Translations under genes and position numbers: made by a program
In this document: positions 1 to 64,000 of the stretch, one piece after another
How positions within the stretch are numbered: the first letter of the stretch is position 1
Layout of the letters: every line of letters starts with the position of its first letter
Source of the DNA: Kineosporia babensis
GTDB lineage: Bacteria; Actinomycetota; Actinomycetes; Actinomycetales; Kineosporiaceae
DNA length: 64,000 nucleotides
Assembly: GCF_021129305.1 (NCBI RefSeq)
Contig: NZ_JAJOMB010000001.1
Coordinates: 620,001-684,000, forward strand
Direction: 5' to 3'
Notes under the pieces: model-generated
Seen by the model: only the letters and a program-made list of their open reading frames with translations
Database searches by the model: none
Told to the model about the DNA's origin: nothing

Positions 1-179
1 TGCGCGAGGCCCTTTCGCGGCTGCTGGAGGCCGATGCCAAGGCCGGCCCGGGCGGGGCCAACGGGCAGGGCGCGCGCGGGCGGCGGCGGGACGCCTACGT
101 GGACGCCGTGGCCCGGCGCTCCACGGTGAACCGGCGAGTTGACGTCGGGCGCTACCTGAGCTCCCTTTCCGACGTCTGA
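1..179 (+). CDS. 3' end of an unidentified protein (5' truncated by window edge)
   Basis: An open frame enters from the left edge (codons start at base 3) and stops at TGA 177-179, giving about 58 residues. The visible part is charged and Arg/Gly/Ala-rich and ends in VGRYLSSLSDV. No domain is recognisable. It lies upstream of the flagellin gene and is separated from it by a palindrome and a putative flagellar promoter, so it probably belongs to the preceding transcription unit. In related clusters this position often holds filament-related or regulatory genes, but nothing here allows a call. Confidence 0.5.
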   Translation, partial: REALSRLLEADAKAGPGGANGQGARGRRRDAYVDAVARRSTVNRRVDVGRYLSSLSDV

Positions 180-187
180 GGTCTCAA

Positions 188-203
188 TACCGCGCGCGCG
201 GTA
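188..203. other. 16-bp perfect palindrome upstream of flagellin
   Basis: TACCGCGCGCGCGGTA is a perfect palindrome lying between the upstream gene (stop at 179) and the flagellin promoter (246-272). It could be an operator or part of a weak terminator. There is no T-tract, and its function is unknown. Confidence 0.35.
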
Positions 204-245
204 ACCCGGACGGCCCCGGAATCAGAAATCTTCTCCGGAAACCCT

Positions 246-272
246 TCAAGAGCGCGGCCGGAGCGCCGATGG
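246..272 (+). promoter_or_regulatory. Putative sigma-FliA/WhiG-type promoter for flagellin
   Basis: TCAA (246-249), a 15-bp spacer and GCCGATGG (265-272) closely match the flagellar/WhiG sigma consensus TAAA-N15-GCCGATAA. Transcription would start near 279, giving a leader of about 50 nt that contains the flagellin ribosome-binding site AAGGAGG (319-325). The same -35, spacer length and -10 occur upstream of cheA on the opposite strand. Confidence 0.75.
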
Positions 273-330
273 AGCTGCTGTACCGGTCCACGGATGGATC
301 GGGATTCGGCCCACACCAAGGAGGATCACC

Positions 331-1146
331 ATGGGCATGTACGTCACCAGCAACATTGCGGCCCTCAACGCCTACCGTAACCTGAACGCGACCCAGACCA
401 GCCAGGCCAGCTCACTCGAGAAGCTGTCCAGTGGTTACCGCATCAACCGTGCGGCTGACGACGCGGCCGGCCTGGCGATCTCGCAGGGCATGCAGGCGCA
501 GATCGGTGGTCTCAATGTCGCCGTGCGTAACGCGCAGGACGCCATCAGCGTTGTCCAGACCGCTGACGGTTCCCTGAACGAGACGCAGGCCATCCTGCAG
601 CGTATGCGTAACCTGGCCGTCCAGGCGGCCTCCACCGGATCGCAGGGCGCGAACGGTGCGAGCGCATCGCAGACCGAGTTCGACCAGCTGGCGCAGGAGA
701 TCACCCGTATCTCCGCGACCACGAAGTTCAACGGTCAGAACCTGCTGGATGGCTCCTACACGGGCACGTTCCAGATCGGTGCGAACAGCGGTGAGAACCT
801 GACCGTCGGAATCAGCACCAACGTCGACGCCGCAACCCTGGGTGTCGACGCGATCGATCTGGCGACCGGCGCCGACGCGGCCATCGCGACCATCGACGAC
901 GCCCTGAACAGCGTGTCCACCACCCGCGCCACCCTGGGTGCTTACCAGAACCGGTTCCAGCACACGGTGACCAACCTGAACGTTGCGGTGGAGAACATGA
1001 CCGCCTCCAACGCTCGGATCCAGGCCACCGACATGGCCTCGGAGATGGTGAGCTTCACCCAGGCGCAGATCCTGTCGCAGGCGGGTACCGCCATGCTGGC
1101 GCAGGCCAACCAGCAGCCGCAGAACATCCTGAAGCTGCTGCAGTGA
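331..1146 (+). CDS. fliC: Flagellin
   Basis: Encodes the filament subunit exported by the flagellar type III apparatus. The 271-aa protein has the conserved N-terminal D0/D1 region (NIAALNAYRNLN near residue 8, then LSSGYRINRAADDAAGLAIS) and the C-terminal D1/D0 region (residues ~190-271, ending QANQQPQNILKLLQ). The variable middle is only about 50 residues, so this is a short flagellin without large D2/D3 surface domains. The ATG at 331 is chosen because AAGGAGG sits 5 nt upstream; a second ATG at 337 is possible. It is monocistronic, with a FliA-type promoter upstream and a hairpin terminator downstream. Confidence 0.97.
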   Translation: MGMYVTSNIAALNAYRNLNATQTSQASSLEKLSSGYRINRAADDAAGLAISQGMQAQIGGLNVAVRNAQDAISVVQTADGSLNETQAILQRMRNLAVQAASTGSQGANGASASQTEFDQLAQEITRISATTKFNGQNLLDGSYTGTFQIGANSGENLTVGISTNVDAATLGVDAIDLATGADAAIATIDDALNSVSTTRATLGAYQNRFQHTVTNLNVAVENMTASNARIQATDMASEMVSFTQAQILSQAGTAMLAQANQQPQNILKLLQ

Positions 1147-1201
1147 TCAGGGTCCGGGCAGTGACCTGAAAGGTCTTGCCCGGAGTCGTTTCACGAACGG
1201 A

Positions 1202-1238
1202 GATGGGCCGGGCGGGCAGAGTTCCTGCCCGGCCCATC
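1202..1238 (+). terminator. Hairpin terminator after flagellin
   Basis: An interrupted inverted repeat (arms 1202-1218 and 1226-1238, with a 4-nt bulge in the left arm and a 7-nt loop) lies between flagellin and fliD. It lacks a long T-run, as is usual for high-GC actinobacterial terminators. Confidence 0.6.
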
Positions 1239-1285
1239 CTCCATCGCCCCCGCCCTAGCACAGTGCACAGGAAGACCACGTTCCC

Positions 1286-3190
1286 ATGGCATCAGCACCC
1301 ACAGTCTCGTTCAGCGGTATCGCCTCCGGGATGGACACCGCCGGCATCATCAAGCAGCTGGTGGCCGTCCAGGGCAACCAGCAGACCCTGCTGAAGGACC
1401 AGCAGGCCACCCGCAACAGCGCCGTCAGTGCCTACAGCTCGATGCTCAGCGGCATCAGCACCACGGTCGGCCAGCTGAAGTCGCTGTCCAACACCAGTGC
1501 CTGGTCCACGACGGCGGCCACCTCTTCTTCCGCCGCGGTCACCGCGACCGCCACCGGGGGCGTCTCCAGCTCGCTCTCCTTCGACGTGAAGGCAGTGGCC
1601 CGGGCGCACACGATGATCTCGGACGGCTCGGTCGCCTCGACCGGGGCCAAGGTCGCCAGCACCGGTGAGATCACCCTCAAGACCGGTGGTTCCACCACCG
1701 GTACCAAGATCAATGTCGGCACCGGCTCACTGGGCGAGGTGGTCTCGGCGATCAACGGTGCGAACGCCGGCGTCACCGCCTCGGCCGTGCAGACCTCCCC
1801 CGGCAACTACCGGCTCCAGGTGGTCTCCAGCAGCACCGGTGAGGCCTCGAAGTTCGAGCTCGACGGCCTGTCCGGCTTCGCCGGCGGCACCGGAGCCACC
1901 ACCGCCGGCAAGATGAAGGACCTCGTGGTCGGGGCCAACGCCACCATCGTGGTCGGCGCGGACCCAGACGACCCGGACGCCGGTTACGAGATCTCCTCCG
2001 CCACCAACACCTTCAACGACGTGGCCCAGGGCATCTCGTTCAGCGTCAGCAAGGTGGAGAGCGGGGTGACGGTCAGCAGCGCGGTCGACACCACCAAGGT
2101 CACCGACCAGATCTCCGGGGTGGTCACCAACCTCAACAACCTGCTGTCCTCGATCCAGACGAACACCGCCTGGGACCCGGCCACCAAGAAGGGCGGGCCG
2201 CTGCTGGGCGACAGCACGGTCCGCAACCTGCAGCAGCAGGTGCTGAGCACCGTCTCGTCGATGAACGCCCCCGGTCTGTCGGTGACCCAGGGCGGTCAGG
2301 TGCAGTTCGACAAGGCCGCGTTCGACACCGCGTTCAAGGCCGACCCGGCCGCCACCATGGCCGCCTGGGGTGCCGACTCATCGTTCACCGCCGCCTCCAG
2401 CTCGGTCGGCAGCGCGCGGTTCGTCAGCGCCGGCACCGCCACCCAGGCCGGCTCCTACGACGTGGCCGTCTCCACCCCCGCCAAGCCCGAGCAGTGGCAG
2501 GTCATCCCGCCCGGGACCGGCGTGGTGGGCCGGACTGTGGCCCTGATGCGGGCCGGTGGCAGCAGCAAGCTGGACTTCACCCTGGAGTCCGACGACATGG
2601 CGGCCGAGGCGGCCCGGCTGAACACCGCTCTGGCGCAGAAGAACATGGGCATGACTGCGAGCGTGGACAGCGGTGGCACCGGCATCGTCGTCAGCGCGCT
2701 CAACCCTGGCGCAGCCGGCGCCTTCACCGCCACCAACAACAGCGGCACCGCGTCCACCCAGATCCAGGCGGGCACCGACGTGGCCGGCACCATCGAAGGA
2801 ATCGCTGCAACCGGCCGCGGCAACCTGCTCACCCTGCCGGTCGACGCCGACAGCCCGGCCAAGGGCCTGTCGGTCGCGGTGACCGCCTCCGGCGCAGGCA
2901 ACGTCGGCACCCTGGACTACAAGCCGGGCGTGGCCCAGAGCCTGAGCCAGCTGCTCTCCCAGGTCAGCGACTCCGAGTCCGGCAGCCTGGTGCAGGCCCA
3001 GACCACGGCCAAGAACCAGGCCAAGGACCTGCAGACGCAGATCGACGCCTGGACCGACCGGCTCGAGGCCTACCGGGCCACCATCACGGCCAAGTTCACC
3101 GCGATGGAGACCTCGCTGCAGAGCCTCAAGGCCCAGCAGACCTCGCTGAGCAGCTTCTTCAGCGCCGCCGAGGCCAACTCGAAGGCCTGA
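1286..3190 (+). CDS. fliD: Flagellar filament cap protein FliD (HAP2)
   Basis: Filament cap that promotes flagellin polymerisation at the distal tip. The 634-aa product starts with the typical FliD_N segment (FSGIASGMDTAGIIKQLVAVQ, residues ~9-29). It ends with the helical C-terminal domain (residues ~550-630) rich in Gln and Ala. The middle is Ser/Thr/Ala/Gly-rich and longer than in many FliD proteins, consistent with extra surface domains. CAGGAAG at 1268-1274 is a modest ribosome-binding site for the ATG at 1286. fliS follows after a strong terminator, the usual filament-gene order. Confidence 0.95.
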   Translation: MASAPTVSFSGIASGMDTAGIIKQLVAVQGNQQTLLKDQQATRNSAVSAYSSMLSGISTTVGQLKSLSNTSAWSTTAATSSSAAVTATATGGVSSSLSFDVKAVARAHTMISDGSVASTGAKVASTGEITLKTGGSTTGTKINVGTGSLGEVVSAINGANAGVTASAVQTSPGNYRLQVVSSSTGEASKFELDGLSGFAGGTGATTAGKMKDLVVGANATIVVGADPDDPDAGYEISSATNTFNDVAQGISFSVSKVESGVTVSSAVDTTKVTDQISGVVTNLNNLLSSIQTNTAWDPATKKGGPLLGDSTVRNLQQQVLSTVSSMNAPGLSVTQGGQVQFDKAAFDTAFKADPAATMAAWGADSSFTAASSSVGSARFVSAGTATQAGSYDVAVSTPAKPEQWQVIPPGTGVVGRTVALMRAGGSSKLDFTLESDDMAAEAARLNTALAQKNMGMTASVDSGGTGIVVSALNPGAAGAFTATNNSGTASTQIQAGTDVAGTIEGIAATGRGNLLTLPVDADSPAKGLSVAVTASGAGNVGTLDYKPGVAQSLSQLLSQVSDSESGSLVQAQTTAKNQAKDLQTQIDAWTDRLEAYRATITAKFTAMETSLQSLKAQQTSLSSFFSAAEANSKA

Positions 3191-3195
3191 TCCCA

Positions 3196-3233
3196 CCCGT
3201 GAGGCCCGTACCGACCGGTGCGGGCCTCACGGG
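3196..3233 (+). terminator. Strong hairpin terminator after fliD
   Basis: A perfect 13-bp inverted repeat (3196-3208 with 3221-3233) with a 12-nt loop begins 5 nt after the fliD stop codon. Confidence 0.75.
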
Positions 3234-3307
3234 CTGGAGCTGATGGAACCGCACCACCGGCCGAACCCGAGGCCGGGTAACGACGAGTCGCGAGGGCAGG
3301 AGCACCG

Positions 3308-3706
3308 ATGCCGAACGGACTGGCCAGGTCGCGCTATGCGGACGACACCGCACACACGGCTTCTCCGCAAAGACTGCTGACCATGCTCTACGACCGGCTG
3401 ATCGGCGACCTCGCGGTCGCCGAGGCGGCGATGCGGACCAACGACTACGCCACCGTGGGTAATCGCCTCCAGCACGCCCAGGAGATCCTGATGGAACTCT
3501 GGAGCAGCCTGGACACCCAGGCCTGGCCCGAGGGCGAGGGCCTGAAGAGTCTTTATCTGTGGATGGTCACGGAGTTGAACAGCAGCCGGATCCCGGCCCA
3601 GCCCGAGCGCATCCTGACCGTGCGGGAGATGCTGGAACCCCTGCGCGACACCTGGAAGCAGGCGCTCACCCTGGAGTCCTCGAACACCCCCTTCCCGGTG
3701 GGCTGA
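3308..3706 (+). CDS. fliS: Flagellar export chaperone FliS
   Basis: Cytoplasmic chaperone that binds the flagellin C-terminus and prevents premature polymerisation. The 132-aa helical protein has the FliS pattern: SPQRLLTMLYDRLIGDLAVAEAAM, a central helix with NRLQHAQEILMELWSSLD, and a C-terminal helix ending in a Leu-rich segment. AGGAG at 3297-3301 supports the ATG at 3308. It follows fliD, and the next small gene starts 7 nt after its stop with a ribosome-binding site overlapping the fliS stop, so the two are co-translated. Confidence 0.93.
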   Translation: MPNGLARSRYADDTAHTASPQRLLTMLYDRLIGDLAVAEAAMRTNDYATVGNRLQHAQEILMELWSSLDTQAWPEGEGLKSLYLWMVTELNSSRIPAQPERILTVREMLEPLRDTWKQALTLESSNTPFPVG

Positions 3707-3713
3707 GGAGATC

Positions 3714-4046
3714 ATGACCACCACCCACACGATCCAGACCGCCAATCTGTCCGCGGTCACCGCCTGGGCCGAGTACTTCGACGAGGTCGAGCACGCGATG
3801 CACGAGTTCGAAGGGGCCCTGAGCCGGCACGACGTCTACAACCTGCAGCCGATCGTGCCGCCCGAGGGCCGCCCTCCGGAGGACTTCCGGCACCGCAGCG
3901 ACGAACTCCAGCGCTGGATCACCGAACTGGAGTTCCGCGCCCGCTTCCTGCGCGAGGAGTTCCGCGCCGAGATCACCCGGATCCGGCCTCAGGCCGCCCG
4001 CCGCTCGGACTCGCGGGTCGGCACCACCCTGGACATCAACGGCTAG
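3714..4046 (+). CDS. Small fliS-linked protein, FliT-like by position
   Basis: A 110-aa, mainly helical, acidic protein without a signal peptide or membrane segment. It starts 7 nt after fliS; its ribosome-binding site AGGAG (3706-3710) begins on the last base of the fliS stop codon. In many flagellar clusters a small FliT-type chaperone sits here and binds FliD or export components. Sequence similarity to FliT is too weak to assert, so the call rests on size, helix content and context. A terminator follows, ending the filament block. Confidence 0.75.
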   Translation: MTTTHTIQTANLSAVTAWAEYFDEVEHAMHEFEGALSRHDVYNLQPIVPPEGRPPEDFRHRSDELQRWITELEFRARFLREEFRAEITRIRPQAARRSDSRVGTTLDING

Positions 4047-4067
4047 CGAAAACCCTCTCAGAACCCG

Positions 4068-4101
4068 GAGCACGGTCACCCTTCGCGGGGAGACCGTGCT
4101 C
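4068..4101 (+). terminator. Terminator after the fliS-linked gene
   Basis: A perfect 10-bp inverted repeat (4068-4077 with 4092-4101) with a 14-nt loop is followed by TTGCGTTT. It closes the fliS unit. Confidence 0.7.
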
Positions 4102-4162
4102 TTGCGTTTGGCGCCCCGCTGCGCGAGCGCCGCGGGCCGACGTCCACAATCAATGATCCTTA

Positions 4163-4190
4163 TGGGTCACGTCCGCGCCCTGGTGACCCA
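4163..4190. other. Inverted repeat TGGGTCAC-N12-GTGACCCA
   Basis: A perfect 8-bp inverted repeat with a 12-nt spacer. The same GGGTCACC/GGTGACCC arms recur after flgE at 15611-15645, in the other long gap of the flagellar cluster. It could be a second terminator or an operator. Confidence 0.4.
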
Positions 4191-4279
4191 CCCGGTCCCC
4201 GACAACTCTTCCGGGCGCCACCCGGACAGCCGTACGTAGTCGGGCGAATCGTCCTCAAGTACTCATCCGGCCCCGGATC

Positions 4280-4306
4280 TCAAGCCGGGCTAGTACTTTC
4301 GGATGA
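4280..4306 (+). promoter_or_regulatory. Weak FliA-like promoter candidate upstream of flgB
   Basis: TCAA (4280-4283), N15, then TCGGATGA (4299-4306) matches the flagellar -10 GCCGATAA at 5 of 8 positions with correct spacing. Other TCAA tracts occur at 4255 and 4334 with poorer -10 elements. The real flgB promoter may be of another class. Confidence 0.3.
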
Positions 4307-4481
4307 ACCCGGTTCACAGGAATGGAGCATCCCTCAAGACTCGCCGCAGCCGGGTCGAAGCCTCCATCTGAGCACGGACCGCTCGCCAGCGCCACGGATC
4401 GGCGCACCCCCGTCATCGGCCGCGAAGCCGGGTGACCCTTGTCGGCTGTGCCCCGCGAGTTCTCCGCAGAAGGGCTGCGTT

Positions 4482-4838
4482 ATGTCCATGCTCGACGACG
4501 TCTCGATCGACGCCCTGCACTCCGCCCTGGACGGTCTGTCCCAGCGGCAGCAGGCGGTCAGTGACGACATCTCCAACGTCAACACGCCGTACTACCGGGC
4601 CCGCTCGGTGGATTTCGAGGGGCAGCTCAAGCGCGCCCTGATGAACGGCGACGACCCGATGGAGTCGGTCACCCCGTCCGTGGTCTATTCGTTCGCGCCC
4701 GGCGACACCACCGGCAACAACGTCGATCTCGGCAGCGCCACGGTCAACAGTGTGCGCACCGAGATGAGCTACGAGCTGGCGCTGCGCGCCACCGGTGACC
4801 GTTTCAGCCTGCTGCGTGCCGCGATCAGGAGCAACTGA
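4482..4838 (+). CDS. flgB: Flagellar proximal rod protein FlgB
   Basis: Rod protein assembled on the MS ring. The 118-aa protein has the flagellar rod/hook N-terminal motif (QQAVSDDISNVNTPYYRARSV, where the common form reads ANNIANxxTPGY) and a C-terminal helix (NSVRTEMSYELALRATGDRFSLLRAAI). AGAAGG about 10 nt upstream supports the ATG at 4482. It is the first gene of a long operon running to flgE, and flgC begins 1 nt after its stop. Confidence 0.93.
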   Translation: MSMLDDVSIDALHSALDGLSQRQQAVSDDISNVNTPYYRARSVDFEGQLKRALMNGDDPMESVTPSVVYSFAPGDTTGNNVDLGSATVNSVRTEMSYELALRATGDRFSLLRAAIRSN

Positions 4839-4839
4839 C

Positions 4840-5238
4840 ATGTTCGATTCCCTCAACATCTCCGGCAGCGGCATGTACGTCCACCAGAACTGGATGGACG
4901 CCGTCTCGGACAACATCGCGAACGTCAACACCGTGCGTCCCAGCAATCAGGACGCCTTCCAGGCCCGCTACCTGATCGCCCAGTCGATCGAGGACGGGCG
5001 GGTCGGCGCCGGCGTGCGGGTGGCCGGAGTGGAACTCGGCAGCCCGGAAGGGCGCCTGGTGTACAGCCCGGAGCACCCCTACGCGGATGCCCAGGGTTAC
5101 GTGCGGCGGCCGGACATCGACATGGGTGAGCAGATGACCCAGATGGTCATGGCGCAGCGCGGTTACCAGGCGAACTCGGCCAACCTCGACCGGGTGCGGG
5201 CCGCCTACCAGGCCGCCATCCAGATGGGACGTAGCTGA
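4840..5238 (+). CDS. flgC: Flagellar rod protein FlgC
   Basis: Rod protein partnering FlgB. The start is the ATG at 4840, one base after the flgB stop, with AGGAG at 4827-4831 inside flgB; an upstream in-frame ATG at 4795 would wrongly overlap flgB. The 132-aa protein opens FDSLNISGSGMYVHQNWMDAVSDNIANVNT and has the conserved C-terminal segment QMVMAQRGYQANSANLDRV. fliE starts two bases after its stop. Confidence 0.95.
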   Translation: MFDSLNISGSGMYVHQNWMDAVSDNIANVNTVRPSNQDAFQARYLIAQSIEDGRVGAGVRVAGVELGSPEGRLVYSPEHPYADAQGYVRRPDIDMGEQMTQMVMAQRGYQANSANLDRVRAAYQAAIQMGRS

Positions 5239-5240
5239 TC

Positions 5241-5630
5241 ATGAGCATCTCACCGATCGAGGCGGCCGGCACCGCCGATCCCGCCCAGATGATGTCGATC
5301 GACGCCCTCTACAACCAGATGGTGGCCGGTCTCGGCACCGGCGACACCGCCAGTATCGAGAACGTCTCGATCCCCGGGATCGACTCGGACCTGGCCACCG
5401 CGAATCGCAGCGACTCGTTCGGGAACGCGCTGAGCCGGGGGCTGCAGGAGGTCGAGAACCTCGACACCAACGCCCAGAACAAGGCGATGAGCGCGGCCAC
5501 CGGCGAACTCGACGACGTGCACGACTACGTGATCGCCGCGGTCGAGGCGCAGACCGCCGTCGAGCTGACGACCACCGTGCGCAACAAGGCACTTGAGTCG
5601 TTCCAGCAGATCATGGGGATGCAGCTTTAA
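5241..5630 (+). CDS. fliE: MS ring-rod junction protein FliE
   Basis: Connects the FliF ring to the rod and is among the first export substrates. The 129-aa protein has a variable N-terminus and the conserved FliE C-terminus: FGNALSRGLQEVENLDTNAQ, then a helical end (VEAQTAVELTTTVRNKALESFQQIMGMQL). Its TAA overlaps the fliF ATG by one base, indicating translational coupling. Confidence 0.93.
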   Translation: MSISPIEAAGTADPAQMMSIDALYNQMVAGLGTGDTASIENVSIPGIDSDLATANRSDSFGNALSRGLQEVENLDTNAQNKAMSAATGELDDVHDYVIAAVEAQTAVELTTTVRNKALESFQQIMGMQL

Positions 5631-7237
5631 TGAGTCCTCAGTTCAACGCCAAGACGATCACCACGAAGGCCCGCACCTTCGCCGATGGTTTCACCACCGG
5701 CCAGCGCGCTGTCGTGATCGTGGCGGTCCTCGGCCTGCTGCTGGGCGCCTTCGCCCTGAGCAGGTATCTCTCACAACCGGACTGGGCGCCGTTGTACGGC
5801 GGGCTGTCCGGCGAGGACGCCAGTGCGATCACGGAACAACTCGACTCCAGCGGCGTGCCGTACCAGCTCGCCGACAACGGCACCGCCATCCTGGTGCCGC
5901 AGGAACAGGTCTACTCGACCCGGATCGACCTGGCCGCGGCCGGCCTGACCGGTGGTACCGACGGTAACGGCCCGGGCTGGGAACTGCTCGACGAGCAGGG
6001 CATCACCGCCACCGAGTTCCAGCAGAACGTGGCCTACCAGCGCGCTCTTTCGGGTGAGCTGTCCAAGACCCTGAAGGCGATGTCCGGGGTCGAGGACGCG
6101 GTGGTGCAGCTGGCCATCCCCGAGCAGAGCGTGTTCTCCGAGGAGGAGGACACCCCGACCGCCTCGGTGCTGCTGAAGCTGAAGCCGGGCACCGAGCTGA
6201 CCGACGGCCAGGTGCAGTCGGTCACCCAGCTGGTCGCCGGCTCGGTGGCGAACCTCAGCCCGGACGACGTGACGGTCACCGACCAGAGCGGCGAACTGCT
6301 GTCCGGATCCGGAGGGGGCGTCGGGGGTTCGGCCACCGACGCCGGTGCGACCGACACCCAGCGAGCGGCTTTCGAGGCCCGGATGAACAAGGCCGTCGAG
6401 GACGTCCTGAACATGGTGGTCGGCCCGAACAACTCCAAGGTCCAGGTCAACGCCACGCTGAACTTCGACGAGACGCAGACCACGAGCAAGAACTACAACC
6501 AGGAAGACCCGCCGCCCCAACCGCTCGAAGAGGCCACCGTGAGCGAGGAATACAGCGGCAGCGGCGCGAACAACGGCGGAACTCTGGGCCAGCAGGTGCC
6601 CACCCCGCTGGCCAGCGCCGGTGGCAACGGCACCTACAACCGTGAGCAGTCGACCGTGAACAATGCTGTCAACGAGACCATTTCGAAGGTCAACCAGGCT
6701 CCGGGCAAGGTGGAGCGGATGACCGCGGCGGTGGTGCTGAACAGTGGCGCGCCCAACACCATCACTCCGGGCCAGGCCTCCCAGCTGGTCACCAACGCGC
6801 TGGGCCTGGACCCGGCCCGGGGCGACACCGTGCAGGTGAACGTGCTGCCGTTCGACACCTCGGCCGCCACCGCGGCGCAGAAGGCCCTGGACGAGGCCGC
6901 GAGCAAAGAGCGCACGGCCGGCTACATCAGCCTGGCCAAGCAGGTCGCGCTGGCTCTGCTGATCATCATCGCCGCGATCGTGTTCCTGATCCGGCGCCGG
7001 CGCAAGCAGCAGGAGCTGGAGGAAGAGGAGGCCCGGATCGAGGCCACCGCCTCGGACCTGCCGGAGGGCTACGTGATGCAGCAGCAACAGGCCATCGGGG
7101 ACACCCAGCAGCTGGCCCTGGCCAGGGAGGCCGACCTTTCCCGGGACCGGATGCGGGACGAGGTCTCCGCCATGGTCGACAACCAGCCCGACGACGTCGC
7201 CGCGATGCTCCAGGGCTGGCTGGCGGACAGGAAGTAG
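5630..7237 (+). CDS. fliF: Flagellar MS-ring protein FliF
   Basis: Forms the inner-membrane ring on which the export gate and C-ring assemble. At 535 aa it has near-normal length. The first membrane segment lies at residues ~25-44, followed by the YscJ/FliF ring-building domain and an acidic, Gly/Ser-rich periplasmic loop (residues ~220-340). The second membrane segment (VALALLIIIAAIVFLI) lies at residues ~438-455. The cytoplasmic tail ends QPDDVAAMLQGWLAD, the FliG-binding segment. It overlaps fliE by one base and fliG follows after 6 nt. Confidence 0.96.
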   Translation: MSPQFNAKTITTKARTFADGFTTGQRAVVIVAVLGLLLGAFALSRYLSQPDWAPLYGGLSGEDASAITEQLDSSGVPYQLADNGTAILVPQEQVYSTRIDLAAAGLTGGTDGNGPGWELLDEQGITATEFQQNVAYQRALSGELSKTLKAMSGVEDAVVQLAIPEQSVFSEEEDTPTASVLLKLKPGTELTDGQVQSVTQLVAGSVANLSPDDVTVTDQSGELLSGSGGGVGGSATDAGATDTQRAAFEARMNKAVEDVLNMVVGPNNSKVQVNATLNFDETQTTSKNYNQEDPPPQPLEEATVSEEYSGSGANNGGTLGQQVPTPLASAGGNGTYNREQSTVNNAVNETISKVNQAPGKVERMTAAVVLNSGAPNTITPGQASQLVTNALGLDPARGDTVQVNVLPFDTSAATAAQKALDEAASKERTAGYISLAKQVALALLIIIAAIVFLIRRRRKQQELEEEEARIEATASDLPEGYVMQQQQAIGDTQQLALAREADLSRDRMRDEVSAMVDNQPDDVAAMLQGWLADRK

Positions 7238-7243
7238 CCACCG

Positions 7244-8263
7244 ATGTCTCTCGCAACCTCGAACGAGCCGCTCAGCGGCCTGCGCAAGGCCGCGATCTTC
7301 CTGGTCCAGCTGGGCCACGAGAAGGCCGGGCGGATCCTCAGTCTGCTGCCCGAGGACCTGGTCGAGGAACTCACCGGCGAGATCGTGCGGCTGAACGAGG
7401 TCAGCGCGATCGACGCCGAGGCGGTGCTGTCCGAGGCGCACGACAACCTGGCGGCGCAGTCCGGTTCCCGCGGCGGTATGGACATGGCCCGGCAGCTGCT
7501 GGCCCAGAGTCTGGGCAGCGACCGGGCCGAGGAGATCATGGAGCGCCTGGGCGCTTCGCTGGCCGAGATGCCGTTCGAGGGCATCCGCCGGGCCGACGCC
7601 CGGCAGCTGCTCTCGTTCCTCGCCGACGAGCACCCGCAGACCATCGCCCTGGTGCTGGCCCACCTGGCCCCGCAGCAGTCGGCGGTGGTGCTCTCCGGCC
7701 TGTCCCAGACCCTGCAGGCCAAGGTGGCCTACCGGATCGCCTCGATGGAACCGGCCAGCCCGGACGTGATCCGGCTGGTGGAAAGGGAACTCGAGCGCCG
7801 GATGACCACGGTGCTGGGCCCGCAGGAGATGTCGTCGGTGGGTGGCGTGGAGCCGCTGGTGGCGATCATCAACCGGGCCGACCGCTCGACCGAGCGGATG
7901 ATCCTGGAGGGCCTGGAGACGGTCGACCAGGAGCTGGCCGAGGCGGTCCGGGCCCAGATGTTCATCTTCGAGGACATTCTCACCCTCGACGACAAGGCGA
8001 TCCAGCTGGTGCTGCGCAACGTCGAGGGCGGCGAACTGGCCCTGGCCCTGAAGGGGGTCAGCCCGATGGTCAAGGAGAAGATCACCAAGAACCTGTCCAG
8101 CCGGGCGGCGGAGAACCTGGTCGAGGAGATCGACATGCTCGGTGCGGTCCGGATCAAGCAGGTCGAGGAGGCCCAGGCCAAGGTGGTCCAGGAGATCCGG
8201 GCCCTGGAGCAGACCGGTCAGATCCTGATCCAGCGCAGCGACGAAGAAGCGATGGTGGAGTAG
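7244..8263 (+). CDS. fliG: Flagellar motor switch protein FliG
   Basis: C-ring rotor protein that contacts MotA and transmits torque. The 339-aa protein has the three-part FliG architecture: an N-terminal FliF-binding domain (GLRKAAIFLVQLGHEKAGRI), a middle domain with the EHPQTIALVLAHL motif near residue 128, and a C-terminal torque domain with the charged helix around DDKAIQLVLRNVEGGELALAL. Its stop codon is directly followed by the GTG of fliH. Confidence 0.97.
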   Translation: MSLATSNEPLSGLRKAAIFLVQLGHEKAGRILSLLPEDLVEELTGEIVRLNEVSAIDAEAVLSEAHDNLAAQSGSRGGMDMARQLLAQSLGSDRAEEIMERLGASLAEMPFEGIRRADARQLLSFLADEHPQTIALVLAHLAPQQSAVVLSGLSQTLQAKVAYRIASMEPASPDVIRLVERELERRMTTVLGPQEMSSVGGVEPLVAIINRADRSTERMILEGLETVDQELAEAVRAQMFIFEDILTLDDKAIQLVLRNVEGGELALALKGVSPMVKEKITKNLSSRAAENLVEEIDMLGAVRIKQVEEAQAKVVQEIRALEQTGQILIQRSDEEAMVE

Positions 8264-8950
8264 GTGCCCGAGGCCAACGAGATCCTCTCCGGCACCGACA
8301 CCCAGGCGCTGGCCAGCCGGGTGCGGCCGGCCCAGCTGGACCGGCCGCTGCACCGGGGTACGCCCGAGGCGCAGTACACCGACCCGCGGCTCGACGAAAT
8401 GGTCCGCCACGCAACCGAACAGGCCCGGGAAGGGGCGCTGGCCCAGGGGTACCTGGCCGGCTGGGCGCAGGGGCGGCAGGCCGCTGCCCAGGAGAACGCG
8501 GCCACCAAAACCTCCATGCAGGAAGAACTCAAGCGCCTGCGGGAGGAGCTGACGACCGAGGCCCAGGAACTGCTCGCGAACCTGAGGGACGCGGTCCGCC
8601 AGGTTCGCGAGGATCAGTTGCCGGAGTGGAACGAGATCTCGGACGTGCTGGTCGAGGGAGTCCTGCGGCTCACCCAGGCGGCGCTGGGCCGGGAACTGCA
8701 GTCAACGGACGATCAGGTCACCTTGGCGGTTCAGGCGGCGCTCAAGCAGGTGGCCGCCTCGGAAGAGACCGTGGTGCACCTGAACCCGGCCGATGCCGAG
8801 GTGCTCGAGGAGGACGCCGTCGAGGGGGTCACGATCGTGGCCGATCCGTCGGTCGCGGCCGGCGGGGTCACGGTGGTCACGCCCACCCAGCGGCTTCGCC
8901 AGGACCTGCCCTCCGCCCTGGAGGCGGCCGAGGAGGTGCTGCGCTCGTGA
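8264..8950 (+). CDS. fliH: Flagellar export ATPase regulator FliH
   Basis: Peripheral-stalk partner of the FliI ATPase. The 228-aa protein is Glu/Gln/Ala-rich with a long helical region (residues ~40-110; GxxxG-like AREGALAQGYLAGWAQGRQAA). Its C-terminal domain resembles FliH/HrpE (VHLNPADAEVLEE, then TPTQRLRQDLPSALEAAEEVL). The GTG at 8264 directly abuts the fliG stop. Its TGA overlaps the fliI GTG. FliH diverges quickly, so the call combines sequence and position. Confidence 0.88.
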   Translation: MPEANEILSGTDTQALASRVRPAQLDRPLHRGTPEAQYTDPRLDEMVRHATEQAREGALAQGYLAGWAQGRQAAAQENAATKTSMQEELKRLREELTTEAQELLANLRDAVRQVREDQLPEWNEISDVLVEGVLRLTQAALGRELQSTDDQVTLAVQAALKQVAASEETVVHLNPADAEVLEEDAVEGVTIVADPSVAAGGVTVVTPTQRLRQDLPSALEAAEEVLRS

Positions 8951-10272
8951 GCTCCTCTCTGGCAGCCGATCTGAAGCAACGGCTGAGCGCTGCCGCCGGG
9001 GCCGCCGCGCCGCGCCCGGAAGGACGGGTCGGCGAGGTGGTCGGCCTGGGCATCGGCGTACGGGGACTGACCGCGGCCGTGAACGAACTGCTCACCATCG
9101 AGACCTCCGTCGGGCAGTTGCCGGCACAGGTGATCGCGGTGCAGCGGGACGGGGTCACCGTCATGCCGCTGGGAGCGACCGCCGGAGTGGCGGCCGGCGA
9201 CCCGGTCCGGCGCACCGGTGACCAGCTCCGGATCCCGGCCGGTTACGCGATGATGGACCGGATCATCGACCCGCTCGGGCGACCGATCGACGGCAAGTCC
9301 AAACCTTCCGGTGCGCAGTGGGTTCCGGTGGAGAACTCGGCACCCAACCCGCTGCTGCGCCGACGGGTGGAGAACGCCCTGCCCACCGGGGTGCGGGCGA
9401 TCGACACACTGATCCCGGTCGGCGCCGGCCAGCGCGTGGGCATCATGGCCGGTTCCGGTGTGGGCAAGTCCACGCTGCTGGGCATGGCGGTGCGGGGCAC
9501 TGTCGCCCCGGTGCGCGTGGTTGCCCTGGTCGGTGAACGTGGCCGTGAGGTCAGGGAATTCATCGAGGACACGCTGGACGCCGAGTCGCGCAGCCGGACC
9601 GTGCTGGTGGTCGCCACCGCCGACGATCCGGCGCTGCTGCGGGTCACCGCCGCGTTCACCGCCACCCGGATCGCCGAGTGGTTCCGGGACCAGGGCGAGG
9701 ACGTGCTGCTCGTGGTCGACTCGGTCACCCGGACCGCGATGGCCCAGCGGGAGGTCGCCCTGGCCGCCGGTGAGCCGCCGGCCACCCGTGGCTACCCGGC
9801 CAGCGTGTTCGCCATGCTGCCTCGGCTGCTGGAACGCTCCGGACCGGGCCAGAACGGTTCCATCACAGCGCTTTACACGGTTCTGGTGGAGGGTGACGAC
9901 CTGCAGGACCCGATCGGCGACACGGTCCGAGGCATTCTGGACGGTCACGTCGTGCTCTCCCGGGACCTGGCCACCGCCGGGCACTTCCCGAGCATCGACG
10001 TGCTGGAGTCGGTGTCCAGGGTGGAGCGGGCGATCCTGTCCGAGGAGGACCGGCAGCTCGCGCTCACCCTGCGCCGGCTGATGGCCTCCTGGCGCGACGT
10101 GCGCGAGCTGGTCGAGGTCGGCGCCTACGTGCAGGGCAGCGACCCGGTGGCCGACGCGGCGATCCGGCTGCGCCCGGCGATCGACAACTTCCTGCGGCAG
10201 CGCCCGGACGAGGCAATTGCGGTGCAGCAGTCCTGGACCGAGCTGGCCGGCCTGCTGCAGGTGAAGCGATGA
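8947..10272 (+). CDS. fliI: Flagellum-specific export ATPase FliI
   Basis: Hexameric F1-like ATPase that energises and unloads chaperones from export substrates. Start is the GTG at 8947, overlapping the fliH stop in GTGA; the frame is open further upstream, but that part lies inside fliH. The 441-aa product has Walker A GSGVGKST (residues 169-176), Walker B LLVVDSVTR and the family segment GEPPATRGYPASVFAMLPRLLERSG. The C-terminal domain is typical, ending in the helical region around DEAIAVQQSW. Confidence 0.97.
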   Translation: MSSSLAADLKQRLSAAAGAAAPRPEGRVGEVVGLGIGVRGLTAAVNELLTIETSVGQLPAQVIAVQRDGVTVMPLGATAGVAAGDPVRRTGDQLRIPAGYAMMDRIIDPLGRPIDGKSKPSGAQWVPVENSAPNPLLRRRVENALPTGVRAIDTLIPVGAGQRVGIMAGSGVGKSTLLGMAVRGTVAPVRVVALVGERGREVREFIEDTLDAESRSRTVLVVATADDPALLRVTAAFTATRIAEWFRDQGEDVLLVVDSVTRTAMAQREVALAAGEPPATRGYPASVFAMLPRLLERSGPGQNGSITALYTVLVEGDDLQDPIGDTVRGILDGHVVLSRDLATAGHFPSIDVLESVSRVERAILSEEDRQLALTLRRLMASWRDVRELVEVGAYVQGSDPVADAAIRLRPAIDNFLRQRPDEAIAVQQSWTELAGLLQVKR

Positions 10273-10291
10273 GGATTTCACGGGGAATGCC

Positions 10292-10744
10292 ATGAGCAAG
10301 AAGGGATTCCGGCTGGCCACCGTGGAACGGCTGCGGGAGAAGCGCCTGGAGGATGCGGCCCAGGCGCTGCACGAGGCGCAGGCCGCGGTGCGCGAGGCCC
10401 AGGCCCGGCGCGACGATCTGGTGGAACGGCTGCGCGCGCAACGGCACGGCGAGAACACACCGTACGAGCTGGAACTGGAGTCGGTGTACCGGTTCCGGCT
10501 GCGCGGTGACCTGGCCGAGGTGGATCACGAACTGCACAAGCTCCTGGCCAAGCTGGCCGAACGGCGGGAGGCCTGGCTGCAGGCCCGGGCCGAGGTGCAC
10601 GCCGTGGCCGCGCTGCACGACCGGTACCGCAAGCAGCGGGCCGAGATGCTGATGCGCGCCGAGCAGAAGGAAATGGACGAACGGGCCGGTTCCGGCCGGC
10701 GGATGCCGGTCGCCCGGACCGGTGACGACTCTGGGGGAGCTTGA
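10292..10744 (+). CDS. fliJ: Flagellar export protein FliJ
   Basis: Central-stalk-like protein that interacts with FliI, FliH and FlhA. The 150-aa protein is almost entirely helical and highly charged, with a long coiled coil (residues ~10-125) of alternating Ala/Arg/Glu/Leu. It starts MSKKGFRLATVERLREKRLEDAA, typical of FliJ. It lies 19 nt after fliI. Its TGA overlaps the ATG of the next gene. Confidence 0.88.
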   Translation: MSKKGFRLATVERLREKRLEDAAQALHEAQAAVREAQARRDDLVERLRAQRHGENTPYELELESVYRFRLRGDLAEVDHELHKLLAKLAERREAWLQARAEVHAVAALHDRYRKQRAEMLMRAEQKEMDERAGSGRRMPVARTGDDSGGA

Positions 10745-11727
10745 TGTCCGAGGGAATGAGCGCGGTGCTCGGCCGGATCAGCCAGATCGAGTCGCTGATC
10801 AACCCGCAGCGGGTGAGTGCCGCCCCGACCACCTCGACCGCGGCCCCGGCCGAGACCACCGAGTTCGACGACCTGGTCGATCTGGTGAACGGCACCAAGT
10901 CCAGGACTGGCGCCCCGGCCTCCGAAAGCCTGGCCGACAAGGCGATCTCGATCGCCAAGCAGTACCTGGGGGTGGCCTACAAGTGGGGCGGCAACGACCC
11001 GGAGACCGGCCTGGACTGCTCCGGCTTCACCAGGCTGGTGTTCGGCCAACTGGGTGTGCAACTGCCCCGCACCAGCGCGGCCCAGGCTACCGTCGGTACC
11101 AAGGTGTCCTCATTGGCCGCCGCCCGGCCCGGCGATCTGCTGTTCTTCAACTCACCGGTCTCGCACGTGGGGATCTACCTGGGCGAGGGCAAGATGATCG
11201 ACGCGCCCAAGGCCGGGGACGTGGTGCGCATTCGCGACGTCTACGAGACCCCGAGCCAGATCCGCCGGGTGCTGAACGCGCCAGAATCGTCCGGCCCGGA
11301 CCCGCTGGCCCGCACCCTGGCTCAGCTCAACGGCTCCTCGGAGCTCGGTTCCACCCCCTACGCCAAGATTTTCGAGGCCGCGGGCAAGAAGTACGGCCTG
11401 GATCCGGCGCTGCTGTCAGCCGTGGCCCGGACCGAGAGCAACTACAACGCCTCGGCCCGCAGCCCGGCCGGCGCCCTCGGCCTGATGCAGATCATGCCGG
11501 GCACCGCGCGCGAGCTGGGTGTGGACCCGATGGTCCCGGCCCAGGCGGTGGACGGTGCGGCCCGCTACCTGTCCGACCAGTTGCGCACCTTCGGCCGGGT
11601 CGATCTGGCTCTGGCCGCCTACAACGCCGGACCGGGAGCGGTCCGGAAGTACGACGGAGTACCGCCTTACAACGAAACCGAGAACTACGTCAGACGAGTG
11701 CAGAATGCTTGGGGGCAACTGCGATGA
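10744..11727 (+). CDS. Flagellar peptidoglycan hydrolase: NlpC/P60 plus lytic transglycosylase (SLT) domains
   Basis: Probable cell-wall opener for rod passage, at the place where FlgJ-like enzymes act. The 327-aa protein has an N-terminal NlpC/P60 endopeptidase domain (residues ~60-175; catalytic Cys92 in LDCSGFTRLVF and a His in PVSHVGIYLG). A linker leads to a C-terminal soluble lytic transglycosylase domain (residues ~205-327; catalytic Glu231 in VARTESNYNASARS, with GALGLMQIMPGTARELG and AAYNAGPGAVRKYDG). There is no Sec signal peptide, suggesting export through the flagellar apparatus. The ATG at 10744 overlaps the fliJ stop; its stop overlaps the fliK ATG. Confidence 0.93.
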   Translation: MSEGMSAVLGRISQIESLINPQRVSAAPTTSTAAPAETTEFDDLVDLVNGTKSRTGAPASESLADKAISIAKQYLGVAYKWGGNDPETGLDCSGFTRLVFGQLGVQLPRTSAAQATVGTKVSSLAAARPGDLLFFNSPVSHVGIYLGEGKMIDAPKAGDVVRIRDVYETPSQIRRVLNAPESSGPDPLARTLAQLNGSSELGSTPYAKIFEAAGKKYGLDPALLSAVARTESNYNASARSPAGALGLMQIMPGTARELGVDPMVPAQAVDGAARYLSDQLRTFGRVDLALAAYNAGPGAVRKYDGVPPYNETENYVRRVQNAWGQLR

Positions 11728-13676
11728 GCACGTCGACCAACCTGCAGAGCGCGATCGAGGCCCTGCTCAAGCCGGCTTCCGGCCGCTCCACCTTCCGTAA
11801 CGACTCCGCGCTGGCCGCCGAGCGCGGCCTGGCGTTCGACAAGCAACTGTCGGACGCCCGGGAACGCACGCACAGCGACCGCGCCCTGGAACGGCAGAAC
11901 GCCGGCGAACGAGCCGCGCAGGATGCGGCCCGGCGGCGCACCACAACTGCCCACGACCGGGCCCAGGCTGCGGCGGAGCGAGCTGCGGACGACCGGGCCG
12001 CCGACGACAAGGCGGCCAGCGCCAAGGCTGCTGATCGAGCCGCGGACCGGGCCGCGCGGGCCGACAAGCTTCGAGCCGGTCAACTGCAGGCCGACCAGTT
12101 GCAGGCCGACCAGCTGACCGGTACCGACGCCCTGGCTGCCGCGGCGATGCTGCGTATGGCTGATGGTGCTCAGCCGACCGAGCCGGCGCCGGACGCCGCC
12201 GTCAGCAAGATCGCGGCCACGAACGCCACTGTGGCTGAGGATGCGGCCGAGATGTCAGCTCTGGCGCAGGTTCTGGCTGCCCAGGCGGCGATGGCCCAGC
12301 AGATGGCCGAAGCTCTGCTGGACGGTGACGCCTCAGCGAAGATGCCGATGGTGACCTCGCTGGAGACGGTCTCCGGGCCGGACGGGCTGAGCACCAAGCT
12401 CTCGATCGAGATGGCGATGAACAACCTGGCCGGTACGGAAGCCGCTGAGCTCACCGCCGAGGAGAACAGCATCCTCGCCGCCCTGCTGAACAAGAACTCG
12501 GCCGAGGTGGACGCGGCTACCGGGACCCAGGGAATGACCCCGACCGCGACCGACGAGCAGGAGACCGCTCCTGCGGCCCAGACCCCGGCCACCGCCACCG
12601 GTAACAAGCAGCAGACCTTGCCCGAGGGCACCCAGATGAGCACCACGACGGGCGCCAAGAACACCGCCGAGTCGGCCGCTAACGGAGTGGCTGCGGACGT
12701 GGCCAAGGCCGCCGCCGCGGGCATCACCCAGACCTTCGATCCCGGCTCGATGCCGAGCCAGATCATGGTCAACGGCGAGTGGCTGAGCGGTGCCGACGCG
12801 GCCGCCAAGCTGAGCGGCAAGGCGCCGGCGGGTGAGGCCGGCAGCACCGACACCACCACGACCGGTACCGCTCCGCTGCCGGATCGGATCATGGTCAACG
12901 GCCAGTGGATAACCGGTGAGGAGTTCGCCGCCCAGAGCGCCAAGCCTGCTCAGGGAACCCAGGGCGTGGAGGGCGCCAAGAGCAGCGGTAACGGCGCGGC
13001 CACCTCCGAGCAGGGTGACCCCGCCGGCGCCCAGAGCACCGCCGCCGCCAAGGCCGCCAACTCGGCCGGCGACGAGGCCGCGCAGTCGCAGTCCACCGGG
13101 AGCAACGACGCCTTCGCCAGCCAGCTCGGCCAGGCCCAGCAGACCCAGCAGTCCGGGCAGACTCAGCAGGCCAGCAATCTGACCGGCACCGGGTTCAGCG
13201 CGGCCGCCGGTGAGAGCGTCGCCGAGCAGGTCAGCGCCCAGCTGTCGGCTCAGCTGCGGAACCTGCCGAACGGCAGCCACCGCGCGGTGATCCACCTCTC
13301 GCCCGAGGAGCTGGGCGACGTGAAGGTCACGCTCTCGGTCAACAACGGTGACGTCCGGATGGACCTGATCGCCGCCCCGGCCGCGCTGAGCCAGCTGCAG
13401 GCCGGGCTGAGTGACCTGCGCGAGCAGATGTCGCAGGCCGGGCTGAACCTGTCCGACGTCACCATGGACGCCAGCCCGGACCCCTCCTCCGGTGACTCGG
13501 CCGGCTCCGGCGCCCAGCAGTCCGGGCAGTCCGGGCAGCCCGGCTACCAGCCCGGTTCCTCCGGTTCTTCGGTCCCCTCGATGAGCACCGGCAGCACCGC
13601 GGCCCCGACCGCCACCTCAGGCACCCCGATGACCGGGGCCGCGCTCAGTGACGACGCGCTCGACCTGTCCATCTGA
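11724..13676 (+). CDS. fliK: Flagellar hook-length control protein FliK
   Basis: Molecular ruler that switches export specificity from hook to filament. Start is the ATG at 11724, overlapping the preceding stop in ATGA; the open frame extends upstream only through other genes. The 650-aa protein is mostly Ala/Gln/Thr/Asp-rich and probably disordered. Its C-terminal Flg_hook domain (residues ~500-590) contains HRAVIHLSPEELGDVKVTL and MSQAGLNLSDVTMD. The region around residues 50-130 is an Ala/Arg/Asp helix. A 20-residue element (IMVNGxW[LI][ST]Gxx) is duplicated at about 346 and 388. flgD follows 15 nt downstream. Confidence 0.92.
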   Translation: MSTSTNLQSAIEALLKPASGRSTFRNDSALAAERGLAFDKQLSDARERTHSDRALERQNAGERAAQDAARRRTTTAHDRAQAAAERAADDRAADDKAASAKAADRAADRAARADKLRAGQLQADQLQADQLTGTDALAAAAMLRMADGAQPTEPAPDAAVSKIAATNATVAEDAAEMSALAQVLAAQAAMAQQMAEALLDGDASAKMPMVTSLETVSGPDGLSTKLSIEMAMNNLAGTEAAELTAEENSILAALLNKNSAEVDAATGTQGMTPTATDEQETAPAAQTPATATGNKQQTLPEGTQMSTTTGAKNTAESAANGVAADVAKAAAAGITQTFDPGSMPSQIMVNGEWLSGADAAAKLSGKAPAGEAGSTDTTTTGTAPLPDRIMVNGQWITGEEFAAQSAKPAQGTQGVEGAKSSGNGAATSEQGDPAGAQSTAAAKAANSAGDEAAQSQSTGSNDAFASQLGQAQQTQQSGQTQQASNLTGTGFSAAAGESVAEQVSAQLSAQLRNLPNGSHRAVIHLSPEELGDVKVTLSVNNGDVRMDLIAAPAALSQLQAGLSDLREQMSQAGLNLSDVTMDASPDPSSGDSAGSGAQQSGQSGQPGYQPGSSGSSVPSMSTGSTAAPTATSGTPMTGAALSDDALDLSI

Positions 13677-13691
13677 CCGAAGGAGGTCCCG

Positions 13692-14234
13692 ATGCCCACC
13701 GCCGGACCGGTCGGCAACATCGCCGACACCGTCAAGGCCGGCCAGGAGATCAACGTCAAGGACGTCTCCCGGGCCACCAACAGCACCACCTCCGACAAGG
13801 ACATGTTCCTGAAACTTCTTCTGGCCCAGATGAAGTACCAGGACCCGCTGAACCCGACCGACTCGGCCCAGTACCTCTCCCAGATGGCGCAGTTCACCAC
13901 CGTGGAGAAGCTGGAGACGCTGGCCGACAACACCGCCAGCCTGCTCACCGCCAGCCAGATGCAGTCCTCGCTGAACATGGTCGGGGCCACCGTGGAGTAC
14001 GGCGTGGGTGACAAGAAGGGCAGCGGCACGGTCACCGGGCTCACCATGGTCGACGGCGTCCCGCAGCTGCTGGTCACCGACGCCAAGGGCACCAAGAAGG
14101 TGGCCCTGATCGACATCACCAGCGTGAAGGCGGCCGGGACCGCTTCTGCGCCGGAGGAGGAAGAGGACGAGAAGTCCCCCGCCGCCTCCGGTTCCAGCGA
14201 TCCCGGCAAGACCGACGACACCGGGACGATCTGA
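13692..14234 (+). CDS. flgD: Hook assembly scaffold protein FlgD
   Basis: Hook cap needed for FlgE polymerisation. The 180-aa protein carries the FlgD signature DKDMFLKLLLAQMKYQDPLN and SAQYLSQMAQFTTVEKLETL (residues ~36-75), followed by a short beta domain and an acidic Glu/Ser-rich tail. A strong AAGGAGGT lies just upstream of the ATG at 13692. It lies between fliK and flgE, as in many Gram-positive clusters. Confidence 0.95.
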   Translation: MPTAGPVGNIADTVKAGQEINVKDVSRATNSTTSDKDMFLKLLLAQMKYQDPLNPTDSAQYLSQMAQFTTVEKLETLADNTASLLTASQMQSSLNMVGATVEYGVGDKKGSGTVTGLTMVDGVPQLLVTDAKGTKKVALIDITSVKAAGTASAPEEEEDEKSPAASGSSDPGKTDDTGTI

Positions 14235-14265
14235 TCCCGGTCCACTCGACCTCTCCCCCATTTCC

Positions 14266-14282
14266 GGGCGCAGGATGCGCCC
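14266..14282 (+). other. Short perfect hairpin between flgD and flgE
   Basis: GGGCGCA-GGA-TGCGCCC is a 7-bp perfect stem with a 3-nt loop, without a T-tract. It could attenuate transcription or protect mRNA ends between flgD and flgE. Confidence 0.4.
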
Positions 14283-14336
14283 GATCCTCCCGGCACGGAC
14301 GCCGACCGCAGTAGTGACCGACCCAGGAGGTCCGGC

Positions 14337-15539
14337 ATGCTCCGCTCGCTCTTCTCCGGAATCAGCGGCCTGAAAGGCCATCAGCAGATGATGGACGTGG
14401 TCAGCAACAACATCGCCAACGTCAACACGGCCGGTTTCAAGACCTCGAACGTGGTGTTCGAGGACACCCTGAGCCAGTTGCTGCGGGCGGCCGGCGCCTC
14501 CACCGCGACCAGCGGTGGGCTGGACCCGACCCAGATCGGCCTGGGCGTGAAACTGGCCGCGGTGCAGCAGAACTTCGCCCAGGGTTCGACCCAGATCACC
14601 AACAAGTCCACCGACCTGATGATCAACGGTGACGGCTTCTTCGTCCTGGACGACGGCGGCGAGCAGGTCTATTCCCGGGCCGGCGCCTTCACTCTGGACA
14701 CCGACGGCTACCTGGTGAACCCGAACGGTATGTACGTTCAGGGGTACCAGGCGGTGGACGGCGCTATCACCGCCTACGGCCAGCTTTCCCGGCTGCAGCT
14801 GCAGGCCGGTCTGAGCATCCCGGGCTCACCGACCAGCACGATCTCCCTGGGCGGCAACCTGGACCCCAAGGGGACCGGCGAGCTTCAGGTCACCGCCACC
14901 GTTTACGACCAGGGCGGTGCCGCCTACGCGGTGCCGATCATCCTGACCCCGAACGGCGACGGCTCGTACGGCGTGCAGGCCAAGGACCCGGCCGACAACA
15001 CCGCCGACCTGGGCACCGCGGGCACGGTGGCCTTCGACGCCGCCGGCCGTTACGACGCAGGCGCTTCCACCGCCCCCACGCTGAACATCAACGGCGTCGA
15101 CATGACCATCGACCTGTCCTTGTTCACCGGGTTCGCCGGGCTGAGCTCGCCAACCCCCAAGCGGGTGGACGGCTATGCGGCCGGAACGCTGAACGAGTTC
15201 CAGATCGGCACTGACGGCATCATCACCGGCATCTTCAGCAACGGCCAGAAGCAGGCCCTGGGCCAGCTCGCCCTGGCCACGTTCAACAACGTGAGCGGCC
15301 TGGAGAAGCAGGGCGACAGCGTCTACCGCGACACCGCCAACTCCGGCATCCCGCAGATCGGCATCCCCGGGGCCGGTGGCCACGGCCTGGTCACCGGTGG
15401 GGCGCTGGAGATGTCGAACGTCGACCTGGCCGCCGAGTTCACCAACATGATCATCGCCCAGCGCGGGTTCCAGGCGAACTCCAAGGTGATCACCACCAGC
15501 GACGAGATCCTGCAGGAACTGGTCAACATCAAGAGGTAG
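14337..15539 (+). CDS. flgE: Flagellar hook protein FlgE
   Basis: Subunit of the flexible hook. The 400-aa protein opens with the conserved rod/hook motif (RSLFSGISGLKGHQQMMDVVSNNIANVNTAGFK), has central FlgE domains with ASPTSTISLGGNLDP-type segments (residues ~155-300), and ends with VDLAAEFTNMIIAQRGFQANSKVITTSDEILQELVNIKR. CAGGAGGT lies 6-13 nt before the ATG. No separate flgF or flgG is seen nearby. A strong hairpin follows its stop. Confidence 0.95.
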   Translation: MLRSLFSGISGLKGHQQMMDVVSNNIANVNTAGFKTSNVVFEDTLSQLLRAAGASTATSGGLDPTQIGLGVKLAAVQQNFAQGSTQITNKSTDLMINGDGFFVLDDGGEQVYSRAGAFTLDTDGYLVNPNGMYVQGYQAVDGAITAYGQLSRLQLQAGLSIPGSPTSTISLGGNLDPKGTGELQVTATVYDQGGAAYAVPIILTPNGDGSYGVQAKDPADNTADLGTAGTVAFDAAGRYDAGASTAPTLNINGVDMTIDLSLFTGFAGLSSPTPKRVDGYAAGTLNEFQIGTDGIITGIFSNGQKQALGQLALATFNNVSGLEKQGDSVYRDTANSGIPQIGIPGAGGHGLVTGGALEMSNVDLAAEFTNMIIAQRGFQANSKVITTSDEILQELVNIKR

Positions 15540-15554
15540 TCCGCACCCGCCTGA

Positions 15555-15594
15555 AGAGGGTCATCGGCAGCCGCGAGGCGGCCGGTGACCCTCT
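15555..15594 (+). terminator. Strong terminator after flgE
   Basis: A 14-bp stem with one G:T pair (15555-15568 with 15581-15594) and a 12-nt loop lies 16 nt after the flgE stop. It probably ends the flgB-flgE operon. Its inner stem resembles the hairpin at 4412-4436. Confidence 0.75.
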
Positions 15595-15610
15595 GCCATG
15601 TCGCCCGGAC

Positions 15611-15645
15611 GGGTCACCCACGGTGTGGGTACCGATGGGTGACCC
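15611..15645. other. Hairpin with GGGTCACCCA/TGGGTGACCC arms
   Basis: A perfect 10-bp inverted repeat (15611-15620 with 15636-15645), extendable by CGGT/ACCG inside the loop across one bulged A. It follows the flgE terminator closely. The arms match those of the repeat at 4163-4190. It may be a second terminator or an operator before flbD. Confidence 0.45.
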
Positions 15646-15841
15646 TCGTTCGGCTGTCGCCCGAACGGTGCCTGGTGAGCCCGAATCCGGCGCAGGCCGG
15701 GCGAAACCTCGCCGGTCGCACCTGCGGCCGTAGTCCGACCGGCTCAGCTCGCGCCCGAACGTCTCAGTCCGGGGCCGCCGATGCCGACCGACAAACCTGT
15801 GGTCAAAGGACGGGCCACTCAACTCCAAGGATGGATCTCGC
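15646..15841. other. Intergenic region upstream of flbD
   Basis: No credible gene. A GCCGATGC (15777-15784) resembles the FliA -10, but the -35 is poor. The flbD-motA-motB-fliL promoter probably lies in this stretch. Confidence 0.35.
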
Positions 15842-16156
15842 GTGATCATTGTGACCCGACTGGGTAACGGGATAGCCGTTGCGGTGAATCCCGATCTGAT
15901 CGAGCGCGCCGAGGCGACCCCGGACACCGTCGTCACTCTGGTCGACGGCCACAAGCTGGTGATCGAGGAGCCGCTGCCGCGTCTGGTCGAGCTGGTGCGC
16001 GCCTGGCGGGCCTCGGTGGCGGCCGAGGCGATCACCCTGGCCCGGTACGGCAACGCCGCCGACGCCCACGGTGCGGACGAGGCCTCCACGGCCGACCGCA
16101 CCGCTCATGAATCGTCTTTCGGCCGGGTCCTGCGGCTGCCCTCACGGGAGGTGTGA
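15842..16156 (+). CDS. flbD: FlbD-type flagellar protein (SwrD-like)
   Basis: A small cytoplasmic protein of the FlbD/SwrD family; in Bacillus the homologue is needed for full motor torque. The 104-aa product starts MIIVTRLGNGIAVAVNPDLIERAEATPDTVVTLVDGHK (GTG at 15842). It retains the family pattern up to about residue 60, then has a ~40-aa Ala-rich extension. It lies just before motA, the usual place. The gene starts after the long gap that follows flgE and is 3 nt from motA. Confidence 0.88.
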   Translation: MIIVTRLGNGIAVAVNPDLIERAEATPDTVVTLVDGHKLVIEEPLPRLVELVRAWRASVAAEAITLARYGNAADAHGADEASTADRTAHESSFGRVLRLPSREV

Positions 16157-16159
16157 GCC

Positions 16160-16933
16160 ATGGATGTGGCAACGATAGTCGGGCTCGTGGTGGCCATGGC
16201 GGCGATCTTCGTCTCCATGATCCTCGAGGGCGGCAGCCCGATGTCGATCTTCCTGATCCCACCGATGCTGCTGGTGATCGTCGGTACCTTCGGCGCCTGT
16301 ATGGCCGGCGGCACCATCCCCTCGATGAAGACCGCCTTCTCCTGGCTGGCTTTCGCGTTCCGGGCCAAGCCGTCGGATCCGGAGGAGATCGTCGACCCGC
16401 TGGTGAAGATGGCCGACAAGGCGCGGCGGGAAGGGCTGCTGTCGCTGGAGGCCGCGATCGACGAGGTCGAGGACCCGTTCATGCAGCGGGGTCTGCAGAT
16501 GGCGGTGGACGGCACCGACCCGGACGACCTGTACGACATCCTGATGGCCGAGGTGCGGGCCAAGAAGGCCTCGGCGGCCGTGGGGGCGAGCTTCTGGACC
16601 GACGCCGGTGGTTACGCCCCCACCATCGGCATCGTCGGTACCGTCATGGGTCTGATCCACGTGCTCGAGAACCTCAGCGAGCCGGACAAACTCGGCCACC
16701 TGATCGCTGCGGCCTTCGTCGCCACCCTGTGGGGTGTGCTCTCGGCCAACGTGTTCTTCCTGCCCTGGGGCAAGCGGATCAAGTACCTCGCAGCCATGGA
16801 GGCGGCCAAGATGGAACTGGTGATCGACGGCGTGCTGGCGATCCAGGCCGGCTCCAACCCGCGTGTGGTGGCGACCAAGCTGCGCTCGAAGATGACTCCG
16901 GCCGGGCCGAACGTCGTGGCTGAGGCGGCCTGA
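16160..16933 (+). CDS. motA: Flagellar motor stator protein MotA
   Basis: Proton-channel stator subunit that pushes on FliG. The 257-aa protein has four membrane segments: two near the N-terminus (residues ~4-22 and ~30-50) and two in the second half (~150-175 and ~185-205). The conserved TDAGGYAPTIGIVGTVMGLI segment carries the functional proline at about residue 154, and a charged cytoplasmic loop (FRAKPSDPEEIVDPLV) lies between. Its stop overlaps the motB start (TGATG). Confidence 0.96.
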   Translation: MDVATIVGLVVAMAAIFVSMILEGGSPMSIFLIPPMLLVIVGTFGACMAGGTIPSMKTAFSWLAFAFRAKPSDPEEIVDPLVKMADKARREGLLSLEAAIDEVEDPFMQRGLQMAVDGTDPDDLYDILMAEVRAKKASAAVGASFWTDAGGYAPTIGIVGTVMGLIHVLENLSEPDKLGHLIAAAFVATLWGVLSANVFFLPWGKRIKYLAAMEAAKMELVIDGVLAIQAGSNPRVVATKLRSKMTPAGPNVVAEAA

Positions 16934-17853
16934 TGAGCGGCGGGGGCGGCGGTAAGCGCCGCGGGCACGAGGAGGAGCACGAGGAACACGAGAACCACGA
17001 ACGCTGGCTGGTCAGCTACGCCGACATGATGACCCTGATGATGGTGCTGTTCATCGTGCTCTTCGCGATCAGCCAGGTGGACTCGCGCAAGTTCGCCGCC
17101 CTGAAGAACGGCCTCTCTTCCGGTTTCGGGGCCCCGGTCGAGATCCTCACCGGCGGTGACCAGCTGCTCGACCCGGGCGGCGGCGTGGCCCCGGACGACC
17201 CGAACCTGGCCGGGGCGGCCGGTAACCGCAGCCCGCAGCAGGCTCCCAACCAGGTCACCGACGTCAATCCGCAGAAGGTTGCCGAGCTCGCCGAGGCCAC
17301 CGAGCAGGCCCAGGTCAGGGGCGAGGTGGAGAACCTCCGGAAGGCGCAGAAGGATCTGCAGCGGGCGCTCACCAAGGCCGGGCTGAAGAACGGCGCCAAC
17401 TTCCGGTTCGACGAGCGCGGCCTGGTGGTCACCATCGCCACCGACAACGTGCTGTTCGAGAACGCCAGCGCCGAGCTGAAGCCGCGCGGTGAGCGGATTC
17501 TGGTCGCCCTCGGCCCGACGCTGCGGGCCCTGCCCAACCAGCTGAGCATCGACGGCCACACCAACTCGATCCCGATCCGCACCTCGCAGTTCCGCAACAA
17601 CTGGGAGTTGTCCGGCAAACGCGCCTCGAACGTCCTGGTCTACATGCACAACCGGGACAGGATTCCTTACAGCCGGATGACTTTCACCGGTTACGCCGAT
17701 ACCCAGCCCCGGCTGCCGGACAGCGATCCGCGCTCGGTGGTGGTCAACCGGCGGGTCGAGATCATCGTCGAGGCCCGGGTGGACGACTCCGCCGGCCGGG
17801 CGGTCGAGGAGCTGGGCAACCAGAAGCAGTCCACGGGCCGCAGCGGCAGCTAG
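16933..17853 (+). CDS. motB: Flagellar motor stator protein MotB
   Basis: Stator subunit anchored to peptidoglycan. The 306-aa protein has an N-terminal charged stretch (HEEEHEEHENHERW), a single membrane helix with the proton-carrying Asp31 in SYADMMTLMMVLFIVLFAIS, a plug/linker region (residues ~70-150), and an OmpA-like domain (residues ~155-280; SIDGHTNSIPI and NWELSGKRASNVL). It overlaps motA by one base and is followed 50 nt later by fliL. Confidence 0.96.
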   Translation: MSGGGGGKRRGHEEEHEEHENHERWLVSYADMMTLMMVLFIVLFAISQVDSRKFAALKNGLSSGFGAPVEILTGGDQLLDPGGGVAPDDPNLAGAAGNRSPQQAPNQVTDVNPQKVAELAEATEQAQVRGEVENLRKAQKDLQRALTKAGLKNGANFRFDERGLVVTIATDNVLFENASAELKPRGERILVALGPTLRALPNQLSIDGHTNSIPIRTSQFRNNWELSGKRASNVLVYMHNRDRIPYSRMTFTGYADTQPRLPDSDPRSVVVNRRVEIIVEARVDDSAGRAVEELGNQKQSTGRSGS

Positions 17854-17903
17854 CCGTAGTACCGCACCACTTCAGGGAAGAACTGACCACCGAAGGAGAA
17901 AAC

Positions 17904-18488
17904 ATGGCCAAGGAAGACGAGAAGGAGGCTGAAGGCGATGCCAAGGGCGGAGGCAGGAAGAGGCTCATCATCATCGCGCTTCCCGTCGTCGTCCTGGTAG
18001 TCGCCGCCGCCGCCTGGTTCCTGGTACTGAAGCCGAAGGACGACAGCGCCGGCGCCGCGGCGGCCCTGCCCGCCCCCAAGCCCGGCACGGTCGTCCCGCT
18101 GGAGTCGATCACGGTGAACCTGGCTGCCAGCCACTTCCTCAAGGTCGGCATCGCCCTGCAGCCCACGGCGGACGCCACCGAGGTGGACGGTTCCAAGGCG
18201 CTCGACCAGCTGATCACCGTGTTCAGCAACGACACCATCGACAGCCTGAGCGAGCCGGAGGGCAAGGACGCGGCCAAGAAGGAACTCGTGGCCCGGATCA
18301 AGCTCGCCTACCTGCCCGAGGAAGAGATCACCGAGGAAGAGATCGTCAAGGCGAACGAGGACGTCAGCGGGGGCAAGGTGAAGGAGACCAACGACCTGAG
18401 CGCGGCCGAGGCGGAAAAGCGCGCGGCCGAACTGAAGGTGCAGCCGCTGGTCTACGACGTCTACTTCACCGAGTTCGTGATGCAGTAG
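17904..18488 (+). CDS. fliL: Flagellar basal body-associated protein FliL
   Basis: Membrane protein that surrounds and supports the stator. The 194-aa protein has a basic/acidic cytoplasmic N-terminus, a membrane helix at residues ~27-48 (LIIIALPVVVLVVAAAAWFLVL) and a periplasmic domain with VPLESITVNLAASHFLKVGIALQP. It ends in QPLVYDVYFTEFVMQ, as is usual for FliL. AAGGAG lies 7-12 nt upstream. It is followed by a very strong terminator, so it is separated from fliM, which sits about 3.9 kb further on. Confidence 0.93.
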   Translation: MAKEDEKEAEGDAKGGGRKRLIIIALPVVVLVVAAAAWFLVLKPKDDSAGAAAALPAPKPGTVVPLESITVNLAASHFLKVGIALQPTADATEVDGSKALDQLITVFSNDTIDSLSEPEGKDAAKKELVARIKLAYLPEEEITEEEIVKANEDVSGGKVKETNDLSAAEAEKRAAELKVQPLVYDVYFTEFVMQ

Positions 18489-18500
18489 GCCCGGACCCTG

Positions 18501-18534
18501 GCGGTGGCGGCTCCGGTGAGCCGCCACCGCTTTC
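18501..18534 (+). terminator. Strong terminator after fliL
   Basis: A perfect 13-bp stem (18501-18513 with 18518-18530) with a 4-nt CGGT loop is followed by TTTC. It ends the flbD-mot-fliL unit before the nSTAND gene. Confidence 0.85.
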
Positions 18535-18553
18535 GGTCATTTCGCTATTCTGC

Positions 18554-18561
18554 GCCGATAA
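18554..18561 (+). promoter_or_regulatory. Consensus FliA/WhiG -10 (GCCGATAA) before the nSTAND gene
   Basis: An exact GCCGATAA lies 24 nt before the ATG at 18586, but there is no good TCAA/TAAA 15-16 bp upstream; the nearest TCAT is 13 bp away. It may be a weak flagellar-sigma promoter or a coincidence. Confidence 0.35.
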
Positions 18562-18585
18562 GTGTCATATCTGCGTAGGAGCAAC

Positions 18586-21500
18586 ATGCCCCGCACCGAC
18601 CGTCCGCTGGGCGGGGAGGACTCCGAACTCGTCCGGTTCGCGAGCGACTTACGGCAGTTGCGGGAAAAGGCCGGCCGGCCCAGCTATCGCGAACTGGCCA
18701 AGGGGGCGCACTACTCGGCCACGACGTTGTCGGACGCGGCCGGTGGGCGGCGGTTGCCGACCCTGGCGGTGGTTCAGGCTTTCGTCCGGGCCTGCGGCGG
18801 CAACGTGTCCGAGTGGGAAGAGCGCTGGCGGGAACTGGCCGGCCAACCGGCCGACAACGACTCTCCCGCACCCTATCCGGGCCTGGCGGCGCTCCAGGCC
18901 GAGGACGCCGACCGGTTTTTCGGACGCAGCGCCCTGGTCGAGGAGATCGTCTCGCGGCTGGGCCAGGAGCGGTTCCTGGCGGTCACCGGTGCTTCCGGAG
19001 TGGGCAAGTCGTCGCTGCTGCGGGCCGGGGTGATGGCCCGGCTGGGCACCGAGCGGCCGGTGGTGGTGCTGAGTCCGGGGGAACATCCGGTCGAACAATG
19101 GACGTCTCGGGTCGCCGGCCGCAGCGAGGCCGACCTCCTGGTTGTGGTGGACCAGTTCGAGGAGGTCTTCACGCTGTGCCCGGACCCGGGGCAGCGGGCC
19201 GAGTTCATCCGGCTGGTGACCGAGCCGTCCGGGCCCAGGGTTCTGCTCGGGCTGCGGCTGGACTTCCTGGCGCACTGCGCCGACCACGCCGAGCTGCGCG
19301 AGGCGTTGTACGGCCGGCAGGTGCTGGTCGGGGCGATGACCGCCGACGAGCTGCGGCAGGTGGTGGTGGGTCCGGCCGAGCGGGCCGGCTGCACGGTCGA
19401 GGGTCAGCTGGTGGCCGAGGTGGTGGCCGCGGCCGGAGGCCGGGCGGGGGTGTTGCCGCTGGTCTCGCACGCCCTGCGGGAGACCTGGCAGCGGCGTTCC
19501 GGGCGCACGCTGACCCTGGCCGGGTACCGAGAGGCCGGAGGCATCGAGGAGGCGCTGGCCCGCACCGCCGAGACGCTGTACACGTCGCTGACGCCCCGCC
19601 GGCAACGCCTCACCCGCGCTCTGATGCTGCGCCTGATCACCTTCGGCGACGGCGCCCAGGACACCCGCCGCCGGATCCGCCGCGACGAGCTGGACACCGC
19701 CGACGCGGACACCGACGCGGTGCTGCACCGGCTGGCCGAGGCCCGGCTGGTGACGCTGGACGCGTCCACTGTCGAGCTGACCCACGAGGCGCTGATCACC
19801 GCCTGGCCCCGGCTGCACAGCTGGCTGGCCAGTGACCGGGACGACCTGCGCACCCACCGCGCCGTGACCAACGCCGTGCAGATCTGGAAGGCGCACGGCC
19901 AGGACGAGGGTGCGCTGCTGCGCGGAGCCCGGTTGCTCAGCGCCCGGGAGCTGCCGGAGCGCGATACCGAACTCTCGCCCGAGGAACAGGCTTTCGTTCA
20001 GGCCAGCATCGACCTGGCGGCCCGGGAGAAGGAGTCGCTGCGGCGCCGGGAACTGCTGCTGCGCCGGCTGAGCGCCGGCCTGGTGGTCTCGCTGGTGGTG
20101 GTGCTGGCGGTCAGCCTGGTCGCGGTGCTGCAGTGGCGAGAAGCGGTGCAGGCCAAGCAGATCGCGATCTCCCGGCAGCTGGCGATCCAGGCGCCGACCT
20201 TGGCCAACTCCCGTCCCGACACCGCGATGCTGCTGGCGGTGCAGGCCTGGCAGACCGCGCCGACCGCCGAGGCTCGAGGCGCCCTGCTGAGCCTCTCCTC
20301 ACGCTCGGAGTACCGCGGCGAGTTCACCGCGCATGAGGCGGCGGTCTCGGAGGTGGCGCTTACCCCCGACGGCAAGACGCTGCTGACGGCCAGCCGGGAC
20401 AGCACCGTGGGGGTGTGGGACCTGTCCGCCCCGGGGTACCCGCGTTCCGCCTCCCTGACGGATCACCGCACCTGGCTGCGCGCGGTAGCTGTGAGCCCCG
20501 ACGGAACGATGGCGGCCACGGGCGGCGACGACCACACCGTCGTTCTGCGCGACCTACGTACGCGAGTTCGCAGCGCCGTACTGAACGGGCACAGCGGCGG
20601 GGTTCGCGACGTCGCCTTCAGCCCGGACAACTCCCTGCTGGCCAGTGCCGACGAGGACGGGGAGGTCGTGCTCTGGGACGTCACCCGGCGCAGTGAGTCG
20701 GCGCGGCTGTCCCCCGACGTCGGCTCGATCGGCACGGTGACGTTCAGCCCGGACGGCTCGCTGCTGGCGGTCGGTGGGCAGAAGGGCACGATCGAAATTT
20801 GGGACGTCCGTGGGCACCGAAGGGTTCGGGAGTTCACCGGCCACTCCGGGGAGGTCCGCGAGGTGCTCTTCGATCCCCGCGGCCGCTACCTGGCCTCGGC
20901 CGGGGACCTGACCGTCAAGCTCTGGAACGTCGAGGACTACGCCGACCCCCTGGTGCTGGCGGGGCACACCGACGAGGTGCGGACGCTGGCCTTCAGCCCG
21001 GACGGGACGGTCCTGGCCAGCGCGGGCATCGACCGTGACGTCCTGCTGTGGGACGTCGCCCGGGGTGTGCGCCAGGCCCGGCTGGCCGGGCACACCAACA
21101 ACGTCTACACCCTGGCCTTCAGCTCCAACACCCAGCTGGTCTCGTCCGGCGAGAGCGGTTCGGTGATCGTCTGGGACATCGCGCGGGCCTCCCCCACCGA
21201 GCTCGAGCCCAACGGCACCATCGACCTGGCCTACAGTCCGGACGGGCGCACCCTGGCGCAGGCGACCGGGAACCGGACGATCCTGTGGGACGCCCGGCAG
21301 CGGCTGCGCCGGGCCGAGCTGCCCGGGCCTTCCCTGGTGTACGCGGTGGCGTTCAGCCCGGACGGTGAACTCGTGGCCACCGCGCACGAGGACGGTGCGA
21401 TCGTCCTCTGGGATCTGTCCGACAACACCGAAGTGGCCCGCCTGGAGGGGCACGAGCTCGCCGTACTGGATCTCGCCTTCAGCCCCGACAGCAAGATGCT

Positions 21501-22164
21501 GGTCTCCGGCGGCGTGGACACCCTGGCGCTGGTCTGGGACGTGGACCAGAAGACGCGCCTGACCACGCTGGCTGCCCACGACGGCCCGGTCAACGGGGTC
21601 GCGTTCAGCCCGGACGGGAAGCGGGTCGCCACCGGTGGGCACGACAGCGCGGTGGTGCTTTGGGACGTGGAGGGCTGGTCCCCGCAGATCCGGCTGACTG
21701 GGCACACGGGCTGGGTACGTACGGTTTCGTTCAGCCCCGACGGCAAGACCATCGCCTCGTCCGCCAGCGACCTGACGGTGCGCTTGTGGGACGCGACCTC
21801 CGGGGAACCGCAGCAGACCCTCACGGGATATCTGGACTCCCAGTTCAGCGGGGTGGCGTTCAGCCCGGACGGCTCCCTGCTGGCGTTCACCGGCGGGGAG
21901 TCGACGATCTCGCTGTGGCATCTGGCTTCCCGGCAGACCTGGGCCCGGCTCTCCGGGCACACCAGTGAAGTACGCGCCCTGACGTTCAGCCCGGACTCCT
22001 CGACGCTGGTCAGTGCGGGCTCGGAGCTGGAGCCGGCGGTGCGGTTCTGGGACACCGATGCCGAGCGGGCGGCCGGGCGCATCTGCGCCGGTCTGGGCCG
22101 GGACCTGAGCACCGAGGAGCGCGACCAGTTCGGGCCCGGGCAGGACCGGGCGAACGTCTGCTGA
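18586..22164 (+). CDS. Membrane nSTAND NTPase with N-terminal HTH and 14 WD40 repeats
   Basis: Predicted signalling ATPase. Start is the ATG at 18586 with AGGAG 5 nt upstream; a GTG at 18562 is in frame but lacks a ribosome-binding site. The 1192-aa protein has an XRE/HTH-like region (residues ~14-80) and an nSTAND1-type NTPase with Walker A GASGVGKS (135-142) and Walker B VVVDQFEE (around Asp189). A winged-helix/helical region precedes a membrane helix (~494-516). Fourteen WD40 repeats (~579-1157), enough for two seven-bladed propellers, make up the rest. The family is widespread in actinobacteria with poorly known roles. It lies between fliL and fliM, which are normally adjacent. Confidence 0.93.
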   Translation: MPRTDRPLGGEDSELVRFASDLRQLREKAGRPSYRELAKGAHYSATTLSDAAGGRRLPTLAVVQAFVRACGGNVSEWEERWRELAGQPADNDSPAPYPGLAALQAEDADRFFGRSALVEEIVSRLGQERFLAVTGASGVGKSSLLRAGVMARLGTERPVVVLSPGEHPVEQWTSRVAGRSEADLLVVVDQFEEVFTLCPDPGQRAEFIRLVTEPSGPRVLLGLRLDFLAHCADHAELREALYGRQVLVGAMTADELRQVVVGPAERAGCTVEGQLVAEVVAAAGGRAGVLPLVSHALRETWQRRSGRTLTLAGYREAGGIEEALARTAETLYTSLTPRRQRLTRALMLRLITFGDGAQDTRRRIRRDELDTADADTDAVLHRLAEARLVTLDASTVELTHEALITAWPRLHSWLASDRDDLRTHRAVTNAVQIWKAHGQDEGALLRGARLLSARELPERDTELSPEEQAFVQASIDLAAREKESLRRRELLLRRLSAGLVVSLVVVLAVSLVAVLQWREAVQAKQIAISRQLAIQAPTLANSRPDTAMLLAVQAWQTAPTAEARGALLSLSSRSEYRGEFTAHEAAVSEVALTPDGKTLLTASRDSTVGVWDLSAPGYPRSASLTDHRTWLRAVAVSPDGTMAATGGDDHTVVLRDLRTRVRSAVLNGHSGGVRDVAFSPDNSLLASADEDGEVVLWDVTRRSESARLSPDVGSIGTVTFSPDGSLLAVGGQKGTIEIWDVRGHRRVREFTGHSGEVREVLFDPRGRYLASAGDLTVKLWNVEDYADPLVLAGHTDEVRTLAFSPDGTVLASAGIDRDVLLWDVARGVRQARLAGHTNNVYTLAFSSNTQLVSSGESGSVIVWDIARASPTELEPNGTIDLAYSPDGRTLAQATGNRTILWDARQRLRRAELPGPSLVYAVAFSPDGELVATAHEDGAIVLWDLSDNTEVARLEGHELAVLDLAFSPDSKMLVSGGVDTLALVWDVDQKTRLTTLAAHDGPVNGVAFSPDGKRVATGGHDSAVVLWDVEGWSPQIRLTGHTGWVRTVSFSPDGKTIASSASDLTVRLWDATSGEPQQTLTGYLDSQFSGVAFSPDGSLLAFTGGESTISLWHLASRQTWARLSGHTSEVRALTFSPDSSTLVSAGSELEPAVRFWDTDAERAAGRICAGLGRDLSTEERDQFGPGQDRANVC

Positions 22165-22242
22165 GGTTTGTCCGGGCTTTGTCGTCCGGGCCGGTAACCG
22201 CCTCCGGACAGCCGCGCACTTGCTAGACATGATCGGGCCGCT

Positions 22243-22271
22243 CGGCCGGCCGTTGAGGGGGCGGCCGGCCG
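22243..22271 (+). terminator. Hairpin downstream of the nSTAND gene
   Basis: CGGCCGGCCG (22243-22252) pairs with CGGCCGGCCG (22262-22271) in a perfect 10-bp stem with a 9-nt loop, about 80 nt after the stop. It probably insulates the fliM promoter. Each arm is itself largely self-complementary. Confidence 0.5.
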
Positions 22272-22339
22272 CGGATCCGGCTCCGGCACCCTGTGACCTG
22301 GGCTTTCACGGCGGCCTGGGGCCCTCGCGAAGATCGCGT

Positions 22340-22367
22340 TAAAGGATCTGAGGCTGCCCTCCGATGG
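22340..22367 (+). promoter_or_regulatory. Putative FliA-type promoter for fliM
   Basis: TAAA (22340-22343), N16, TCCGATGG (22360-22367). The likely transcription start (about 22373-22375) coincides with the GTG start codon of fliM, implying a leaderless mRNA. Confidence 0.6.
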
Positions 22368-22374
22368 TCCTTTC

Positions 22375-23295
22375 GTGGGCTACTCCAATCAGGCGACCAG
22401 CACGGGCAGACGCCCACGGGCGGGTGCTCGCACCTATGACTTCCGCCGGCCGGTCAGACTGGCCCGGGAGGATGCCCACCTGCTGAAGGTCGCGATGCAG
22501 ACCTTCGGCCGGCAGGCAACCACCGTGCTGACGACCAGCCTGCGAGCGGTCAGCGTGCTCAGTCTCATCCAGGTCGAGGAGATGAGCTACGACGAGTACC
22601 TGTCCGGGCTGCCCGAGGCCAACGTCTGCGCCGTGATGTCGCTGGAACCGTTGCAGGGCAAGGCGCTGCTGAGTCTCGATCTCAGCACGCTGATGGTGAT
22701 GATCGACCACCTGCTGGGTGGTAGCGGGGTCGACGAGCAGCCCGAGCGGCAGCTCACCGACATCGAGCAGACCCTGGTGCGGCACCTGCTGGGCCGGGCC
22801 CTGCGCGAGCTCGCCTACGCGATGGAACCGATCGCGGTGACCCGGCCGCAGCTGCTCACGCTTGAGAGCAACGCGCAGTTCGTGCAGGCCGCGGCCGCCA
22901 CCGACCCGGTCGTGGTGGCCCGGATGCAGCTGGCCGTGGGTGAGCGGATCAGCACGATGGATCTGTGCCTGCCCTACGCCATGCTGCAGCCCGCGCTGGA
23001 GCAGGCCACCCGTTCGGCCGACCGCGGCGAGAAGCAACGCCTGCGCAGCGCCGCGACCGCCAAGACCACGCAGCGGCTCAACGACGTCGAGGTCGACGTC
23101 TCGATCCGCTTCGACTCCCTGCGGATGAGTTCCTCGCAGATCGGCCGGCTGACCGTCGGCGACGTGATCAGCCTGGGCCACCGCACCTCCAACCCGCTCG
23201 AGGTCACCTCGGCGGGCTCGACCTTCGGCTACGCGATCCCGGGGGCCAGCGGTAAGCAGCTGGCCGCGCTGATCGTCGAACCGCAGCAGCAGTAG
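22375..23295 (+). CDS. fliM: Flagellar motor switch protein FliM
   Basis: C-ring switch protein. The 306-aa protein begins at GTG 22375; no ribosome-binding site is visible, but a FliA-like promoter ends 7 nt upstream. It has the CheC-like middle domain (DFRRPVRLAREDAHLLKVAMQTFGRQATTVL, MIDHLLGGSG) and a C-terminal SpoA/FliMN domain (LNDVEVDVSIRFDSLRMSSSQIGRLTVGDVISLGH). The usual N-terminal CheY-P docking motif (LSQxEIDALL) is not present. fliN follows after 103 nt. Confidence 0.95.
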   Translation: MGYSNQATSTGRRPRAGARTYDFRRPVRLAREDAHLLKVAMQTFGRQATTVLTTSLRAVSVLSLIQVEEMSYDEYLSGLPEANVCAVMSLEPLQGKALLSLDLSTLMVMIDHLLGGSGVDEQPERQLTDIEQTLVRHLLGRALRELAYAMEPIAVTRPQLLTLESNAQFVQAAAATDPVVVARMQLAVGERISTMDLCLPYAMLQPALEQATRSADRGEKQRLRSAATAKTTQRLNDVEVDVSIRFDSLRMSSSQIGRLTVGDVISLGHRTSNPLEVTSAGSTFGYAIPGASGKQLAALIVEPQQQ

Positions 23296-23320
23296 CGCAC
23301 AGATTTTTCACTCGGACGGC

Positions 23321-23348
23321 TCAACCGACGCAGGGACGCGGCCGAGAA
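23321..23348 (+). promoter_or_regulatory. Possible FliA-type promoter for fliN
   Basis: TCAA (23321-23324), N16, GCCGAGAA (23341-23348; 7 of 8 matches to GCCGATAA) lies about 50 nt before the fliN ATG. GCAGGGACGC occurs twice within and after the site. Confidence 0.45.
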
Positions 23349-23398
23349 GGCAGGGACGCCACCTCGATTTCTGACTCATCGCACACCGAGGACCCCTC

Positions 23399-24172
23399 AT
23401 GTCTTTCTCTGCCTCACCAATGGTTCCCGATCAGCGGTCCGGCGACCGCGATGCGACCGTCAAGGCCGCCGTCGGGGCCGTCCGGGAGGCCCTGCCGCAG
23501 ATCCCCTCCGCCTCGCCGCTCAACCTCGGCGAGCCGCTGTCGGACCCGGCTCAGGCCACCCTGCCCGACCCCGCCGGCGCCGCGGTCACCGCCTTCCTCT
23601 CCGGCGGGGTCGAGGGCAAGGTGCTGCTGGTCGTCGGCCAGGAGCTGGTGGACGCCCTGGCCGGCACCCCATTCGGCGCCCTCGAACCGGCCCAGGCCCT
23701 GCGCCCGGCGCTCGACTCGCTGGCCAGTTCGATGGGCGGCCGGCTGGACGGTGATCCCACCGCCACCCCGGTCGAGGAATGCCTGCAGGTGCTGACCGGC
23801 GGCACCACCGTGATCGTGCCGCTGAGCGGGGGCGACGGCGCCGTTGCGGCGCTGGTCGGCCTGTCGGTCACGCAGATGGCGCCCTCGGGCCCGGCCGCTG
23901 CGGCGGCGCCCGCACCCAAACCCGCCAGCTGGGGCATCGAGATGCTGCGCGACGTCGAGATGGAGGTGACCTGCGAGCTGGGCCGCACCCGGATGTCGGT
24001 GCGGCAGCTGCTCGCGCTGGCCCCCGGTGACGTGGTGGAGCTCGACCGGCTGGCCGGTTCACCCGCCGATCTGCTGGTCAACGGCACGCTCCTGGCCCGC
24101 GGCGAAGTGGTCGTGGTGGACGAGAGCTTCGGCCTGCGGATCACCGAGATCGTCACCCGGGACGCGACATGA
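23399..24172 (+). CDS. fliN: Flagellar motor switch protein FliN with an extended N-terminal domain
   Basis: C-ring component. The 257-aa product is about twice the size of a minimal FliN. Residues ~1-165 form a domain resembling the CheC-like part of FliY/FliN proteins (GGVEGKVLLVVGQELVDALAG, ALRPALDSLASSMGG). An Ala/Pro linker follows (~163-180), then the SpoA/FliN C-terminal domain (LRDVEMEVTCELGRTRMSVRQLLALAPGDVVELDRLAG). It has no evident CheY-docking peptide. Its TGA overlaps the fliO ATG. Confidence 0.93.
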   Translation: MSFSASPMVPDQRSGDRDATVKAAVGAVREALPQIPSASPLNLGEPLSDPAQATLPDPAGAAVTAFLSGGVEGKVLLVVGQELVDALAGTPFGALEPAQALRPALDSLASSMGGRLDGDPTATPVEECLQVLTGGTTVIVPLSGGDGAVAALVGLSVTQMAPSGPAAAAAPAPKPASWGIEMLRDVEMEVTCELGRTRMSVRQLLALAPGDVVELDRLAGSPADLLVNGTLLARGEVVVVDESFGLRITEIVTRDAT

Positions 24173-25731
24173 GCGGCGACCTGGACCAGCTGGGCCGGGT
24201 GGTCGGCGGCCTGATCGTGGTCCTGATGACGATCGCCCTGGTGGCCCGCGTGGCCCGGCGCGCGCACGGCGAGAACGGCGGCAGCGGCCTTAAGGTCGTG
24301 GAGCGCATCGGGCTCTCCCGCGAGGCCAACCTGGCGGTGGTCGAGATCTCCGACCGCAAGATGCTGCTCGGAGTCACCTCGCAGGGGGTGACCATGCTGG
24401 CCGACTTCAACGACGCCGAGGGTTCGGCGAGCGAGGGTCTGGCGGCTGCGGTCGAGGAGCACCGCGGCACTCAGCCGGTGGCCCGTTCCCGGCGCGCGGA
24501 CAGCCGTCGACGCAACCGGCGCAACCCGGCCGTGGCCGGCGCGGTGGTGGACAGCCTGCGCCGTCAGCTGGGACTCAAGCCTTCTGACCGGTCTTCCGAG
24601 TCGGACGACACTTCGGCCCGCCCCAGCCGGCGGACTGGACGAGGTAAGCGTTCCAAGGGTTTCGGGGTCACCGTGCCCACGAGCGTCCCAAGTAGTGAAC
24701 CCGGTTTCGTGCCCGGTTTCGGCGCTGCTGCCGGACCGGTGAGCGAGCCGGAGAACATCGACGCCGACGAACTGCGCGAGCACGAGGACATGGCCCAGGA
24801 ACTGGCCGCCGCGTTCGGTTCCCCGGCTCCGGAGCACGACGCGACCGAACTCGACGTGGCCGACGACGACTACGCCGAAACTGATTACGGCACGCCGGAC
24901 TACGGCACACCCGAATACGATCCGTCGGACTACGGCACGCCGGAGCTGGACGGAACCCGGCCCGAAGCCGCCCCGGCACCGGTCGACGCCCTGCTGATCG
25001 ACGTCCGCGATTCGGTCGATACTTACGACGACGAGCCCACGGTGACGATCGACCTCGACCGTCCGGTCCGGGCTTCTGGCCGCCGGGCCGCCGGCCCGCC
25101 GAAGGATGCGCCGCGGACCCGGGCCGAGAACCGGGCCCTGCTGCGCGAGGCCGCCCCGGAGGACGACCCCACGCCCCTGCCGCACGGCCTGAACGTGGAC
25201 GAGTTCCCCGATCTGGCCAGCGCTCTGCGGGCTGCCGGACGGACCTCGGCCGAACCTGAGCCCACCCCGGAACCCAAGCTCGAGCCGGAGTTCCCGCCGG
25301 TGCCCGAACCGCGTGCCAGCGTTGACAGTTCGTTCGTGCCGGACGAGTCGGCTGCGCTTCTGCAGCGACCCAAGCGGGCCCCTCGGGCTCCGCAGATCCG
25401 GCCCGAGCAGCGGCTTCGGGCGCCCGCCGAGGAATCACTGTCGGAACGTACTGCCCGACAGGTGGCTGCTTTTCAGGCCGAGGCCTACCCGGGAACGCCT
25501 ACGCCCAGCTTTGACGAAGAGACTCCGGAGCCTCGGCCCACCCCGGCTCCGCGGGCCCAGTCGGTGCTGCCGGCTCAGGCCTCACCGCGGCGGGCGCAGC
25601 AGGCCCAGAAGTCGCACAAGGCGGCGAAGCCCTCGCGGAAGACGGCCAGGCAGTCATCCGCCCCGGCCGCACCCAGGACCTGGCGACAGGGTGTCGACGC
25701 GCTGCGCGACCTGACCGTCCGGCGGGGTTGA
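24169..25731 (+). CDS. fliO: Flagellar biosynthetic protein FliO with a very long C-terminal tail
   Basis: Export-gate assembly factor for FliP. Residues 1-95 match FliO: a membrane helix (VVGGLIVVLMTIALVARVA, ~11-29) followed by the small beta domain (LKVVERIGLSREANLAVVEISDRKMLLGVTSQGVTMLADF). The remaining ~420 residues are a Pro/Glu/Ala/Arg-rich, probably disordered tail with local repeats (DYGTP-type, about 240-262), ending in a basic stretch. Typical FliO is about 100-220 aa. The gene overlaps fliN by 4 nt; fliP starts one base after its stop. Confidence 0.88.
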   Translation: MSGDLDQLGRVVGGLIVVLMTIALVARVARRAHGENGGSGLKVVERIGLSREANLAVVEISDRKMLLGVTSQGVTMLADFNDAEGSASEGLAAAVEEHRGTQPVARSRRADSRRRNRRNPAVAGAVVDSLRRQLGLKPSDRSSESDDTSARPSRRTGRGKRSKGFGVTVPTSVPSSEPGFVPGFGAAAGPVSEPENIDADELREHEDMAQELAAAFGSPAPEHDATELDVADDDYAETDYGTPDYGTPEYDPSDYGTPELDGTRPEAAPAPVDALLIDVRDSVDTYDDEPTVTIDLDRPVRASGRRAAGPPKDAPRTRAENRALLREAAPEDDPTPLPHGLNVDEFPDLASALRAAGRTSAEPEPTPEPKLEPEFPPVPEPRASVDSSFVPDESAALLQRPKRAPRAPQIRPEQRLRAPAEESLSERTARQVAAFQAEAYPGTPTPSFDEETPEPRPTPAPRAQSVLPAQASPRRAQQAQKSHKAAKPSRKTARQSSAPAAPRTWRQGVDALRDLTVRRG

Positions 25732-25732
25732 C

Positions 25733-26581
25733 ATGGATGGCCACTCCCCACGGAAGGGCCTGCGACCCGCACTCCGGCTGCTCGCCGGCTTGATGCTCGG
25801 CGTGGCCTTCCTGATGCTGTCGTCCGGCACCGCCCAGGCGGCTCCGGCCCCGGCCACCAACCCGGCCACGGCCCCGATCGCGGCAGCGGTAGGCACGGTT
25901 CAGGCCAACACGATTCAGCCCGGTGACCAGGAGATCTCGGTCAGCGTGCCCGGGCAGCGCAGTCAGGTGCTCTCGATCATCCTGATGGTCACGCTGATCG
26001 GCGTGGCGCCTTCGATCCTGCTGATGTGCACCTCGTTCACCAAGATCGTGGTGGTGCTGTCGCTGACCCGCAGCGCGCTGGGCACCCCCTCGGTCCCGCC
26101 GAACCAGGTGCTGGTCGGGCTCGCGCTGTTCCTGTCGCTGTTCATCATGGGCCCCACCGTCGACGCGATCAACGACGCGGCGATCCAGCCCTACAGCTCC
26201 GGCGACATGAACATCACCGAGGCCTACCGGGCCGGCACCGACCCGATGCGCGAGTTCATGCTGCGGTTCACCCGCGACGAGGAACTGGCGCTGATGACCA
26301 AGGCCGCCGACCTACCCTTCCCGGAGAATCGGGAGAGCGTCGACCTGCGCACCCTGGTACCGGCTTTCGTGCTCAGCGAGCTGCGCGGCGCGTTCATCAT
26401 CGGGTTCGTCATCTTCATCCCGTTCCTGGTGATCGACATCGTGGTCAGCGCCATCCTGATGTCGCTGGGTATGGTCATGCTGCCGCCCGCGCTGGTCTCC
26501 CTGCCGTTCAAGCTGCTGCTGTTCGTGCTGGTCGACGGCTGGACCCTGATCGTCACCACGCTGATCGGCAGCTACCGCTAG
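25733..26581 (+). CDS. fliP: Flagellar export gate protein FliP
   Basis: Core of the FliPQR export gate. The 282-aa protein has an N-terminal signal-like segment (residues ~14-38 ending in AQAAPA) and four membrane helices. FliP motifs include SIILMVTLIGVAPSILLMCTSFTKIVVVLSLTR, the PNQVLVGLALFLSLFIMGP segment, and PAFVLSELRGAFIIGFVIFIPFLVIDIVVSAILMSLGMVMLPP. It is followed after 58 nt by fliQ. Confidence 0.97.
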   Translation: MDGHSPRKGLRPALRLLAGLMLGVAFLMLSSGTAQAAPAPATNPATAPIAAAVGTVQANTIQPGDQEISVSVPGQRSQVLSIILMVTLIGVAPSILLMCTSFTKIVVVLSLTRSALGTPSVPPNQVLVGLALFLSLFIMGPTVDAINDAAIQPYSSGDMNITEAYRAGTDPMREFMLRFTRDEELALMTKAADLPFPENRESVDLRTLVPAFVLSELRGAFIIGFVIFIPFLVIDIVVSAILMSLGMVMLPPALVSLPFKLLLFVLVDGWTLIVTTLIGSYR

Positions 26582-26639
26582 CTGCCGCCGCGAGAACCCC
26601 TTTCGCACCGATCAACCCGCCGAGACCGGAAGGCCCGCC

Positions 26640-26909
26640 ATGGAAGACGCGATCATCCAGATCGTCGCGGCCGCCCTGCTGACCGCGACCAAGGTGGCCG
26701 GCCCGGTGCTGGGCGCCACCCTGGGGATCGGCCTGCTGCTGTCGATCGTCCAGTCGGCCACCCAGATCCAGGAACAGACCCTGACCTTCGTGCCCAAGCT
26801 GGTGATCACCGCCGTGGTGCTGGTGCTCACCGGGAACTGGTGCCTGAAGACCCTGGAGGGCTTCACCCGGGAACTGTTCACCATGGTCCCGAATCTGCTG
26901 AACAGCTGA
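26640..26909 (+). CDS. fliQ: Flagellar export gate protein FliQ
   Basis: A small export-gate subunit of 89 aa with two membrane helices (residues ~16-38 and ~50-70) and the family pattern GPVLGATLGIGLLLSIVQSATQIQEQTLTFVPKL. A GGAAGG-type ribosome-binding site precedes the ATG. fliR follows after 10 nt. Confidence 0.96.
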   Translation: MEDAIIQIVAAALLTATKVAGPVLGATLGIGLLLSIVQSATQIQEQTLTFVPKLVITAVVLVLTGNWCLKTLEGFTRELFTMVPNLLNS

Positions 26910-26919
26910 GCCTTTTCCC

Positions 26920-27681
26920 GTGGACCTGAGCCTCGCCGCGCTGACCCTGTCCGGCTACCTGCTCGCGCTGGGCCGGACCGTCGGCTTCGTGCTGGTCTCC
27001 CCGCCGTTCAACACCCGGGCGATCCCCCGGCAGGTGCGCGCGGTGACGGCCTTCACGCTGGCGATCCCGACGTCCGTCTGGACCACCCCGAGCGCCCCGC
27101 CGCTCGGCTCCGGGGCGATGCTCGGCCAGATGCTGCTGCAGATGCTGCTCGGCCTGGCCATGGGCTACTTCGTGCTGATGGCGGTGGCGGCGATCCAGAC
27201 CATCGGTGACTTCATCGACCTGGCCGGTGGTTTCAGCATCACCCAGGGCCTGGACCCGTTGTCGATGGTGCAGAGCTCGGTGATGGGCCGGCTGCACCAG
27301 CTGGTCGCGATCACGCTGCTGTTCGCCGCCGACGGCCATCTGGTCATCCTGCGCGGGCTCTCGCGCACGTTCGAGATCGCCGCGGTGGCCACCATGGACC
27401 TCTCCGAGGTGGCCGAGACCCTGACCAAGATGCTGGCCACCATGTTCGTCTCGGCGATCCAGATCACCGCGCCGATCCTCGCCGCCCTGCTGATCGCCGA
27501 CGTCGCACTGGGTCTGCTCACCCGGGCCGCGCCCGCCCTGAACGCCTTCGCCCTGGCCTTCCCGCTGAAGATCATCATGAGCCTGTTCCTGATCGGGCTG
27601 ATCCTGGTGCAGATCCCGGGGGCCCTGGAGCAGTTCGTGAACACCGCCGGGATGGCGATGATCCGGCTGGTCGGGGGGTGA
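26920..27681 (+). CDS. fliR: Flagellar export gate protein FliR
   Basis: Export-gate subunit of 253 aa with about six membrane helices and the FliR signatures: RTVGFVLVSPPFNTRAIPRQVRA near the N-terminus and GDFIDLAGGFSITQGLDPLS in the middle. It ends in a hydrophobic C-terminal half (LKIIMSLFLIGLILVQIPGA). The start is GTG at 26920; the following gene, flhB, begins 9 nt after the stop with a GTG. Confidence 0.95.
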   Translation: MDLSLAALTLSGYLLALGRTVGFVLVSPPFNTRAIPRQVRAVTAFTLAIPTSVWTTPSAPPLGSGAMLGQMLLQMLLGLAMGYFVLMAVAAIQTIGDFIDLAGGFSITQGLDPLSMVQSSVMGRLHQLVAITLLFAADGHLVILRGLSRTFEIAAVATMDLSEVAETLTKMLATMFVSAIQITAPILAALLIADVALGLLTRAAPALNAFALAFPLKIIMSLFLIGLILVQIPGALEQFVNTAGMAMIRLVGG

Positions 27682-27690
27682 GGACGGGAC

Positions 27691-28869
27691 GTGGCCGGTG
27701 ACAAGGACGGCAAGACAGAGAAGCCGACACCCAAGAAGATCAAGGACGCCCGCAAGGACGGGCAGTTCCCGCGCACCCAGGACCTCGGCACCTGGGCCTC
27801 GATCGCCGCGGCGATCGCGGTGATGCCGTTCAGCGTGGACCTGACCAACGAGCGGCTGCGGGTGATGCTGGCGAGACTGCCCGAGGTGGGCCGGGACCCG
27901 AGCCTGGCCCAGGCGTTCAGCGTGATGAACGACATCCCGATGACGGTGCTGATCGGGGCCGCGCCGATGTGCCTGGCCGGGGTGCTCACCGCCTTCCTGT
28001 CCACCGCGCTGCAGGGTTTCTACCCCAGCGCCAAGGCCCTGCAGCCGAAGTTCAGCCGGATGAACCCGCTGCAGGGAGTGAAACGGATGTTCGGCCCGCG
28101 GGCCGCCTGGGAGGCGCTCAAGGCGCTGCTGAAGGTGGTGGTCCTGGCCGCCGTGGTCTGGGTGATCGGCAAGGACCTGGTGGCCCAGCTGATCGGCCAG
28201 GGCGTGCTGCCGTTGATGGCCACCGCCGAGATGGCCGCCGAGGACATCCGCAAGCTGGTGTTCGCCGCGGCCGGCGCGGGGCTCGTGCTGGCCCTGGCCG
28301 ACTACGCCTACCAGCGCTATGAGGTGATGAAGCAGCTGAAGATGTCGCCCAAGGACATCAAGGACGAGTACAAGCAGCAGGAGGGCGACCCCCAGCTGAA
28401 GGGCGCGATCCGGCAGAAGCAGATGGCGATGTCGCGCAATCGGATGATGGCCGAGATCCCGAACGCCAACGTCGTGCTCACCAACCCGACCCACCTGGCC
28501 ATCGCCCTGAAGTACGAGCAGGGCAAGGGCGCGCCGAAGGTGGTGGCCAAGGGCTCGGACTCGGTGGCCGCGGCGATCCGCGAGATCGCCAAGGAACACC
28601 GGATTCCGGTGGTCGAGGACAAACCGCTGGCCCGCGCGCTGTTCCGGGTCTGCGAGATCGGTGAGGAGATCCCGGCCGAGCTGTACATGGCGGTGGCCCG
28701 GATCCTCGCGTTCGTGATGCAGGCCGGAAAGCCGGGCCGCAACGCGGCAATCCGGAAGCCGCACATCAAGACGCCGGTTCCGGACGTCCTGCCCAGCCGG
28801 TCGCAACTCAACGCACGTCGGCGCAGAGAGATCAGCGAGGCGCGCAAAACGCCGCGCCGGACCGTCTGA
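27691..28869 (+). CDS. flhB: Flagellar export switch protein FlhB
   Basis: Export-gate protein whose self-cleavage sets substrate specificity. The 392-aa protein has the basic N-terminal motif (EKPTPKKIKDARKDGQFPRTQDL), four membrane helices in residues ~30-215, and the cytoplasmic domain with the intact autocleavage site NPTH at residues 265-268 (LTNPTHLAIALKYE). A ~30-aa basic extension ends the protein. It closes the fliM-flhB block; flhA, which usually follows, is 6.2 kb away. Confidence 0.97.
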   Translation: MAGDKDGKTEKPTPKKIKDARKDGQFPRTQDLGTWASIAAAIAVMPFSVDLTNERLRVMLARLPEVGRDPSLAQAFSVMNDIPMTVLIGAAPMCLAGVLTAFLSTALQGFYPSAKALQPKFSRMNPLQGVKRMFGPRAAWEALKALLKVVVLAAVVWVIGKDLVAQLIGQGVLPLMATAEMAAEDIRKLVFAAAGAGLVLALADYAYQRYEVMKQLKMSPKDIKDEYKQQEGDPQLKGAIRQKQMAMSRNRMMAEIPNANVVLTNPTHLAIALKYEQGKGAPKVVAKGSDSVAAAIREIAKEHRIPVVEDKPLARALFRVCEIGEEIPAELYMAVARILAFVMQAGKPGRNAAIRKPHIKTPVPDVLPSRSQLNARRRREISEARKTPRRTV

Positions 28870-28961
28870 CGTCCCCTCTGCAGGCCTCAGAATCGGTCAC
28901 CGCAGCCCATTTTCGCCAAGTTCCCTGATAGATCTTTGTGACACGCCGCCGGTAATCCCAA

Positions 28962-28977
28962 CCGTGTAATTACACGG
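28962..28977. promoter_or_regulatory. 16-bp perfect palindrome, candidate operator for the adhesin-sortase cassette
   Basis: CCGTGTAATTACACGG is perfectly palindromic and centred about 75 nt before the adhesin ATG. It is AT-rich for this genome. It looks like a binding site for a dimeric regulator; the regulator is unknown. Confidence 0.5.
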
Positions 28978-29043
28978 CTACCTAGAGTTCCCGATCGACC
29001 GGATCGACATGGATCCTGGCAGTCAGGTAGCGGGGGCGCCTCA

Positions 29044-32000
29044 ATGCGTGTCTTGTCACGAACTAGCTCGAACCCGGACGGGGGTTCGCCTTTCGGCGGA
29101 CGTGCCCGATTCCGGCACCGACGAGGGGTTGCGCAGGTCGTCGCCGGCCTCCTCGTCGCCGGAGGTGGACTGCCGATGGCCGCCACCTCGGCATCCGCAT
29201 CACCCACGACGGTCCCTGCCTCTTCCGCGTTCTCGGCGGTGGGGAAGCCGTCGACGGTGAAGAAGAGTGCGACGGACGACAAGGACAAGAAGGACAGCAG
29301 GCTCAGCAAGAAGACCATCCGGGCCGCGGCGGACGGCTCAACCGGGGCCCTGGCCTACGGCGTGAAGACCACGGTGTCCCTGCTCGGGGCACCACTGGTC
29401 AACGTCAACGAGACGCCGAAGTCCGCCTGGCCGGCCGGACCACCTCAGGCCACCACCGCCAACATCGGGGTGCCCAACCTGCTGAGCACCGGCGAGGTGA
29501 CCACCACCGCTGAGGGCGACGACCTCAAGGACACCTCGAAGGCGACTTCCTCGGTCGCCGGACTGGGTACCGGCACCGGTCTCCAGGGCCTGCAGGGTGT
29601 GACCGCCGACGTGATCGGCTCCACCTGCATCGGCACCGCCGCCGGGGTCACCGCCACCTCGACCGTGACCGGGCTGAAGCTCGCCGGGGTCGCGAACACC
29701 ACGATCCCGACCAACCCGGCCCCGAACACGGTGCTGGACATCGCGATCGGCAAGCTGCACCTGAACGAGCAGACCAAGAGCACCGCCGGGGGCAAGACCA
29801 CGCTGGTCACCAACGCCCTGCGGCTGGAACTGCTCGGTGGCGCGCTGAGCGCGGTCGGCACGGGCGACGTGATCGCCGGGCACACCGAGTGCACCACCAC
29901 CGACGCACTGGTGCCGACCCTCACCGGCATCGCGCCGACCACCGGCCCGACCACCGGCGGCACCAGCGTGGTCCTGACCGGGACGAACTTCCGGGGCACC
30001 TCGAGCGTGAAGTTCGGCAGCACGGAAGCTGCTTACACGATCGACAGCACGACCAAGATCACCGCGTTCTCCCCGGCCGGCAGCGGCGCGCAGAACGTCA
30101 CGGTGACCACGCCGGGCACCACCGGTGGGACCAACACCGGCACCAACAACTTCACCTACGTCGGCGCGCCGACGGTGACGGGCGTGGCTCCATCGAACGG
30201 TCCACCGGGCGGCACGACTTCGGTGACCATCACCGGAACCGGCTTCAGCGGAACGGGAGTGGGGACGCCGACAGTCAAGTTCGGCAACACCAACGCCACC
30301 GGCGTGACTGTGAACAGTGCTAACTCGATCACCGCCAACGCCCCGGCCGGGACCGGCACGGTGTTCGTCACGGTGACCACCAACGCCGGGACGTCGGCCC
30401 AGGGGACTGCGAACCAGTACACCTACCAGGACGCGCTGGCGCTGACCTCGATCGCTCCGACATCGGGCCCGATCACCGGCGGTACGACGGTCACCGCGAC
30501 AGGTACCGGATTCACCGCTGACTCAGTGATCCAGTTCGGTACCACTGCCCTGTCGACCACCTACGTCAGCGACACGAAGCTGACCGCGGTGTCGCCGGCA
30601 GGTACCGGTACAGCGAACGTGACCGTCAAGCGAGGGACCCAGCCGGCCACCAGCCCGCAGGTCTTCACGTACAACGCCGTCCCAGTGGTTACGGGCCTCA
30701 GCGTGGCGACTGGTCCGGATACAGGTGGCACGACGGTGACCGTCAACGGCACCGGCCTGGCCGACGTCACCAACGTGACGATCGGCGGCAACTCGGCAAC
30801 GCCGTCCAACGTCACCGCCACCTCACTCCAGTTCACCACCCCGGCTCATGCGGCCGGAGCAGTGACGGTGTCGCTGACCAGCCCAAGCGGTACGGCCCCG
30901 GCGGGTGTGTTCCTGTACACCTCGACAGCTGCGCCCAGCGCGATCATCGTCACCGGCTTGGCCCCGAGCAGCGGGCCGTTGGCGGGAGGCGGCTCAGCGA
31001 CGCTGACAGGCACCTTCCTGACCGCTGGCAACACCGTGACGATCGGTGGAAAGAACGCCCCGGTCACCAACGAGGTTCCCGGCGCGCTGACGGGGACGAT
31101 CACCGTGACGGTCCCGCAGGGCGACGCCCCCGGAGCCGCCCCCGTGGTGGTCAGCAACGGTGGATCCAGCAGCCTGATCAGCCTGGCCAACACCTACACC
31201 TACACCGCCGCTACACCTACGGTTGGCAGCCTCTCACCGACCAATGGTCCCTCCACTGGCGGCACCGAAGTCACCGTCACGGGAACGGGATTCACCAGCG
31301 GGTCCGTCATCTACTGGGGCGCCATCCCCATGGTGACGACCTACGTGGACGGCACCACTCTGAAGTTCACCACCCCGCCCGGAACCGGCACTAACACCGT
31401 GACGGTTCGGACGAACGGCGGAACTGCCAGTAACGGTGCCACTTTCACATCCAACGCCATTCCGGTCGTCCTGACCATCAACCCGCTCACCGGCCCGGTG
31501 ACCGGCGGTACCACGGTCAACGTCACCGGCAGCAACCTCACCGCGATCAGCACGATCCAGGTCGGCAGCAAGACGGTGAACAAGAACTCGGGTGGCTCGG
31601 CAGGGGCCTTCTCGTTCGACACCCCGTCGAACAGCGCCGGGGCCTCGCTGATCACCTTCAACGTCTCGGGCGGCGGTACCGCGCTCACCCCGGGCACGTT
31701 CGTCTACACCCCGATCGCGGCCGGCGCCGCCACCGTGAACCCGACCAGCGGTCCGATCCAGGGCGGTAACCAGGTCACCATCACCGGTACCGGGTTCAGC
31801 TCGCTCCTGGCCCTGACCGTCGGCGGCAAGGTGGTCCCCGCCTCCGACTACACCGTCACCGGGGACACCACGCTCACCTTCACCATGCCGTCCGGCCTGA
31901 TCTCGGGCACCGTCCCGGTGATCATCGCCACCGCCGGCGGGATCGTGACCGTGAACTACACCTACAGCGCCTTCGACTCGGCCCTGATCCTCGGCATCTC

Positions 32001-33831
32001 GCCGATCACCGGGCCGACCACCGGCGGCACCCAGGTGACCATCACCGGTACCGGGTTCACCGGGGCGACCGGAGCCACGTTCGGCGGTACGCCGGGCACC
32101 GGCTTCAACGTCAACGCGGCCGGTACCCAGGTCACCGTGACCACCCCGGCCAAGGCCGCCGGTCTGGTCAACGTGGCGCTCACCAACGGGAGCGCGGCGA
32201 GCACCAGCACCGCGCTGTTCACCTACCTGGCTGCGAACCTCGGCCCGGTAGTCACCGGTCTCACGCCGGCCCTCGGCTCGGTGGCCGGTGGCAACCAGGT
32301 GACGATCTCCGGCAGCGGCTTCCTGCTCGCCACCGGCGTCACCTTCGGGGGCACCGCCGCGACGATCACTTCGCTGATCAACACGAACACCATCGTGGTG
32401 AACGCTCCGGCCCACGCGGTCGGTGAGGTGGACGTCGTCGTCACCACTCCGGTGGGCAGCAGCTCGGTGAGTGCTGACTCGAAGTACACCTACGTGGCGG
32501 CCAACGGCGTGCCGGTGGTCGACACCATGACGCCACGCAGCGGCCCGACCGGCGGTGGCACCACCGTGGTCTTCCGGGGCCTGGGCATGACCGGCGTCAA
32601 CCGGGTCACCTTCGACGGCACGGCGGCCACCGACCTCACGGTTGTGGACAACACCACGCTGACGCTGAAGACCCCGGCTCACACCGCCGGCGGCGTCCCG
32701 GTCATCCTGACCAACGCCAATGGGGCCAGCCGCTCGTACCTGTTCACCTACGTGCCGCTGTCGGGTCTGCCGACGGTGTCGGGTCTGACCCCGAACGTGG
32801 GGCCGGTCGCCGGTGGCACCGTGGTGACGATCAGCGGTACCGGGTTCGACTCGGCCACCACCGTCTCCTTCGACGGGGTGGAGGGCACCGACCTGGAGTT
32901 GGGTGTGGACATCGACGGCCCGGGCACCGCCCTGGAGACGTCCGGTGATGTGAGCCAGGCCGTCACCAAGGACGCCGGCCTGAAGGCGGTGGCCTACAAG
33001 CCGGCGCTGGCCAAGCGCGCGGTCGGCGAGATCAAGGCGGCCGCCTCCAACACCCTGAAGGTGACCACCCCGCCGCACGCCGGTGGCCCGACCACGGTGG
33101 TGGTGACCAACTCCGCAGGTTCGATCAGCTTCCTGCAGTCGTTCACCTTCATCCCGGTGCTGGCCGCGACCAGCACGATCAACACCCAGGTGGAGGTCGG
33201 CGCCAGCAAGCGGATCACTCCGCGGGGCCCGTCGTACTCCGGTATCGAGGTCACCGACTGCACCACGCCGGAAGGCCAGGGTTCGGTGCGGATCTCGGAC
33301 GACGAGAAGACCTGCCTGTACACGGCTCCGGACGACGAGGGTGACGACAGCTTCGTGATGTCGGTCATCGACGACCTGGGTCAGACCGCGGAGCAGACCG
33401 TGAACGTCGAGATCGTTGCCGAAGGTGGCACCGACCTTGGCGACGGAGGCGGCAACGACTCCGGCGACGGTGACGACGGCGGCACCGACCTCGGCGACGG
33501 GGGCGGCAACAGCTCCGGCGACGGTGACGACGGCGGCACCGGTTCCGGTGGCGAGGGCGGCAACGACACCGGAAGCGGCCTGGCCTTCACCGGTACCCCG
33601 CTGCTGCTGATCCCCGGCCTGGCTCTCGGCCTGGTGCTGGTCCTGATCGGAGCCGGCCTGCTCGGCGCCGAGCGGTTCCGGATCCGGCGCGGCGGCAGCC
33701 TGCGCGAGCCGGCCACCGACGAGGACGGGCGGCAGCTGATGCCGGCCGGCCTGTTCGGCCCGCAATCGCAGGACCAGGACCGTCTGCGCGACGAGGACGG
33801 CCCCAAACCCTCACCTGACGACGCGGCGTAA
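29044..33831 (+). CDS. Giant cell-wall-anchored adhesin with 12 IPT/TIG repeats and an LAFTG sorting signal
   Basis: Predicted surface protein of 1595 aa. It has a twin-basic/hydrophobic secretion signal (residues ~20-55 ending in SASAS), then a domain resembling choice-of-anchor P (~100-285; two Cys in STCIGTAAG and HTECTT). About 12 IPT/TIG immunoglobulin-like repeats follow (~290-1345), each opening with a pattern like TGIAPTTGPTTGGTSVVLTGTNF, then a short Ig-like module (~1380-1460). An Asp/Gly-rich spacer with two copies of a TDLGDGGGN-type unit leads to LAFTG (1513-1517), a hydrophobic helix and a basic tail. The LAxTG form fits class E sortases, and such a sortase gene starts 36 nt downstream. 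Confidence 0.93.
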   Translation: MRVLSRTSSNPDGGSPFGGRARFRHRRGVAQVVAGLLVAGGGLPMAATSASASPTTVPASSAFSAVGKPSTVKKSATDDKDKKDSRLSKKTIRAAADGSTGALAYGVKTTVSLLGAPLVNVNETPKSAWPAGPPQATTANIGVPNLLSTGEVTTTAEGDDLKDTSKATSSVAGLGTGTGLQGLQGVTADVIGSTCIGTAAGVTATSTVTGLKLAGVANTTIPTNPAPNTVLDIAIGKLHLNEQTKSTAGGKTTLVTNALRLELLGGALSAVGTGDVIAGHTECTTTDALVPTLTGIAPTTGPTTGGTSVVLTGTNFRGTSSVKFGSTEAAYTIDSTTKITAFSPAGSGAQNVTVTTPGTTGGTNTGTNNFTYVGAPTVTGVAPSNGPPGGTTSVTITGTGFSGTGVGTPTVKFGNTNATGVTVNSANSITANAPAGTGTVFVTVTTNAGTSAQGTANQYTYQDALALTSIAPTSGPITGGTTVTATGTGFTADSVIQFGTTALSTTYVSDTKLTAVSPAGTGTANVTVKRGTQPATSPQVFTYNAVPVVTGLSVATGPDTGGTTVTVNGTGLADVTNVTIGGNSATPSNVTATSLQFTTPAHAAGAVTVSLTSPSGTAPAGVFLYTSTAAPSAIIVTGLAPSSGPLAGGGSATLTGTFLTAGNTVTIGGKNAPVTNEVPGALTGTITVTVPQGDAPGAAPVVVSNGGSSSLISLANTYTYTAATPTVGSLSPTNGPSTGGTEVTVTGTGFTSGSVIYWGAIPMVTTYVDGTTLKFTTPPGTGTNTVTVRTNGGTASNGATFTSNAIPVVLTINPLTGPVTGGTTVNVTGSNLTAISTIQVGSKTVNKNSGGSAGAFSFDTPSNSAGASLITFNVSGGGTALTPGTFVYTPIAAGAATVNPTSGPIQGGNQVTITGTGFSSLLALTVGGKVVPASDYTVTGDTTLTFTMPSGLISGTVPVIIATAGGIVTVNYTYSAFDSALILGISPITGPTTGGTQVTITGTGFTGATGATFGGTPGTGFNVNAAGTQVTVTTPAKAAGLVNVALTNGSAASTSTALFTYLAANLGPVVTGLTPALGSVAGGNQVTISGSGFLLATGVTFGGTAATITSLINTNTIVVNAPAHAVGEVDVVVTTPVGSSSVSADSKYTYVAANGVPVVDTMTPRSGPTGGGTTVVFRGLGMTGVNRVTFDGTAATDLTVVDNTTLTLKTPAHTAGGVPVILTNANGASRSYLFTYVPLSGLPTVSGLTPNVGPVAGGTVVTISGTGFDSATTVSFDGVEGTDLELGVDIDGPGTALETSGDVSQAVTKDAGLKAVAYKPALAKRAVGEIKAAASNTLKVTTPPHAGGPTTVVVTNSAGSISFLQSFTFIPVLAATSTINTQVEVGASKRITPRGPSYSGIEVTDCTTPEGQGSVRISDDEKTCLYTAPDDEGDDSFVMSVIDDLGQTAEQTVNVEIVAEGGTDLGDGGGNDSGDGDDGGTDLGDGGGNSSGDGDDGGTGSGGEGGNDTGSGLAFTGTPLLLIPGLALGLVLVLIGAGLLGAERFRIRRGGSLREPATDEDGRQLMPAGLFGPQSQDQDRLRDEDGPKPSPDDAA

Positions 33832-33867
33832 CCAGCCGCTGACCAAGAGAACCGAAAGGATGCCGGA

Positions 33868-34533
33868 GTGACATCGATGAGGCGGGCCCGCGGATCGCGG
33901 GTCCGCCTCATCGGTTTGTTGACCCTGGTCGTCGGCGTGCTGCTGACGGCCGGCGTCGGAGGCGGCTGGTGGTGGACGAATCATCAGGCCCGCAGCACCG
34001 CCCACGGGCTGGCCGACCGGGCCACCCAGGCGTTCACCTCCCCGATCGAGCACGGCCCGCGTACGGCTGTGATCCCGAAGGGCGTCAGCGGTCCGGTGGT
34101 CGCCGTGGTCAAGATCCCGAAGCTGGGCGTGGACTGGCGGATGCCGGTCGAACGGGGCACCGGGACCGAGATCCTGCGCCAGGGGCTGGGGATGTACGAC
34201 AGCAGCCCGGCGGTCGGCAAGCGCGGCAACGTCGGGATCGCCGGGCACCGCACCACCTGGGGAGCACCCTTCAAGGAGATCAACACGCTGGCCCGGGGAG
34301 ACCTGATCCAGGTCTGGACCACCCAGGGCCGGTTCGACTACAAGGTCACCGACACCGGGATCACGGTTCCGGCCGACGTCTCGGTGATCCAGCAGAAGAC
34401 CGCCCGGGGCCAGGCGATGCTCACCCTGACCACCTGCCACCCCGAGTTCTCGGCGACCGAGCGGCTGTACGTGCACGCCGTTCTGGCCGACTCGCTCCCC
34501 GCCCCCGCGAAGGCGAGATCCGCACCCGCCTGA
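33868..34533 (+). CDS. srtE: Class E sortase
   Basis: Membrane transpeptidase that joins LAxTG-type surface proteins to peptidoglycan. The 221-aa protein has an N-terminal membrane anchor (residues ~14-36), the catalytic His127 in GIAGHRTTWG, Cys190 in the TLTTCHP motif, and a downstream Arg in ERLYVHAVL. GAAAGG about 8 nt before the GTG supports the start. It lies directly after a protein with an LAFTG signal, its probable substrate. A strong hairpin follows. The pair interrupts the flhB-flhA order. Confidence 0.93.
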   Translation: MTSMRRARGSRVRLIGLLTLVVGVLLTAGVGGGWWWTNHQARSTAHGLADRATQAFTSPIEHGPRTAVIPKGVSGPVVAVVKIPKLGVDWRMPVERGTGTEILRQGLGMYDSSPAVGKRGNVGIAGHRTTWGAPFKEINTLARGDLIQVWTTQGRFDYKVTDTGITVPADVSVIQQKTARGQAMLTLTTCHPEFSATERLYVHAVLADSLPAPAKARSAPA

Positions 34534-34563
34534 CCACACCGTCCTTCAATTCAAGGAACCAGA

Positions 34564-34603
34564 AGGCCCGGCACTTCTCAGCAACTCGAGAAGAGCCGGG
34601 CCT
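34564..34603. terminator. Bidirectional terminator between sortase and small membrane protein gene
   Basis: AGGCCCGGC/GCCGGGCCT (9 bp) plus TTCTC/GAGAA (5 bp), separated by a 2x2 internal loop, form a long hairpin between convergent genes. Confidence 0.75.
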
Positions 34604-34622
34604 CATGGCTTTTGGCGGGTCC

Positions 34623-34754
34623 TACGAAGGCACTTCCTCCGACGGCGCAGGAGTTGCCTTCGGACCGAAGAGCACGTTCTCGGCCTTGGCCAGGCCGATC
34701 ATCAGCAGGGTGAGGAAGGGGAAGACCGCGATCGCGGCCAGGACAACGGACATT
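34623..34754 (-). CDS. Small (43-aa) single-pass membrane protein
   Basis: Unrecognised small protein. An ATG (complement of 34752-34754) is preceded by GGAGGAG at a good distance and reads MSVVLAAIAVFPFLTLLMIG as a membrane helix, followed by a short polar tail rich in Pro and Glu (FGPKATPAPSEEVPS), ending at TAG (complement of 34623-34625). It is convergent with the sortase gene, with a bidirectional hairpin in between. The good ribosome-binding site, hydrophobic helix and GC-rich third positions suggest it is real. A role with the adhesin-sortase cassette or with flagella is speculative. Confidence 0.65.
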
Positions 34755-34975
34755 TCGCTCCTCCGCCCGAAGGCGGTGCAATTCACTCGAACCGGGAACG
34801 GTTACACCAGGATGGCCAAAGGCCACCCGAAACAACGGTGTCCCAGCGACTTTGACAGGTGATGGACAGCAGGCAACCAGACGGTGATACCTGGCCGCTC
34901 AGCAATCGCCGCAGGTTCGCCCGGTCGGCAGAGCGTCGCAGCACGGCGACGAACCGCAGCGTTCCCCCGATCGGC

Positions 34976-35003
34976 TCAAGTGCCCGGAAGCCAGGGCCGA
35001 TGT
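34976..35003 (+). promoter_or_regulatory. Putative FliA-type promoter for flhA
   Basis: TCAA (34976-34979), N16, GCCGATGT (34996-35003), with a predicted start near 35009, about 58 nt before the GTG of flhA. It supports flhA having its own flagellar-sigma promoter after the adhesin-sortase interruption. Confidence 0.65.
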
Positions 35004-35066
35004 GAGCAACAGCCACGGATGGCCGAACCACCCCCTCGTCTGCACCCCTCGCCGGAGGTCGCCCCC

Positions 35067-37142
35067 GTGCCGTCCAATCGGTTGACGCGTATCGCCATCC
35101 CGGTGGCGATCGTGATCGTCGTGCTCATGATGGTCGTGCCGCTGCCGGCCGCCCTGCTGGACGTGCTGCTGGCCCTGAACATCGGGGTCAGCCTGATCGT
35201 CCTGCTGGTCGCGCTGCAGGTGAAGCGGGTTCTCGACTTCGCCATCTTCCCGACCGTGGTGCTGGTGGCGACCATCTTCCGGCTCGCGCTGAACGTCAGC
35301 TCGACCCGGCTGGTGCTGCGCGACGGCTTCGCCGGGCACGTGATCGAGGCCTTCGGTCACATCGTGATCGGGTCCAACCTGATCATCGGTCTGGTCATCT
35401 TCGCCATCCTGATCATCATCCAGCTGGTCGTGGTCACCAACGGTGCGGCCCGGGTCGCCGAGGTCGGCGCCCGGTTCACCCTGGACGCGATGCCGGGCAA
35501 GCAGATGGCGATCGACGCCGACCTGAACTCCGGCCTGATCGACGAGGACACCGCCCGTCAGCGCCGTAAAGACGTTGCGGCCGAGGCAGACTTCTACGGC
35601 GCGATGGACGGTGGCACCAAGTTCGTCAAGGGCGACGCCATGGCCGCCATCATCATCACCCTGGTCAACCTGATCGGTGGCTTCGCGATCGGCATGCTGC
35701 AGCGCGGCATGCCGGCCGGGGAGGCGATCCAGACCTACAGCCTGCTCAGCGTCGGTGACGGCCTGGTCTCGCAGATCCCGGCGCTGCTGATGTCGGTGGC
35801 CACCGGTGTGATCGTGACCCGCTCGACCGGGGCCGGGGATGTCGGTACCGACCTGATCCAGCAGCTCGGCCGCAACCGCCAGGCGCTGATGATCGGCGGC
35901 GGCTCGCTGATCGGGCTGTGCCTGATCCCGGGCATGCCCAAGGTCCCGTTCCTGATCGTCGGCGGCCTGGTGCTGTTCCTGGCCTTCCGGGCCAACGACG
36001 CCTCGATGGACGACGAGCCCACCACCTCGGCCGCCTCCGGTGCCATCGCGATGCCCTCGGGGCAGGTGGCGATGCCGGCCGGCACGGGCACCGGGGACCC
36101 GGTCACCGACTCGCTCCGGGTCGACCCGCTGGAACTGCTGCTCTCCCCCGACGCGGTCGACCTGGTCGACACCGCCCGCGGCGGAGACCTGCTGGACCGA
36201 GTGCGGGCCCTGCGCCGCAAGACCGCCCTGGACCTGGGCCTGGTGCTGCCGCCGGTGCGTACCCGGGACGGCGCGATGCTGGCTCCGGGCACCTACGAGA
36301 TCCGGATCGGTGGCAGCAGCGTGGCCACCGGCGAGGCCCCGCCCGGGCACCTGCTGGCGATCGGCGACTCGATGGACGGCCTGCCCGGCCGCCACACCAC
36401 CGAGCCGGTGTTCGGCCTGCCCGCGGTCTGGGTCCCGATCGAGTACCGCGCCTCGGCTGAACTGGCCGGCGCCACCATCGTCGAGCGTGCGGCTGTGGTC
36501 ACCACCCACCTGGCCGAGATGGTCCGGCAGAACGCGTCCCGGCTGCTCAGCCTGGACGACACCCGCGACCTGCTCGAGGTGCTCAAGGGTGACCGGCCGG
36601 CTGCGGTCGAGGAACTGGTGCCGGCCGTGCTGCCGCTCTCGGCGGTGCAGCGGCTGCTCCAGGGCCTGCTCGACGAGCAGGTCTCGATCCGCGACCTCGG
36701 CCGGGTGCTGGAGGGCGTGGGCCAGCGGGCGCGCACCTCCAACGACCCGGACGCCCTGCTCGAGGCCGCCCGCTCGGCCCTCGGCCCGGCCCTGGCGGCG
36801 CAGTACGTACGCGACGGCGTGCTGCGTGCGATCACCCTCGAACCCGCGGTCGAGACCCAGATCGGCGAGGCCCTGCGCGCCGGTGAGCAAGGCGTCGTGA
36901 TCGCGCTCGACCCGGTCCAGGCCCAGCGCCTGGTCGCGGACATCTCTTCTCTGCAGACCGCTGCCGAACAGCGTGGTGAGCTGCCGGTCCTGCTGATCTC
37001 CGGACCCCTGCGGCTGCCCATGCGGCGGCTGCTGCGCGGTTCGCTGCCCCAGCTGCCCGTCATCGCCTTCACCGAGGCGACCGGCATTCACCAGATCGAG
37101 ACCGTCGGACAGGTGAGTAGTAGTCATGAATTTGCTTCTTGA
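35067..37142 (+). CDS. flhA: Flagellar export gate protein FlhA
   Basis: Proton-driven export-gate component with a cytoplasmic ring. GTG 35067 is preferred because GGAGGT lies 8 nt upstream and the length (691 aa) matches the family; an ATG at 35019 is an alternative. It has about eight membrane helices in residues ~10-310, the FHIPEP-family region (VVTNGAARVAEVGARFTLDAMPGKQMAIDADLN, DEDTARQRRKDVAAEADFYGAMDG) and a full C-terminal cytoplasmic domain (residues ~340-691). The FlhF-like gene starts inside its last 17 bases. Confidence 0.96.
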   Translation: MPSNRLTRIAIPVAIVIVVLMMVVPLPAALLDVLLALNIGVSLIVLLVALQVKRVLDFAIFPTVVLVATIFRLALNVSSTRLVLRDGFAGHVIEAFGHIVIGSNLIIGLVIFAILIIIQLVVVTNGAARVAEVGARFTLDAMPGKQMAIDADLNSGLIDEDTARQRRKDVAAEADFYGAMDGGTKFVKGDAMAAIIITLVNLIGGFAIGMLQRGMPAGEAIQTYSLLSVGDGLVSQIPALLMSVATGVIVTRSTGAGDVGTDLIQQLGRNRQALMIGGGSLIGLCLIPGMPKVPFLIVGGLVLFLAFRANDASMDDEPTTSAASGAIAMPSGQVAMPAGTGTGDPVTDSLRVDPLELLLSPDAVDLVDTARGGDLLDRVRALRRKTALDLGLVLPPVRTRDGAMLAPGTYEIRIGGSSVATGEAPPGHLLAIGDSMDGLPGRHTTEPVFGLPAVWVPIEYRASAELAGATIVERAAVVTTHLAEMVRQNASRLLSLDDTRDLLEVLKGDRPAAVEELVPAVLPLSAVQRLLQGLLDEQVSIRDLGRVLEGVGQRARTSNDPDALLEAARSALGPALAAQYVRDGVLRAITLEPAVETQIGEALRAGEQGVVIALDPVQAQRLVADISSLQTAAEQRGELPVLLISGPLRLPMRRLLRGSLPQLPVIAFTEATGIHQIETVGQVSSSHEFAS

Positions 37143-40100
37143 AGGTGACGACCTCGAGGCCCTGCTGATCCGGGCACGCCGCGAGGGTGGGCCGTTCGCC
37201 CGTATCGTCCGTGCGGAAAAAGTTCGCAGAGGTGGGATATTCGGCTTCTTCGCGAAAGAGGCGTTCGAGGTGGTGGTCGAGGCCCCGGGCGGGCTCGACG
37301 ACGATGAGCTGTCGTTGCCGGCCAGCCTGCCACCGGCCCGGATGCTGCCCGAACGCTCCGGGGCACGCGACCTCCTTACCCTGGCACAGCTGGCCGCGGG
37401 ACGGAAAAATATTGGCGGCCAGGGTAGTTCGGTGGACAAGGAGACCGCGCTGGCGATGGCCCGGCAGGCTGCGTTCGAGGCCGCAATGGCTTCCGACGAG
37501 TACTCGCCGATCCTGGATCTGCCGGTGGCGACGCGTCGGGGGCCGTCGTTCGACCCGTACGGGCAGGACGAGTTCCGCGAAACCTTGGATCTGACCGAGG
37601 TTCTAGGCACTCGCGGCTCCTCTTCCGAGGACTGGGACGAGCGTCTTGCCGATCAAGGGCAAGAGCAGAACCAGAGGACGCGGGGCCGCACCGTTCGGGG
37701 TGGCCGCCGGGGAGTTGGTCGGTCGGCGAGAGAGGCCGATGCCTTCGCTGAGGCCACGCATCCTGCTGCGGGTGGGCGGGCGGCTCGGGCTGCGCGCCTG
37801 GCCGAGATCGAGGCCGAGCAAGCTGCCGAAGTGGCCCGCCTGGCCGAGGAATCCCGGGCGGAGGAAGCTTTCCGGGCTGAAGAAGCTTTACATGCCGAAG
37901 AGGCGCTGAAGGCCGAGGAGGCCCTTAAGGCCGAAGTGGCCTTGCGGGCGCAGGAAGCCTTGCAGGCCGAGGAAGCGCGGCGAGCTGACGAGGCTGCGCA
38001 GGCCGAGGAGGCGCGGCGGGCGGAAGAAGCGCTGCGTGCGGAAGAGGCCCTGCGCGCCGACGAAGCCCTGCGCGCGGAGGAAGCTCTGCTGGCCGCAGAA
38101 GCGCTGAAGGCCGAGGAGGCCCTTAAGGCCGAAGAAGCCTTGCGGGCACAGGAAGCCTTGCAGACTGAAGAAGCTGCGCGCGCTGCGGAGGCCGACGAGC
38201 GTGAGGCGGCGCGGCGGGCTGAGGAAGCCGAGCTGGAGCGGGAAGCCCGGATCGCGGCCCGTGCCGAGGAGATCCGGGCCGAGCGGGCAGCAAAGGCAGC
38301 TCGCACGGCCAAGGCCAAGGCGGCAAAGGCGGCGGCCCGGGCTGCAGCTCGGTCGGCGGCGAAGGTTGCCCGTCAGACGGCCCGCAAGCAGGCCGTGGCG
38401 ACGAAGAAGGCCGAGAAGGAAGCGGCGGCGCGGTCGGCCGAGGGCAGGGCAGCAGACGTAACGGCCCAGCCGGGTGCCGACCGGGTGGTCGACCTCGAAG
38501 GGATCAGCGTCCGCACTTCCGGTGCCCCGAATCGTCCCAACGCGATCGAGGTCGACGAGGTGGAGGGCGTCTGGATCGCCACCTCGACGGACCAGGAACC
38601 CCAAGCCGCCAAGCCCGTCGCCCCGGTCCCCGCTGTCCCGTCCACCGAAATGGCCAAGCGCCGCCCACGCAAGGCTGCCCGCAAGGCCGCCCGCCAGATC
38701 GAGATCCCCGAGCCCGCGGCGCCGATGGCCGACGAGAACAACAGTGCCGGAGCCGAACTCGACTTCAGCCGACTGCGCCCGGCCTGGACACGTCCACGCA
38801 ACTCACGACCTTCCGCCCGAAAGCGGTCGCTGTTCAACGACCTGCTCACCGACGATCGGCCGGGCATCCGGGTGGAAGTGACCTCTGAGCCGCCGTTCGG
38901 GGGACAGTCCGCTCAAGCCCACGCGGCGCCGCCGCTCAACACCGACGAGGTTTCTTCCGATCCATCGACCGTGAGGGACATTCCAAAGCTTCTCCCGCTT
39001 CCCCCCAAGGCCCGCTCCGGCGATACCGGCCGCGGGTCTGCGGGTGACTCCACCGGGGCGTCCTCCGAATCGTCATCAGGCAACTCCGGGCAGGGGAACA
39101 CTGCGGCGCCCAGTGAAGACCAGGCTGCCGCACCTGCCTCGGCCACCCCCATCCCGACCCAGCCCGTGTCCCCCTTCGACGAGCCTCCCGCGGAAGCCGA
39201 GTCCGACAGCTCCGAGGCAGACCTCATCGCAAAGTGGGCAGACCCCACCGGCCCGGGCAGCCTGGTGACCCCGCCTGTGCCAGCAATTCCGGCTCCGTAC
39301 GTCCCGGCCGATCCGACCGCTCAGGCTGCGTCGACTGCCCCAGACACCACGACCGCTCCGACCGGTTCGACACCTCCGGTCAGCCCGCCGGCGCCGTCCG
39401 GTTGGGCGACTGCAGCCACTGCGACAACGGCGGCCGACCCGACAACTGCGCCTGTCCCGACAACTGCGCCCAGTCCGACGGCTCCGGCTGATTGGCTGAG
39501 CGCGGCCGACTCGACGGCATTGGCTGACTCGACGGCACCGGCTCACTGGTTGGGCGCCGCCGACTCGACGGCGCCGGACGCCTCAGCTGCTCCGGTCTAC
39601 CCGCCCAGCGACCAGCCCGATGCGACAGCGCATTGGGCGCAGCCGCCGGCCGCAGACCCGCAGTTCGAAATCCCGAAGCTGGCCCCGGCAACACCGGTCG
39701 CACCGATGCCGCCGATCCCGGCCGTGCCGAGCTTCGCACCGGAAGCACTGGCCGAGCAGGCCCAGCCACTACCGCCTGAGCAGTTCGGGGCGTACGAAGG
39801 TGCGGTCGAGTTCAGCCAGCCCGACGCGTCCTCTGGTGCTGCTCGTCCCGAATCGGATTTGGCCTACGGACAGCCGGATGCGCCGTCCCCGTTCGCCGGA
39901 TTCGAGGCGCCTTCCCCCTTCACCCAGCCCGATTCCGCCCAGCCCGAATTCGCCCAAGCCGACTCAGCCCAGCCCGAATTCGCCCAGCCCGGCTCAGCCC
40001 AGCCTGACTCAGCCCAGCCCTACAACCAGGTCGCCCCCGCAAGCTGGGCCGCGCCTCTTCCCGGCCAAGGCGACTCGGCGATCACGTCTCCGTGGGCCAC

Positions 40101-43100
40101 ACCGGCGTCCCCGGGGGCAACAAACCCCACGCCGTTCAACGCGCCGCCCGCCAACGCGACCCCGGCCAACCCAACACCCGTCAACACCGCACCGGCCAGC
40201 CCCGTCCCCACAAGTCCGTCGACTGAGCTCAGCGCGTTGGCCGCCACCGCCCCGCGCGCCACGACGGTCCTACCCAAGAGCAAGACCCGCCGCTCGAAGA
40301 AGAACGTGCCGATCCAAAGGACAACACAAGTGGTCAACCCCGCGCCGCTCCAACCTGCCGCGCAGAACGTGCCAACTCCCGCAACGCCGCCCGAGCAGGC
40401 CGTCCCCGCTGAGACCACGCCAGGGGAAGAGTCCGGCCGTCACCGTCCGCGGCGCGACCGCAGCCGCGCTCGCCACACCGGTCCGGGCACTGACCCCTCG
40501 CTGGGTTCTCCCGACGGGGCCAGTCCGCTTGCGCCCCTGTCGGCCGCCCGCGCGGAGGTAGAGACACCGGCCGAGGGTGGGTTCAAGCTGTTCGGCATTC
40601 GCTTCGGTGGCAAGAAGAAGAAAACAAAGGACGCATCAACTCCCCAATCGTTCCAAGCCCACACATCGGCGGTCGAGGGCTCAGCGAACCCGGCAGCCGC
40701 CCCGATCCCGGCGCAGTACCCGGGCAGCACGGGCCTGGGCAACCCGGCGATGGCCAGCGCGGCCTGGGCCCGAGAGCCCGTGAGCGAGGGCGACTCCGAT
40801 GAAGGCAACTCCAGTACGGGCACTCCGCCCGTCGGGAACGCACCCTTGGCAAGCAGTGAAACGGCCAAAACGGGCACGGTCAGCGCGGTTACAAGTGACC
40901 CGACGCTAGGCAACTCGAACTGGGGCACGGCACCTGCCGCTGATCCGTCCACGGGTGCCGGGGCCACTGGTGCTCCGTCCGCCAGTAACAGCCTGGGCAA
41001 TCCGGCGGTGGCTGGTCCCACGACAAGTAACCCGGCCATCGGAGGCCACGAGACGTCGGCGCCCATGCCGCGACCCGACGCGTCCAGCGAGGCCGCCGCC
41101 GGCCATCCACCCGCGTGGGAAGTCATGGCGGCCCGGGCAAGCAGTGCCGCCACCGCTGGTGAAGTGTCCGCAGCCGAGGCGGTAATGGCCGCGAACCAGA
41201 CAGCAGACGCTCCGGGCGCCGATGTTGGTCCCGTCGGCGAAGCGCACCTGAGCACCGAAACAGACCTGGGTTCCGAGGCAGGTCTGGGTTCCGGGGCAGG
41301 CCTAGTTTCCGAAACAGGCCTGAGGTCCGGGGCAGGCACAGGTTCCGAAACAGGCCTGGGTTCCAGCGCCGACACAGGCTCCGGTACAGACCTAGGTTCC
41401 GGTACAGACCTAGGTTCCGGTACAGACCTAGGTTCCGGTACAGACCTAGGTTCCGGAGCAGGCCTGGGTTCCGGAGCAGGCACGGGCTCCGAAACAGGCC
41501 TGGGTGCCGGGGCAGGCATAAGCTCCGGTACAGGCCTGGGTTCCGGGACAAGTCTGGGTTCCGAGACTGGTCTGGGTTCCGAGACTGGTCTGGGTTCCGA
41601 GACTGGTCTGGGTTCCGAGACTGGTCTGGGTTATGAAGTGGACCTGGGTTACGAAGCTGGTCTGGGCTACGAGGCATCCCTCGGCTACGGAGCAGACCTG
41701 GGCTACGAAGCAAGTACTGGTTACGAAGCGGGCCTGGGCTACGGAGCGGACCTCGGTTACGAAGCAGGTCCAGGCTCGGAGCACGGCACTGGCCTTGAAA
41801 AGGCTACGAACACCGAGGCAGATGTGAGCGCCGAGACAAGCGCCAGCTTCGGAACGGATGCTGGTCTCGCCGCGGGCGAAGATGCCCCGAACTACCCATT
41901 CGCAGAAGCGCTTCCAACCGCTGCGCCGGATCAGAGCGCGGCAGCGAAGACGAGCACCACCCCTCAGCCCGTCTTCGCTGACCACGAAGTCCAGTTCCTC
42001 GCACCGAGTCTGCCCGCCCCAAGCACCTCCCCGGAACAGAGCCAGACCGCCGGCCTTCAGCTCGACACCGCCCGACCGACCGAGAGTCCCAGCGCAGAGG
42101 TGACCGACATGAGCGCGCAGTCCATCGTTCCTGCGCAGGCCATCGTTCCGGCCCAACCCGGGGCGCCCGAGACCGAAAACGCTCCATCCGGAACCATCAC
42201 GGCCGAAACTGTGACTGCCGAAACCGTGACGGCTGAAACCGCAACAACCGAGAGCGTCTCGCCCTGGGACGTCCCGACCGACGACGACCCCGCCTGGGCC
42301 AACCCGACCGACACGAACAACCCAGCCAACTCAGCCAACTCAGCCAACCCCGCTGAACCGGCCAACCCGGAGTTCGACGAGAACCAGCCCGTGACCGCCT
42401 GGGCGTTCCAGCCCGACCCGGCCCCGGCGTCCTCAATTTCGGAAGCGGACCACCCCGGCCCCGAGACGTTCGAGCACGAACCGCCGTTGCCCGTCCCGAC
42501 CGCCCCGCTGTCCCTGACCGACTTCCTGATCAGCCACGCCACCAGCCACCCCGAAAGCCCCGAGAACCCCGAGAGCCCCAACAACCCAACCCCCACCGAG
42601 CAGCAAGAACACCAGATCAGCGACCGCTCGGCCGAGTTCGACCATGCCTTCGACTTCGAGCAGGTGCGCGCGGGCGTCCAGGCCGGTCTGGAGACCGCCG
42701 AGCGGATCGCCGCGGGCCTGGCCCTGGCGTCGGACAAGCTGGCCCTGACCAATCTTGGCGTGCCGGCCGACTGGGCCGCCAACCTGCCGCTCGGAGACCG
42801 GTTCATGGCCGTGGTCGAGATGCTCGCCGAGATGCCGGAGGTGAGCATCTCCGAGGACATCGAGGTGGTCGCGGTGGTCGGCCCGCCCGAGGTGGTCGGC
42901 CTCGAAGCCGCCCGCACCGCAGTGGATCTGCCGCACAACGGTGGCCCGCGGATGGTGGTCACGATCCCGCACGAGGTGGGCCCGGACCGGCTCGACGCGA
43001 TGAACCTGGTCGCCGCGATCCGTCCGGTGGTGGTCAGCATCCCGATCACTGCCGAGAGTGCCGAAGAAGCCGAGAAGATCCGCGGCGTGGTGCAGAACGT

Positions 43101-43344
43101 CAAGGCCGAGGCGGTGATCGCGGTGCTCGACGGCACCCGGTCGATGGCCGACAACCAGCGCTGGATGGAGTATCTGGGCAAGGTCGACGCAGTTGCCGTG
43201 GACGGTGTGCTGCACTCCGGCGCGCCGGCCGCGGTGATGGCCCTGGGCATTCCCGTGGTCCGCCTGGACGGCACGCCCGTCGACCGGATCGGCTGGGCCG
43301 CGCTGCTGTGCACCCAGCTCGCGGTGGGTGGCGCGACCTCGTGA
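37126..43344 (+). CDS. Giant FlhF-like protein (2072 aa) with repeat-rich centre and degenerate GTPase-like C-terminus
   Basis: It occupies the flhF position after flhA, overlapping it by 17 nt. Residues 1-60 resemble the FlhF N-terminus (DDLEALLIRARREGGPFARIV, then GGIFGFFAKEAFEVVVEA). Residues 245-352 are 18 tandem hexads of AEEALK/AEEALR type, then a very basic Ala/Lys/Arg helix (~375-445). A Pro/Ala/Ser/Thr-rich region follows, with pentapeptide QPDSA/QPEFA repeats (about 934-965) and 30 tandem hexads of LGSETG type (1376-1555). The last ~225 residues (1846-2072) are ordinary globular sequence resembling the FlhF SRP-GTPase in layout. Its P-loop position reads GPPEVVGLEAA (1919-1929), with no GKT. 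Ordinary FlhF is about 350-450 aa, so loss of GTPase activity is likely. Confidence 0.85.
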   Translation: MNLLLEGDDLEALLIRARREGGPFARIVRAEKVRRGGIFGFFAKEAFEVVVEAPGGLDDDELSLPASLPPARMLPERSGARDLLTLAQLAAGRKNIGGQGSSVDKETALAMARQAAFEAAMASDEYSPILDLPVATRRGPSFDPYGQDEFRETLDLTEVLGTRGSSSEDWDERLADQGQEQNQRTRGRTVRGGRRGVGRSAREADAFAEATHPAAGGRAARAARLAEIEAEQAAEVARLAEESRAEEAFRAEEALHAEEALKAEEALKAEVALRAQEALQAEEARRADEAAQAEEARRAEEALRAEEALRADEALRAEEALLAAEALKAEEALKAEEALRAQEALQTEEAARAAEADEREAARRAEEAELEREARIAARAEEIRAERAAKAARTAKAKAAKAAARAAARSAAKVARQTARKQAVATKKAEKEAAARSAEGRAADVTAQPGADRVVDLEGISVRTSGAPNRPNAIEVDEVEGVWIATSTDQEPQAAKPVAPVPAVPSTEMAKRRPRKAARKAARQIEIPEPAAPMADENNSAGAELDFSRLRPAWTRPRNSRPSARKRSLFNDLLTDDRPGIRVEVTSEPPFGGQSAQAHAAPPLNTDEVSSDPSTVRDIPKLLPLPPKARSGDTGRGSAGDSTGASSESSSGNSGQGNTAAPSEDQAAAPASATPIPTQPVSPFDEPPAEAESDSSEADLIAKWADPTGPGSLVTPPVPAIPAPYVPADPTAQAASTAPDTTTAPTGSTPPVSPPAPSGWATAATATTAADPTTAPVPTTAPSPTAPADWLSAADSTALADSTAPAHWLGAADSTAPDASAAPVYPPSDQPDATAHWAQPPAADPQFEIPKLAPATPVAPMPPIPAVPSFAPEALAEQAQPLPPEQFGAYEGAVEFSQPDASSGAARPESDLAYGQPDAPSPFAGFEAPSPFTQPDSAQPEFAQADSAQPEFAQPGSAQPDSAQPYNQVAPASWAAPLPGQGDSAITSPWATPASPGATNPTPFNAPPANATPANPTPVNTAPASPVPTSPSTELSALAATAPRATTVLPKSKTRRSKKNVPIQRTTQVVNPAPLQPAAQNVPTPATPPEQAVPAETTPGEESGRHRPRRDRSRARHTGPGTDPSLGSPDGASPLAPLSAARAEVETPAEGGFKLFGIRFGGKKKKTKDASTPQSFQAHTSAVEGSANPAAAPIPAQYPGSTGLGNPAMASAAWAREPVSEGDSDEGNSSTGTPPVGNAPLASSETAKTGTVSAVTSDPTLGNSNWGTAPAADPSTGAGATGAPSASNSLGNPAVAGPTTSNPAIGGHETSAPMPRPDASSEAAAGHPPAWEVMAARASSAATAGEVSAAEAVMAANQTADAPGADVGPVGEAHLSTETDLGSEAGLGSGAGLVSETGLRSGAGTGSETGLGSSADTGSGTDLGSGTDLGSGTDLGSGTDLGSGAGLGSGAGTGSETGLGAGAGISSGTGLGSGTSLGSETGLGSETGLGSETGLGSETGLGYEVDLGYEAGLGYEASLGYGADLGYEASTGYEAGLGYGADLGYEAGPGSEHGTGLEKATNTEADVSAETSASFGTDAGLAAGEDAPNYPFAEALPTAAPDQSAAAKTSTTPQPVFADHEVQFLAPSLPAPSTSPEQSQTAGLQLDTARPTESPSAEVTDMSAQSIVPAQAIVPAQPGAPETENAPSGTITAETVTAETVTAETATTESVSPWDVPTDDDPAWANPTDTNNPANSANSANPAEPANPEFDENQPVTAWAFQPDPAPASSISEADHPGPETFEHEPPLPVPTAPLSLTDFLISHATSHPESPENPESPNNPTPTEQQEHQISDRSAEFDHAFDFEQVRAGVQAGLETAERIAAGLALASDKLALTNLGVPADWAANLPLGDRFMAVVEMLAEMPEVSISEDIEVVAVVGPPEVVGLEAARTAVDLPHNGGPRMVVTIPHEVGPDRLDAMNLVAAIRPVVVSIPITAESAEEAEKIRGVVQNVKAEAVIAVLDGTRSMADNQRWMEYLGKVDAVAVDGVLHSGAPAAVMALGIPVVRLDGTPVDRIGWAALLCTQLAVGGATS
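37858..38181 (+). repeat. 18 tandem 18-bp repeats coding AEEALK-type hexads
   Basis: Eighteen consecutive degenerate 18-bp units inside the FlhF-like gene encode hexads such as AEEALK, AEEALR, AQEALQ and ADEALR (residues 245-352). They should form one long Glu/Ala/Lys/Arg helix. Confidence 0.9.
39925..40014 (+). repeat. Six tandem 15-bp repeats coding QPDSA/QPEFA
   Basis: Six consecutive pentapeptide units (QPDSA, QPEFA, QADSA, QPEFA, QPGSA, QPDSA) lie inside the FlhF-like gene. Confidence 0.85.
41251..41790 (+). repeat. 30 tandem 18-bp repeats coding LGSETG-type hexads
   Basis: Thirty uninterrupted 18-bp units encode hexads such as GSETGL, GSGTDL and GYEAGL. Two blocks are nearly exact at DNA level: about four copies of GGTTCCGGTACAGACCTA (41395-41455) and about four of GGTTCCGAGACTGGTCTG (41558-41630), indicating recent slippage or unequal exchange. 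Confidence 0.95.
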
Positions 43345-43637
43345 AGCCGCTGCTGGTCGGCTGCGCGATCGCGGCCGTGCTGGCGGGCCCGTCACTCTAT
43401 GCCCAGTACGCGGGGGGCGGACTCGACGGCGAGACCGCCCTCACCCGCTATCTGATCATGGCCGTGTTCTGCTCCATCGGCGCCGCGCTGATCCTGATGC
43501 TGATGGCGCGGTACCAGAAGGAGTGGGAGGCCAAGGACGAGGAAGAGGCCCGGGAGGCGGCCCAGAGCGCGGCCGAAGCCGACGCCCGGCGGGCCGCCGA
43601 AGAAGCCGAGGCCCGCCGCTCAGGCCAGCCCACCTGA
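43341..43637 (+). CDS. Small membrane protein coupled to the FlhF-like gene
   Basis: Start is the GTG at 43341, overlapping the preceding stop in GTGA, so it is translationally coupled. The 98-aa protein has two membrane helices (residues ~3-22 and ~38-62; MAVFCSIGAALILMLMA) and a charged Glu/Ala/Arg cytoplasmic tail (~63-98). The family is not recognised. As the last gene of the flhA unit, it could anchor or partner the FlhF-like protein. It converges on nadE, with only 18 bp between stops. Confidence 0.8.
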   Translation: MKPLLVGCAIAAVLAGPSLYAQYAGGGLDGETALTRYLIMAVFCSIGAALILMLMARYQKEWEAKDEEEAREAAQSAAEADARRAAEEAEARRSGQPT

Positions 43638-43655
43638 GAACTCGAGCCTAGGAAC

Positions 43656-45695
43656 TCAGGGCACCTCGCGCTCGATCTCGGCCAGCCAGATCCGGGCCGA
43701 GGCGTCCGAAGGAGCCCGCCAGTCACCGCGGGGCGAGAGCGATCCGCCCGCGGTGACTTTCGGCCCGTTGGGCAGGGCCGAGCGCTTGAACTGGCTGAAC
43801 GCGAAGAACCGCTGCGCGAAGACCTGCAGCCAGCGCCGGATCTCCGGCAGGTCGAACTCGATCCGGCTCTCCGGCGGGAAATGCGGCGGCCAGTCCCCCT
43901 TACCAGCCTCGGACCAGGCGTGGTGGGCCAGGAAGGCGATCTTCGAGGGCCGGAACCCGTGGCGCAGCGTGTAGAACAGTGAGAAGTCCTGCAGCGAGTA
44001 CGGCCCGACCTTGGCCTCGGTGCTCTGGGTGACGCCGTCCTCGCCGACCGGCACCAGCTCGGGGCTGATCTCGCCGCCGACCACGTCCTGCAGCAGCCGG
44101 TTCACCTCGGCGTCGAACTGCCCGGACGAGATCACCCAGCGAATCAGGTGCTGCATCAGGGTTTTCGGGACGCCACCATTGACGTTGTAGTGCGACATCT
44201 GATCGCCCACACCGTAGGTGGACCAGCCCAGCGCCAGCTCGGACAGGTCGCCGGTCCCCAGCACGATACCGCCGCGCTGGTTGGCCAGCCGGAACAGGTA
44301 GTCGGTGCGCAGGCCGGCCTGGACGTTCTCGAAGGTGATGTCGTAGACCGGCTCACCCCCGGCGAAGGGATGGCCGAGGTCGGTCAGCAACTGCTCGGCC
44401 GCGGGCCGGATGTCCAGCTCCTCGAACGTCACCCCGAGCGCCTTGCCCAGCCCGTAGGCCAGGTTCTTGGTGCGGTCGCTGGTGGCGAAACCCGGCATGG
44501 TGAAGGCCAGGATGTCGGTGCGGGGCCGGCCGGCCAGATCCATCGCCTTGGCCGCCACGATCAGGGCGTGGGTGGAGTCCAGGCCGCCGGAGACCCCGAT
44601 CACGATCTTCGGCTGGCCGATCGCCCGCAGCCGCTGCCGCAGACCGGCCACCTGGATGTTGTAGGCCTCGTAGCAGTCCAGTTCCAGCCGGGACTCGTCG
44701 GCCGGCACGAACGGGAAACGCTCCACCTCGCGGCGCAGGCCGATGTCGCCGGCCGGGGGCTGCAGCTCGAACTCGATCCGGGTGAACTCGTACTCGTGAT
44801 TGCGCCGGTTGTCGTCGAAAGAGCCCATCCGCAGCCGTTCCGAGCGGATCAGGTCGAGGTCGACGTCGGCCACGGTGCGCCGGTCGCCGGTCGGGAAGCG
44901 CTCCCCCTCGGCCAGCAGCACGCCGTTCTCGTAGATCATGGTCTGGCCGTCCCAGGACAGGTCCGTGGTGGACTCGCCCTCGCCCGCGGCGGCGAACACG
45001 TAGGCGGCCAGGCAACGTGAAGAGGCCGAGCGGCTCAGCAGTTTCCGGTCCTCGGCGCGGCCGATGGTGATCGGGCTGCCGGAGAGGTTGGCCAGCACGG
45101 TGGCCCCGTCCAGAGCGGCGAGGGCGCTGGGCGGCACCGGCACCCACATGTCCTCGCAGATCTCCACGTGCAGAACGAATCCGGGCACGTCGACGGCGGT
45201 GAACAGCAGGTCGTTGCCGAACGGCACCTCGGTGCCGGCGAAGACGATGCTCTGACCACCCTCGATCTCGGCGCCCGAGGCCATCTGCCGGGCCTCGTAG
45301 AACTCGCGGTAGTTCGGCAGGTACGACTTGGGGGCCAGGCCGAGCAGGCGTCCGTTGTGAATCACCGCGGCGCAGTTGTAGATCCGGTGCCGGTGGCGCA
45401 GCGGAAGACCGACGACGAGGACCGGGACGAGTCCGGCCGAGCCCTCGATCACCTTCAGCAGGGCCGCCTCGGTGTCGTCCAGCAGGGTCTCGTTGAGCAG
45501 CAGGTCCTCGATCGAGTACCCGGTGAGGGTGAGTTCGGGGAAGACCGCCAGGCCCACGCCCTCGTCGTGGTTGTCCCGGGCGATCCGCAGCACCGATTCG
45601 GCGTTGGTGTCCGGATCGGCGATCGCGGTGCGCATGGTGCACGCGGCGACCCGCAGGAATCCCTGGTGGTACGCGGAGTAGAAGCGCTGGCTCAC
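43656..45695 (-). CDS. nadE: Glutamine-dependent NAD+ synthetase
   Basis: Makes NAD+ from deamido-NAD+, ATP and glutamine. The GTG at 45695 is chosen because the product (MSQRFYSAYHQGFLRVAACTM; 679 aa) matches the actinobacterial two-domain enzyme. The N-terminal nitrilase-type glutaminase has Glu54 (FPELTLTG), a Lys in APKSYLPNYREFYE and a Cys in VEICEDMW. The C-terminal synthetase has the ATP-binding SGGLDSTHALIV loop. It is a housekeeping gene lying between the flagellar and chemotaxis blocks, convergent with the flhA unit. Confidence 0.97.
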   Translation of the reverse strand: MSQRFYSAYHQGFLRVAACTMRTAIADPDTNAESVLRIARDNHDEGVGLAVFPELTLTGYSIEDLLLNETLLDDTEAALLKVIEGSAGLVPVLVVGLPLRHRHRIYNCAAVIHNGRLLGLAPKSYLPNYREFYEARQMASGAEIEGGQSIVFAGTEVPFGNDLLFTAVDVPGFVLHVEICEDMWVPVPPSALAALDGATVLANLSGSPITIGRAEDRKLLSRSASSRCLAAYVFAAAGEGESTTDLSWDGQTMIYENGVLLAEGERFPTGDRRTVADVDLDLIRSERLRMGSFDDNRRNHEYEFTRIEFELQPPAGDIGLRREVERFPFVPADESRLELDCYEAYNIQVAGLRQRLRAIGQPKIVIGVSGGLDSTHALIVAAKAMDLAGRPRTDILAFTMPGFATSDRTKNLAYGLGKALGVTFEELDIRPAAEQLLTDLGHPFAGGEPVYDITFENVQAGLRTDYLFRLANQRGGIVLGTGDLSELALGWSTYGVGDQMSHYNVNGGVPKTLMQHLIRWVISSGQFDAEVNRLLQDVVGGEISPELVPVGEDGVTQSTEAKVGPYSLQDFSLFYTLRHGFRPSKIAFLAHHAWSEAGKGDWPPHFPPESRIEFDLPEIRRWLQVFAQRFFAFSQFKRSALPNGPKVTAGGSLSPRGDWRAPSDASARIWLAEIEREVP

Positions 45696-45823
45696 GTGGG
45701 CCAGTGTCTCAAACCCCAAGTGCGGACGCTCGTCCCCGGTCCGGGAACAAGGCGCCACAAATGTCCTCAATCAGAACCAAAAGCCAACCTATGGACGTTC
45801 GTCCCCCACAACGTCCGTTGCTT

Positions 45824-47125
45824 TCAGTTCCTGCGCGTCCCGGCGATCTCCTCGACCAGACGCAACGCCTCGCTGAGCGACTCCAGGTAGGTGGCCGAGA
45901 CGTCGTAGAGCGACAGGCCGCTGGCCAGCACCCCCTCGTCATCGTCCTGCTCGTGCGCCAGCACCGCCGACAACACCGAACCGGCCGGGCCCAGCCCGCT
46001 GACCAGGGCGTCCCGCACCGCCTCGGTCACCCCTGCGGACTCGGCCACCTGTTGCGGGGCCGTGCCCAGCAGTTCCGCCGCGCCGGACAGCAGCCCAGCC
46101 GTGAAGGCCAGGTCAGCGGCCGATTCCGGGGCCAGCGTGCGGCAGGCGTGCGCGCGGGCCAGCACTTTCCACAGGCGGTCGGCCGGGGAGGTCGCCGACG
46201 GGCCCTCCAGCAGCATCAGCACCACCCACGAGCGCAGGCGGACCGGGCCGATGATCACCAGGGCCTGGCGCAACGAGGAGATCTGCCGGCTGGCGCCGGC
46301 CAGGGCCGAGTTGGCGGTGCGCAGCAGCCGCATGGCCAGGCCGGGGTCGCTGCCGATCACCGGTTCCAGGCGGACGATGTTCAGATCCGGGTCGGCCAGC
46401 TCGCGCAACAGCCGCACGCAGACCAGCTGAGTCGGGGTCAGCGTCCGTCGTTCCAGCACCGACGGCTTCTCCAGCCACGGCCCCTGGAACAGCCCGAAGC
46501 CCAGGCGCGCCGCCCGCTCGAAGGTGGGCTGGTCCTCCACACCCGCCGCGATCAGCTCGCGACCGCGCTCGGCCACCCAGGCGGTCAGTTCGGCCAGCTG
46601 CTGTCCGGCGTGCTCGGCCAGGTCGATCCGGACGTAGTCGACCAGGTCGATCAGCACCGCGCTCTCCGGCTGGCCCCGGTAGTCGCACAGCGCCATCCGG
46701 TAGCCGTCGGTGCGCAGTTGCTCCACCCCGGCCAGCAGTTCGGTGTCGACGAGCATGGTCGCCGAGATCTCGACGACCACCCCGGCGGGCTCCACCGGGA
46801 CCGGGATGATCCCGGTCAGGAAGGCCCGGGTGAAACTGATAAAGACCGGGCGCCCGCCCGCGATCCGGTCCACCCCGAAAGTGCCGAAGGTAGAGGCGAT
46901 CACCTGCGAAGTCGCCCGGTCACCGCGCTCGGGGTCGCTCTCGCGGGGCCCGGAGTGGAACAGCACCTCGTAGGCCACCAGGGCGCGGCGCGAGTCGTAC
47001 AGCCCCTGCCGTCCCACCCGGACGTTGCGGATCGCATCGGCCGGGGCACGCGTCTGCGCCGGTACCCGCGGGGTGTCCCGGGGTACCGGCGCAGCTGCCA
47101 CGGTCTCGGACGGGGTGTCCGACAT
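45824..47125 (-). CDS. EAL-HDOD (YuxH-like) signalling protein
   Basis: Last gene of the chemotaxis operon. The 433-aa protein has an EAL-type domain (residues ~30-235; YEVLFHS in place of EALLR, VVVEISATM, VDYVRIDL, IAAGVEDQPTFERAARLGFGLFQG), then an HDOD domain (~245-420; DPGLAMRLLRTANSA). Several c-di-GMP phosphodiesterase residues are replaced, so the EAL part is probably a non-catalytic binding or scaffold module. Its ribosome-binding site (CAAGGAC) lies in the 21-nt gap after the preceding gene, indicating operon membership. It may link motility to second-messenger or regulatory signalling. Confidence 0.88.
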   Translation of the reverse strand: MSDTPSETVAAAPVPRDTPRVPAQTRAPADAIRNVRVGRQGLYDSRRALVAYEVLFHSGPRESDPERGDRATSQVIASTFGTFGVDRIAGGRPVFISFTRAFLTGIIPVPVEPAGVVVEISATMLVDTELLAGVEQLRTDGYRMALCDYRGQPESAVLIDLVDYVRIDLAEHAGQQLAELTAWVAERGRELIAAGVEDQPTFERAARLGFGLFQGPWLEKPSVLERRTLTPTQLVCVRLLRELADPDLNIVRLEPVIGSDPGLAMRLLRTANSALAGASRQISSLRQALVIIGPVRLRSWVVLMLLEGPSATSPADRLWKVLARAHACRTLAPESAADLAFTAGLLSGAAELLGTAPQQVAESAGVTEAVRDALVSGLGPAGSVLSAVLAHEQDDDEGVLASGLSLYDVSATYLESLSEALRLVEEIAGTRRN

Positions 47126-47146
47126 CGACGTGCGTCCTTGCCGTGG

Positions 47147-47638
47147 CTACTTGATCACGACCGAGAGGGTGCCCTCGCCGTAGCCACTGATCTTGATCTT
47201 GACGTCCATCCGGTTGCCGACCGTGGCGGCCAGCTGCGCGATGTCCGCCGGGACGGCCGCGTTCGGCGCGTACAGCTCGTACAGCCGTACGTGCGGGTGG
47301 TTCGGCAGGTTGAACACCGAGGCCATCACGTTGAGCACCTCGTAGCAGTTCTCCTCGAGGTCCTGCGAGAACGTGCGGGCCTTGATCGCCTCGTCGACGA
47401 CGCCGCGCGGGATCATCCCGAGCGCCCCACCGATCCGGGCCGCGCACTCCAGGTCGACGACCACCAGGGCGGACGTCTTCAGCTGGTCGGTCACGTAGAC
47501 CGCCACCGCGTTGGTGGACTTGGCCGGCGGGGGCATGCCGTCGTCGAGGTCGACGTCGCGGCCGACCAGGCCCTCGATGCAGTTACGCACCGAGTGACGG
47601 CTGGGCAACGGGGACTGGTTCTGGGTCTCTACAGTCAT
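47147..47638 (-). CDS. CheX/CheC-like protein of the chemotaxis operon (tentative)
   Basis: A 163-aa cytoplasmic protein with an alpha/beta pattern similar in layout to CheC/CheX/FliN-type domains (NAVAVYVTDQLKTSALVVVDLECAARIGGALG, then LEENCYEVLNVMASVFN with an acidic-Asn pair). It starts one base before the cheY stop, on the minus strand, and is followed 21 nt later by the EAL-HDOD gene. A CheY-P phosphatase or adaptor role is plausible but unproven. Confidence 0.7.
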   Translation of the reverse strand: MTVETQNQSPLPSRHSVRNCIEGLVGRDVDLDDGMPPPAKSTNAVAVYVTDQLKTSALVVVDLECAARIGGALGMIPRGVVDEAIKARTFSQDLEENCYEVLNVMASVFNLPNHPHVRLYELYAPNAAVPADIAQLAATVGNRMDVKIKISGYGEGTLSVVIK

Positions 47639-47639
47639 T

Positions 47640-48002
47640 TCAGGAAACCACCGATCCGAGCTTGTCCATGAATGCTTCCGCGGTGAAGGGCTTGACGATC
47701 ACGCCGATCGCGCCCGCTGCCTGGGCGGTCTCGGCCATGTCGTCGCCACCCTCCGAGGTGACGAAGCAGAACGGCGTGTTGTCCCCGCTGGCCCGCAGGG
47801 CCTTCAGGAACTCGATGCCGTTCATCTCCGGCATATTCCAATCGCACAGAATGAGGTCGGGCTTGAGGGCCTTGACCTGCTCGAGTCCGTGCCGGCCGTT
47901 CTCCGCCTCGACGATCTCGTGCTTGCCCAGGCCGGCCTGGCGGATGGTACGGGTCACGATCTTGCGCATCACGGCGCTGTCGTCGGTGATCAGGATCTTC
48001 AT
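47640..48002 (-). CDS. cheY: CheY-type response regulator (first copy from the left)
   Basis: A single receiver domain of 120 aa: acidic pocket Asp7/Asp8, phospho-acceptor Asp54 in LILCDWNMPEMNG, Thr/Ser switch residue in FVTSEGG, and Lys in VIVKPFT. The ATG at 48002 overlaps the cheX stop by 4 nt. It signals from CheA to the motor switch. A second CheY lies in the same operon between cheW and cheB. Confidence 0.95.
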   Translation of the reverse strand: MKILITDDSAVMRKIVTRTIRQAGLGKHEIVEAENGRHGLEQVKALKPDLILCDWNMPEMNGIEFLKALRASGDNTPFCFVTSEGGDDMAETAQAAGAIGVIVKPFTAEAFMDKLGSVVS

Positions 48003-48544
48003 GCGGTCGGCTCCAAGGTTGAATCGGAATTCGTGGGCGGCCAGAGAAGGTCCGCCACCGGGGCATCCGGATGGATGGCCAGTTGCGCCACGTGACCCAG
48101 CACGATTGCGCGGACGTAGGTGCTGGCGTCGGCCGGCCTGGCCGCCGCGAACTCCTCGACGTCCGAGATCTGCGCCGACGGCAGGGAGAGCCGGGCGTGG
48201 TGGCACAGCAGCGTTTTCACGTTCCCTCCGGCGATGTTGCTGATCTCAGCAATTGCATCGACCAGATCTGGCGTATCTGGAGTGCTCATCGACATCATCC
48301 GGGCGGCCATCACCCGGGCCAGGCCGATACCCACGCGTACCTCGATCACGGCGAACTCCCCTTCCGATCCGGGGGTTTCGTCCGATCGGTCATGAATTGC
48401 CAGGCGTGAGGTCACCGACGAGCCGTGCGGGAGCTGGTTCGTGGTGACGATCGCTTCCTGGCGCAGCACCGAGGACAGGACGTCGGTCAGGATCACGCCG
48501 AGCTCCTCGCGCAGGCCGTCGTCCAGGCCGGTGAAGACGCTCAT
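47999..48544 (-). CDS. cheX: CheX-type CheY-P phosphatase
   Basis: A 181-aa protein with the CheX/CheC catalytic pattern (DAIAEISNIAGGNVKTLL), in which the E-xx-N pair is expected to hydrolyse CheY-P. It overlaps cheR upstream by 4 nt and cheY downstream by 4 nt (ATGA-type junctions), so it is made with its probable substrate. Presence of CheX fits the absence of CheZ and CheD in the window. Confidence 0.85.
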   Translation of the reverse strand: MSVFTGLDDGLREELGVILTDVLSSVLRQEAIVTTNQLPHGSSVTSRLAIHDRSDETPGSEGEFAVIEVRVGIGLARVMAARMMSMSTPDTPDLVDAIAEISNIAGGNVKTLLCHHARLSLPSAQISDVEEFAAARPADASTYVRAIVLGHVAQLAIHPDAPVADLLWPPTNSDSTLEPTA

Positions 48545-49359
48545 ATCGCCTCTCCGTTGCGGAAGATCATGACTTTCCCGGCCTCGACCCGCTCGAAGCT
48601 GTCGTCCAGGCTGAGCGTGCTCTCGGCGCCGCCCAGGACCAGGAACCCGCCGGGCCGCAGCACCCGCCGGACGTGTCCGAGAACCTGGCGTTTGGTCGGC
48701 TGGTCGAAGTAGATCAGCACGTTGCGCAGGAAGACGATGTCCATCGGGGGCAGGCCGGCCGGGGGCTCGGCCAGGTTGCCCTGCCGGAAGCTGGTCAGCG
48801 CCCGTACTTCCGGCTTGATCACCCAGTCCCGGCCCGCCTGGGTGAAGTACCGCAACAGGTACTTCACCGGCATACCGCGGTTGATCTCCATCTGGCTGTA
48901 CCGGCCGGCCGTGGCCCGGGCCACCATCGTCGGGGAGATGTCGGTGCCGTGGATCTTCACGGTCTTGCCCGGGTGCATCGGCAGCCAGTCCAGCATCAGC
49001 ATGGCCAGTGAATAGGCCTCCTGCCCGCTGGAGGAGGCCGCCGACCAGATGTTCAGGCTGGAGCCACCGATGCGTTTCAGCTCGGGCAGCATGATCTTGC
49101 TGAACGCGTCAAACGGCTCCTGGTCGCGAAACCACGAGGTCTCGTTCGTGGTCATCGCGTCGATCACCGCCTCGGTGGCGGCCCGGTCGTTGCGCCGCAG
49201 CCGGTACACCAGCGCCCCCACGTCCCGGTCGCCGAAGCGCCGGGCCACCGGGGTCAGCCGGGACTCGACCAGGTACTCCTTGCCCGGGTGCAGATCGATC
49301 GAGCTGATCTTGCGCACCAGGGTCGCTACGTAGGTGAAGTCGGCGTCCGCAATGCTCAT
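48541..49359 (-). CDS. cheR: Chemoreceptor methyltransferase CheR
   Basis: Methylates glutamates of chemoreceptors using S-adenosylmethionine. The start is the ATG at 49359, overlapping the cheB stop. The 272-aa protein has the helical N-domain and the SAM domain: TTNETSWFRDQEPFD, IWSAASSSGQEAYSLAM, KIHGTDISPTMVARATAGRY and DIVFLRNVLIYFDQPTKRQV. No chemoreceptor gene is in the window, so its substrates lie elsewhere. Confidence 0.96.
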   Translation of the reverse strand: MSIADADFTYVATLVRKISSIDLHPGKEYLVESRLTPVARRFGDRDVGALVYRLRRNDRAATEAVIDAMTTNETSWFRDQEPFDAFSKIMLPELKRIGGSSLNIWSAASSSGQEAYSLAMLMLDWLPMHPGKTVKIHGTDISPTMVARATAGRYSQMEINRGMPVKYLLRYFTQAGRDWVIKPEVRALTSFRQGNLAEPPAGLPPMDIVFLRNVLIYFDQPTKRQVLGHVRRVLRPGGFLVLGGAESTLSLDDSFERVEAGKVMIFRNGEAI

Positions 49360-50495
49360 GCCCTCACTCCGCCCGAAACCGGGCCGGTGGCCTGACGCAT
49401 GGACGTAACACCCTGGTTCTGACTCAACGCCGCCGTCACTGTCGCCGCGATCTGTTCCAGCGGCAGCACCCGGTCCGCCTGCCCGGCCATCACCGTGGCC
49501 CCGGGCATTCCCCACACCACGCTGGTGGCCTCGTCCTGGACGAACACCTCACCGCCGGAGGTCCGCAGGATCCCGGCCCCGGCCGCGCCGTCGCGGCCCA
49601 TCCCGGTCAGGATCAGCCCCAGCACCCGGTTTCGGTAGACCGGGGCGATCGAGCGGAACATCACGTCCACCGAGGGCCGGCAGAAGTTCTCCGGCGGCGC
49701 GTCGCTCAGGTGCACGAAAACGCTGGTCCCGCGCGATCTCAGCTCCATGTGATGACCGCCCGGGGCGATCAGCACCCGGCCGCGCTGCACGGTGTCGCCC
49801 TCCACCGCCTCGGTGACCTTCAGCCGGCAGGACGAGTCCAGGCGCTGGGCCAGCATTTTGGTGAACACCGGCGGCATGTGCTGGGTGATCACCACCGGCA
49901 CCGGCAGATCGCCGGGCAGCGAGGTGAGCACCGAGGCCAGGGCGTCCGGGCCACCGGTCGAGCTGCCGATCGCCAGCAATCCGAACGGCTGGGTACGCCG
50001 GACGTTCGGTCCGTTCCGGGCCATTCCGGCCGGAGGCTGGGCGGGCGGCAGTGCCGTGCGGGTGGCCCCGGCCAGCCGGCGAGCGCCGGTCAGCGCCACC
50101 AGCTTGGGGATCAGCTGCTCGGAGATGTTCTTGCGGCTCTCCATCACGCTGCCGACATTGGCCGGTTTCGTCACGTAGTCGCTGGCCCCGGCCGCGAGCG
50201 CGTCCATGGTGCCGGACGCGCCGCGCTCGGTCAGCGTGGAGAACATCACGATCGGCAGGCGGGGCTGGGTCTTTCGGATCGCCCGGACCGCGTCGACGCC
50301 GTTCATCACCGGCATCTCGATGTCCATCGTCACCGCGTCCGGTTTCAGCTCCCCGACCTTGGCGATCGCGACCTGCCCGTTCTGGGCCACCCCGACCACC
50401 TCGATCCGGGGGTCCGCGTCCAGGATCTCCTTGATCAGCCGGCGGATCACCACCGAGTCGTCGACCACCAGGACGCGCACACGAGTCGCGCTCAT
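49356..50495 (-). CDS. cheB: Chemoreceptor methylesterase/deamidase CheB
   Basis: Removes receptor methyl groups. The 379-aa protein has an N-terminal receiver domain (Asp in AVTMDIEMPVMNGVDAVRAIR, Lys in YVTKPANVG) and a C-terminal esterase with the Ser motif (GSSTGGPDALASVL), His (VITQHMPPVFTKMLAQRL) and Asp (LTGMGRDGAAG). It overlaps cheY upstream by 4 nt and cheR downstream by 4 nt. Confidence 0.97.
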   Translation of the reverse strand: MSATRVRVLVVDDSVVIRRLIKEILDADPRIEVVGVAQNGQVAIAKVGELKPDAVTMDIEMPVMNGVDAVRAIRKTQPRLPIVMFSTLTERGASGTMDALAAGASDYVTKPANVGSVMESRKNISEQLIPKLVALTGARRLAGATRTALPPAQPPAGMARNGPNVRRTQPFGLLAIGSSTGGPDALASVLTSLPGDLPVPVVITQHMPPVFTKMLAQRLDSSCRLKVTEAVEGDTVQRGRVLIAPGGHHMELRSRGTSVFVHLSDAPPENFCRPSVDVMFRSIAPVYRNRVLGLILTGMGRDGAAGAGILRTSGGEVFVQDEATSVVWGMPGATVMAGQADRVLPLEQIAATVTAALSQNQGVTSMRQATGPVSGGVRA

Positions 50496-50863
50496 ACCCC
50501 CACCAATCCCAGGAGCGCCAGCTTGTCGGCGATCACCTCATCGGTGAACGGCTTGATCACGTACTCGTGCGCGCCGGCCGCCAGGGCCCGGACGATCTTG
50601 TCGTGCTCGCTCTCGGTGGTGACCATCATCAACGTCACCTCGCGCAGCTCCGGCCGGGCCCGCACCGCCTTGATGAAGCTCAGGCCGTCCAGCCGTGGCA
50701 TGTTCCAGTCGACCAGCGCCACGTCCGGCACGTAACCGGTGCCGAGCAGGTCCAGCGCGTCCCGGCCGTCGAAGGCCTGGGCCACGTCGAAGCCGAGAGC
50801 GCTGAGCTGCCTGGTCAGGATGGCCCGCATGGCACGCGAGTCATCGATCACCAGTGCCCTCAT
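50492..50863 (-). CDS. cheY: CheY-type response regulator (second copy)
   Basis: A 123-aa single receiver domain with Asp7/Asp8, phospho-acceptor Asp52 (VALVDWNMPRLDG), Thr in MMVTTESEH and Lys in YVIKPFT. It follows cheW after 34 nt and overlaps cheB by 4 nt. Two CheY proteins in one operon could serve as the motor signal and as a phosphate sink or secondary output; which is which cannot be told from sequence. Confidence 0.95.
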   Translation of the reverse strand: MRALVIDDSRAMRAILTRQLSALGFDVAQAFDGRDALDLLGTGYVPDVALVDWNMPRLDGLSFIKAVRARPELREVTLMMVTTESEHDKIVRALAAGAHEYVIKPFTDEVIADKLALLGLVGV

Positions 50864-50897
50864 TCGCTCGCCCCTCTCGTCCGGCCCCCGATGCGGC

Positions 50898-51338
50898 TCA
50901 GGCCGCGGAGGTCTGGCTCTCGTTGATCGCCAGCAGGGCCCGGGCGTCGAGCGCGAGCAGCAGCTTCTCCGGCATCGTGTAGGCCCCCAGCAGCAGCGAG
51001 CCGACCTGGGCGTCCACGGTCGAGGGGGTGGTCTCGAACGGGATCTGGGACACCTCGACCACCCCGCCGATCTCGTCCACGAGCAGGCTGACCGGCTCGT
51101 CGTCGACCCGGACCACCACGTTCACCTGCGGCTTCTCACTGGTGCTGGGCGGCAGGCCGAGCCGGGCGCGCACGTCGATCGCGGTCAGCACCTCACCGCG
51201 CAGGTTGATCAGCCCGGCCACCTCGGGCGGCGAGAGCGGCACCGGGGTGGAGGCGTTCATCCGCACGACCTCCTGGACCAGGGCGACCTCCACCCCGAAC
51301 AGGTAGGAACCGACGTGGAACGTGGACAACTGGCTCAT
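50898..51338 (-). CDS. cheW: Chemotaxis adaptor CheW
   Basis: Couples CheA to receptors. The 146-aa beta-barrel protein has the CheW pattern: LSTFHVGSYLFGVEVALVQEVVR, PPEVAGLINLRGEVLTAIDVRARLG, then VNVVVRVDDEPVSLLVDEIG. It overlaps cheA by 4 nt. It shares a domain type with the two C-terminal CheA modules. Confidence 0.95.
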   Translation of the reverse strand: MSQLSTFHVGSYLFGVEVALVQEVVRMNASTPVPLSPPEVAGLINLRGEVLTAIDVRARLGLPPSTSEKPQVNVVVRVDDEPVSLLVDEIGGVVEVSQIPFETTPSTVDAQVGSLLLGAYTMPEKLLLALDARALLAINESQTSAA

Positions 51339-53767
51339 CGTGCCTCCTCGTACATGTCACCGAGCTGCTGCATCGTGGTGGCGCCGGCCGAGTCCTGGTA
51401 GAACGCCGGGTCAGCGGCCAGCACCGCGGCCTGCACGTCGAGCAGTTCGACCACCCGGTCCCCGACCACGATCGAGCCCAGCAGGGCGTGGTCGTCGATG
51501 TCCGAACGCGAACCGGCCCGCTCGGTGGCGATGTCCATGATCCGCTCGACCGCGAAGCCGACGCTGCGCTCACCGCGGGTGTAGACCACCAGTTGCAGCC
51601 GCTCGGCATCGACCTCCTCGCCGTAGGCGCCGAGCAGGTTGGCCAGCCGGACCAGCGGCATGATGTGGCCCCGGTACTGGACCACCTCGCGGCCGCCGAC
51701 CCGCTCGATCGTGTCGGTCGGGATCTCCTCCAGCCGGGTGACCATGTCCAGCGGGATGGCGGTGCGCCGGCCCCCGGACAGCTCGACCACCAGCACCGGG
51801 TCGATCGAGGTGGTCTCCTCGGTGACCGCCGAGCTGGCTGCCCCGGCCGGATTGGACAGCACGTCGGACTGCCGGGCGATCGCCGTGGCGTCGAGGATCA
51901 GCACCACGCTGCCGTCGCCGTGGATGGTGGCGCCCTGGTACATCGGCAGCGACTTCAGGTGCCGGCCCAGCGGCTTGACCACGATCTCCTGGGTGTCCAG
52001 GACGTCGTCCACGACCAGGCCGAAACGGTGCTGCTCGGCCTGCAGCACGACGATGAAACCGCCGCGGCCGTCGCCGTTCTTGCCGCCGCCGCTGGAGGTG
52101 CCGAACGGCACCAGGCCGAGCTGCTCGTCCAGCTGCACCAGCGGCAGCAGGGCCCCGCGCAGCCGGTAGACCGGGGCACCGGAGATGTGCTCGATGCCGC
52201 CCCGGGCGTGTTCCCCCGAAAGGCGCACCAGCTCCAGCACACTCACCTGCGGCACCGCGTACCGGTGGCCGTAGCAGCCGATGGTCAGGGCCGGGATGAT
52301 CGCCAGGGTCAGCGGGATGCTGAGCCGGAAGGTGGAGCCGGCACCCTTGTTCGAGACGACGTCGACGGAACCGCCGATCGCCTCGATCCGGGTCTTCACC
52401 ACGTCCATCCCGACGCCACGGCCGGAGACGTTGGTGACCTTGGCCGCGGTCGAGAAGCCGGGCAGGAAGATCGACTGGGTGATCTCCCGTGGCGTCATCT
52501 TCTCCAGCCCGGCCTGGGTGACCAGACCGCGCTCGACCGCCTTGGCCCCGACGATGGTGTGGTCGATACCCGCACCGTCGTCGATGATCTCGAGGTGGAC
52601 CAGGCCGGCCTCGTGGTAGGCGCGCAGGGTGAGCGTGCCCTCCGGGTTCTTGCCCTTGGCGGTCCGCACGTCCGGCGGCTCGATGCCGTGGTCGATGGCG
52701 TTACGCACCAGGTGCGTCATCGGGTCCTTGATCGCCTCGAGGACGCTGCGGTCGAGCTCGGTGTCGCGACCTTCCATCTCCAGCTTGACGTTGCGGCCGA
52801 GCTGGCGGGAAAGGTCACGGACGACTCGGGGCAGTTTTGACCAGACCGTGTCGACCGGCTGCATCCGGGTCTTCATGACCTGTTCCTGCAGCTCGCTGGT
52901 GATCAGCGAGAGCCGCTGGGCGGAACGGGCCAGGGCGCTGTCGTTCTGCTCGTCGAGCTCGGAGACCAGCGCGTTGCGGGAGAGCACCAGCTCGCCCACC
53001 ATCGACATCAGCGTGTCCAGCAGGCCGATGTCGACCCGGACGGACGACTCCACCACCGAGCGCTTCTGCTCACCGCCCTCGCCGGGGTCGGCGGGCGGAG
53101 CGGGAGCCGGCTTCGCCGCGGGGGCCTCGGCGGCTGCGGGTTCGGGCTTGGCTTCCGGGACGTTGGTGATCGAGACCTCGGCGGTGACCACCTGGGCACC
53201 GGTCGGGATCTCTTCCGGGTGCCCCTTGGCCGCCTCGGCCAGCTCGTGCGCGGCCTCGATGGCCTGCTCGGCGGCGGCCTGGGCGGCCGCCTCCACCACC
53301 TCTTCGGTGCTGGGGGCCTCGGCTGCGGGCTCGTCCGGGCTGCCGGCCTGGGCCGGGATCAGCGGGGCGGGAGCCGCGGCACCGTCCTCGAGCAGCGCAC
53401 CCAGACGGGTCACCAGCTCGGTGTGGTCGACCTCGCCCTCGGCGCCGGTGGCCTCGATGTTCGACAGCAGGCCACGCACCGCATCGACCATGGCCAGCAG
53501 GGCGCTGGCGCGTTCCTCGTTGAGCTGGATCAGTCCGTCACGCATCCGGCTGAGCAAGTTCTCACCGACGTGGGTGAGCTTCTCCAGCTTGTTGAACGCA
53601 AGGAAACCGCTGGTGCCCTTGATCGTGTGGATGGTGCGGAAGATGCTTCCCAGCAGATCACGCGAGGTCGGGTCCTGCTCGAGCGCGAGCAGGTCGGTGT
53701 CGAGCTGGTCGAGGTTTTCGTGTGACTCGACCAGGAACTCGGCAACGATCTCGTCGATCGCCTCCAT
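51335..53767 (-). CDS. cheA: Chemotaxis histidine kinase CheA with two CheW-like domains
   Basis: First gene of the chemotaxis operon. The ATG at 53767 is supported by AAGGAGA. The 810-aa protein has an HPt domain (phospho-His47 in FRTIHTIKGTSGFL), then an Ala/Pro/Glu linker (~130-245) where the CheY-binding P2 domain would be expected. It then has the dimerisation domain (VDIGLLDTLMSMVGELVLSRN), HATPase (LVRNAIDHGIE, IDDGAGIDH, GRGVGMDVV), a CheW-like domain (~490-640) and a second CheW-like domain near the C-terminus (~650-790). A FliA-type promoter lies 46-72 nt upstream. Confidence 0.96.
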   Translation of the reverse strand: MEAIDEIVAEFLVESHENLDQLDTDLLALEQDPTSRDLLGSIFRTIHTIKGTSGFLAFNKLEKLTHVGENLLSRMRDGLIQLNEERASALLAMVDAVRGLLSNIEATGAEGEVDHTELVTRLGALLEDGAAAPAPLIPAQAGSPDEPAAEAPSTEEVVEAAAQAAAEQAIEAAHELAEAAKGHPEEIPTGAQVVTAEVSITNVPEAKPEPAAAEAPAAKPAPAPPADPGEGGEQKRSVVESSVRVDIGLLDTLMSMVGELVLSRNALVSELDEQNDSALARSAQRLSLITSELQEQVMKTRMQPVDTVWSKLPRVVRDLSRQLGRNVKLEMEGRDTELDRSVLEAIKDPMTHLVRNAIDHGIEPPDVRTAKGKNPEGTLTLRAYHEAGLVHLEIIDDGAGIDHTIVGAKAVERGLVTQAGLEKMTPREITQSIFLPGFSTAAKVTNVSGRGVGMDVVKTRIEAIGGSVDVVSNKGAGSTFRLSIPLTLAIIPALTIGCYGHRYAVPQVSVLELVRLSGEHARGGIEHISGAPVYRLRGALLPLVQLDEQLGLVPFGTSSGGGKNGDGRGGFIVVLQAEQHRFGLVVDDVLDTQEIVVKPLGRHLKSLPMYQGATIHGDGSVVLILDATAIARQSDVLSNPAGAASSAVTEETTSIDPVLVVELSGGRRTAIPLDMVTRLEEIPTDTIERVGGREVVQYRGHIMPLVRLANLLGAYGEEVDAERLQLVVYTRGERSVGFAVERIMDIATERAGSRSDIDDHALLGSIVVGDRVVELLDVQAAVLAADPAFYQDSAGATTMQQLGDMYEEAR

Positions 53768-53812
53768 CGACTCTCCTTCAAGAACAACCACGGGGTCCGG
53801 ACGTTGGCTTTT

Positions 53813-53839
53813 CCATCGGCATCCCGGGTTCACTCTTGA
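53813..53839 (-). promoter_or_regulatory. Putative FliA-type promoter for the chemotaxis operon
   Basis: On the minus strand: TCAA (complement of 53836-53839), N15, GCCGATGG (complement of 53813-53820). It is identical in both boxes and spacing to the flagellin promoter. The predicted start is near 53806, giving a ~40-nt leader with a good ribosome-binding site. Confidence 0.75.
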
Positions 53840-53867
53840 GGAGGCCCACGGGGGATGCCGGTCTCTC

Positions 53868-53926
53868 GGGCTCTGGCTGTCGGTTCTTGGGCTCTGGTTG
53901 GCGGTTCTTGGGCTCTGGCTGTCGGG
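53868..53926. repeat. Three 21-bp direct repeats upstream of the cheA promoter
   Basis: Two full and one partial copy of a 21-bp unit (GGGCTCTGG(C/T)TG... on the plus strand) lie between the protease stop and the cheA promoter. The 21-bp spacing equals two DNA turns, putting equivalent bases on one face. Confidence 0.7.
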
Positions 53927-53930
53927 CCGG

Positions 53931-54893
53931 CTAGTTGAGGTCGATCAGGCTGACGTAGCTGGGGATCTTGATGCAGCCGGACTTCTTGCCCACCTTGGCC
54001 AGGCCGGCCCGGTCACCCTTGGCGAAGCCGCTGGGCGAGGAGTCGGTGAGCGTCGGGTACATCTGCGAGCGGCGGCTGCCGGCGTGGTTCAGGCCGCTGG
54101 CGTGGCCGAGCTCGTGCAGGATCACGTTGCTCTGCCGCTTGCCCGTCCCGAAGCCGGTCTTCAGCTTCTGGATCGCCTTGGCCTCGAGCACCACGTAACC
54201 GCGCATCACCGCGGCGCCCTCGCCCTGGCTGCCGTACCAGGTGGACCACAGCACCCCGCCGTAGCCGAGGCTCATGTCGGTCATCGGGAAGTCGGTGCGC
54301 TTCTTGTTCACCGCGGCCACCACGATCTCGGCGGGCTGCCAGGACAGGTTGTCCTGCCGCGGCACGAAACCGGTGGTGCCCTGGTAGCGGTAGGTCATCC
54401 CGGTGGCGGCGCTGAGCTTCTTGAACGAGGTCTTGATGGTCCGCAGCATGGCCGCCCGCTTGTGCTTGGGCAGACCGCTGAGGTTGACCTGGTACGTGAT
54501 CGCCCGCTGGCACGGGTTCCAGCGCGCGTTGACCGTCTTGCCGCTGTTCAGGCGCACTTTCATCAGCGCGTACGAGCTGGGCCGGGAGATCGTGCGGCTG
54601 GAGCCGCTGACCGACTGGCTGGCCCGGCCGGACGCACCGAACGAAGGCCCGATCCCCAGGTTCAGTGGGTCGCTCAGGCTCAGCGGGCTGCTCAGCGGCG
54701 GGGTGTCCTTACCGGCGCCGTTCCTGATCTTCAGCTGCGAGGACGCGGACTTGGAAAGGCTCTTGGAGGAGGAGCCCTGGTCCATGCGCTCGGCCGCCAG
54801 CTGCGCGGCGACCATGGCGATCACAGCAACGATGGCGGCGATGGTCAGGCCCAGCCAGGACCCTGCGCGTCGACGGTGTGCACCGGTGGCCAA
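53931..54893 (-). CDS. Secreted matrixin-like zinc metalloprotease
   Basis: Predicted extracellular protease of 320 aa. The N-terminus has a basic stretch (HRRRAG) and a hydrophobic signal/anchor (SWLGLTIAAIVAVIAMVAAQLAA, residues ~12-34). A variable region precedes the catalytic domain (~150-300), with the extended zinc site HELGHASGLNH at residues 260-270 and a downstream Met in SQMYPTL, as in metzincins. It lies upstream of cheA in the same direction, but a promoter and repeats intervene, so it is probably a separate unit. Its substrate is unknown; a role in surface-protein or spore-wall turnover would be guesswork. Confidence 0.88.
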   Translation of the reverse strand: MATGAHRRRAGSWLGLTIAAIVAVIAMVAAQLAAERMDQGSSSKSLSKSASSQLKIRNGAGKDTPPLSSPLSLSDPLNLGIGPSFGASGRASQSVSGSSRTISRPSSYALMKVRLNSGKTVNARWNPCQRAITYQVNLSGLPKHKRAAMLRTIKTSFKKLSAATGMTYRYQGTTGFVPRQDNLSWQPAEIVVAAVNKKRTDFPMTDMSLGYGGVLWSTWYGSQGEGAAVMRGYVVLEAKAIQKLKTGFGTGKRQSNVILHELGHASGLNHAGSRRSQMYPTLTDSSPSGFAKGDRAGLAKVGKKSGCIKIPSYVSLIDLN

Positions 54894-55682
54894 ACCGCAT
54901 CCCTCATTCCCTCAAGCCACCTGCAAGGCCGGTTCTTCGCCAGGACCTGCGGGGGCTGCCGTCCGGGTGACGTGGTCACCACCCGTGACTTGAGGTTCGC
55001 TGACGCACGGTGTCGAGGGGGACCTGCCGATCGGGTGAAGGCCCTTGCTGCAGGGGGCGATTCAATGACGGACGGTTCTGGTCACCGTCTCGTTCGGCCG
55101 CCGACAGAAGGGGAAGTTGAGGGACGATAAGGACTTTGGGACTGCGCCGAGGGCATGAAGGTGACCCAGCGTGGCTAACTCAGCGCCGATCTTGAAGTCT
55201 CGACCCATTCGGAGCAGTGACAACCCGGAACTGACTACAAGTAACCATCGCACCCACCAAACACTGCACTCCCACCCACGCCCTCCACCACCCCCTCCCG
55301 CTCACATCACCAACCTCACCCACCACCTCTTTCCACCAACTCCCCCGCTCGCCCCCACCGACCTTTCCCACCAACCCCTCCGACCCACCATTCCCACTCG
55401 CCTCACCCACCAACCCTTCCCGCCCACATCACCCACCGCCCCTTTCCACCAACTCCCCCGCTCACCCCCACCGACTTTTCCCACCAACCCCTCCGAACCA
55501 CTCACCTCACCCGCCGCCCCTTCCCTACACGGCTCCCCATCAACCCCTCCCATCTGCCTCTCGTACTCACTTCCCACCGACATCCCCGCCCGCCTTGTCC
55601 CCACGCACCCACCCCGCCCCACCGAGCCGCCCGTCGAGTCCGCCGGTAGAGCTCGCGTCCCATTTTGTCGGTGGTGAGGCAT
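54894..55682. other. Gene-free region with a C-rich tract
   Basis: No convincing gene. Bases about 55240-55625 are strongly C-rich with few G (CCCACC/CCACCAAC/CCCCC patterns) and contain a 55-bp direct repeat. The rest is ordinary intergenic DNA, presumably with the protease promoter at the left end and the HNH gene promoter at the right end. Confidence 0.6.
55329..55496. repeat. 55-bp direct repeat pair inside the C-rich tract
   Basis: Copies at 55329-55383 and 55442-55496 differ at two positions only. They begin CTTTCCACCAACTCCCCCGC and end CCCCTCCGA. The strong strand asymmetry (C/A on the plus strand) is unlike the flanking genes. Confidence 0.85.
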
Positions 55683-57671
55683 ATGATGGTTTCGTCGGTG
55701 GGAGAGCCACCGATCCTGTTGGGGGACGGGGTGATTCGCGTGGGAGACCTGGCCGAAGGGCGTCTGCACCGGCGCACGCCACAAGAGCTGGCAGCGCTGG
55801 CCGAGTGGTTGCTGGACGAATTGGATCCGGCGGTGTTCTCATCCGAATCCCCGGCTGCTGACGCTGATGTACTGGTAGAACTAGCTATTCAGCAGGAGTG
55901 GATGATCCGCTCGATCCAGGCCCAGCGAGTCAGGACGCTGGCGCAGGCAGTCAAAGTGATGCCCCCAGCCCGCCGCTTCGCCCGAAAGTCCAGCGGCAGT
56001 GGCCAGGGCAGGCATCCTGACCGAACTGCGGATACCGACCAGGCTGCAGACTCCAACCAGCCTGCGGGCCCTGAGCAAGATGTCGACTCCGCCACCCGGA
56101 TCTCTCCGCTGCGGCTGATCTCGGCCCGGGTGGCGCCCGAGGTGAATTGCCATCCCCGGAGCACCACCACGCTGCTGGAACATGCCCGGGGCTTGGTCGA
56201 GGATCTGCCCACGATCATGAACCTCTTCGGCCAGGCGCGACTGGACCAGGCCCGGGCGGTCCTGATCACCAAGATGCTGCACCAGGCCACCGAGAAGATC
56301 GATGACTTCGAACCCGGCAGCAATCGGTGGGTGATGACCGAGACGATGATCGCCAGCCAGGCCCCCGGCCTCACCGCCCTGGAACTGGAAAGGCTGATCA
56401 ACCGGCTCCTGCTCGAACTGCAGCCGGACGCCGGCGTACCGGCTCACGAAGAGGCCCGCCGCAGCCGTCACGTGCAGTTCGAGGCTCTGGACGATGGCAT
56501 GGCTCTGATCAGCGCCATGGTCCCGGCCGACATCGCGCAATTGCTGCACGGCTTTCTTGACGCCGTTGCGGACGCCGAACGTGACAGTGCCCGGGCGGCG
56601 GGCAATGTCGATCCCCGCACGCATGATCAGCGCTGTGCCGATGCACTGGCCTCGCTGGTCCAGGCCGTAACCAACGGCATGCGTATTCCGCTGGCTACCG
56701 ACTCGGAAACCGGCGAGAGCGCTACGTCAGAACGACCTCCGGCAGCCGACCAGCCAAATCCGACGGTTCCGCCCGCCGAGGTGGTTCAGGCGTGGAGGCA
56801 GATCCTGTCCATGAACGGTGGCCGCAGCCGCAAGACTCTCCTCAACGTCACGATCACCGATGCCACTCTGCTCGGCCTGGACAACACCCCCGGCCTCCTC
56901 GAAGGCCATGGCCCGGTTGCGGCCAGCCTGGCGCGCCGTCTGGGCATCAAGCCCGCTCAGGTCAACCTGATTGTCCTGCCCGATGCCTGCACTCATCCTC
57001 CGGCACACAACTCGGACCAGGCCGAGAAGGCACGTCGGAGATCCCCGTCAGAAGCGCCCTGCCCGGCCGGTCTGGATCACACCCTGCCTGGAGTCAATCG
57101 CTACCGGCCCGGGAGAGCTCTCACCGCCATGCTCACCGCTCTCTACCCGACCTGCGTGTTTCCTGGCTGCTCCACCCCGGCCGCACGCTGCGACCTAGAT
57201 CATCTCAAACCCTTTGACCAGGGCGGCGTTACCTGTCCCTGCAATATGCGCCCGTGCTGTCGCAGCCATCATCGCTTGAAGACGTTTGGAAGCTGGAGTG
57301 CCCGAGCCTCCGGGCCGGACGAGCCCTATCCATTTGGCTCGACGGTCTGGACGGCACCCAACGGGAGCCAGCACCACACGCCGTCACCTTGTCTACCGGG
57401 TATGCCTGGCTGGGCACTCTCCTCCGTACCCTCCGACCCCGCACCTTCACCACTGTCCAGAGTCGATCTCATGCCTGCCGAGGAACGCACCGTCCGACGC
57501 ACCCGCAAGTGGCAGAGCGGCCTGGACTGGTGGACGAGCTACAAGACGAAGATGCGTCAACAAGCCGAACAGCGGGCCCGGGAAAACCCGCCACCACTGC
57601 CCAGGCCCCGTCATGCACCTTGGGGCGAAGGAAGAGGACGAGTTCCCGGCCTGGGCGAACCGCCGTTCTGA
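55683..57671 (+). CDS. DUF222 and HNH-endonuclease domain protein
   Basis: A member of the abundant actinobacterial DUF222-HNH family (function uncertain, sometimes within mobile DNA). The ATG at 55683 (or the adjacent 55686) follows GGTGAGG; a GTG at 55665 is less likely. The 662-aa protein has a helical DUF222 domain (residues ~60-440) and an HNH domain (~480-535; CVFPGCSTPAARCDLDHLKP, CNMRPCCRSHHRLKT), followed by a Pro/Arg-rich tail. The metal-binding cysteines and HNH histidines are intact. A hairpin terminator follows. Confidence 0.9.
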   Translation: MMVSSVGEPPILLGDGVIRVGDLAEGRLHRRTPQELAALAEWLLDELDPAVFSSESPAADADVLVELAIQQEWMIRSIQAQRVRTLAQAVKVMPPARRFARKSSGSGQGRHPDRTADTDQAADSNQPAGPEQDVDSATRISPLRLISARVAPEVNCHPRSTTTLLEHARGLVEDLPTIMNLFGQARLDQARAVLITKMLHQATEKIDDFEPGSNRWVMTETMIASQAPGLTALELERLINRLLLELQPDAGVPAHEEARRSRHVQFEALDDGMALISAMVPADIAQLLHGFLDAVADAERDSARAAGNVDPRTHDQRCADALASLVQAVTNGMRIPLATDSETGESATSERPPAADQPNPTVPPAEVVQAWRQILSMNGGRSRKTLLNVTITDATLLGLDNTPGLLEGHGPVAASLARRLGIKPAQVNLIVLPDACTHPPAHNSDQAEKARRRSPSEAPCPAGLDHTLPGVNRYRPGRALTAMLTALYPTCVFPGCSTPAARCDLDHLKPFDQGGVTCPCNMRPCCRSHHRLKTFGSWSARASGPDEPYPFGSTVWTAPNGSQHHTPSPCLPGMPGWALSSVPSDPAPSPLSRVDLMPAEERTVRRTRKWQSGLDWWTSYKTKMRQQAEQRARENPPPLPRPRHAPWGEGRGRVPGLGEPPF

Positions 57672-57729
57672 ACTGATCGTACGGAGACTTGCTGTGGAGA
57701 GCCGTTGCTGGGAAGCACCGAGACATGGC

Positions 57730-57765
57730 GAAGGGCCGACACCCCTTCTGGGATGCCGGCCCTTC
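57730..57765. terminator. Bidirectional terminator between the HNH gene and the surface-protein gene
   Basis: GAAGGGCCG and CGGCCCTTC arms continue as a near-perfect stem (57730-57744 with 57750-57765). It lies between convergent genes and can serve both. Confidence 0.7.
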
Positions 57766-57858
57766 GCCGGTGCAACACCTTTCGGTGCCATACCTTTCGG
57801 CGTGAGAGCTTGCTCAAGCCTTCCGGTTCAGGATTTCAGCGGGCCATCGGCCCACCGA

Positions 57859-60800
57859 TCACTTCACCTTGAGCTTGACCACCTTGCTCTTGCCCATCGT
57901 GGTCCCGGGCGCCTTGTAGGTCACGTAGAAGGAGCGCGTGCCCTTGGCCACCTTCACCGTCACCTTGGCGACCCCGGTGCTGCTCGAGGTGACCTTCTTG
58001 ACCAGCGGGTCCTTGCTGCCGGCCACGTCACGGTAGAAGTTCAGCGGCGCCTTGACGTTCGGGTCACCGTTGGCCGACAGCTGCACCCGGCCCTTGCCCA
58101 GCGCCTTGGCGCTCAGGCTGACCTTCGACCAGACCTCGGTCAGGGTGGACGGGCTGCTCATTCCGTTGGAACGGACGAGGAACCGGGTCGACTTGTCGAC
58201 CTTGATCGCCATGCCCCACTCGCCCTCGGCGTCAGTCTCCACGGTCTCGGCCAGACCGTAGGACTTCTCGCCCGACTCCTTGGCGTAGACATCGACCGAG
58301 GAGTTGGGCAGGAACGTACCGGAGAGCTTCGCCGTCCCACCGGAGCCGCCGGCCGTGACGTTGGCCGTCGAGCTGATCGTCAGCTTCTTGGCCGCGATCG
58401 AGATCGTGCTGTCCGCGGTGTCCTTCGACGCAGGAGCCGTGAAGCCAGCTGCGACGAGGGTTGCGTTCGGCGTCAGAGTGGCCGGGTTGTTGTTGATCTC
58501 AGCGGTGAGCTTGACGTCACCGCTGGAGTTCGTGCCAGTGACGAAGGTCGTGCTGAACACACCGGCCGAGTTGGTCGTGACCTGAGCAGCGCCCAGAGCC
58601 CCCACCGTGGCCGGGTCACCCGTCAGGTTGACAACAGCCGACGGGACCGGGTTTCCGAAGATGTCCATGACCTTGCCGGTGACGATCAGGGTCGACCCGG
58701 GGGCGCCAGACACGTCGTTCACACTCACTTCCCAGCCGGCAGCCGCAGCCGGCGGGTTGACGGTGACCGTGGTGTCCTGCGTGGTGCTGCCCGAGGTGGC
58801 CGAGACCTTGAGGTCCCCGGACTTGCTGAAGTACACGTAGGCGCCAGAGATGACACCGGACGCGTCGCTCACCACGTCGAGGGTCTTGACCAGCTTGTCC
58901 GAACCGACGCCCGGCGTAGCGGTCTTGGAGAACCACACGCCCTCGTCACCCTTGAGAGTGACTGCCTTGTAGGCCAGGACGGCGTTCGCCGCGTCGTAGA
59001 CCGTGCCGGTGACGGCGCCCGTCGTGTTACCGAACGGCGGCGTACCCGTGTTGGCCTGCGCCGGAACCGGGGCCGCATTGCCCAGGAGACCAACGCTCTT
59101 GGCACCGGCAGCCGGAGCCGTCAGCGTGATCTTCGAGACGGCGGCCGCGCTCGCCCAGCGGATGGTGCCGCCCGCGGAGCTCGCATCCGGAATAGTGCCG
59201 TACACGAAGTCGAACGTGGTGGTGTCGCCAACGGCCGGAGCCGGCGTGGTCGGCGCCGTGTAGGTGTAGCTGAAGGTGCCGGTGCTGCTCAGCGGCGCGA
59301 AGCCGGCCTGAGTACCGTCCGGAACCTGCACCGTCACCTGGGTCGAGTCGCTGCTGCCGGGAACGAAGGCCCCACCGAACTGGTCCTTGATTTCACCCTT
59401 GAGCACAACCGTTGTTGTGCCAACTGTCGGTGTGAGTTCGGCTGAGGTGCTTGTGGTGTCGATCGTGGTGGCCGCGGCCGCAGCGTATGTCGTGGTCAGC
59501 TGGGTAGCGTTGACACTATTAGAAGAGGCCGCCACGGTGTAGCTGCCTGCGGACGGATCGCTCGACGTAACCTTGAGTGTGGCCACACCCTTTGAATCGG
59601 TCGTGGCGGTGTAGGCCTTGCTGGTTGTCGTCGCCGCGCCAGCAGTGCCGTCAGCAGTCAGCTTGGCGACGTTGGCGTCGGTGCCACCCAGCGTAAAGGT
59701 GACCTTGGCTCCAGCCACTGGCAGAGCCGCCGGCGTCGGTCCGTCCTTAGCGGTAACAGTGTACTCAACGGTGTTTGTCCCGGCCTTCACTGCCACCGCC
59801 GAGCCGGTGACCTTCACCTTGCCGTCCACGGCAGGCGCTGCCAGGGCGAGTGCGGCCACCGTGCTGGCCGTCACCGTGACCGTTTTCGCCGTACTGGCGG
59901 GGTAAGCTGCGGAGCTCGCTGGCGCCGTGGCCGCAAGGTCGCCCTTCACCGTGACCGAGCCCGCTCCAGTCGGCGTGCCCACCGCGTACGTCATCTTGTT
60001 GGTGGTCGTGGAGTAGTCGGGGTGGACGCCCGACGCTGCCGCGATTCCGGTGGTACCAGTCTGAGCTACATCGAGCCAGGTCAGATCCTTGAGCCGACCA
60101 GCGAGACCGGTGGCCACTCCACCTCGGGCATCCGACATGGAAAGGGTCTTGTTGTAGGTGATCTCCGCCGGGATGGCATCACCGGCCGAGGCCGGAGAGG
60201 TCGCCGCAATGACCGGGTCGACGTCGTCGCTGGTGCTCGTTGTGGTGCCGGTGCCGCCCGTGTCGAAGACATTCAGGGTGACCACGGCCGAAGTCCGCTC
60301 GTCGGCCGAGTCGTACACCGAGTTCGCGTTGATGTCCTGGAAGAGCCGGAGCTTGTAGGTACCCGGCACGTCACCGGTTACGTACAGGTTGTCGGTCTGG
60401 GCGACCGTAGCCAGGGAAGCGGCTGCAGCGCCGGGGGTGCTACTCCCCGGAGTAGACGTGGCTGACGTGAGTGTGACATCGACGCTTCCCGCGTCCTTCA
60501 GCGTGTTCGCAACCTGAGTGATCGGACCGACATTCGTCCCCGAGAGCGAGCCACCGTAGGTGATCGTGTAGACCTGCCCTGACAGCGCGACAGTCACATC
60601 GTTGCCATCTCCCACGACGGCGTTCAGCGCAGCTGCGAGTGCGGTGTCTGTATAGGTGGTAATCGATGCTGTACTAACACCGTCAACCGACACTGTATAG
60701 GCACCCGTGGTAGGCGTGGCGCTGCGGGTCAGTGTCTGTACTTCGCTGACGTTCACGGCCGCACCGACTTGAGTAAAGCCGGTCGAGGCAGCGGCGTTGC

Positions 60801-61089
60801 TCGCCGCCTTCTGGTACGAAACGTGACCACCAGTTGGAGCGCTGTCGACCGCCAGCACCATGTTGGTCAGTGATGTCTCTTGGATCTTCATCGCGTAGGC
60901 CGCGTTCGCTGCCGCGGCCGAAGCAGATCCGAAGTTGCCGACGCCGATCGATGTCGCGCCGCTGTTGAGTCCGATCTCCGTGCCTGCCGCGAAGGCCGGC
61001 GAGGCAAGGACACTAAAACCGGCGGAGCAGAGGGCGGTCACGCCCAGCGCGGCGATCGGGATCCGCGCCTTTTTGCTGTTGAGGTTCAT
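57859..61089 (-). CDS. Large secreted Ig-like surface protein
   Basis: The ATG at 61089 follows AAGGAA. The 1076-aa product has a Sec signal peptide (ARIPIAALGVTALCSAGFSVLASPAFAA, residues ~8-35). About 1000 residues of Ala/Thr/Val/Gly/Ser-rich beta sequence follow, with bacterial Ig-like segments (for example KVTFTLGGTDANVAKLTADG and TLKVTSSDPSAGSYTVAAS). The C-terminal module (YGLAETVETDAEGEWGMAIKV to KSKVVKLKVK) is beta-rich. No sortase signal or terminal membrane helix is present, so it is secreted or held non-covalently, as in an S-layer or fibre protein. The exact role is unknown. Confidence 0.85.
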   Translation of the reverse strand: MNLNSKKARIPIAALGVTALCSAGFSVLASPAFAAGTEIGLNSGATSIGVGNFGSASAAAANAAYAMKIQETSLTNMVLAVDSAPTGGHVSYQKAASNAAASTGFTQVGAAVNVSEVQTLTRSATPTTGAYTVSVDGVSTASITTYTDTALAAALNAVVGDGNDVTVALSGQVYTITYGGSLSGTNVGPITQVANTLKDAGSVDVTLTSATSTPGSSTPGAAAASLATVAQTDNLYVTGDVPGTYKLRLFQDINANSVYDSADERTSAVVTLNVFDTGGTGTTTSTSDDVDPVIAATSPASAGDAIPAEITYNKTLSMSDARGGVATGLAGRLKDLTWLDVAQTGTTGIAAASGVHPDYSTTTNKMTYAVGTPTGAGSVTVKGDLAATAPASSAAYPASTAKTVTVTASTVAALALAAPAVDGKVKVTGSAVAVKAGTNTVEYTVTAKDGPTPAALPVAGAKVTFTLGGTDANVAKLTADGTAGAATTTSKAYTATTDSKGVATLKVTSSDPSAGSYTVAASSNSVNATQLTTTYAAAAATTIDTTSTSAELTPTVGTTTVVLKGEIKDQFGGAFVPGSSDSTQVTVQVPDGTQAGFAPLSSTGTFSYTYTAPTTPAPAVGDTTTFDFVYGTIPDASSAGGTIRWASAAAVSKITLTAPAAGAKSVGLLGNAAPVPAQANTGTPPFGNTTGAVTGTVYDAANAVLAYKAVTLKGDEGVWFSKTATPGVGSDKLVKTLDVVSDASGVISGAYVYFSKSGDLKVSATSGSTTQDTTVTVNPPAAAAGWEVSVNDVSGAPGSTLIVTGKVMDIFGNPVPSAVVNLTGDPATVGALGAAQVTTNSAGVFSTTFVTGTNSSGDVKLTAEINNNPATLTPNATLVAAGFTAPASKDTADSTISIAAKKLTISSTANVTAGGSGGTAKLSGTFLPNSSVDVYAKESGEKSYGLAETVETDAEGEWGMAIKVDKSTRFLVRSNGMSSPSTLTEVWSKVSLSAKALGKGRVQLSANGDPNVKAPLNFYRDVAGSKDPLVKKVTSSSTGVAKVTVKVAKGTRSFYVTYKAPGTTMGKSKVVKLKVK

Positions 61090-62813
61090 GAAGCGAGTTC
61101 CTTCCTCTGCGATCGGCACCCCACGGCGGCGACCGCTTCCTTGACCCGTGACCGTGAAAGTTCCCGTCCCCCAACCGCGCCACTTCTAACGCGGAGGGTT
61201 CGGCGGGGTCCGGGCTGTCACTGAGATCAGACACGGATCGACGACTGCGACCCGACACAGAATGTAGGGGAAGGACTACCGACGGGCATGGCTCTGGGCT
61301 TGTCCCGACGTGTCACCCGCATCAGCAGACGTCGGGCGCATCACGAATAACACCCGAGAATCGGGACATCACCGGCCAGTCGCCGCCAACGGCTTGAAGT
61401 TTCGCAGTACGCCTTGGTAAGCACGCCCACCTGCACTGTTTCGCCACGAAAGATCCTCTGGAAAAGAGATTCTCAAGATCAGCGCGGGTGGTTTCTCAAG
61501 GACTCTCGCGCGGAGTGTCCCCTCATCTGAGGGGCGTTTCCGGGAGGTGACGTCACCCGATCGGCCGTGTCGTCCTTCACTCCGATGCCGCAGCGGGGCC
61601 GAATAAGGCCGAACGCCCGAGGCGATCAAGTAGCCGTAGGGTGTTCCAATCTCCGCAGAACGCCTTAGCCCCAATGGGTTACGCCAGACGGTCTACCCGG
61701 TCGTAACCGGATCCAGCGCAAACCAGATGGCAGACGCGTATGGTGCCCGCACGCGTCCCCCATTTGAGTTTTCGTTCAACAAAAGTAGAGCTGCGGTGTA
61801 TCAGCAGGGGCGGGCCGAGACGACCGCCGGGATCGGCGATCGGTCGGCGATCCAGGCCGCGCAGTCGGGCGAGATCCAGCCGGCCCTCCCCGGACCGCTG
61901 AGCGGTGGTCGGCCATCAGGTCGCGTCGGTGGATGGGTTCGTGATGGGCGGCGCGGTTGCGGACGAAGAGCCAACCTCCACCATCGCGGTCGTGGTCATC
62001 ACGGCCGCCGCCGTAGCGACGTTCCATTCGTAGAGCCCGAAGGCCAGCTGGTGATCGCCCTGCGCCGCCAACTCGTAGCGAAGTCACCAGTGCGCTAGGA
62101 AAACAGAACGCTGCTCCGGCTCGGACGGTTCGACATGCCCAGTCGTTAACCAGAGGTGCCGAAGTCGGGTGCAGTGCTGGTTCATTGCGTCAATGCCCAG
62201 GGAGCCACGTCGCAGTCGGCGGCGTCGTGGAGGTCGAGGCCGAGTCATCCAGGACGCGCCATGCTCGCTTCCGCCACCCTGGCGCCGGACAGCTGCACTC
62301 CACCAAAGCCATTAACGCGTAAACAAAGTGCTGTCAGAGACACTTTGTTTACGCGTTACCGGGTGGGCGCCCCAACGCGGTACGGAGCGTGGTCACGGTG
62401 CCGGCGCCCAGGCCAAGCAGTCGCAGTCGTCGTGGAAGATCGAATCGCGGTCTGGGCAGAGGTCGAGCCCGGTTCAACGGTGGCCAGCGCGCTCGAGATG
62501 CTTGCAGAAACGGTGCGCAAGTATGCGCTTTCCATCGTGAGCCATGTCGAATCAGCCCAGCTGATGACATCTGTCTGGCCCTGACGCCTGTGTCAGTCAC
62601 CAACGAGAAGATGCAGGAAACCTCAGTTGACATCCGGTTCTAACGCCGTCACTCTAGGTGCGAAGACCCCGGAACGATCCCTGGCAGAGGCCATATCGCC
62701 GGGGTTACGCCTTTGGCGGCCCAGGGGCGGCTATCCCGACGTCGGCGGTGTCGAGGCCGAGTACATCCCTGGTTGTTCCCGCAAACCCGTAGGAGTGGGG
62801 CCGAGTCTGGGAA
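61090..62813. other. Gene-poor region of about 1.7 kb
   Basis: No frame here has convincing coding character, recognisable domains or a good ribosome-binding site. GC content is lower and less codon-periodic than in the neighbours. It contains the surface-protein leader, a CCCGACGT/ACGTCGGG inverted repeat (61304-61336), and a perfect 18-bp inverted repeat (62313-62358). It may be decayed mobile or accessory DNA; no transposase remnant could be identified. Confidence 0.5.
62313..62358. repeat. Perfect 18-bp inverted repeat with 10-nt spacer
   Basis: Arm TAACGCGTAAACAAAGTG (62313-62330) and its exact complement (62341-62358) flank CTGTCAGAGA. The arms are AT-rich compared with the surroundings. 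It could be a recombinase or transposon-related site, an operator or a strong hairpin. Confidence 0.8.
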
Positions 62814-62846
62814 GGCCCGGCGGTCGTCAGCAACGACCACCGGGCC
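62814..62846 (-). terminator. Terminator downstream of the GH64 gene
   Basis: A 14-bp stem with one mismatch (62814-62827 with 62833-62846) and a 5-nt loop lies 12 nt beyond the GH64 stop codon. Confidence 0.7.
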
Positions 62847-62858
62847 CATTGTCCTATC

Positions 62859-64000
62859 TCAGAACGGCTGAAGCGTCAGCGTCACGTTCTTGGGCGCGTT
62901 GTCCTGGATGTACGAGGCCTGTTCGCAGACATCGTCGTAGGCGAAGCCGTAGGCCTTGCCGTCGACGGTGTTCTCGTGCAGGACCCGGGAGTAGTGGTTG
63001 GTGATGTTGTTGCGGTAGTACGAGGCCGGCGTGGTGATCGGCTGGTTGTTCTGCAGCAGGACGCTGCGGTTCAGCGAGGCGGCCAGGATGGCGCCGATCG
63101 GGCCGCTGACCCCGTCGTTGGGTGAGACCAGGGCACCGTTGCAGAAGAAGACGTCGCGGGTGGTGGGCTTGGCGAAGGTGGCCTTGACCGCACCGTTCTG
63201 CCGGAAGACGAAGTTGTTGCCCTCGACCCGGCCGACGTACTTCTGGTTGTTGGCCGTCATGTTCAGGTCTCGCGTGCTGTAGTGCTGCCAGCGGCCGTCG
63301 ATCTCGGCGTCGAAGTAGGTCTTGGAGAACAGGCCGGCGTCGATGCCGTGGCCGGGGGCGATCACCCGCAGGTTGCCCTGCACCAGCTTCTCGAAACCGG
63401 CCTGCTTCTTCAGCGCCTCGAAGACCTTCGCGCGGCCGCCGTCCTTCCACTGCGCGATCGACTGGGTCTTGCTGCCGCCGAGCGTGATGTACATGGGCAG
63501 GCCGAACATGTCCACCATGGTGGTGTTGCAGAACATGCCCGCGTCGTTGTTCGTGAACTCCATGAAGTCGTGCACGATGTTGTAGGACGGGTCGCTGCTG
63601 ACCCAGCCGGCCGGGTACTGCAGGCCCACGCCGCTGCCGGTGCCGACCACCTTGAACTTGAGCTGCTGCCCGATCGAGATGTAGACCCGGCCCGAAAGGG
63701 TGGCCAGCGGCAAGGTGTTCAGCTCGCTGAGCCGGATGCCGTAGTTGGTGAAGCCGTTGTTGCTGTTGTCGGACAGCGCGATCTCGGCGAAGTTGCCGTC
63801 CTTCTTGATGTGACCCATCTTGCCGGTGCTCAGGTGGGTCCCGACCGCGTGCACCCAGATCTGGTCGCTGCTCTTGCCGGTGTTGTTCACGATCTTCAGC
63901 GGCAGACCGTTGGCGGCGTGGACGAGCTGGGGCAGGCCGAAGAAGCCTGCGGCTCCCAGGACGCTGCCGCCGATGGCTCCGCGGATCAGGGTGCGACGGT
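62859..64000 (-). CDS. Tat-exported GH64-like beta-1,3-glucanase (5' end beyond the window)
   Basis: Predicted extracellular glucan hydrolase. The frame continues to the window edge and reads RRTLIRGAIGGSVLGAAGFFGLPQLVHAA just before the mature part, a twin-arginine signal, so the internal GTG at 63890 is not the start. The mature ~343 residues match the GH64/thaumatin-like fold pattern (VYISIGQQLKFKVV, DFMEFTNNDAGMFCNTTMVDMFGLP, VIAPGHGIDAG, NNITNHYSRVLHEN, GFAYDDV). It is intact at the 3' end. It probably degrades fungal or plant beta-1,3-glucan. Confidence 0.88.
   Translation of the reverse strand, partial: RRTLIRGAIGGSVLGAAGFFGLPQLVHAANGLPLKIVNNTGKSSDQIWVHAVGTHLSTGKMGHIKKDGNFAEIALSDNSNNGFTNYGIRLSELNTLPLATLSGRVYISIGQQLKFKVVGTGSGVGLQYPAGWVSSDPSYNIVHDFMEFTNNDAGMFCNTTMVDMFGLPMYITLGGSKTQSIAQWKDGGRAKVFEALKKQAGFEKLVQGNLRVIAPGHGIDAGLFSKTYFDAEIDGRWQHYSTRDLNMTANNQKYVGRVEGNNFVFRQNGAVKATFAKPTTRDVFFCNGALVSPNDGVSGPIGAILAASLNRSVLLQNNQPITTPASYYRNNITNHYSRVLHENTVDGKAYGFAYDDVCEQASYIQDNAPKNVTLTLQPF

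Follow-up and report, generated by a model that had tools for sequence, protein, structure and literature searches.

According to PMC12826062, FlhF and FlhG form a conserved switch by which many patterns of flagellation are set, and PMC11236974 reports that FliG was stable in E. coli only when FlhF was present. A survey from 2023 states that the later actinobacterial classes lack FlhF (PMC10746217). In the titles and abstract openings of the open-licence literature, we found no printed description of an actinobacterial FlhF or of an FlhF devoid of its GTP site. FlhF, the flagellar SRP-type GTPase (TIGR03499; PDB 8R9R, 2PX0, 2PX3), consists of an N-domain, a linker and an NG domain, and its gene adjoins flhA; this order, the NG fold and the flhA adjacency are shared by the protein described here.

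The gene belongs to the motile soil actinobacterium Kineosporia babensis (GCF_021129305.1, NZ_JAJOMB010000001.1) and lies in a window of 64,000 nucleotides (positions 620,001-684,000, forward strand). It forms an intact ORF at 37126-43344 (+), from ATG to stop codon, and encodes 2072 residues. The first-pass annotation had placed it in the flhF position, overlapping the 3' end of flhA, and indeed the two genes share 17 nt; the GKT-bearing flhF of basal actinobacteria occupies the same position behind flhA. The features of the locus are:

34884..37142, +, flhA, the syntenic anchor (FHIPEP PF00771, E 4.8e-239)
37126..43344, +, ortholog of flhF lacking the GTP site, 2072 aa (ORF and homology)
37126..37293, +, N-domain resembling the FliG-interaction domain of FlhF, residues 1-56 (TIGR03499, profile match, model of relative L215)
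37444..37512, +, conserved linker island, residues 107-129 (98% identity over 112-124 in six Kineosporia genomes)
37762..38460, +, Ala/Glu/Arg-rich tract, residues 213-445 (composition; partly 18-bp repeats)
38953..39006, +, conserved linker island, residues 610-627 (91% identity over 609-630 in six Kineosporia genomes)
40576..40629, +, basic, partly conserved island of the linker, residues 1151-1168 (Kineosporia genome comparison)
41260..41770, +, tandem repeats of 18 bp that encode GLGS/GLGY units; among six genomes, seen in K. babensis only
42637..43341, +, NG-like C-domain, residues 1838-2072 (AlphaFold2 pLDDT 94.4, Foldseek, VIA-align)
42880..42912, +, lost P-loop position, GPPEVVGLEAA (alignment)
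43183..43236, +, lost G4 region, TKLDE in FlhF and DGVLH here (alignment)
43308..43637, +, small ORF of 109 aa with a hydrophobic N-terminal half, overlapping the 3' end of the giant gene

The full 2072-residue protein matches no Pfam family at E <= 1. Residues 6-54, in turn, match the FlhF model TIGR03499 (E 5.6e-4, 20 bits), as do the N-domains of 43 out of 47 flhA-adjacent relatives at E <= 1 (best 4.6e-9), and an N-domain profile matches FlhF with E 2.4e-11; the proposal that the first ~60 residues are FlhF-like thus agrees with both kinds of search. The model of L215 predicts a beta-alpha-beta-beta arrangement for this domain. Its dN/dS ratio of 0.04-0.12 (four of five Kineosporia comparisons; L024 was left out) reveals strong constraint, as compared to 0.34-0.49 for the C-domain. 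Against PDB sequences, hmmsearch with the N-domain profile returned unrelated weak matches only (best E 0.062).

The C-domain was modelled with AlphaFold2 as an SRP-GTPase NG fold (pLDDT 94.4), with about 205-215 ordered residues; the earlier view that the last ~225 residues are laid out like FlhF stands, with the fold added and the ordered domain slightly shorter. Foldseek placed FlhF 8r9r at rank 2, and the N-terminal helices of the NG type are included in the model (Foldseek, VIA-align). A C-domain profile matched FlhF with E 9.4e-8 and a score of 61.0. Out of 200 column shuffles, the highest score was 22.3, and a profile of 13 FtsY-like sequences scored 28.5; against 26 FlhF the match reached E 5.2e-9. 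Compact full-length relatives align collinearly with GKT-bearing FlhF (E 7.8e-20). In these comparisons, four of 17 near-identical rows were left out of the GKT-bearing FlhF profiles, and four of 47 C-domains with divergent ends (L073, L077, L080, L086) were omitted from the alignment. Since both terminal domains match FlhF profiles, the fold corresponds and the gene sits where GKT-bearing flhF does, descent from FlhF, as the first-pass annotation had proposed, is supported for both ends of the protein.

Two other accounts of the gene were weighed. It is very improbable that an FlhF N-domain was fused to a Rossmann-like C-domain of unrelated origin: the C-domain profile found only unrelated weak matches among PDB sequences (hmmsearch, best E 0.018), but the collinear full-length match, the shuffle and FtsY-like controls and the NG-type fold with its N-terminal helices all speak for FlhF, and an unrelated fold was thus rejected. 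That the giant ORF stems from an assembly or frame error has a negligible chance of being correct. The linker is repetitive and third-position G+C is 0.76, against about 0.9 in the neighbouring flagellar genes; however, all five other Kineosporia genomes drawn encode intact counterparts of 1873-2368 aa, and an assembly accident was therefore discarded.

A second, canonical flhF was sought elsewhere in the genome and rejected: with 150 of 201 candidates scored, the best reached 64.6 and 32.9 bits, against the curated TIGR03499 cut-off of 174.15. The 2072-residue protein itself stays below this cut-off, with 15.9 bits in the genome search and 20 for its N-domain. The genome also holds separate genes that we take, by motif, to be FtsY-like and Ffh-like; these keep GKT, unlike the giant protein, whose C-domain is closer to FlhF than to FtsY/Ffh.

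The nucleotide site differs from that of FlhF. From residue 1919 the P-loop position indeed reads GPPEVVGLEAA, as had been noted, where GxxxxGK[S/T] is expected; DGVLH replaces the TKLD motif of G4, and the G domain is shortened. A P-loop occurs in none of 47 and none of 67 complete members, two overlapping sets, the second of which was aligned after leaving out L143, whose C-terminus looks frameshifted. The P-loop lysine is missing in 39/39 GKT-less rows and the G4 aspartate in 34/39, of which only the G4 count is independent, since the rows were chosen according to whether they have a P-loop. Of the former P-loop, the first glycine persists in all 39 GKT-less rows and is invariant in an alignment of 67 rows. 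As regards the earlier claim that GTPase activity was lost, sequence comparison supports loss of the site. Becoming giant was not the cause of this loss: compact actinobacterial proteins share it, and giant ones were seen only in Kineosporia.

Relatives were collected by a profile search of contigs with an N-domain alignment (80 of 290 taken), while the C-terminus from the window alone retrieved none. When flhA-adjacent genes of other motile actinobacteria were compared, a GKT-less FlhF was found behind flhA in many genera, including Kineosporia, Cellulomonas, Demequina, Kineococcus, Actinoplanes, Actinokineospora and Actinomadura. The loss of GKT is shared across a broad set of actinobacteria whose proteins are compact, such as the 355-residue one of Cellulomonas sp. 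PhB150 (L194). For a sister clade (families f32, f63, f51, f55, f57), whose C-terminus matches weakly (E 0.0045), the claim covers an FlhF-type N-domain and a missing GKT only. In the FlhA tree (59 labelled rows, midpoint root, quick search, 13 rows of unusual composition, without the too short G568 and the unentered G592), a single change on a branch with SH-aLRT 100 separates GKT from GKT-less states. This applies to these two states only; with all four labels counted, the GKT-less group alone requires 7 changes, and 10 are needed for the four labels together, since 'none' and 'unknown' rows lie scattered inside. Six of 63 FlhA genomes were unclassed, and for four of the seven 'none' genomes 0.65-2 kb behind flhA were available.

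Of 17 basal-type loci, 14 have FlhG next to FlhF, whereas no later-type locus examined does. The window carries no MinD-type motif, and the K. babensis genome gave just partial FlhG matches (best E 6.1e-9 at 28% identity); DQAxxL is absent from all five genome matches with a MinD-type motif. GKT-bearing FlhF of actinobacterial lineages with altered G3/G4 (for example loci L285, L296, L310) resemble the giant gene in flhA adjacency, N-domain and the lack of FlhG in the stretch fetched, but retain the P-loop.

We consider it probable that the gene is a positional ortholog of flhF that has become GTP-site-less, and that its product would act as a tether without nucleotide, the N-domain binding FliG and thereby gathering FliF-FliG. 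The NG-like domain may dock on the membrane or on a polar partner. As FlhG is gone from the locus and no hydrolysis step would reset the protein, handover to FliM/FliN could proceed by competition. We infer a role in scaffolding or placement.

A less likely reading, though one with some weight, is that the protein is a FliG chaperone or ring-assembly factor with no part in placement; only its N-domain would then count, and the NG-like domain would be a leftover in slow decay. The far lower dN/dS of the N-domain, the hardly matchable sister-clade C-terminus and the dependence of FliG on FlhF in E. coli (PMC11236974) fit this reading; against it, members across the class-level set retain the C-domain, its motifs are conserved and its fold is modelled with confidence. 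It is improbable that the C-domain has kept an altered form of binding, to nucleotide or to some other ligand, and that the protein is still a switch: the kept glycine and the intact Rossmann-like core of the model would suit such binding, whereas the missing lysine and G4 aspartate argue against it.

On the tether reading, we tentatively suggest, as a possibility somewhat short of even, that the later actinobacterial classes, rather than losing FlhF, turned it a single time into an assembly tether that needs no nucleotide, its activator FlhG having been lost before. The FlhF GTP cycle would then be dispensable for building flagella, with FliG capture as the core task. The GKT-less FlhF described here revises the statement of PMC10746217 on the later classes. 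A lineage keeping the body, position and N-domain of FlhF without its nucleotide site is a natural experiment on the purpose of the GTP cycle, and Actinoplanes, Cellulomonas and other motile actinobacteria gain an unstudied candidate gene.

Gigantism is seen only in Kineosporia and consists in expansion of the linker, which spans ~1,800 residues here. The long repetitive middle noted earlier is real: Tandem Repeats Finder gave 22 rows in the gene, some overlapping. At 41260-41632, for example, a unit of 18 bp recurs 20.7 times, and units of 18 bp that encode Ala/Glu lie inside 37954-38174. The repeats are species-specific, with 10 GLG[S/Y] motifs in K. babensis and 0 in each of the five other genomes. 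Residues 213-445 (233 residues) have no long Pro/Gly runs and probably form a long helix. The linker, with its short conserved motifs, would lengthen the reach of the protein, and a zoospore tether of ~2,000 residues could perhaps gather FliF-FliG over a wide membrane area or hold several motors. Sequences similar to the small ORF at 43308..43637 occur at 5 of 11 loci tested, in Kineosporia and near relatives, and its product is a possible partner of the giant protein.

The giant FlhF-like gene was originally annotated at the usual place of flhF, overlapping the 3' end of flhA, and the computed overlap is 17 nt. Upstream of flhA, fliK-, fliM-, fliO-, fliP-, fliR- and flhB-type genes form a flagellar cluster in the window; fliG and others there are assigned by their sequences. 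Two features are considered:

37126-43344, + strand: giant FlhF-like gene, ORF of 2072 residues
43308-43637: small ORF, half of it hydrophobic, that overlaps the 3' end of the giant gene

The P-loop position does read GPPEVVGLEAA, from residue 1919, and lacks the GKT motif, as the first-pass annotation had stated. In a motif alignment of 30 proteins chosen for GKT and 39 chosen for its absence, the G4 aspartate was kept in 30/30 of the former versus 5/39 of the latter, the first P-loop glycine was retained in all 39 GKT-less proteins, and the G domain of the giant protein was shortened. A separate canonical flhF, named in that annotation as a finding that would count against its reading, was not detected in the 9.4 Mb K. 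babensis genome: among the 150 of 201 candidates scored, no other place reached the TIGR03499 (FlhF family) cut-off of 174 bits, the best matches, presumably FtsY and Ffh by motif, scoring 64.6 and 32.9 bits.

Matches to the C-terminus occur in 12 of 13 family genomes and in 60/297 of the order (E <= 0.01, mostly with nine candidates scored per genome). The flhA end was present in 46 of 51 fetched stretches, giving 47 genes with the window when the longest ORF beginning -70 to +200 relative to the flhA stop was taken. These genes begin between -47 and +4 nt from the stop, 45 of them ahead of it, and none of the 47 proteins carries a P-loop. An N-domain search of species genomes yielded 290 relatives; the 80 matches listed, which overlap in genomes with the 47-gene set, include Kineosporia, Kineococcus, Cellulomonas, Demequina, Sanguibacter, Actinotalea, Actinokineospora, Micromonospora, Actinoplanes, Planomonospora, Spirillospora, Actinomadura, Acidothermus and metagenome bins. 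All but one (79/80) lie behind flhA, the remaining stretch stopping short of it, and a P-loop was found in 0/67 complete proteins and 0/80 overall.

The proposed FlhF ancestry is supported at the N-terminal end. Residues 6-54 match TIGR03499 (E 5.6e-4), as do 43/47 flhA-adjacent N-domains (E <= 1; best 4.6e-9), and profile comparison of the N-domain with 13 GKT-bearing actinobacterial FlhF and with 26 GKT-bearing FlhF gave E values of 2.4e-11 and 4.1e-13. The predicted N-domain of a compact relative is beta-alpha-beta-beta and may be likened to the Shewanella FliG-interaction domain, described as one helix and three antiparallel strands (PMC11236974).

FlhA is present in 63 of 396 sampled Actinomycetota genomes, and the N-domain model matches 42/396, all 42 among those 63. 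Including the window and one fetched relative (L050), the gene behind flhA in the 63 is GKT-bearing in 30, GKT-less in 20 and unclassed in 6; in the other 7 the available stretch shows nothing FlhF-like. In a 72-row FlhA tree (29 GKT; 30 GKT-less, 11 of them species-named; 7 none; 6 unclassed), a single change separates GKT from GKT-less, with an SH-aLRT of 100 for the GKT-less side. Of the first 17 GKT loci, 14 have an FlhG with the DQAxxLR motif after FlhF; such an FlhG was seen in 0/14 later GKT loci (1.3-4.5 kb behind flhA examined) and in 0/80 species-named GKT-less loci (63 with at least 2 kb behind the gene); two motif matches in GKT-less or later loci were rejected as FlhB on inspection by eye. 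Several GKT lineages without FlhG have altered G3 and G4 (DTPPL, SHMDA), which suggests that FlhG left the locus first, the motifs then eroded and the P-loop was lost last. FlhF in six loci (L285, L291, L296, L297, L302, L310) has GKT, altered G3/G4 and no FlhG nearby, and in sequence these proteins look like intermediates towards the GTP-site-less protein. In two flagellated genomes of the same order (G028 and G077; loci L351 and L352), neither an FlhF-like gene within 4.5 kb behind flhA nor an ORF with a GG..GFF motif within 10 kb was found, and FlhF was possibly lost secondarily.

We found no report of a GTP-site-less FlhF in the literature searched. A 2023 survey, based on BLASTP/PSI-BLAST at 1e-5 checked with SMART and HHpred, describes classes without FlgF/FlgG as also without FlhF, and its Fig. 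6 legend gives the FlgFG-losing lineage as Acidimicrobiia, Nitriliruptoria and Actinomycetia (PMC10746217); this lineage fits the GKT-less side of our tree as far as its genomes can be placed in classes. The Kineococcus radiotolerans paper assigns number 1673 to flhA and 1677 to csrA, with no mention of FlhF (PMC2587704).

In Shewanella, the FlhF N-terminal domain is described as holding FliG, allowing FliF contact and excluding FliM/FliN, with FlhG-stimulated hydrolysis proposed to launch the next round (PMC11236974). Since this FlhF keeps the parts for FliG holding, perhaps also for docking, and has lost the GTP site and the activator, we propose that the giant protein may act as a constant tether, nucleotide-free and holding FliG by its N-domain. 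Regulation of the FliG interaction by GTP binding in P. aeruginosa (PMC12713375) counts against such a tether, as does the lack of a known landmark in this system.

Leaving out K. mesophila and K. rhizophila, the 65 complete species-named members have a median length of 440 residues and reach 1027 at most; the six proteins from the genus of the window span 1873-2368, and the 797-aa protein of Kineosporia sp. R_H_3 (L197) comes from a record belonging to another genus. The linker repeats are particular to the species: the window protein has 16 AEEA-type and 10 GLG[S/Y] motifs, the five other genus proteins 0-3 and 0. A handful of islands are conserved across the genus. In four comparisons, the N-domain had a dN/dS of 0.04-0.12, the C-domain 0.34-0.49 and the poorly aligned linker 0.45-0.62.

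The small ORF at 43308-43637 has no Pfam match; similar sequence occurs in 5 of 11 loci tested, these five from near relatives, and the ORF is a candidate partner of the giant protein. The interval from flhB to flhA also encodes a protein of 1595 residues with numerous TIG/IPT domains (29044-33831) and a sortase (33868-34533), which form a surface protein system inside the flagellar cluster. Both have similar counterparts at the loci of K. mesophila and K. rhizophila, and neither was found in nine other loci tested. Ahead of fliM, the cluster also holds a 1200-aa nSTAND1 NTPase with a WD40 propeller (18562-22164).
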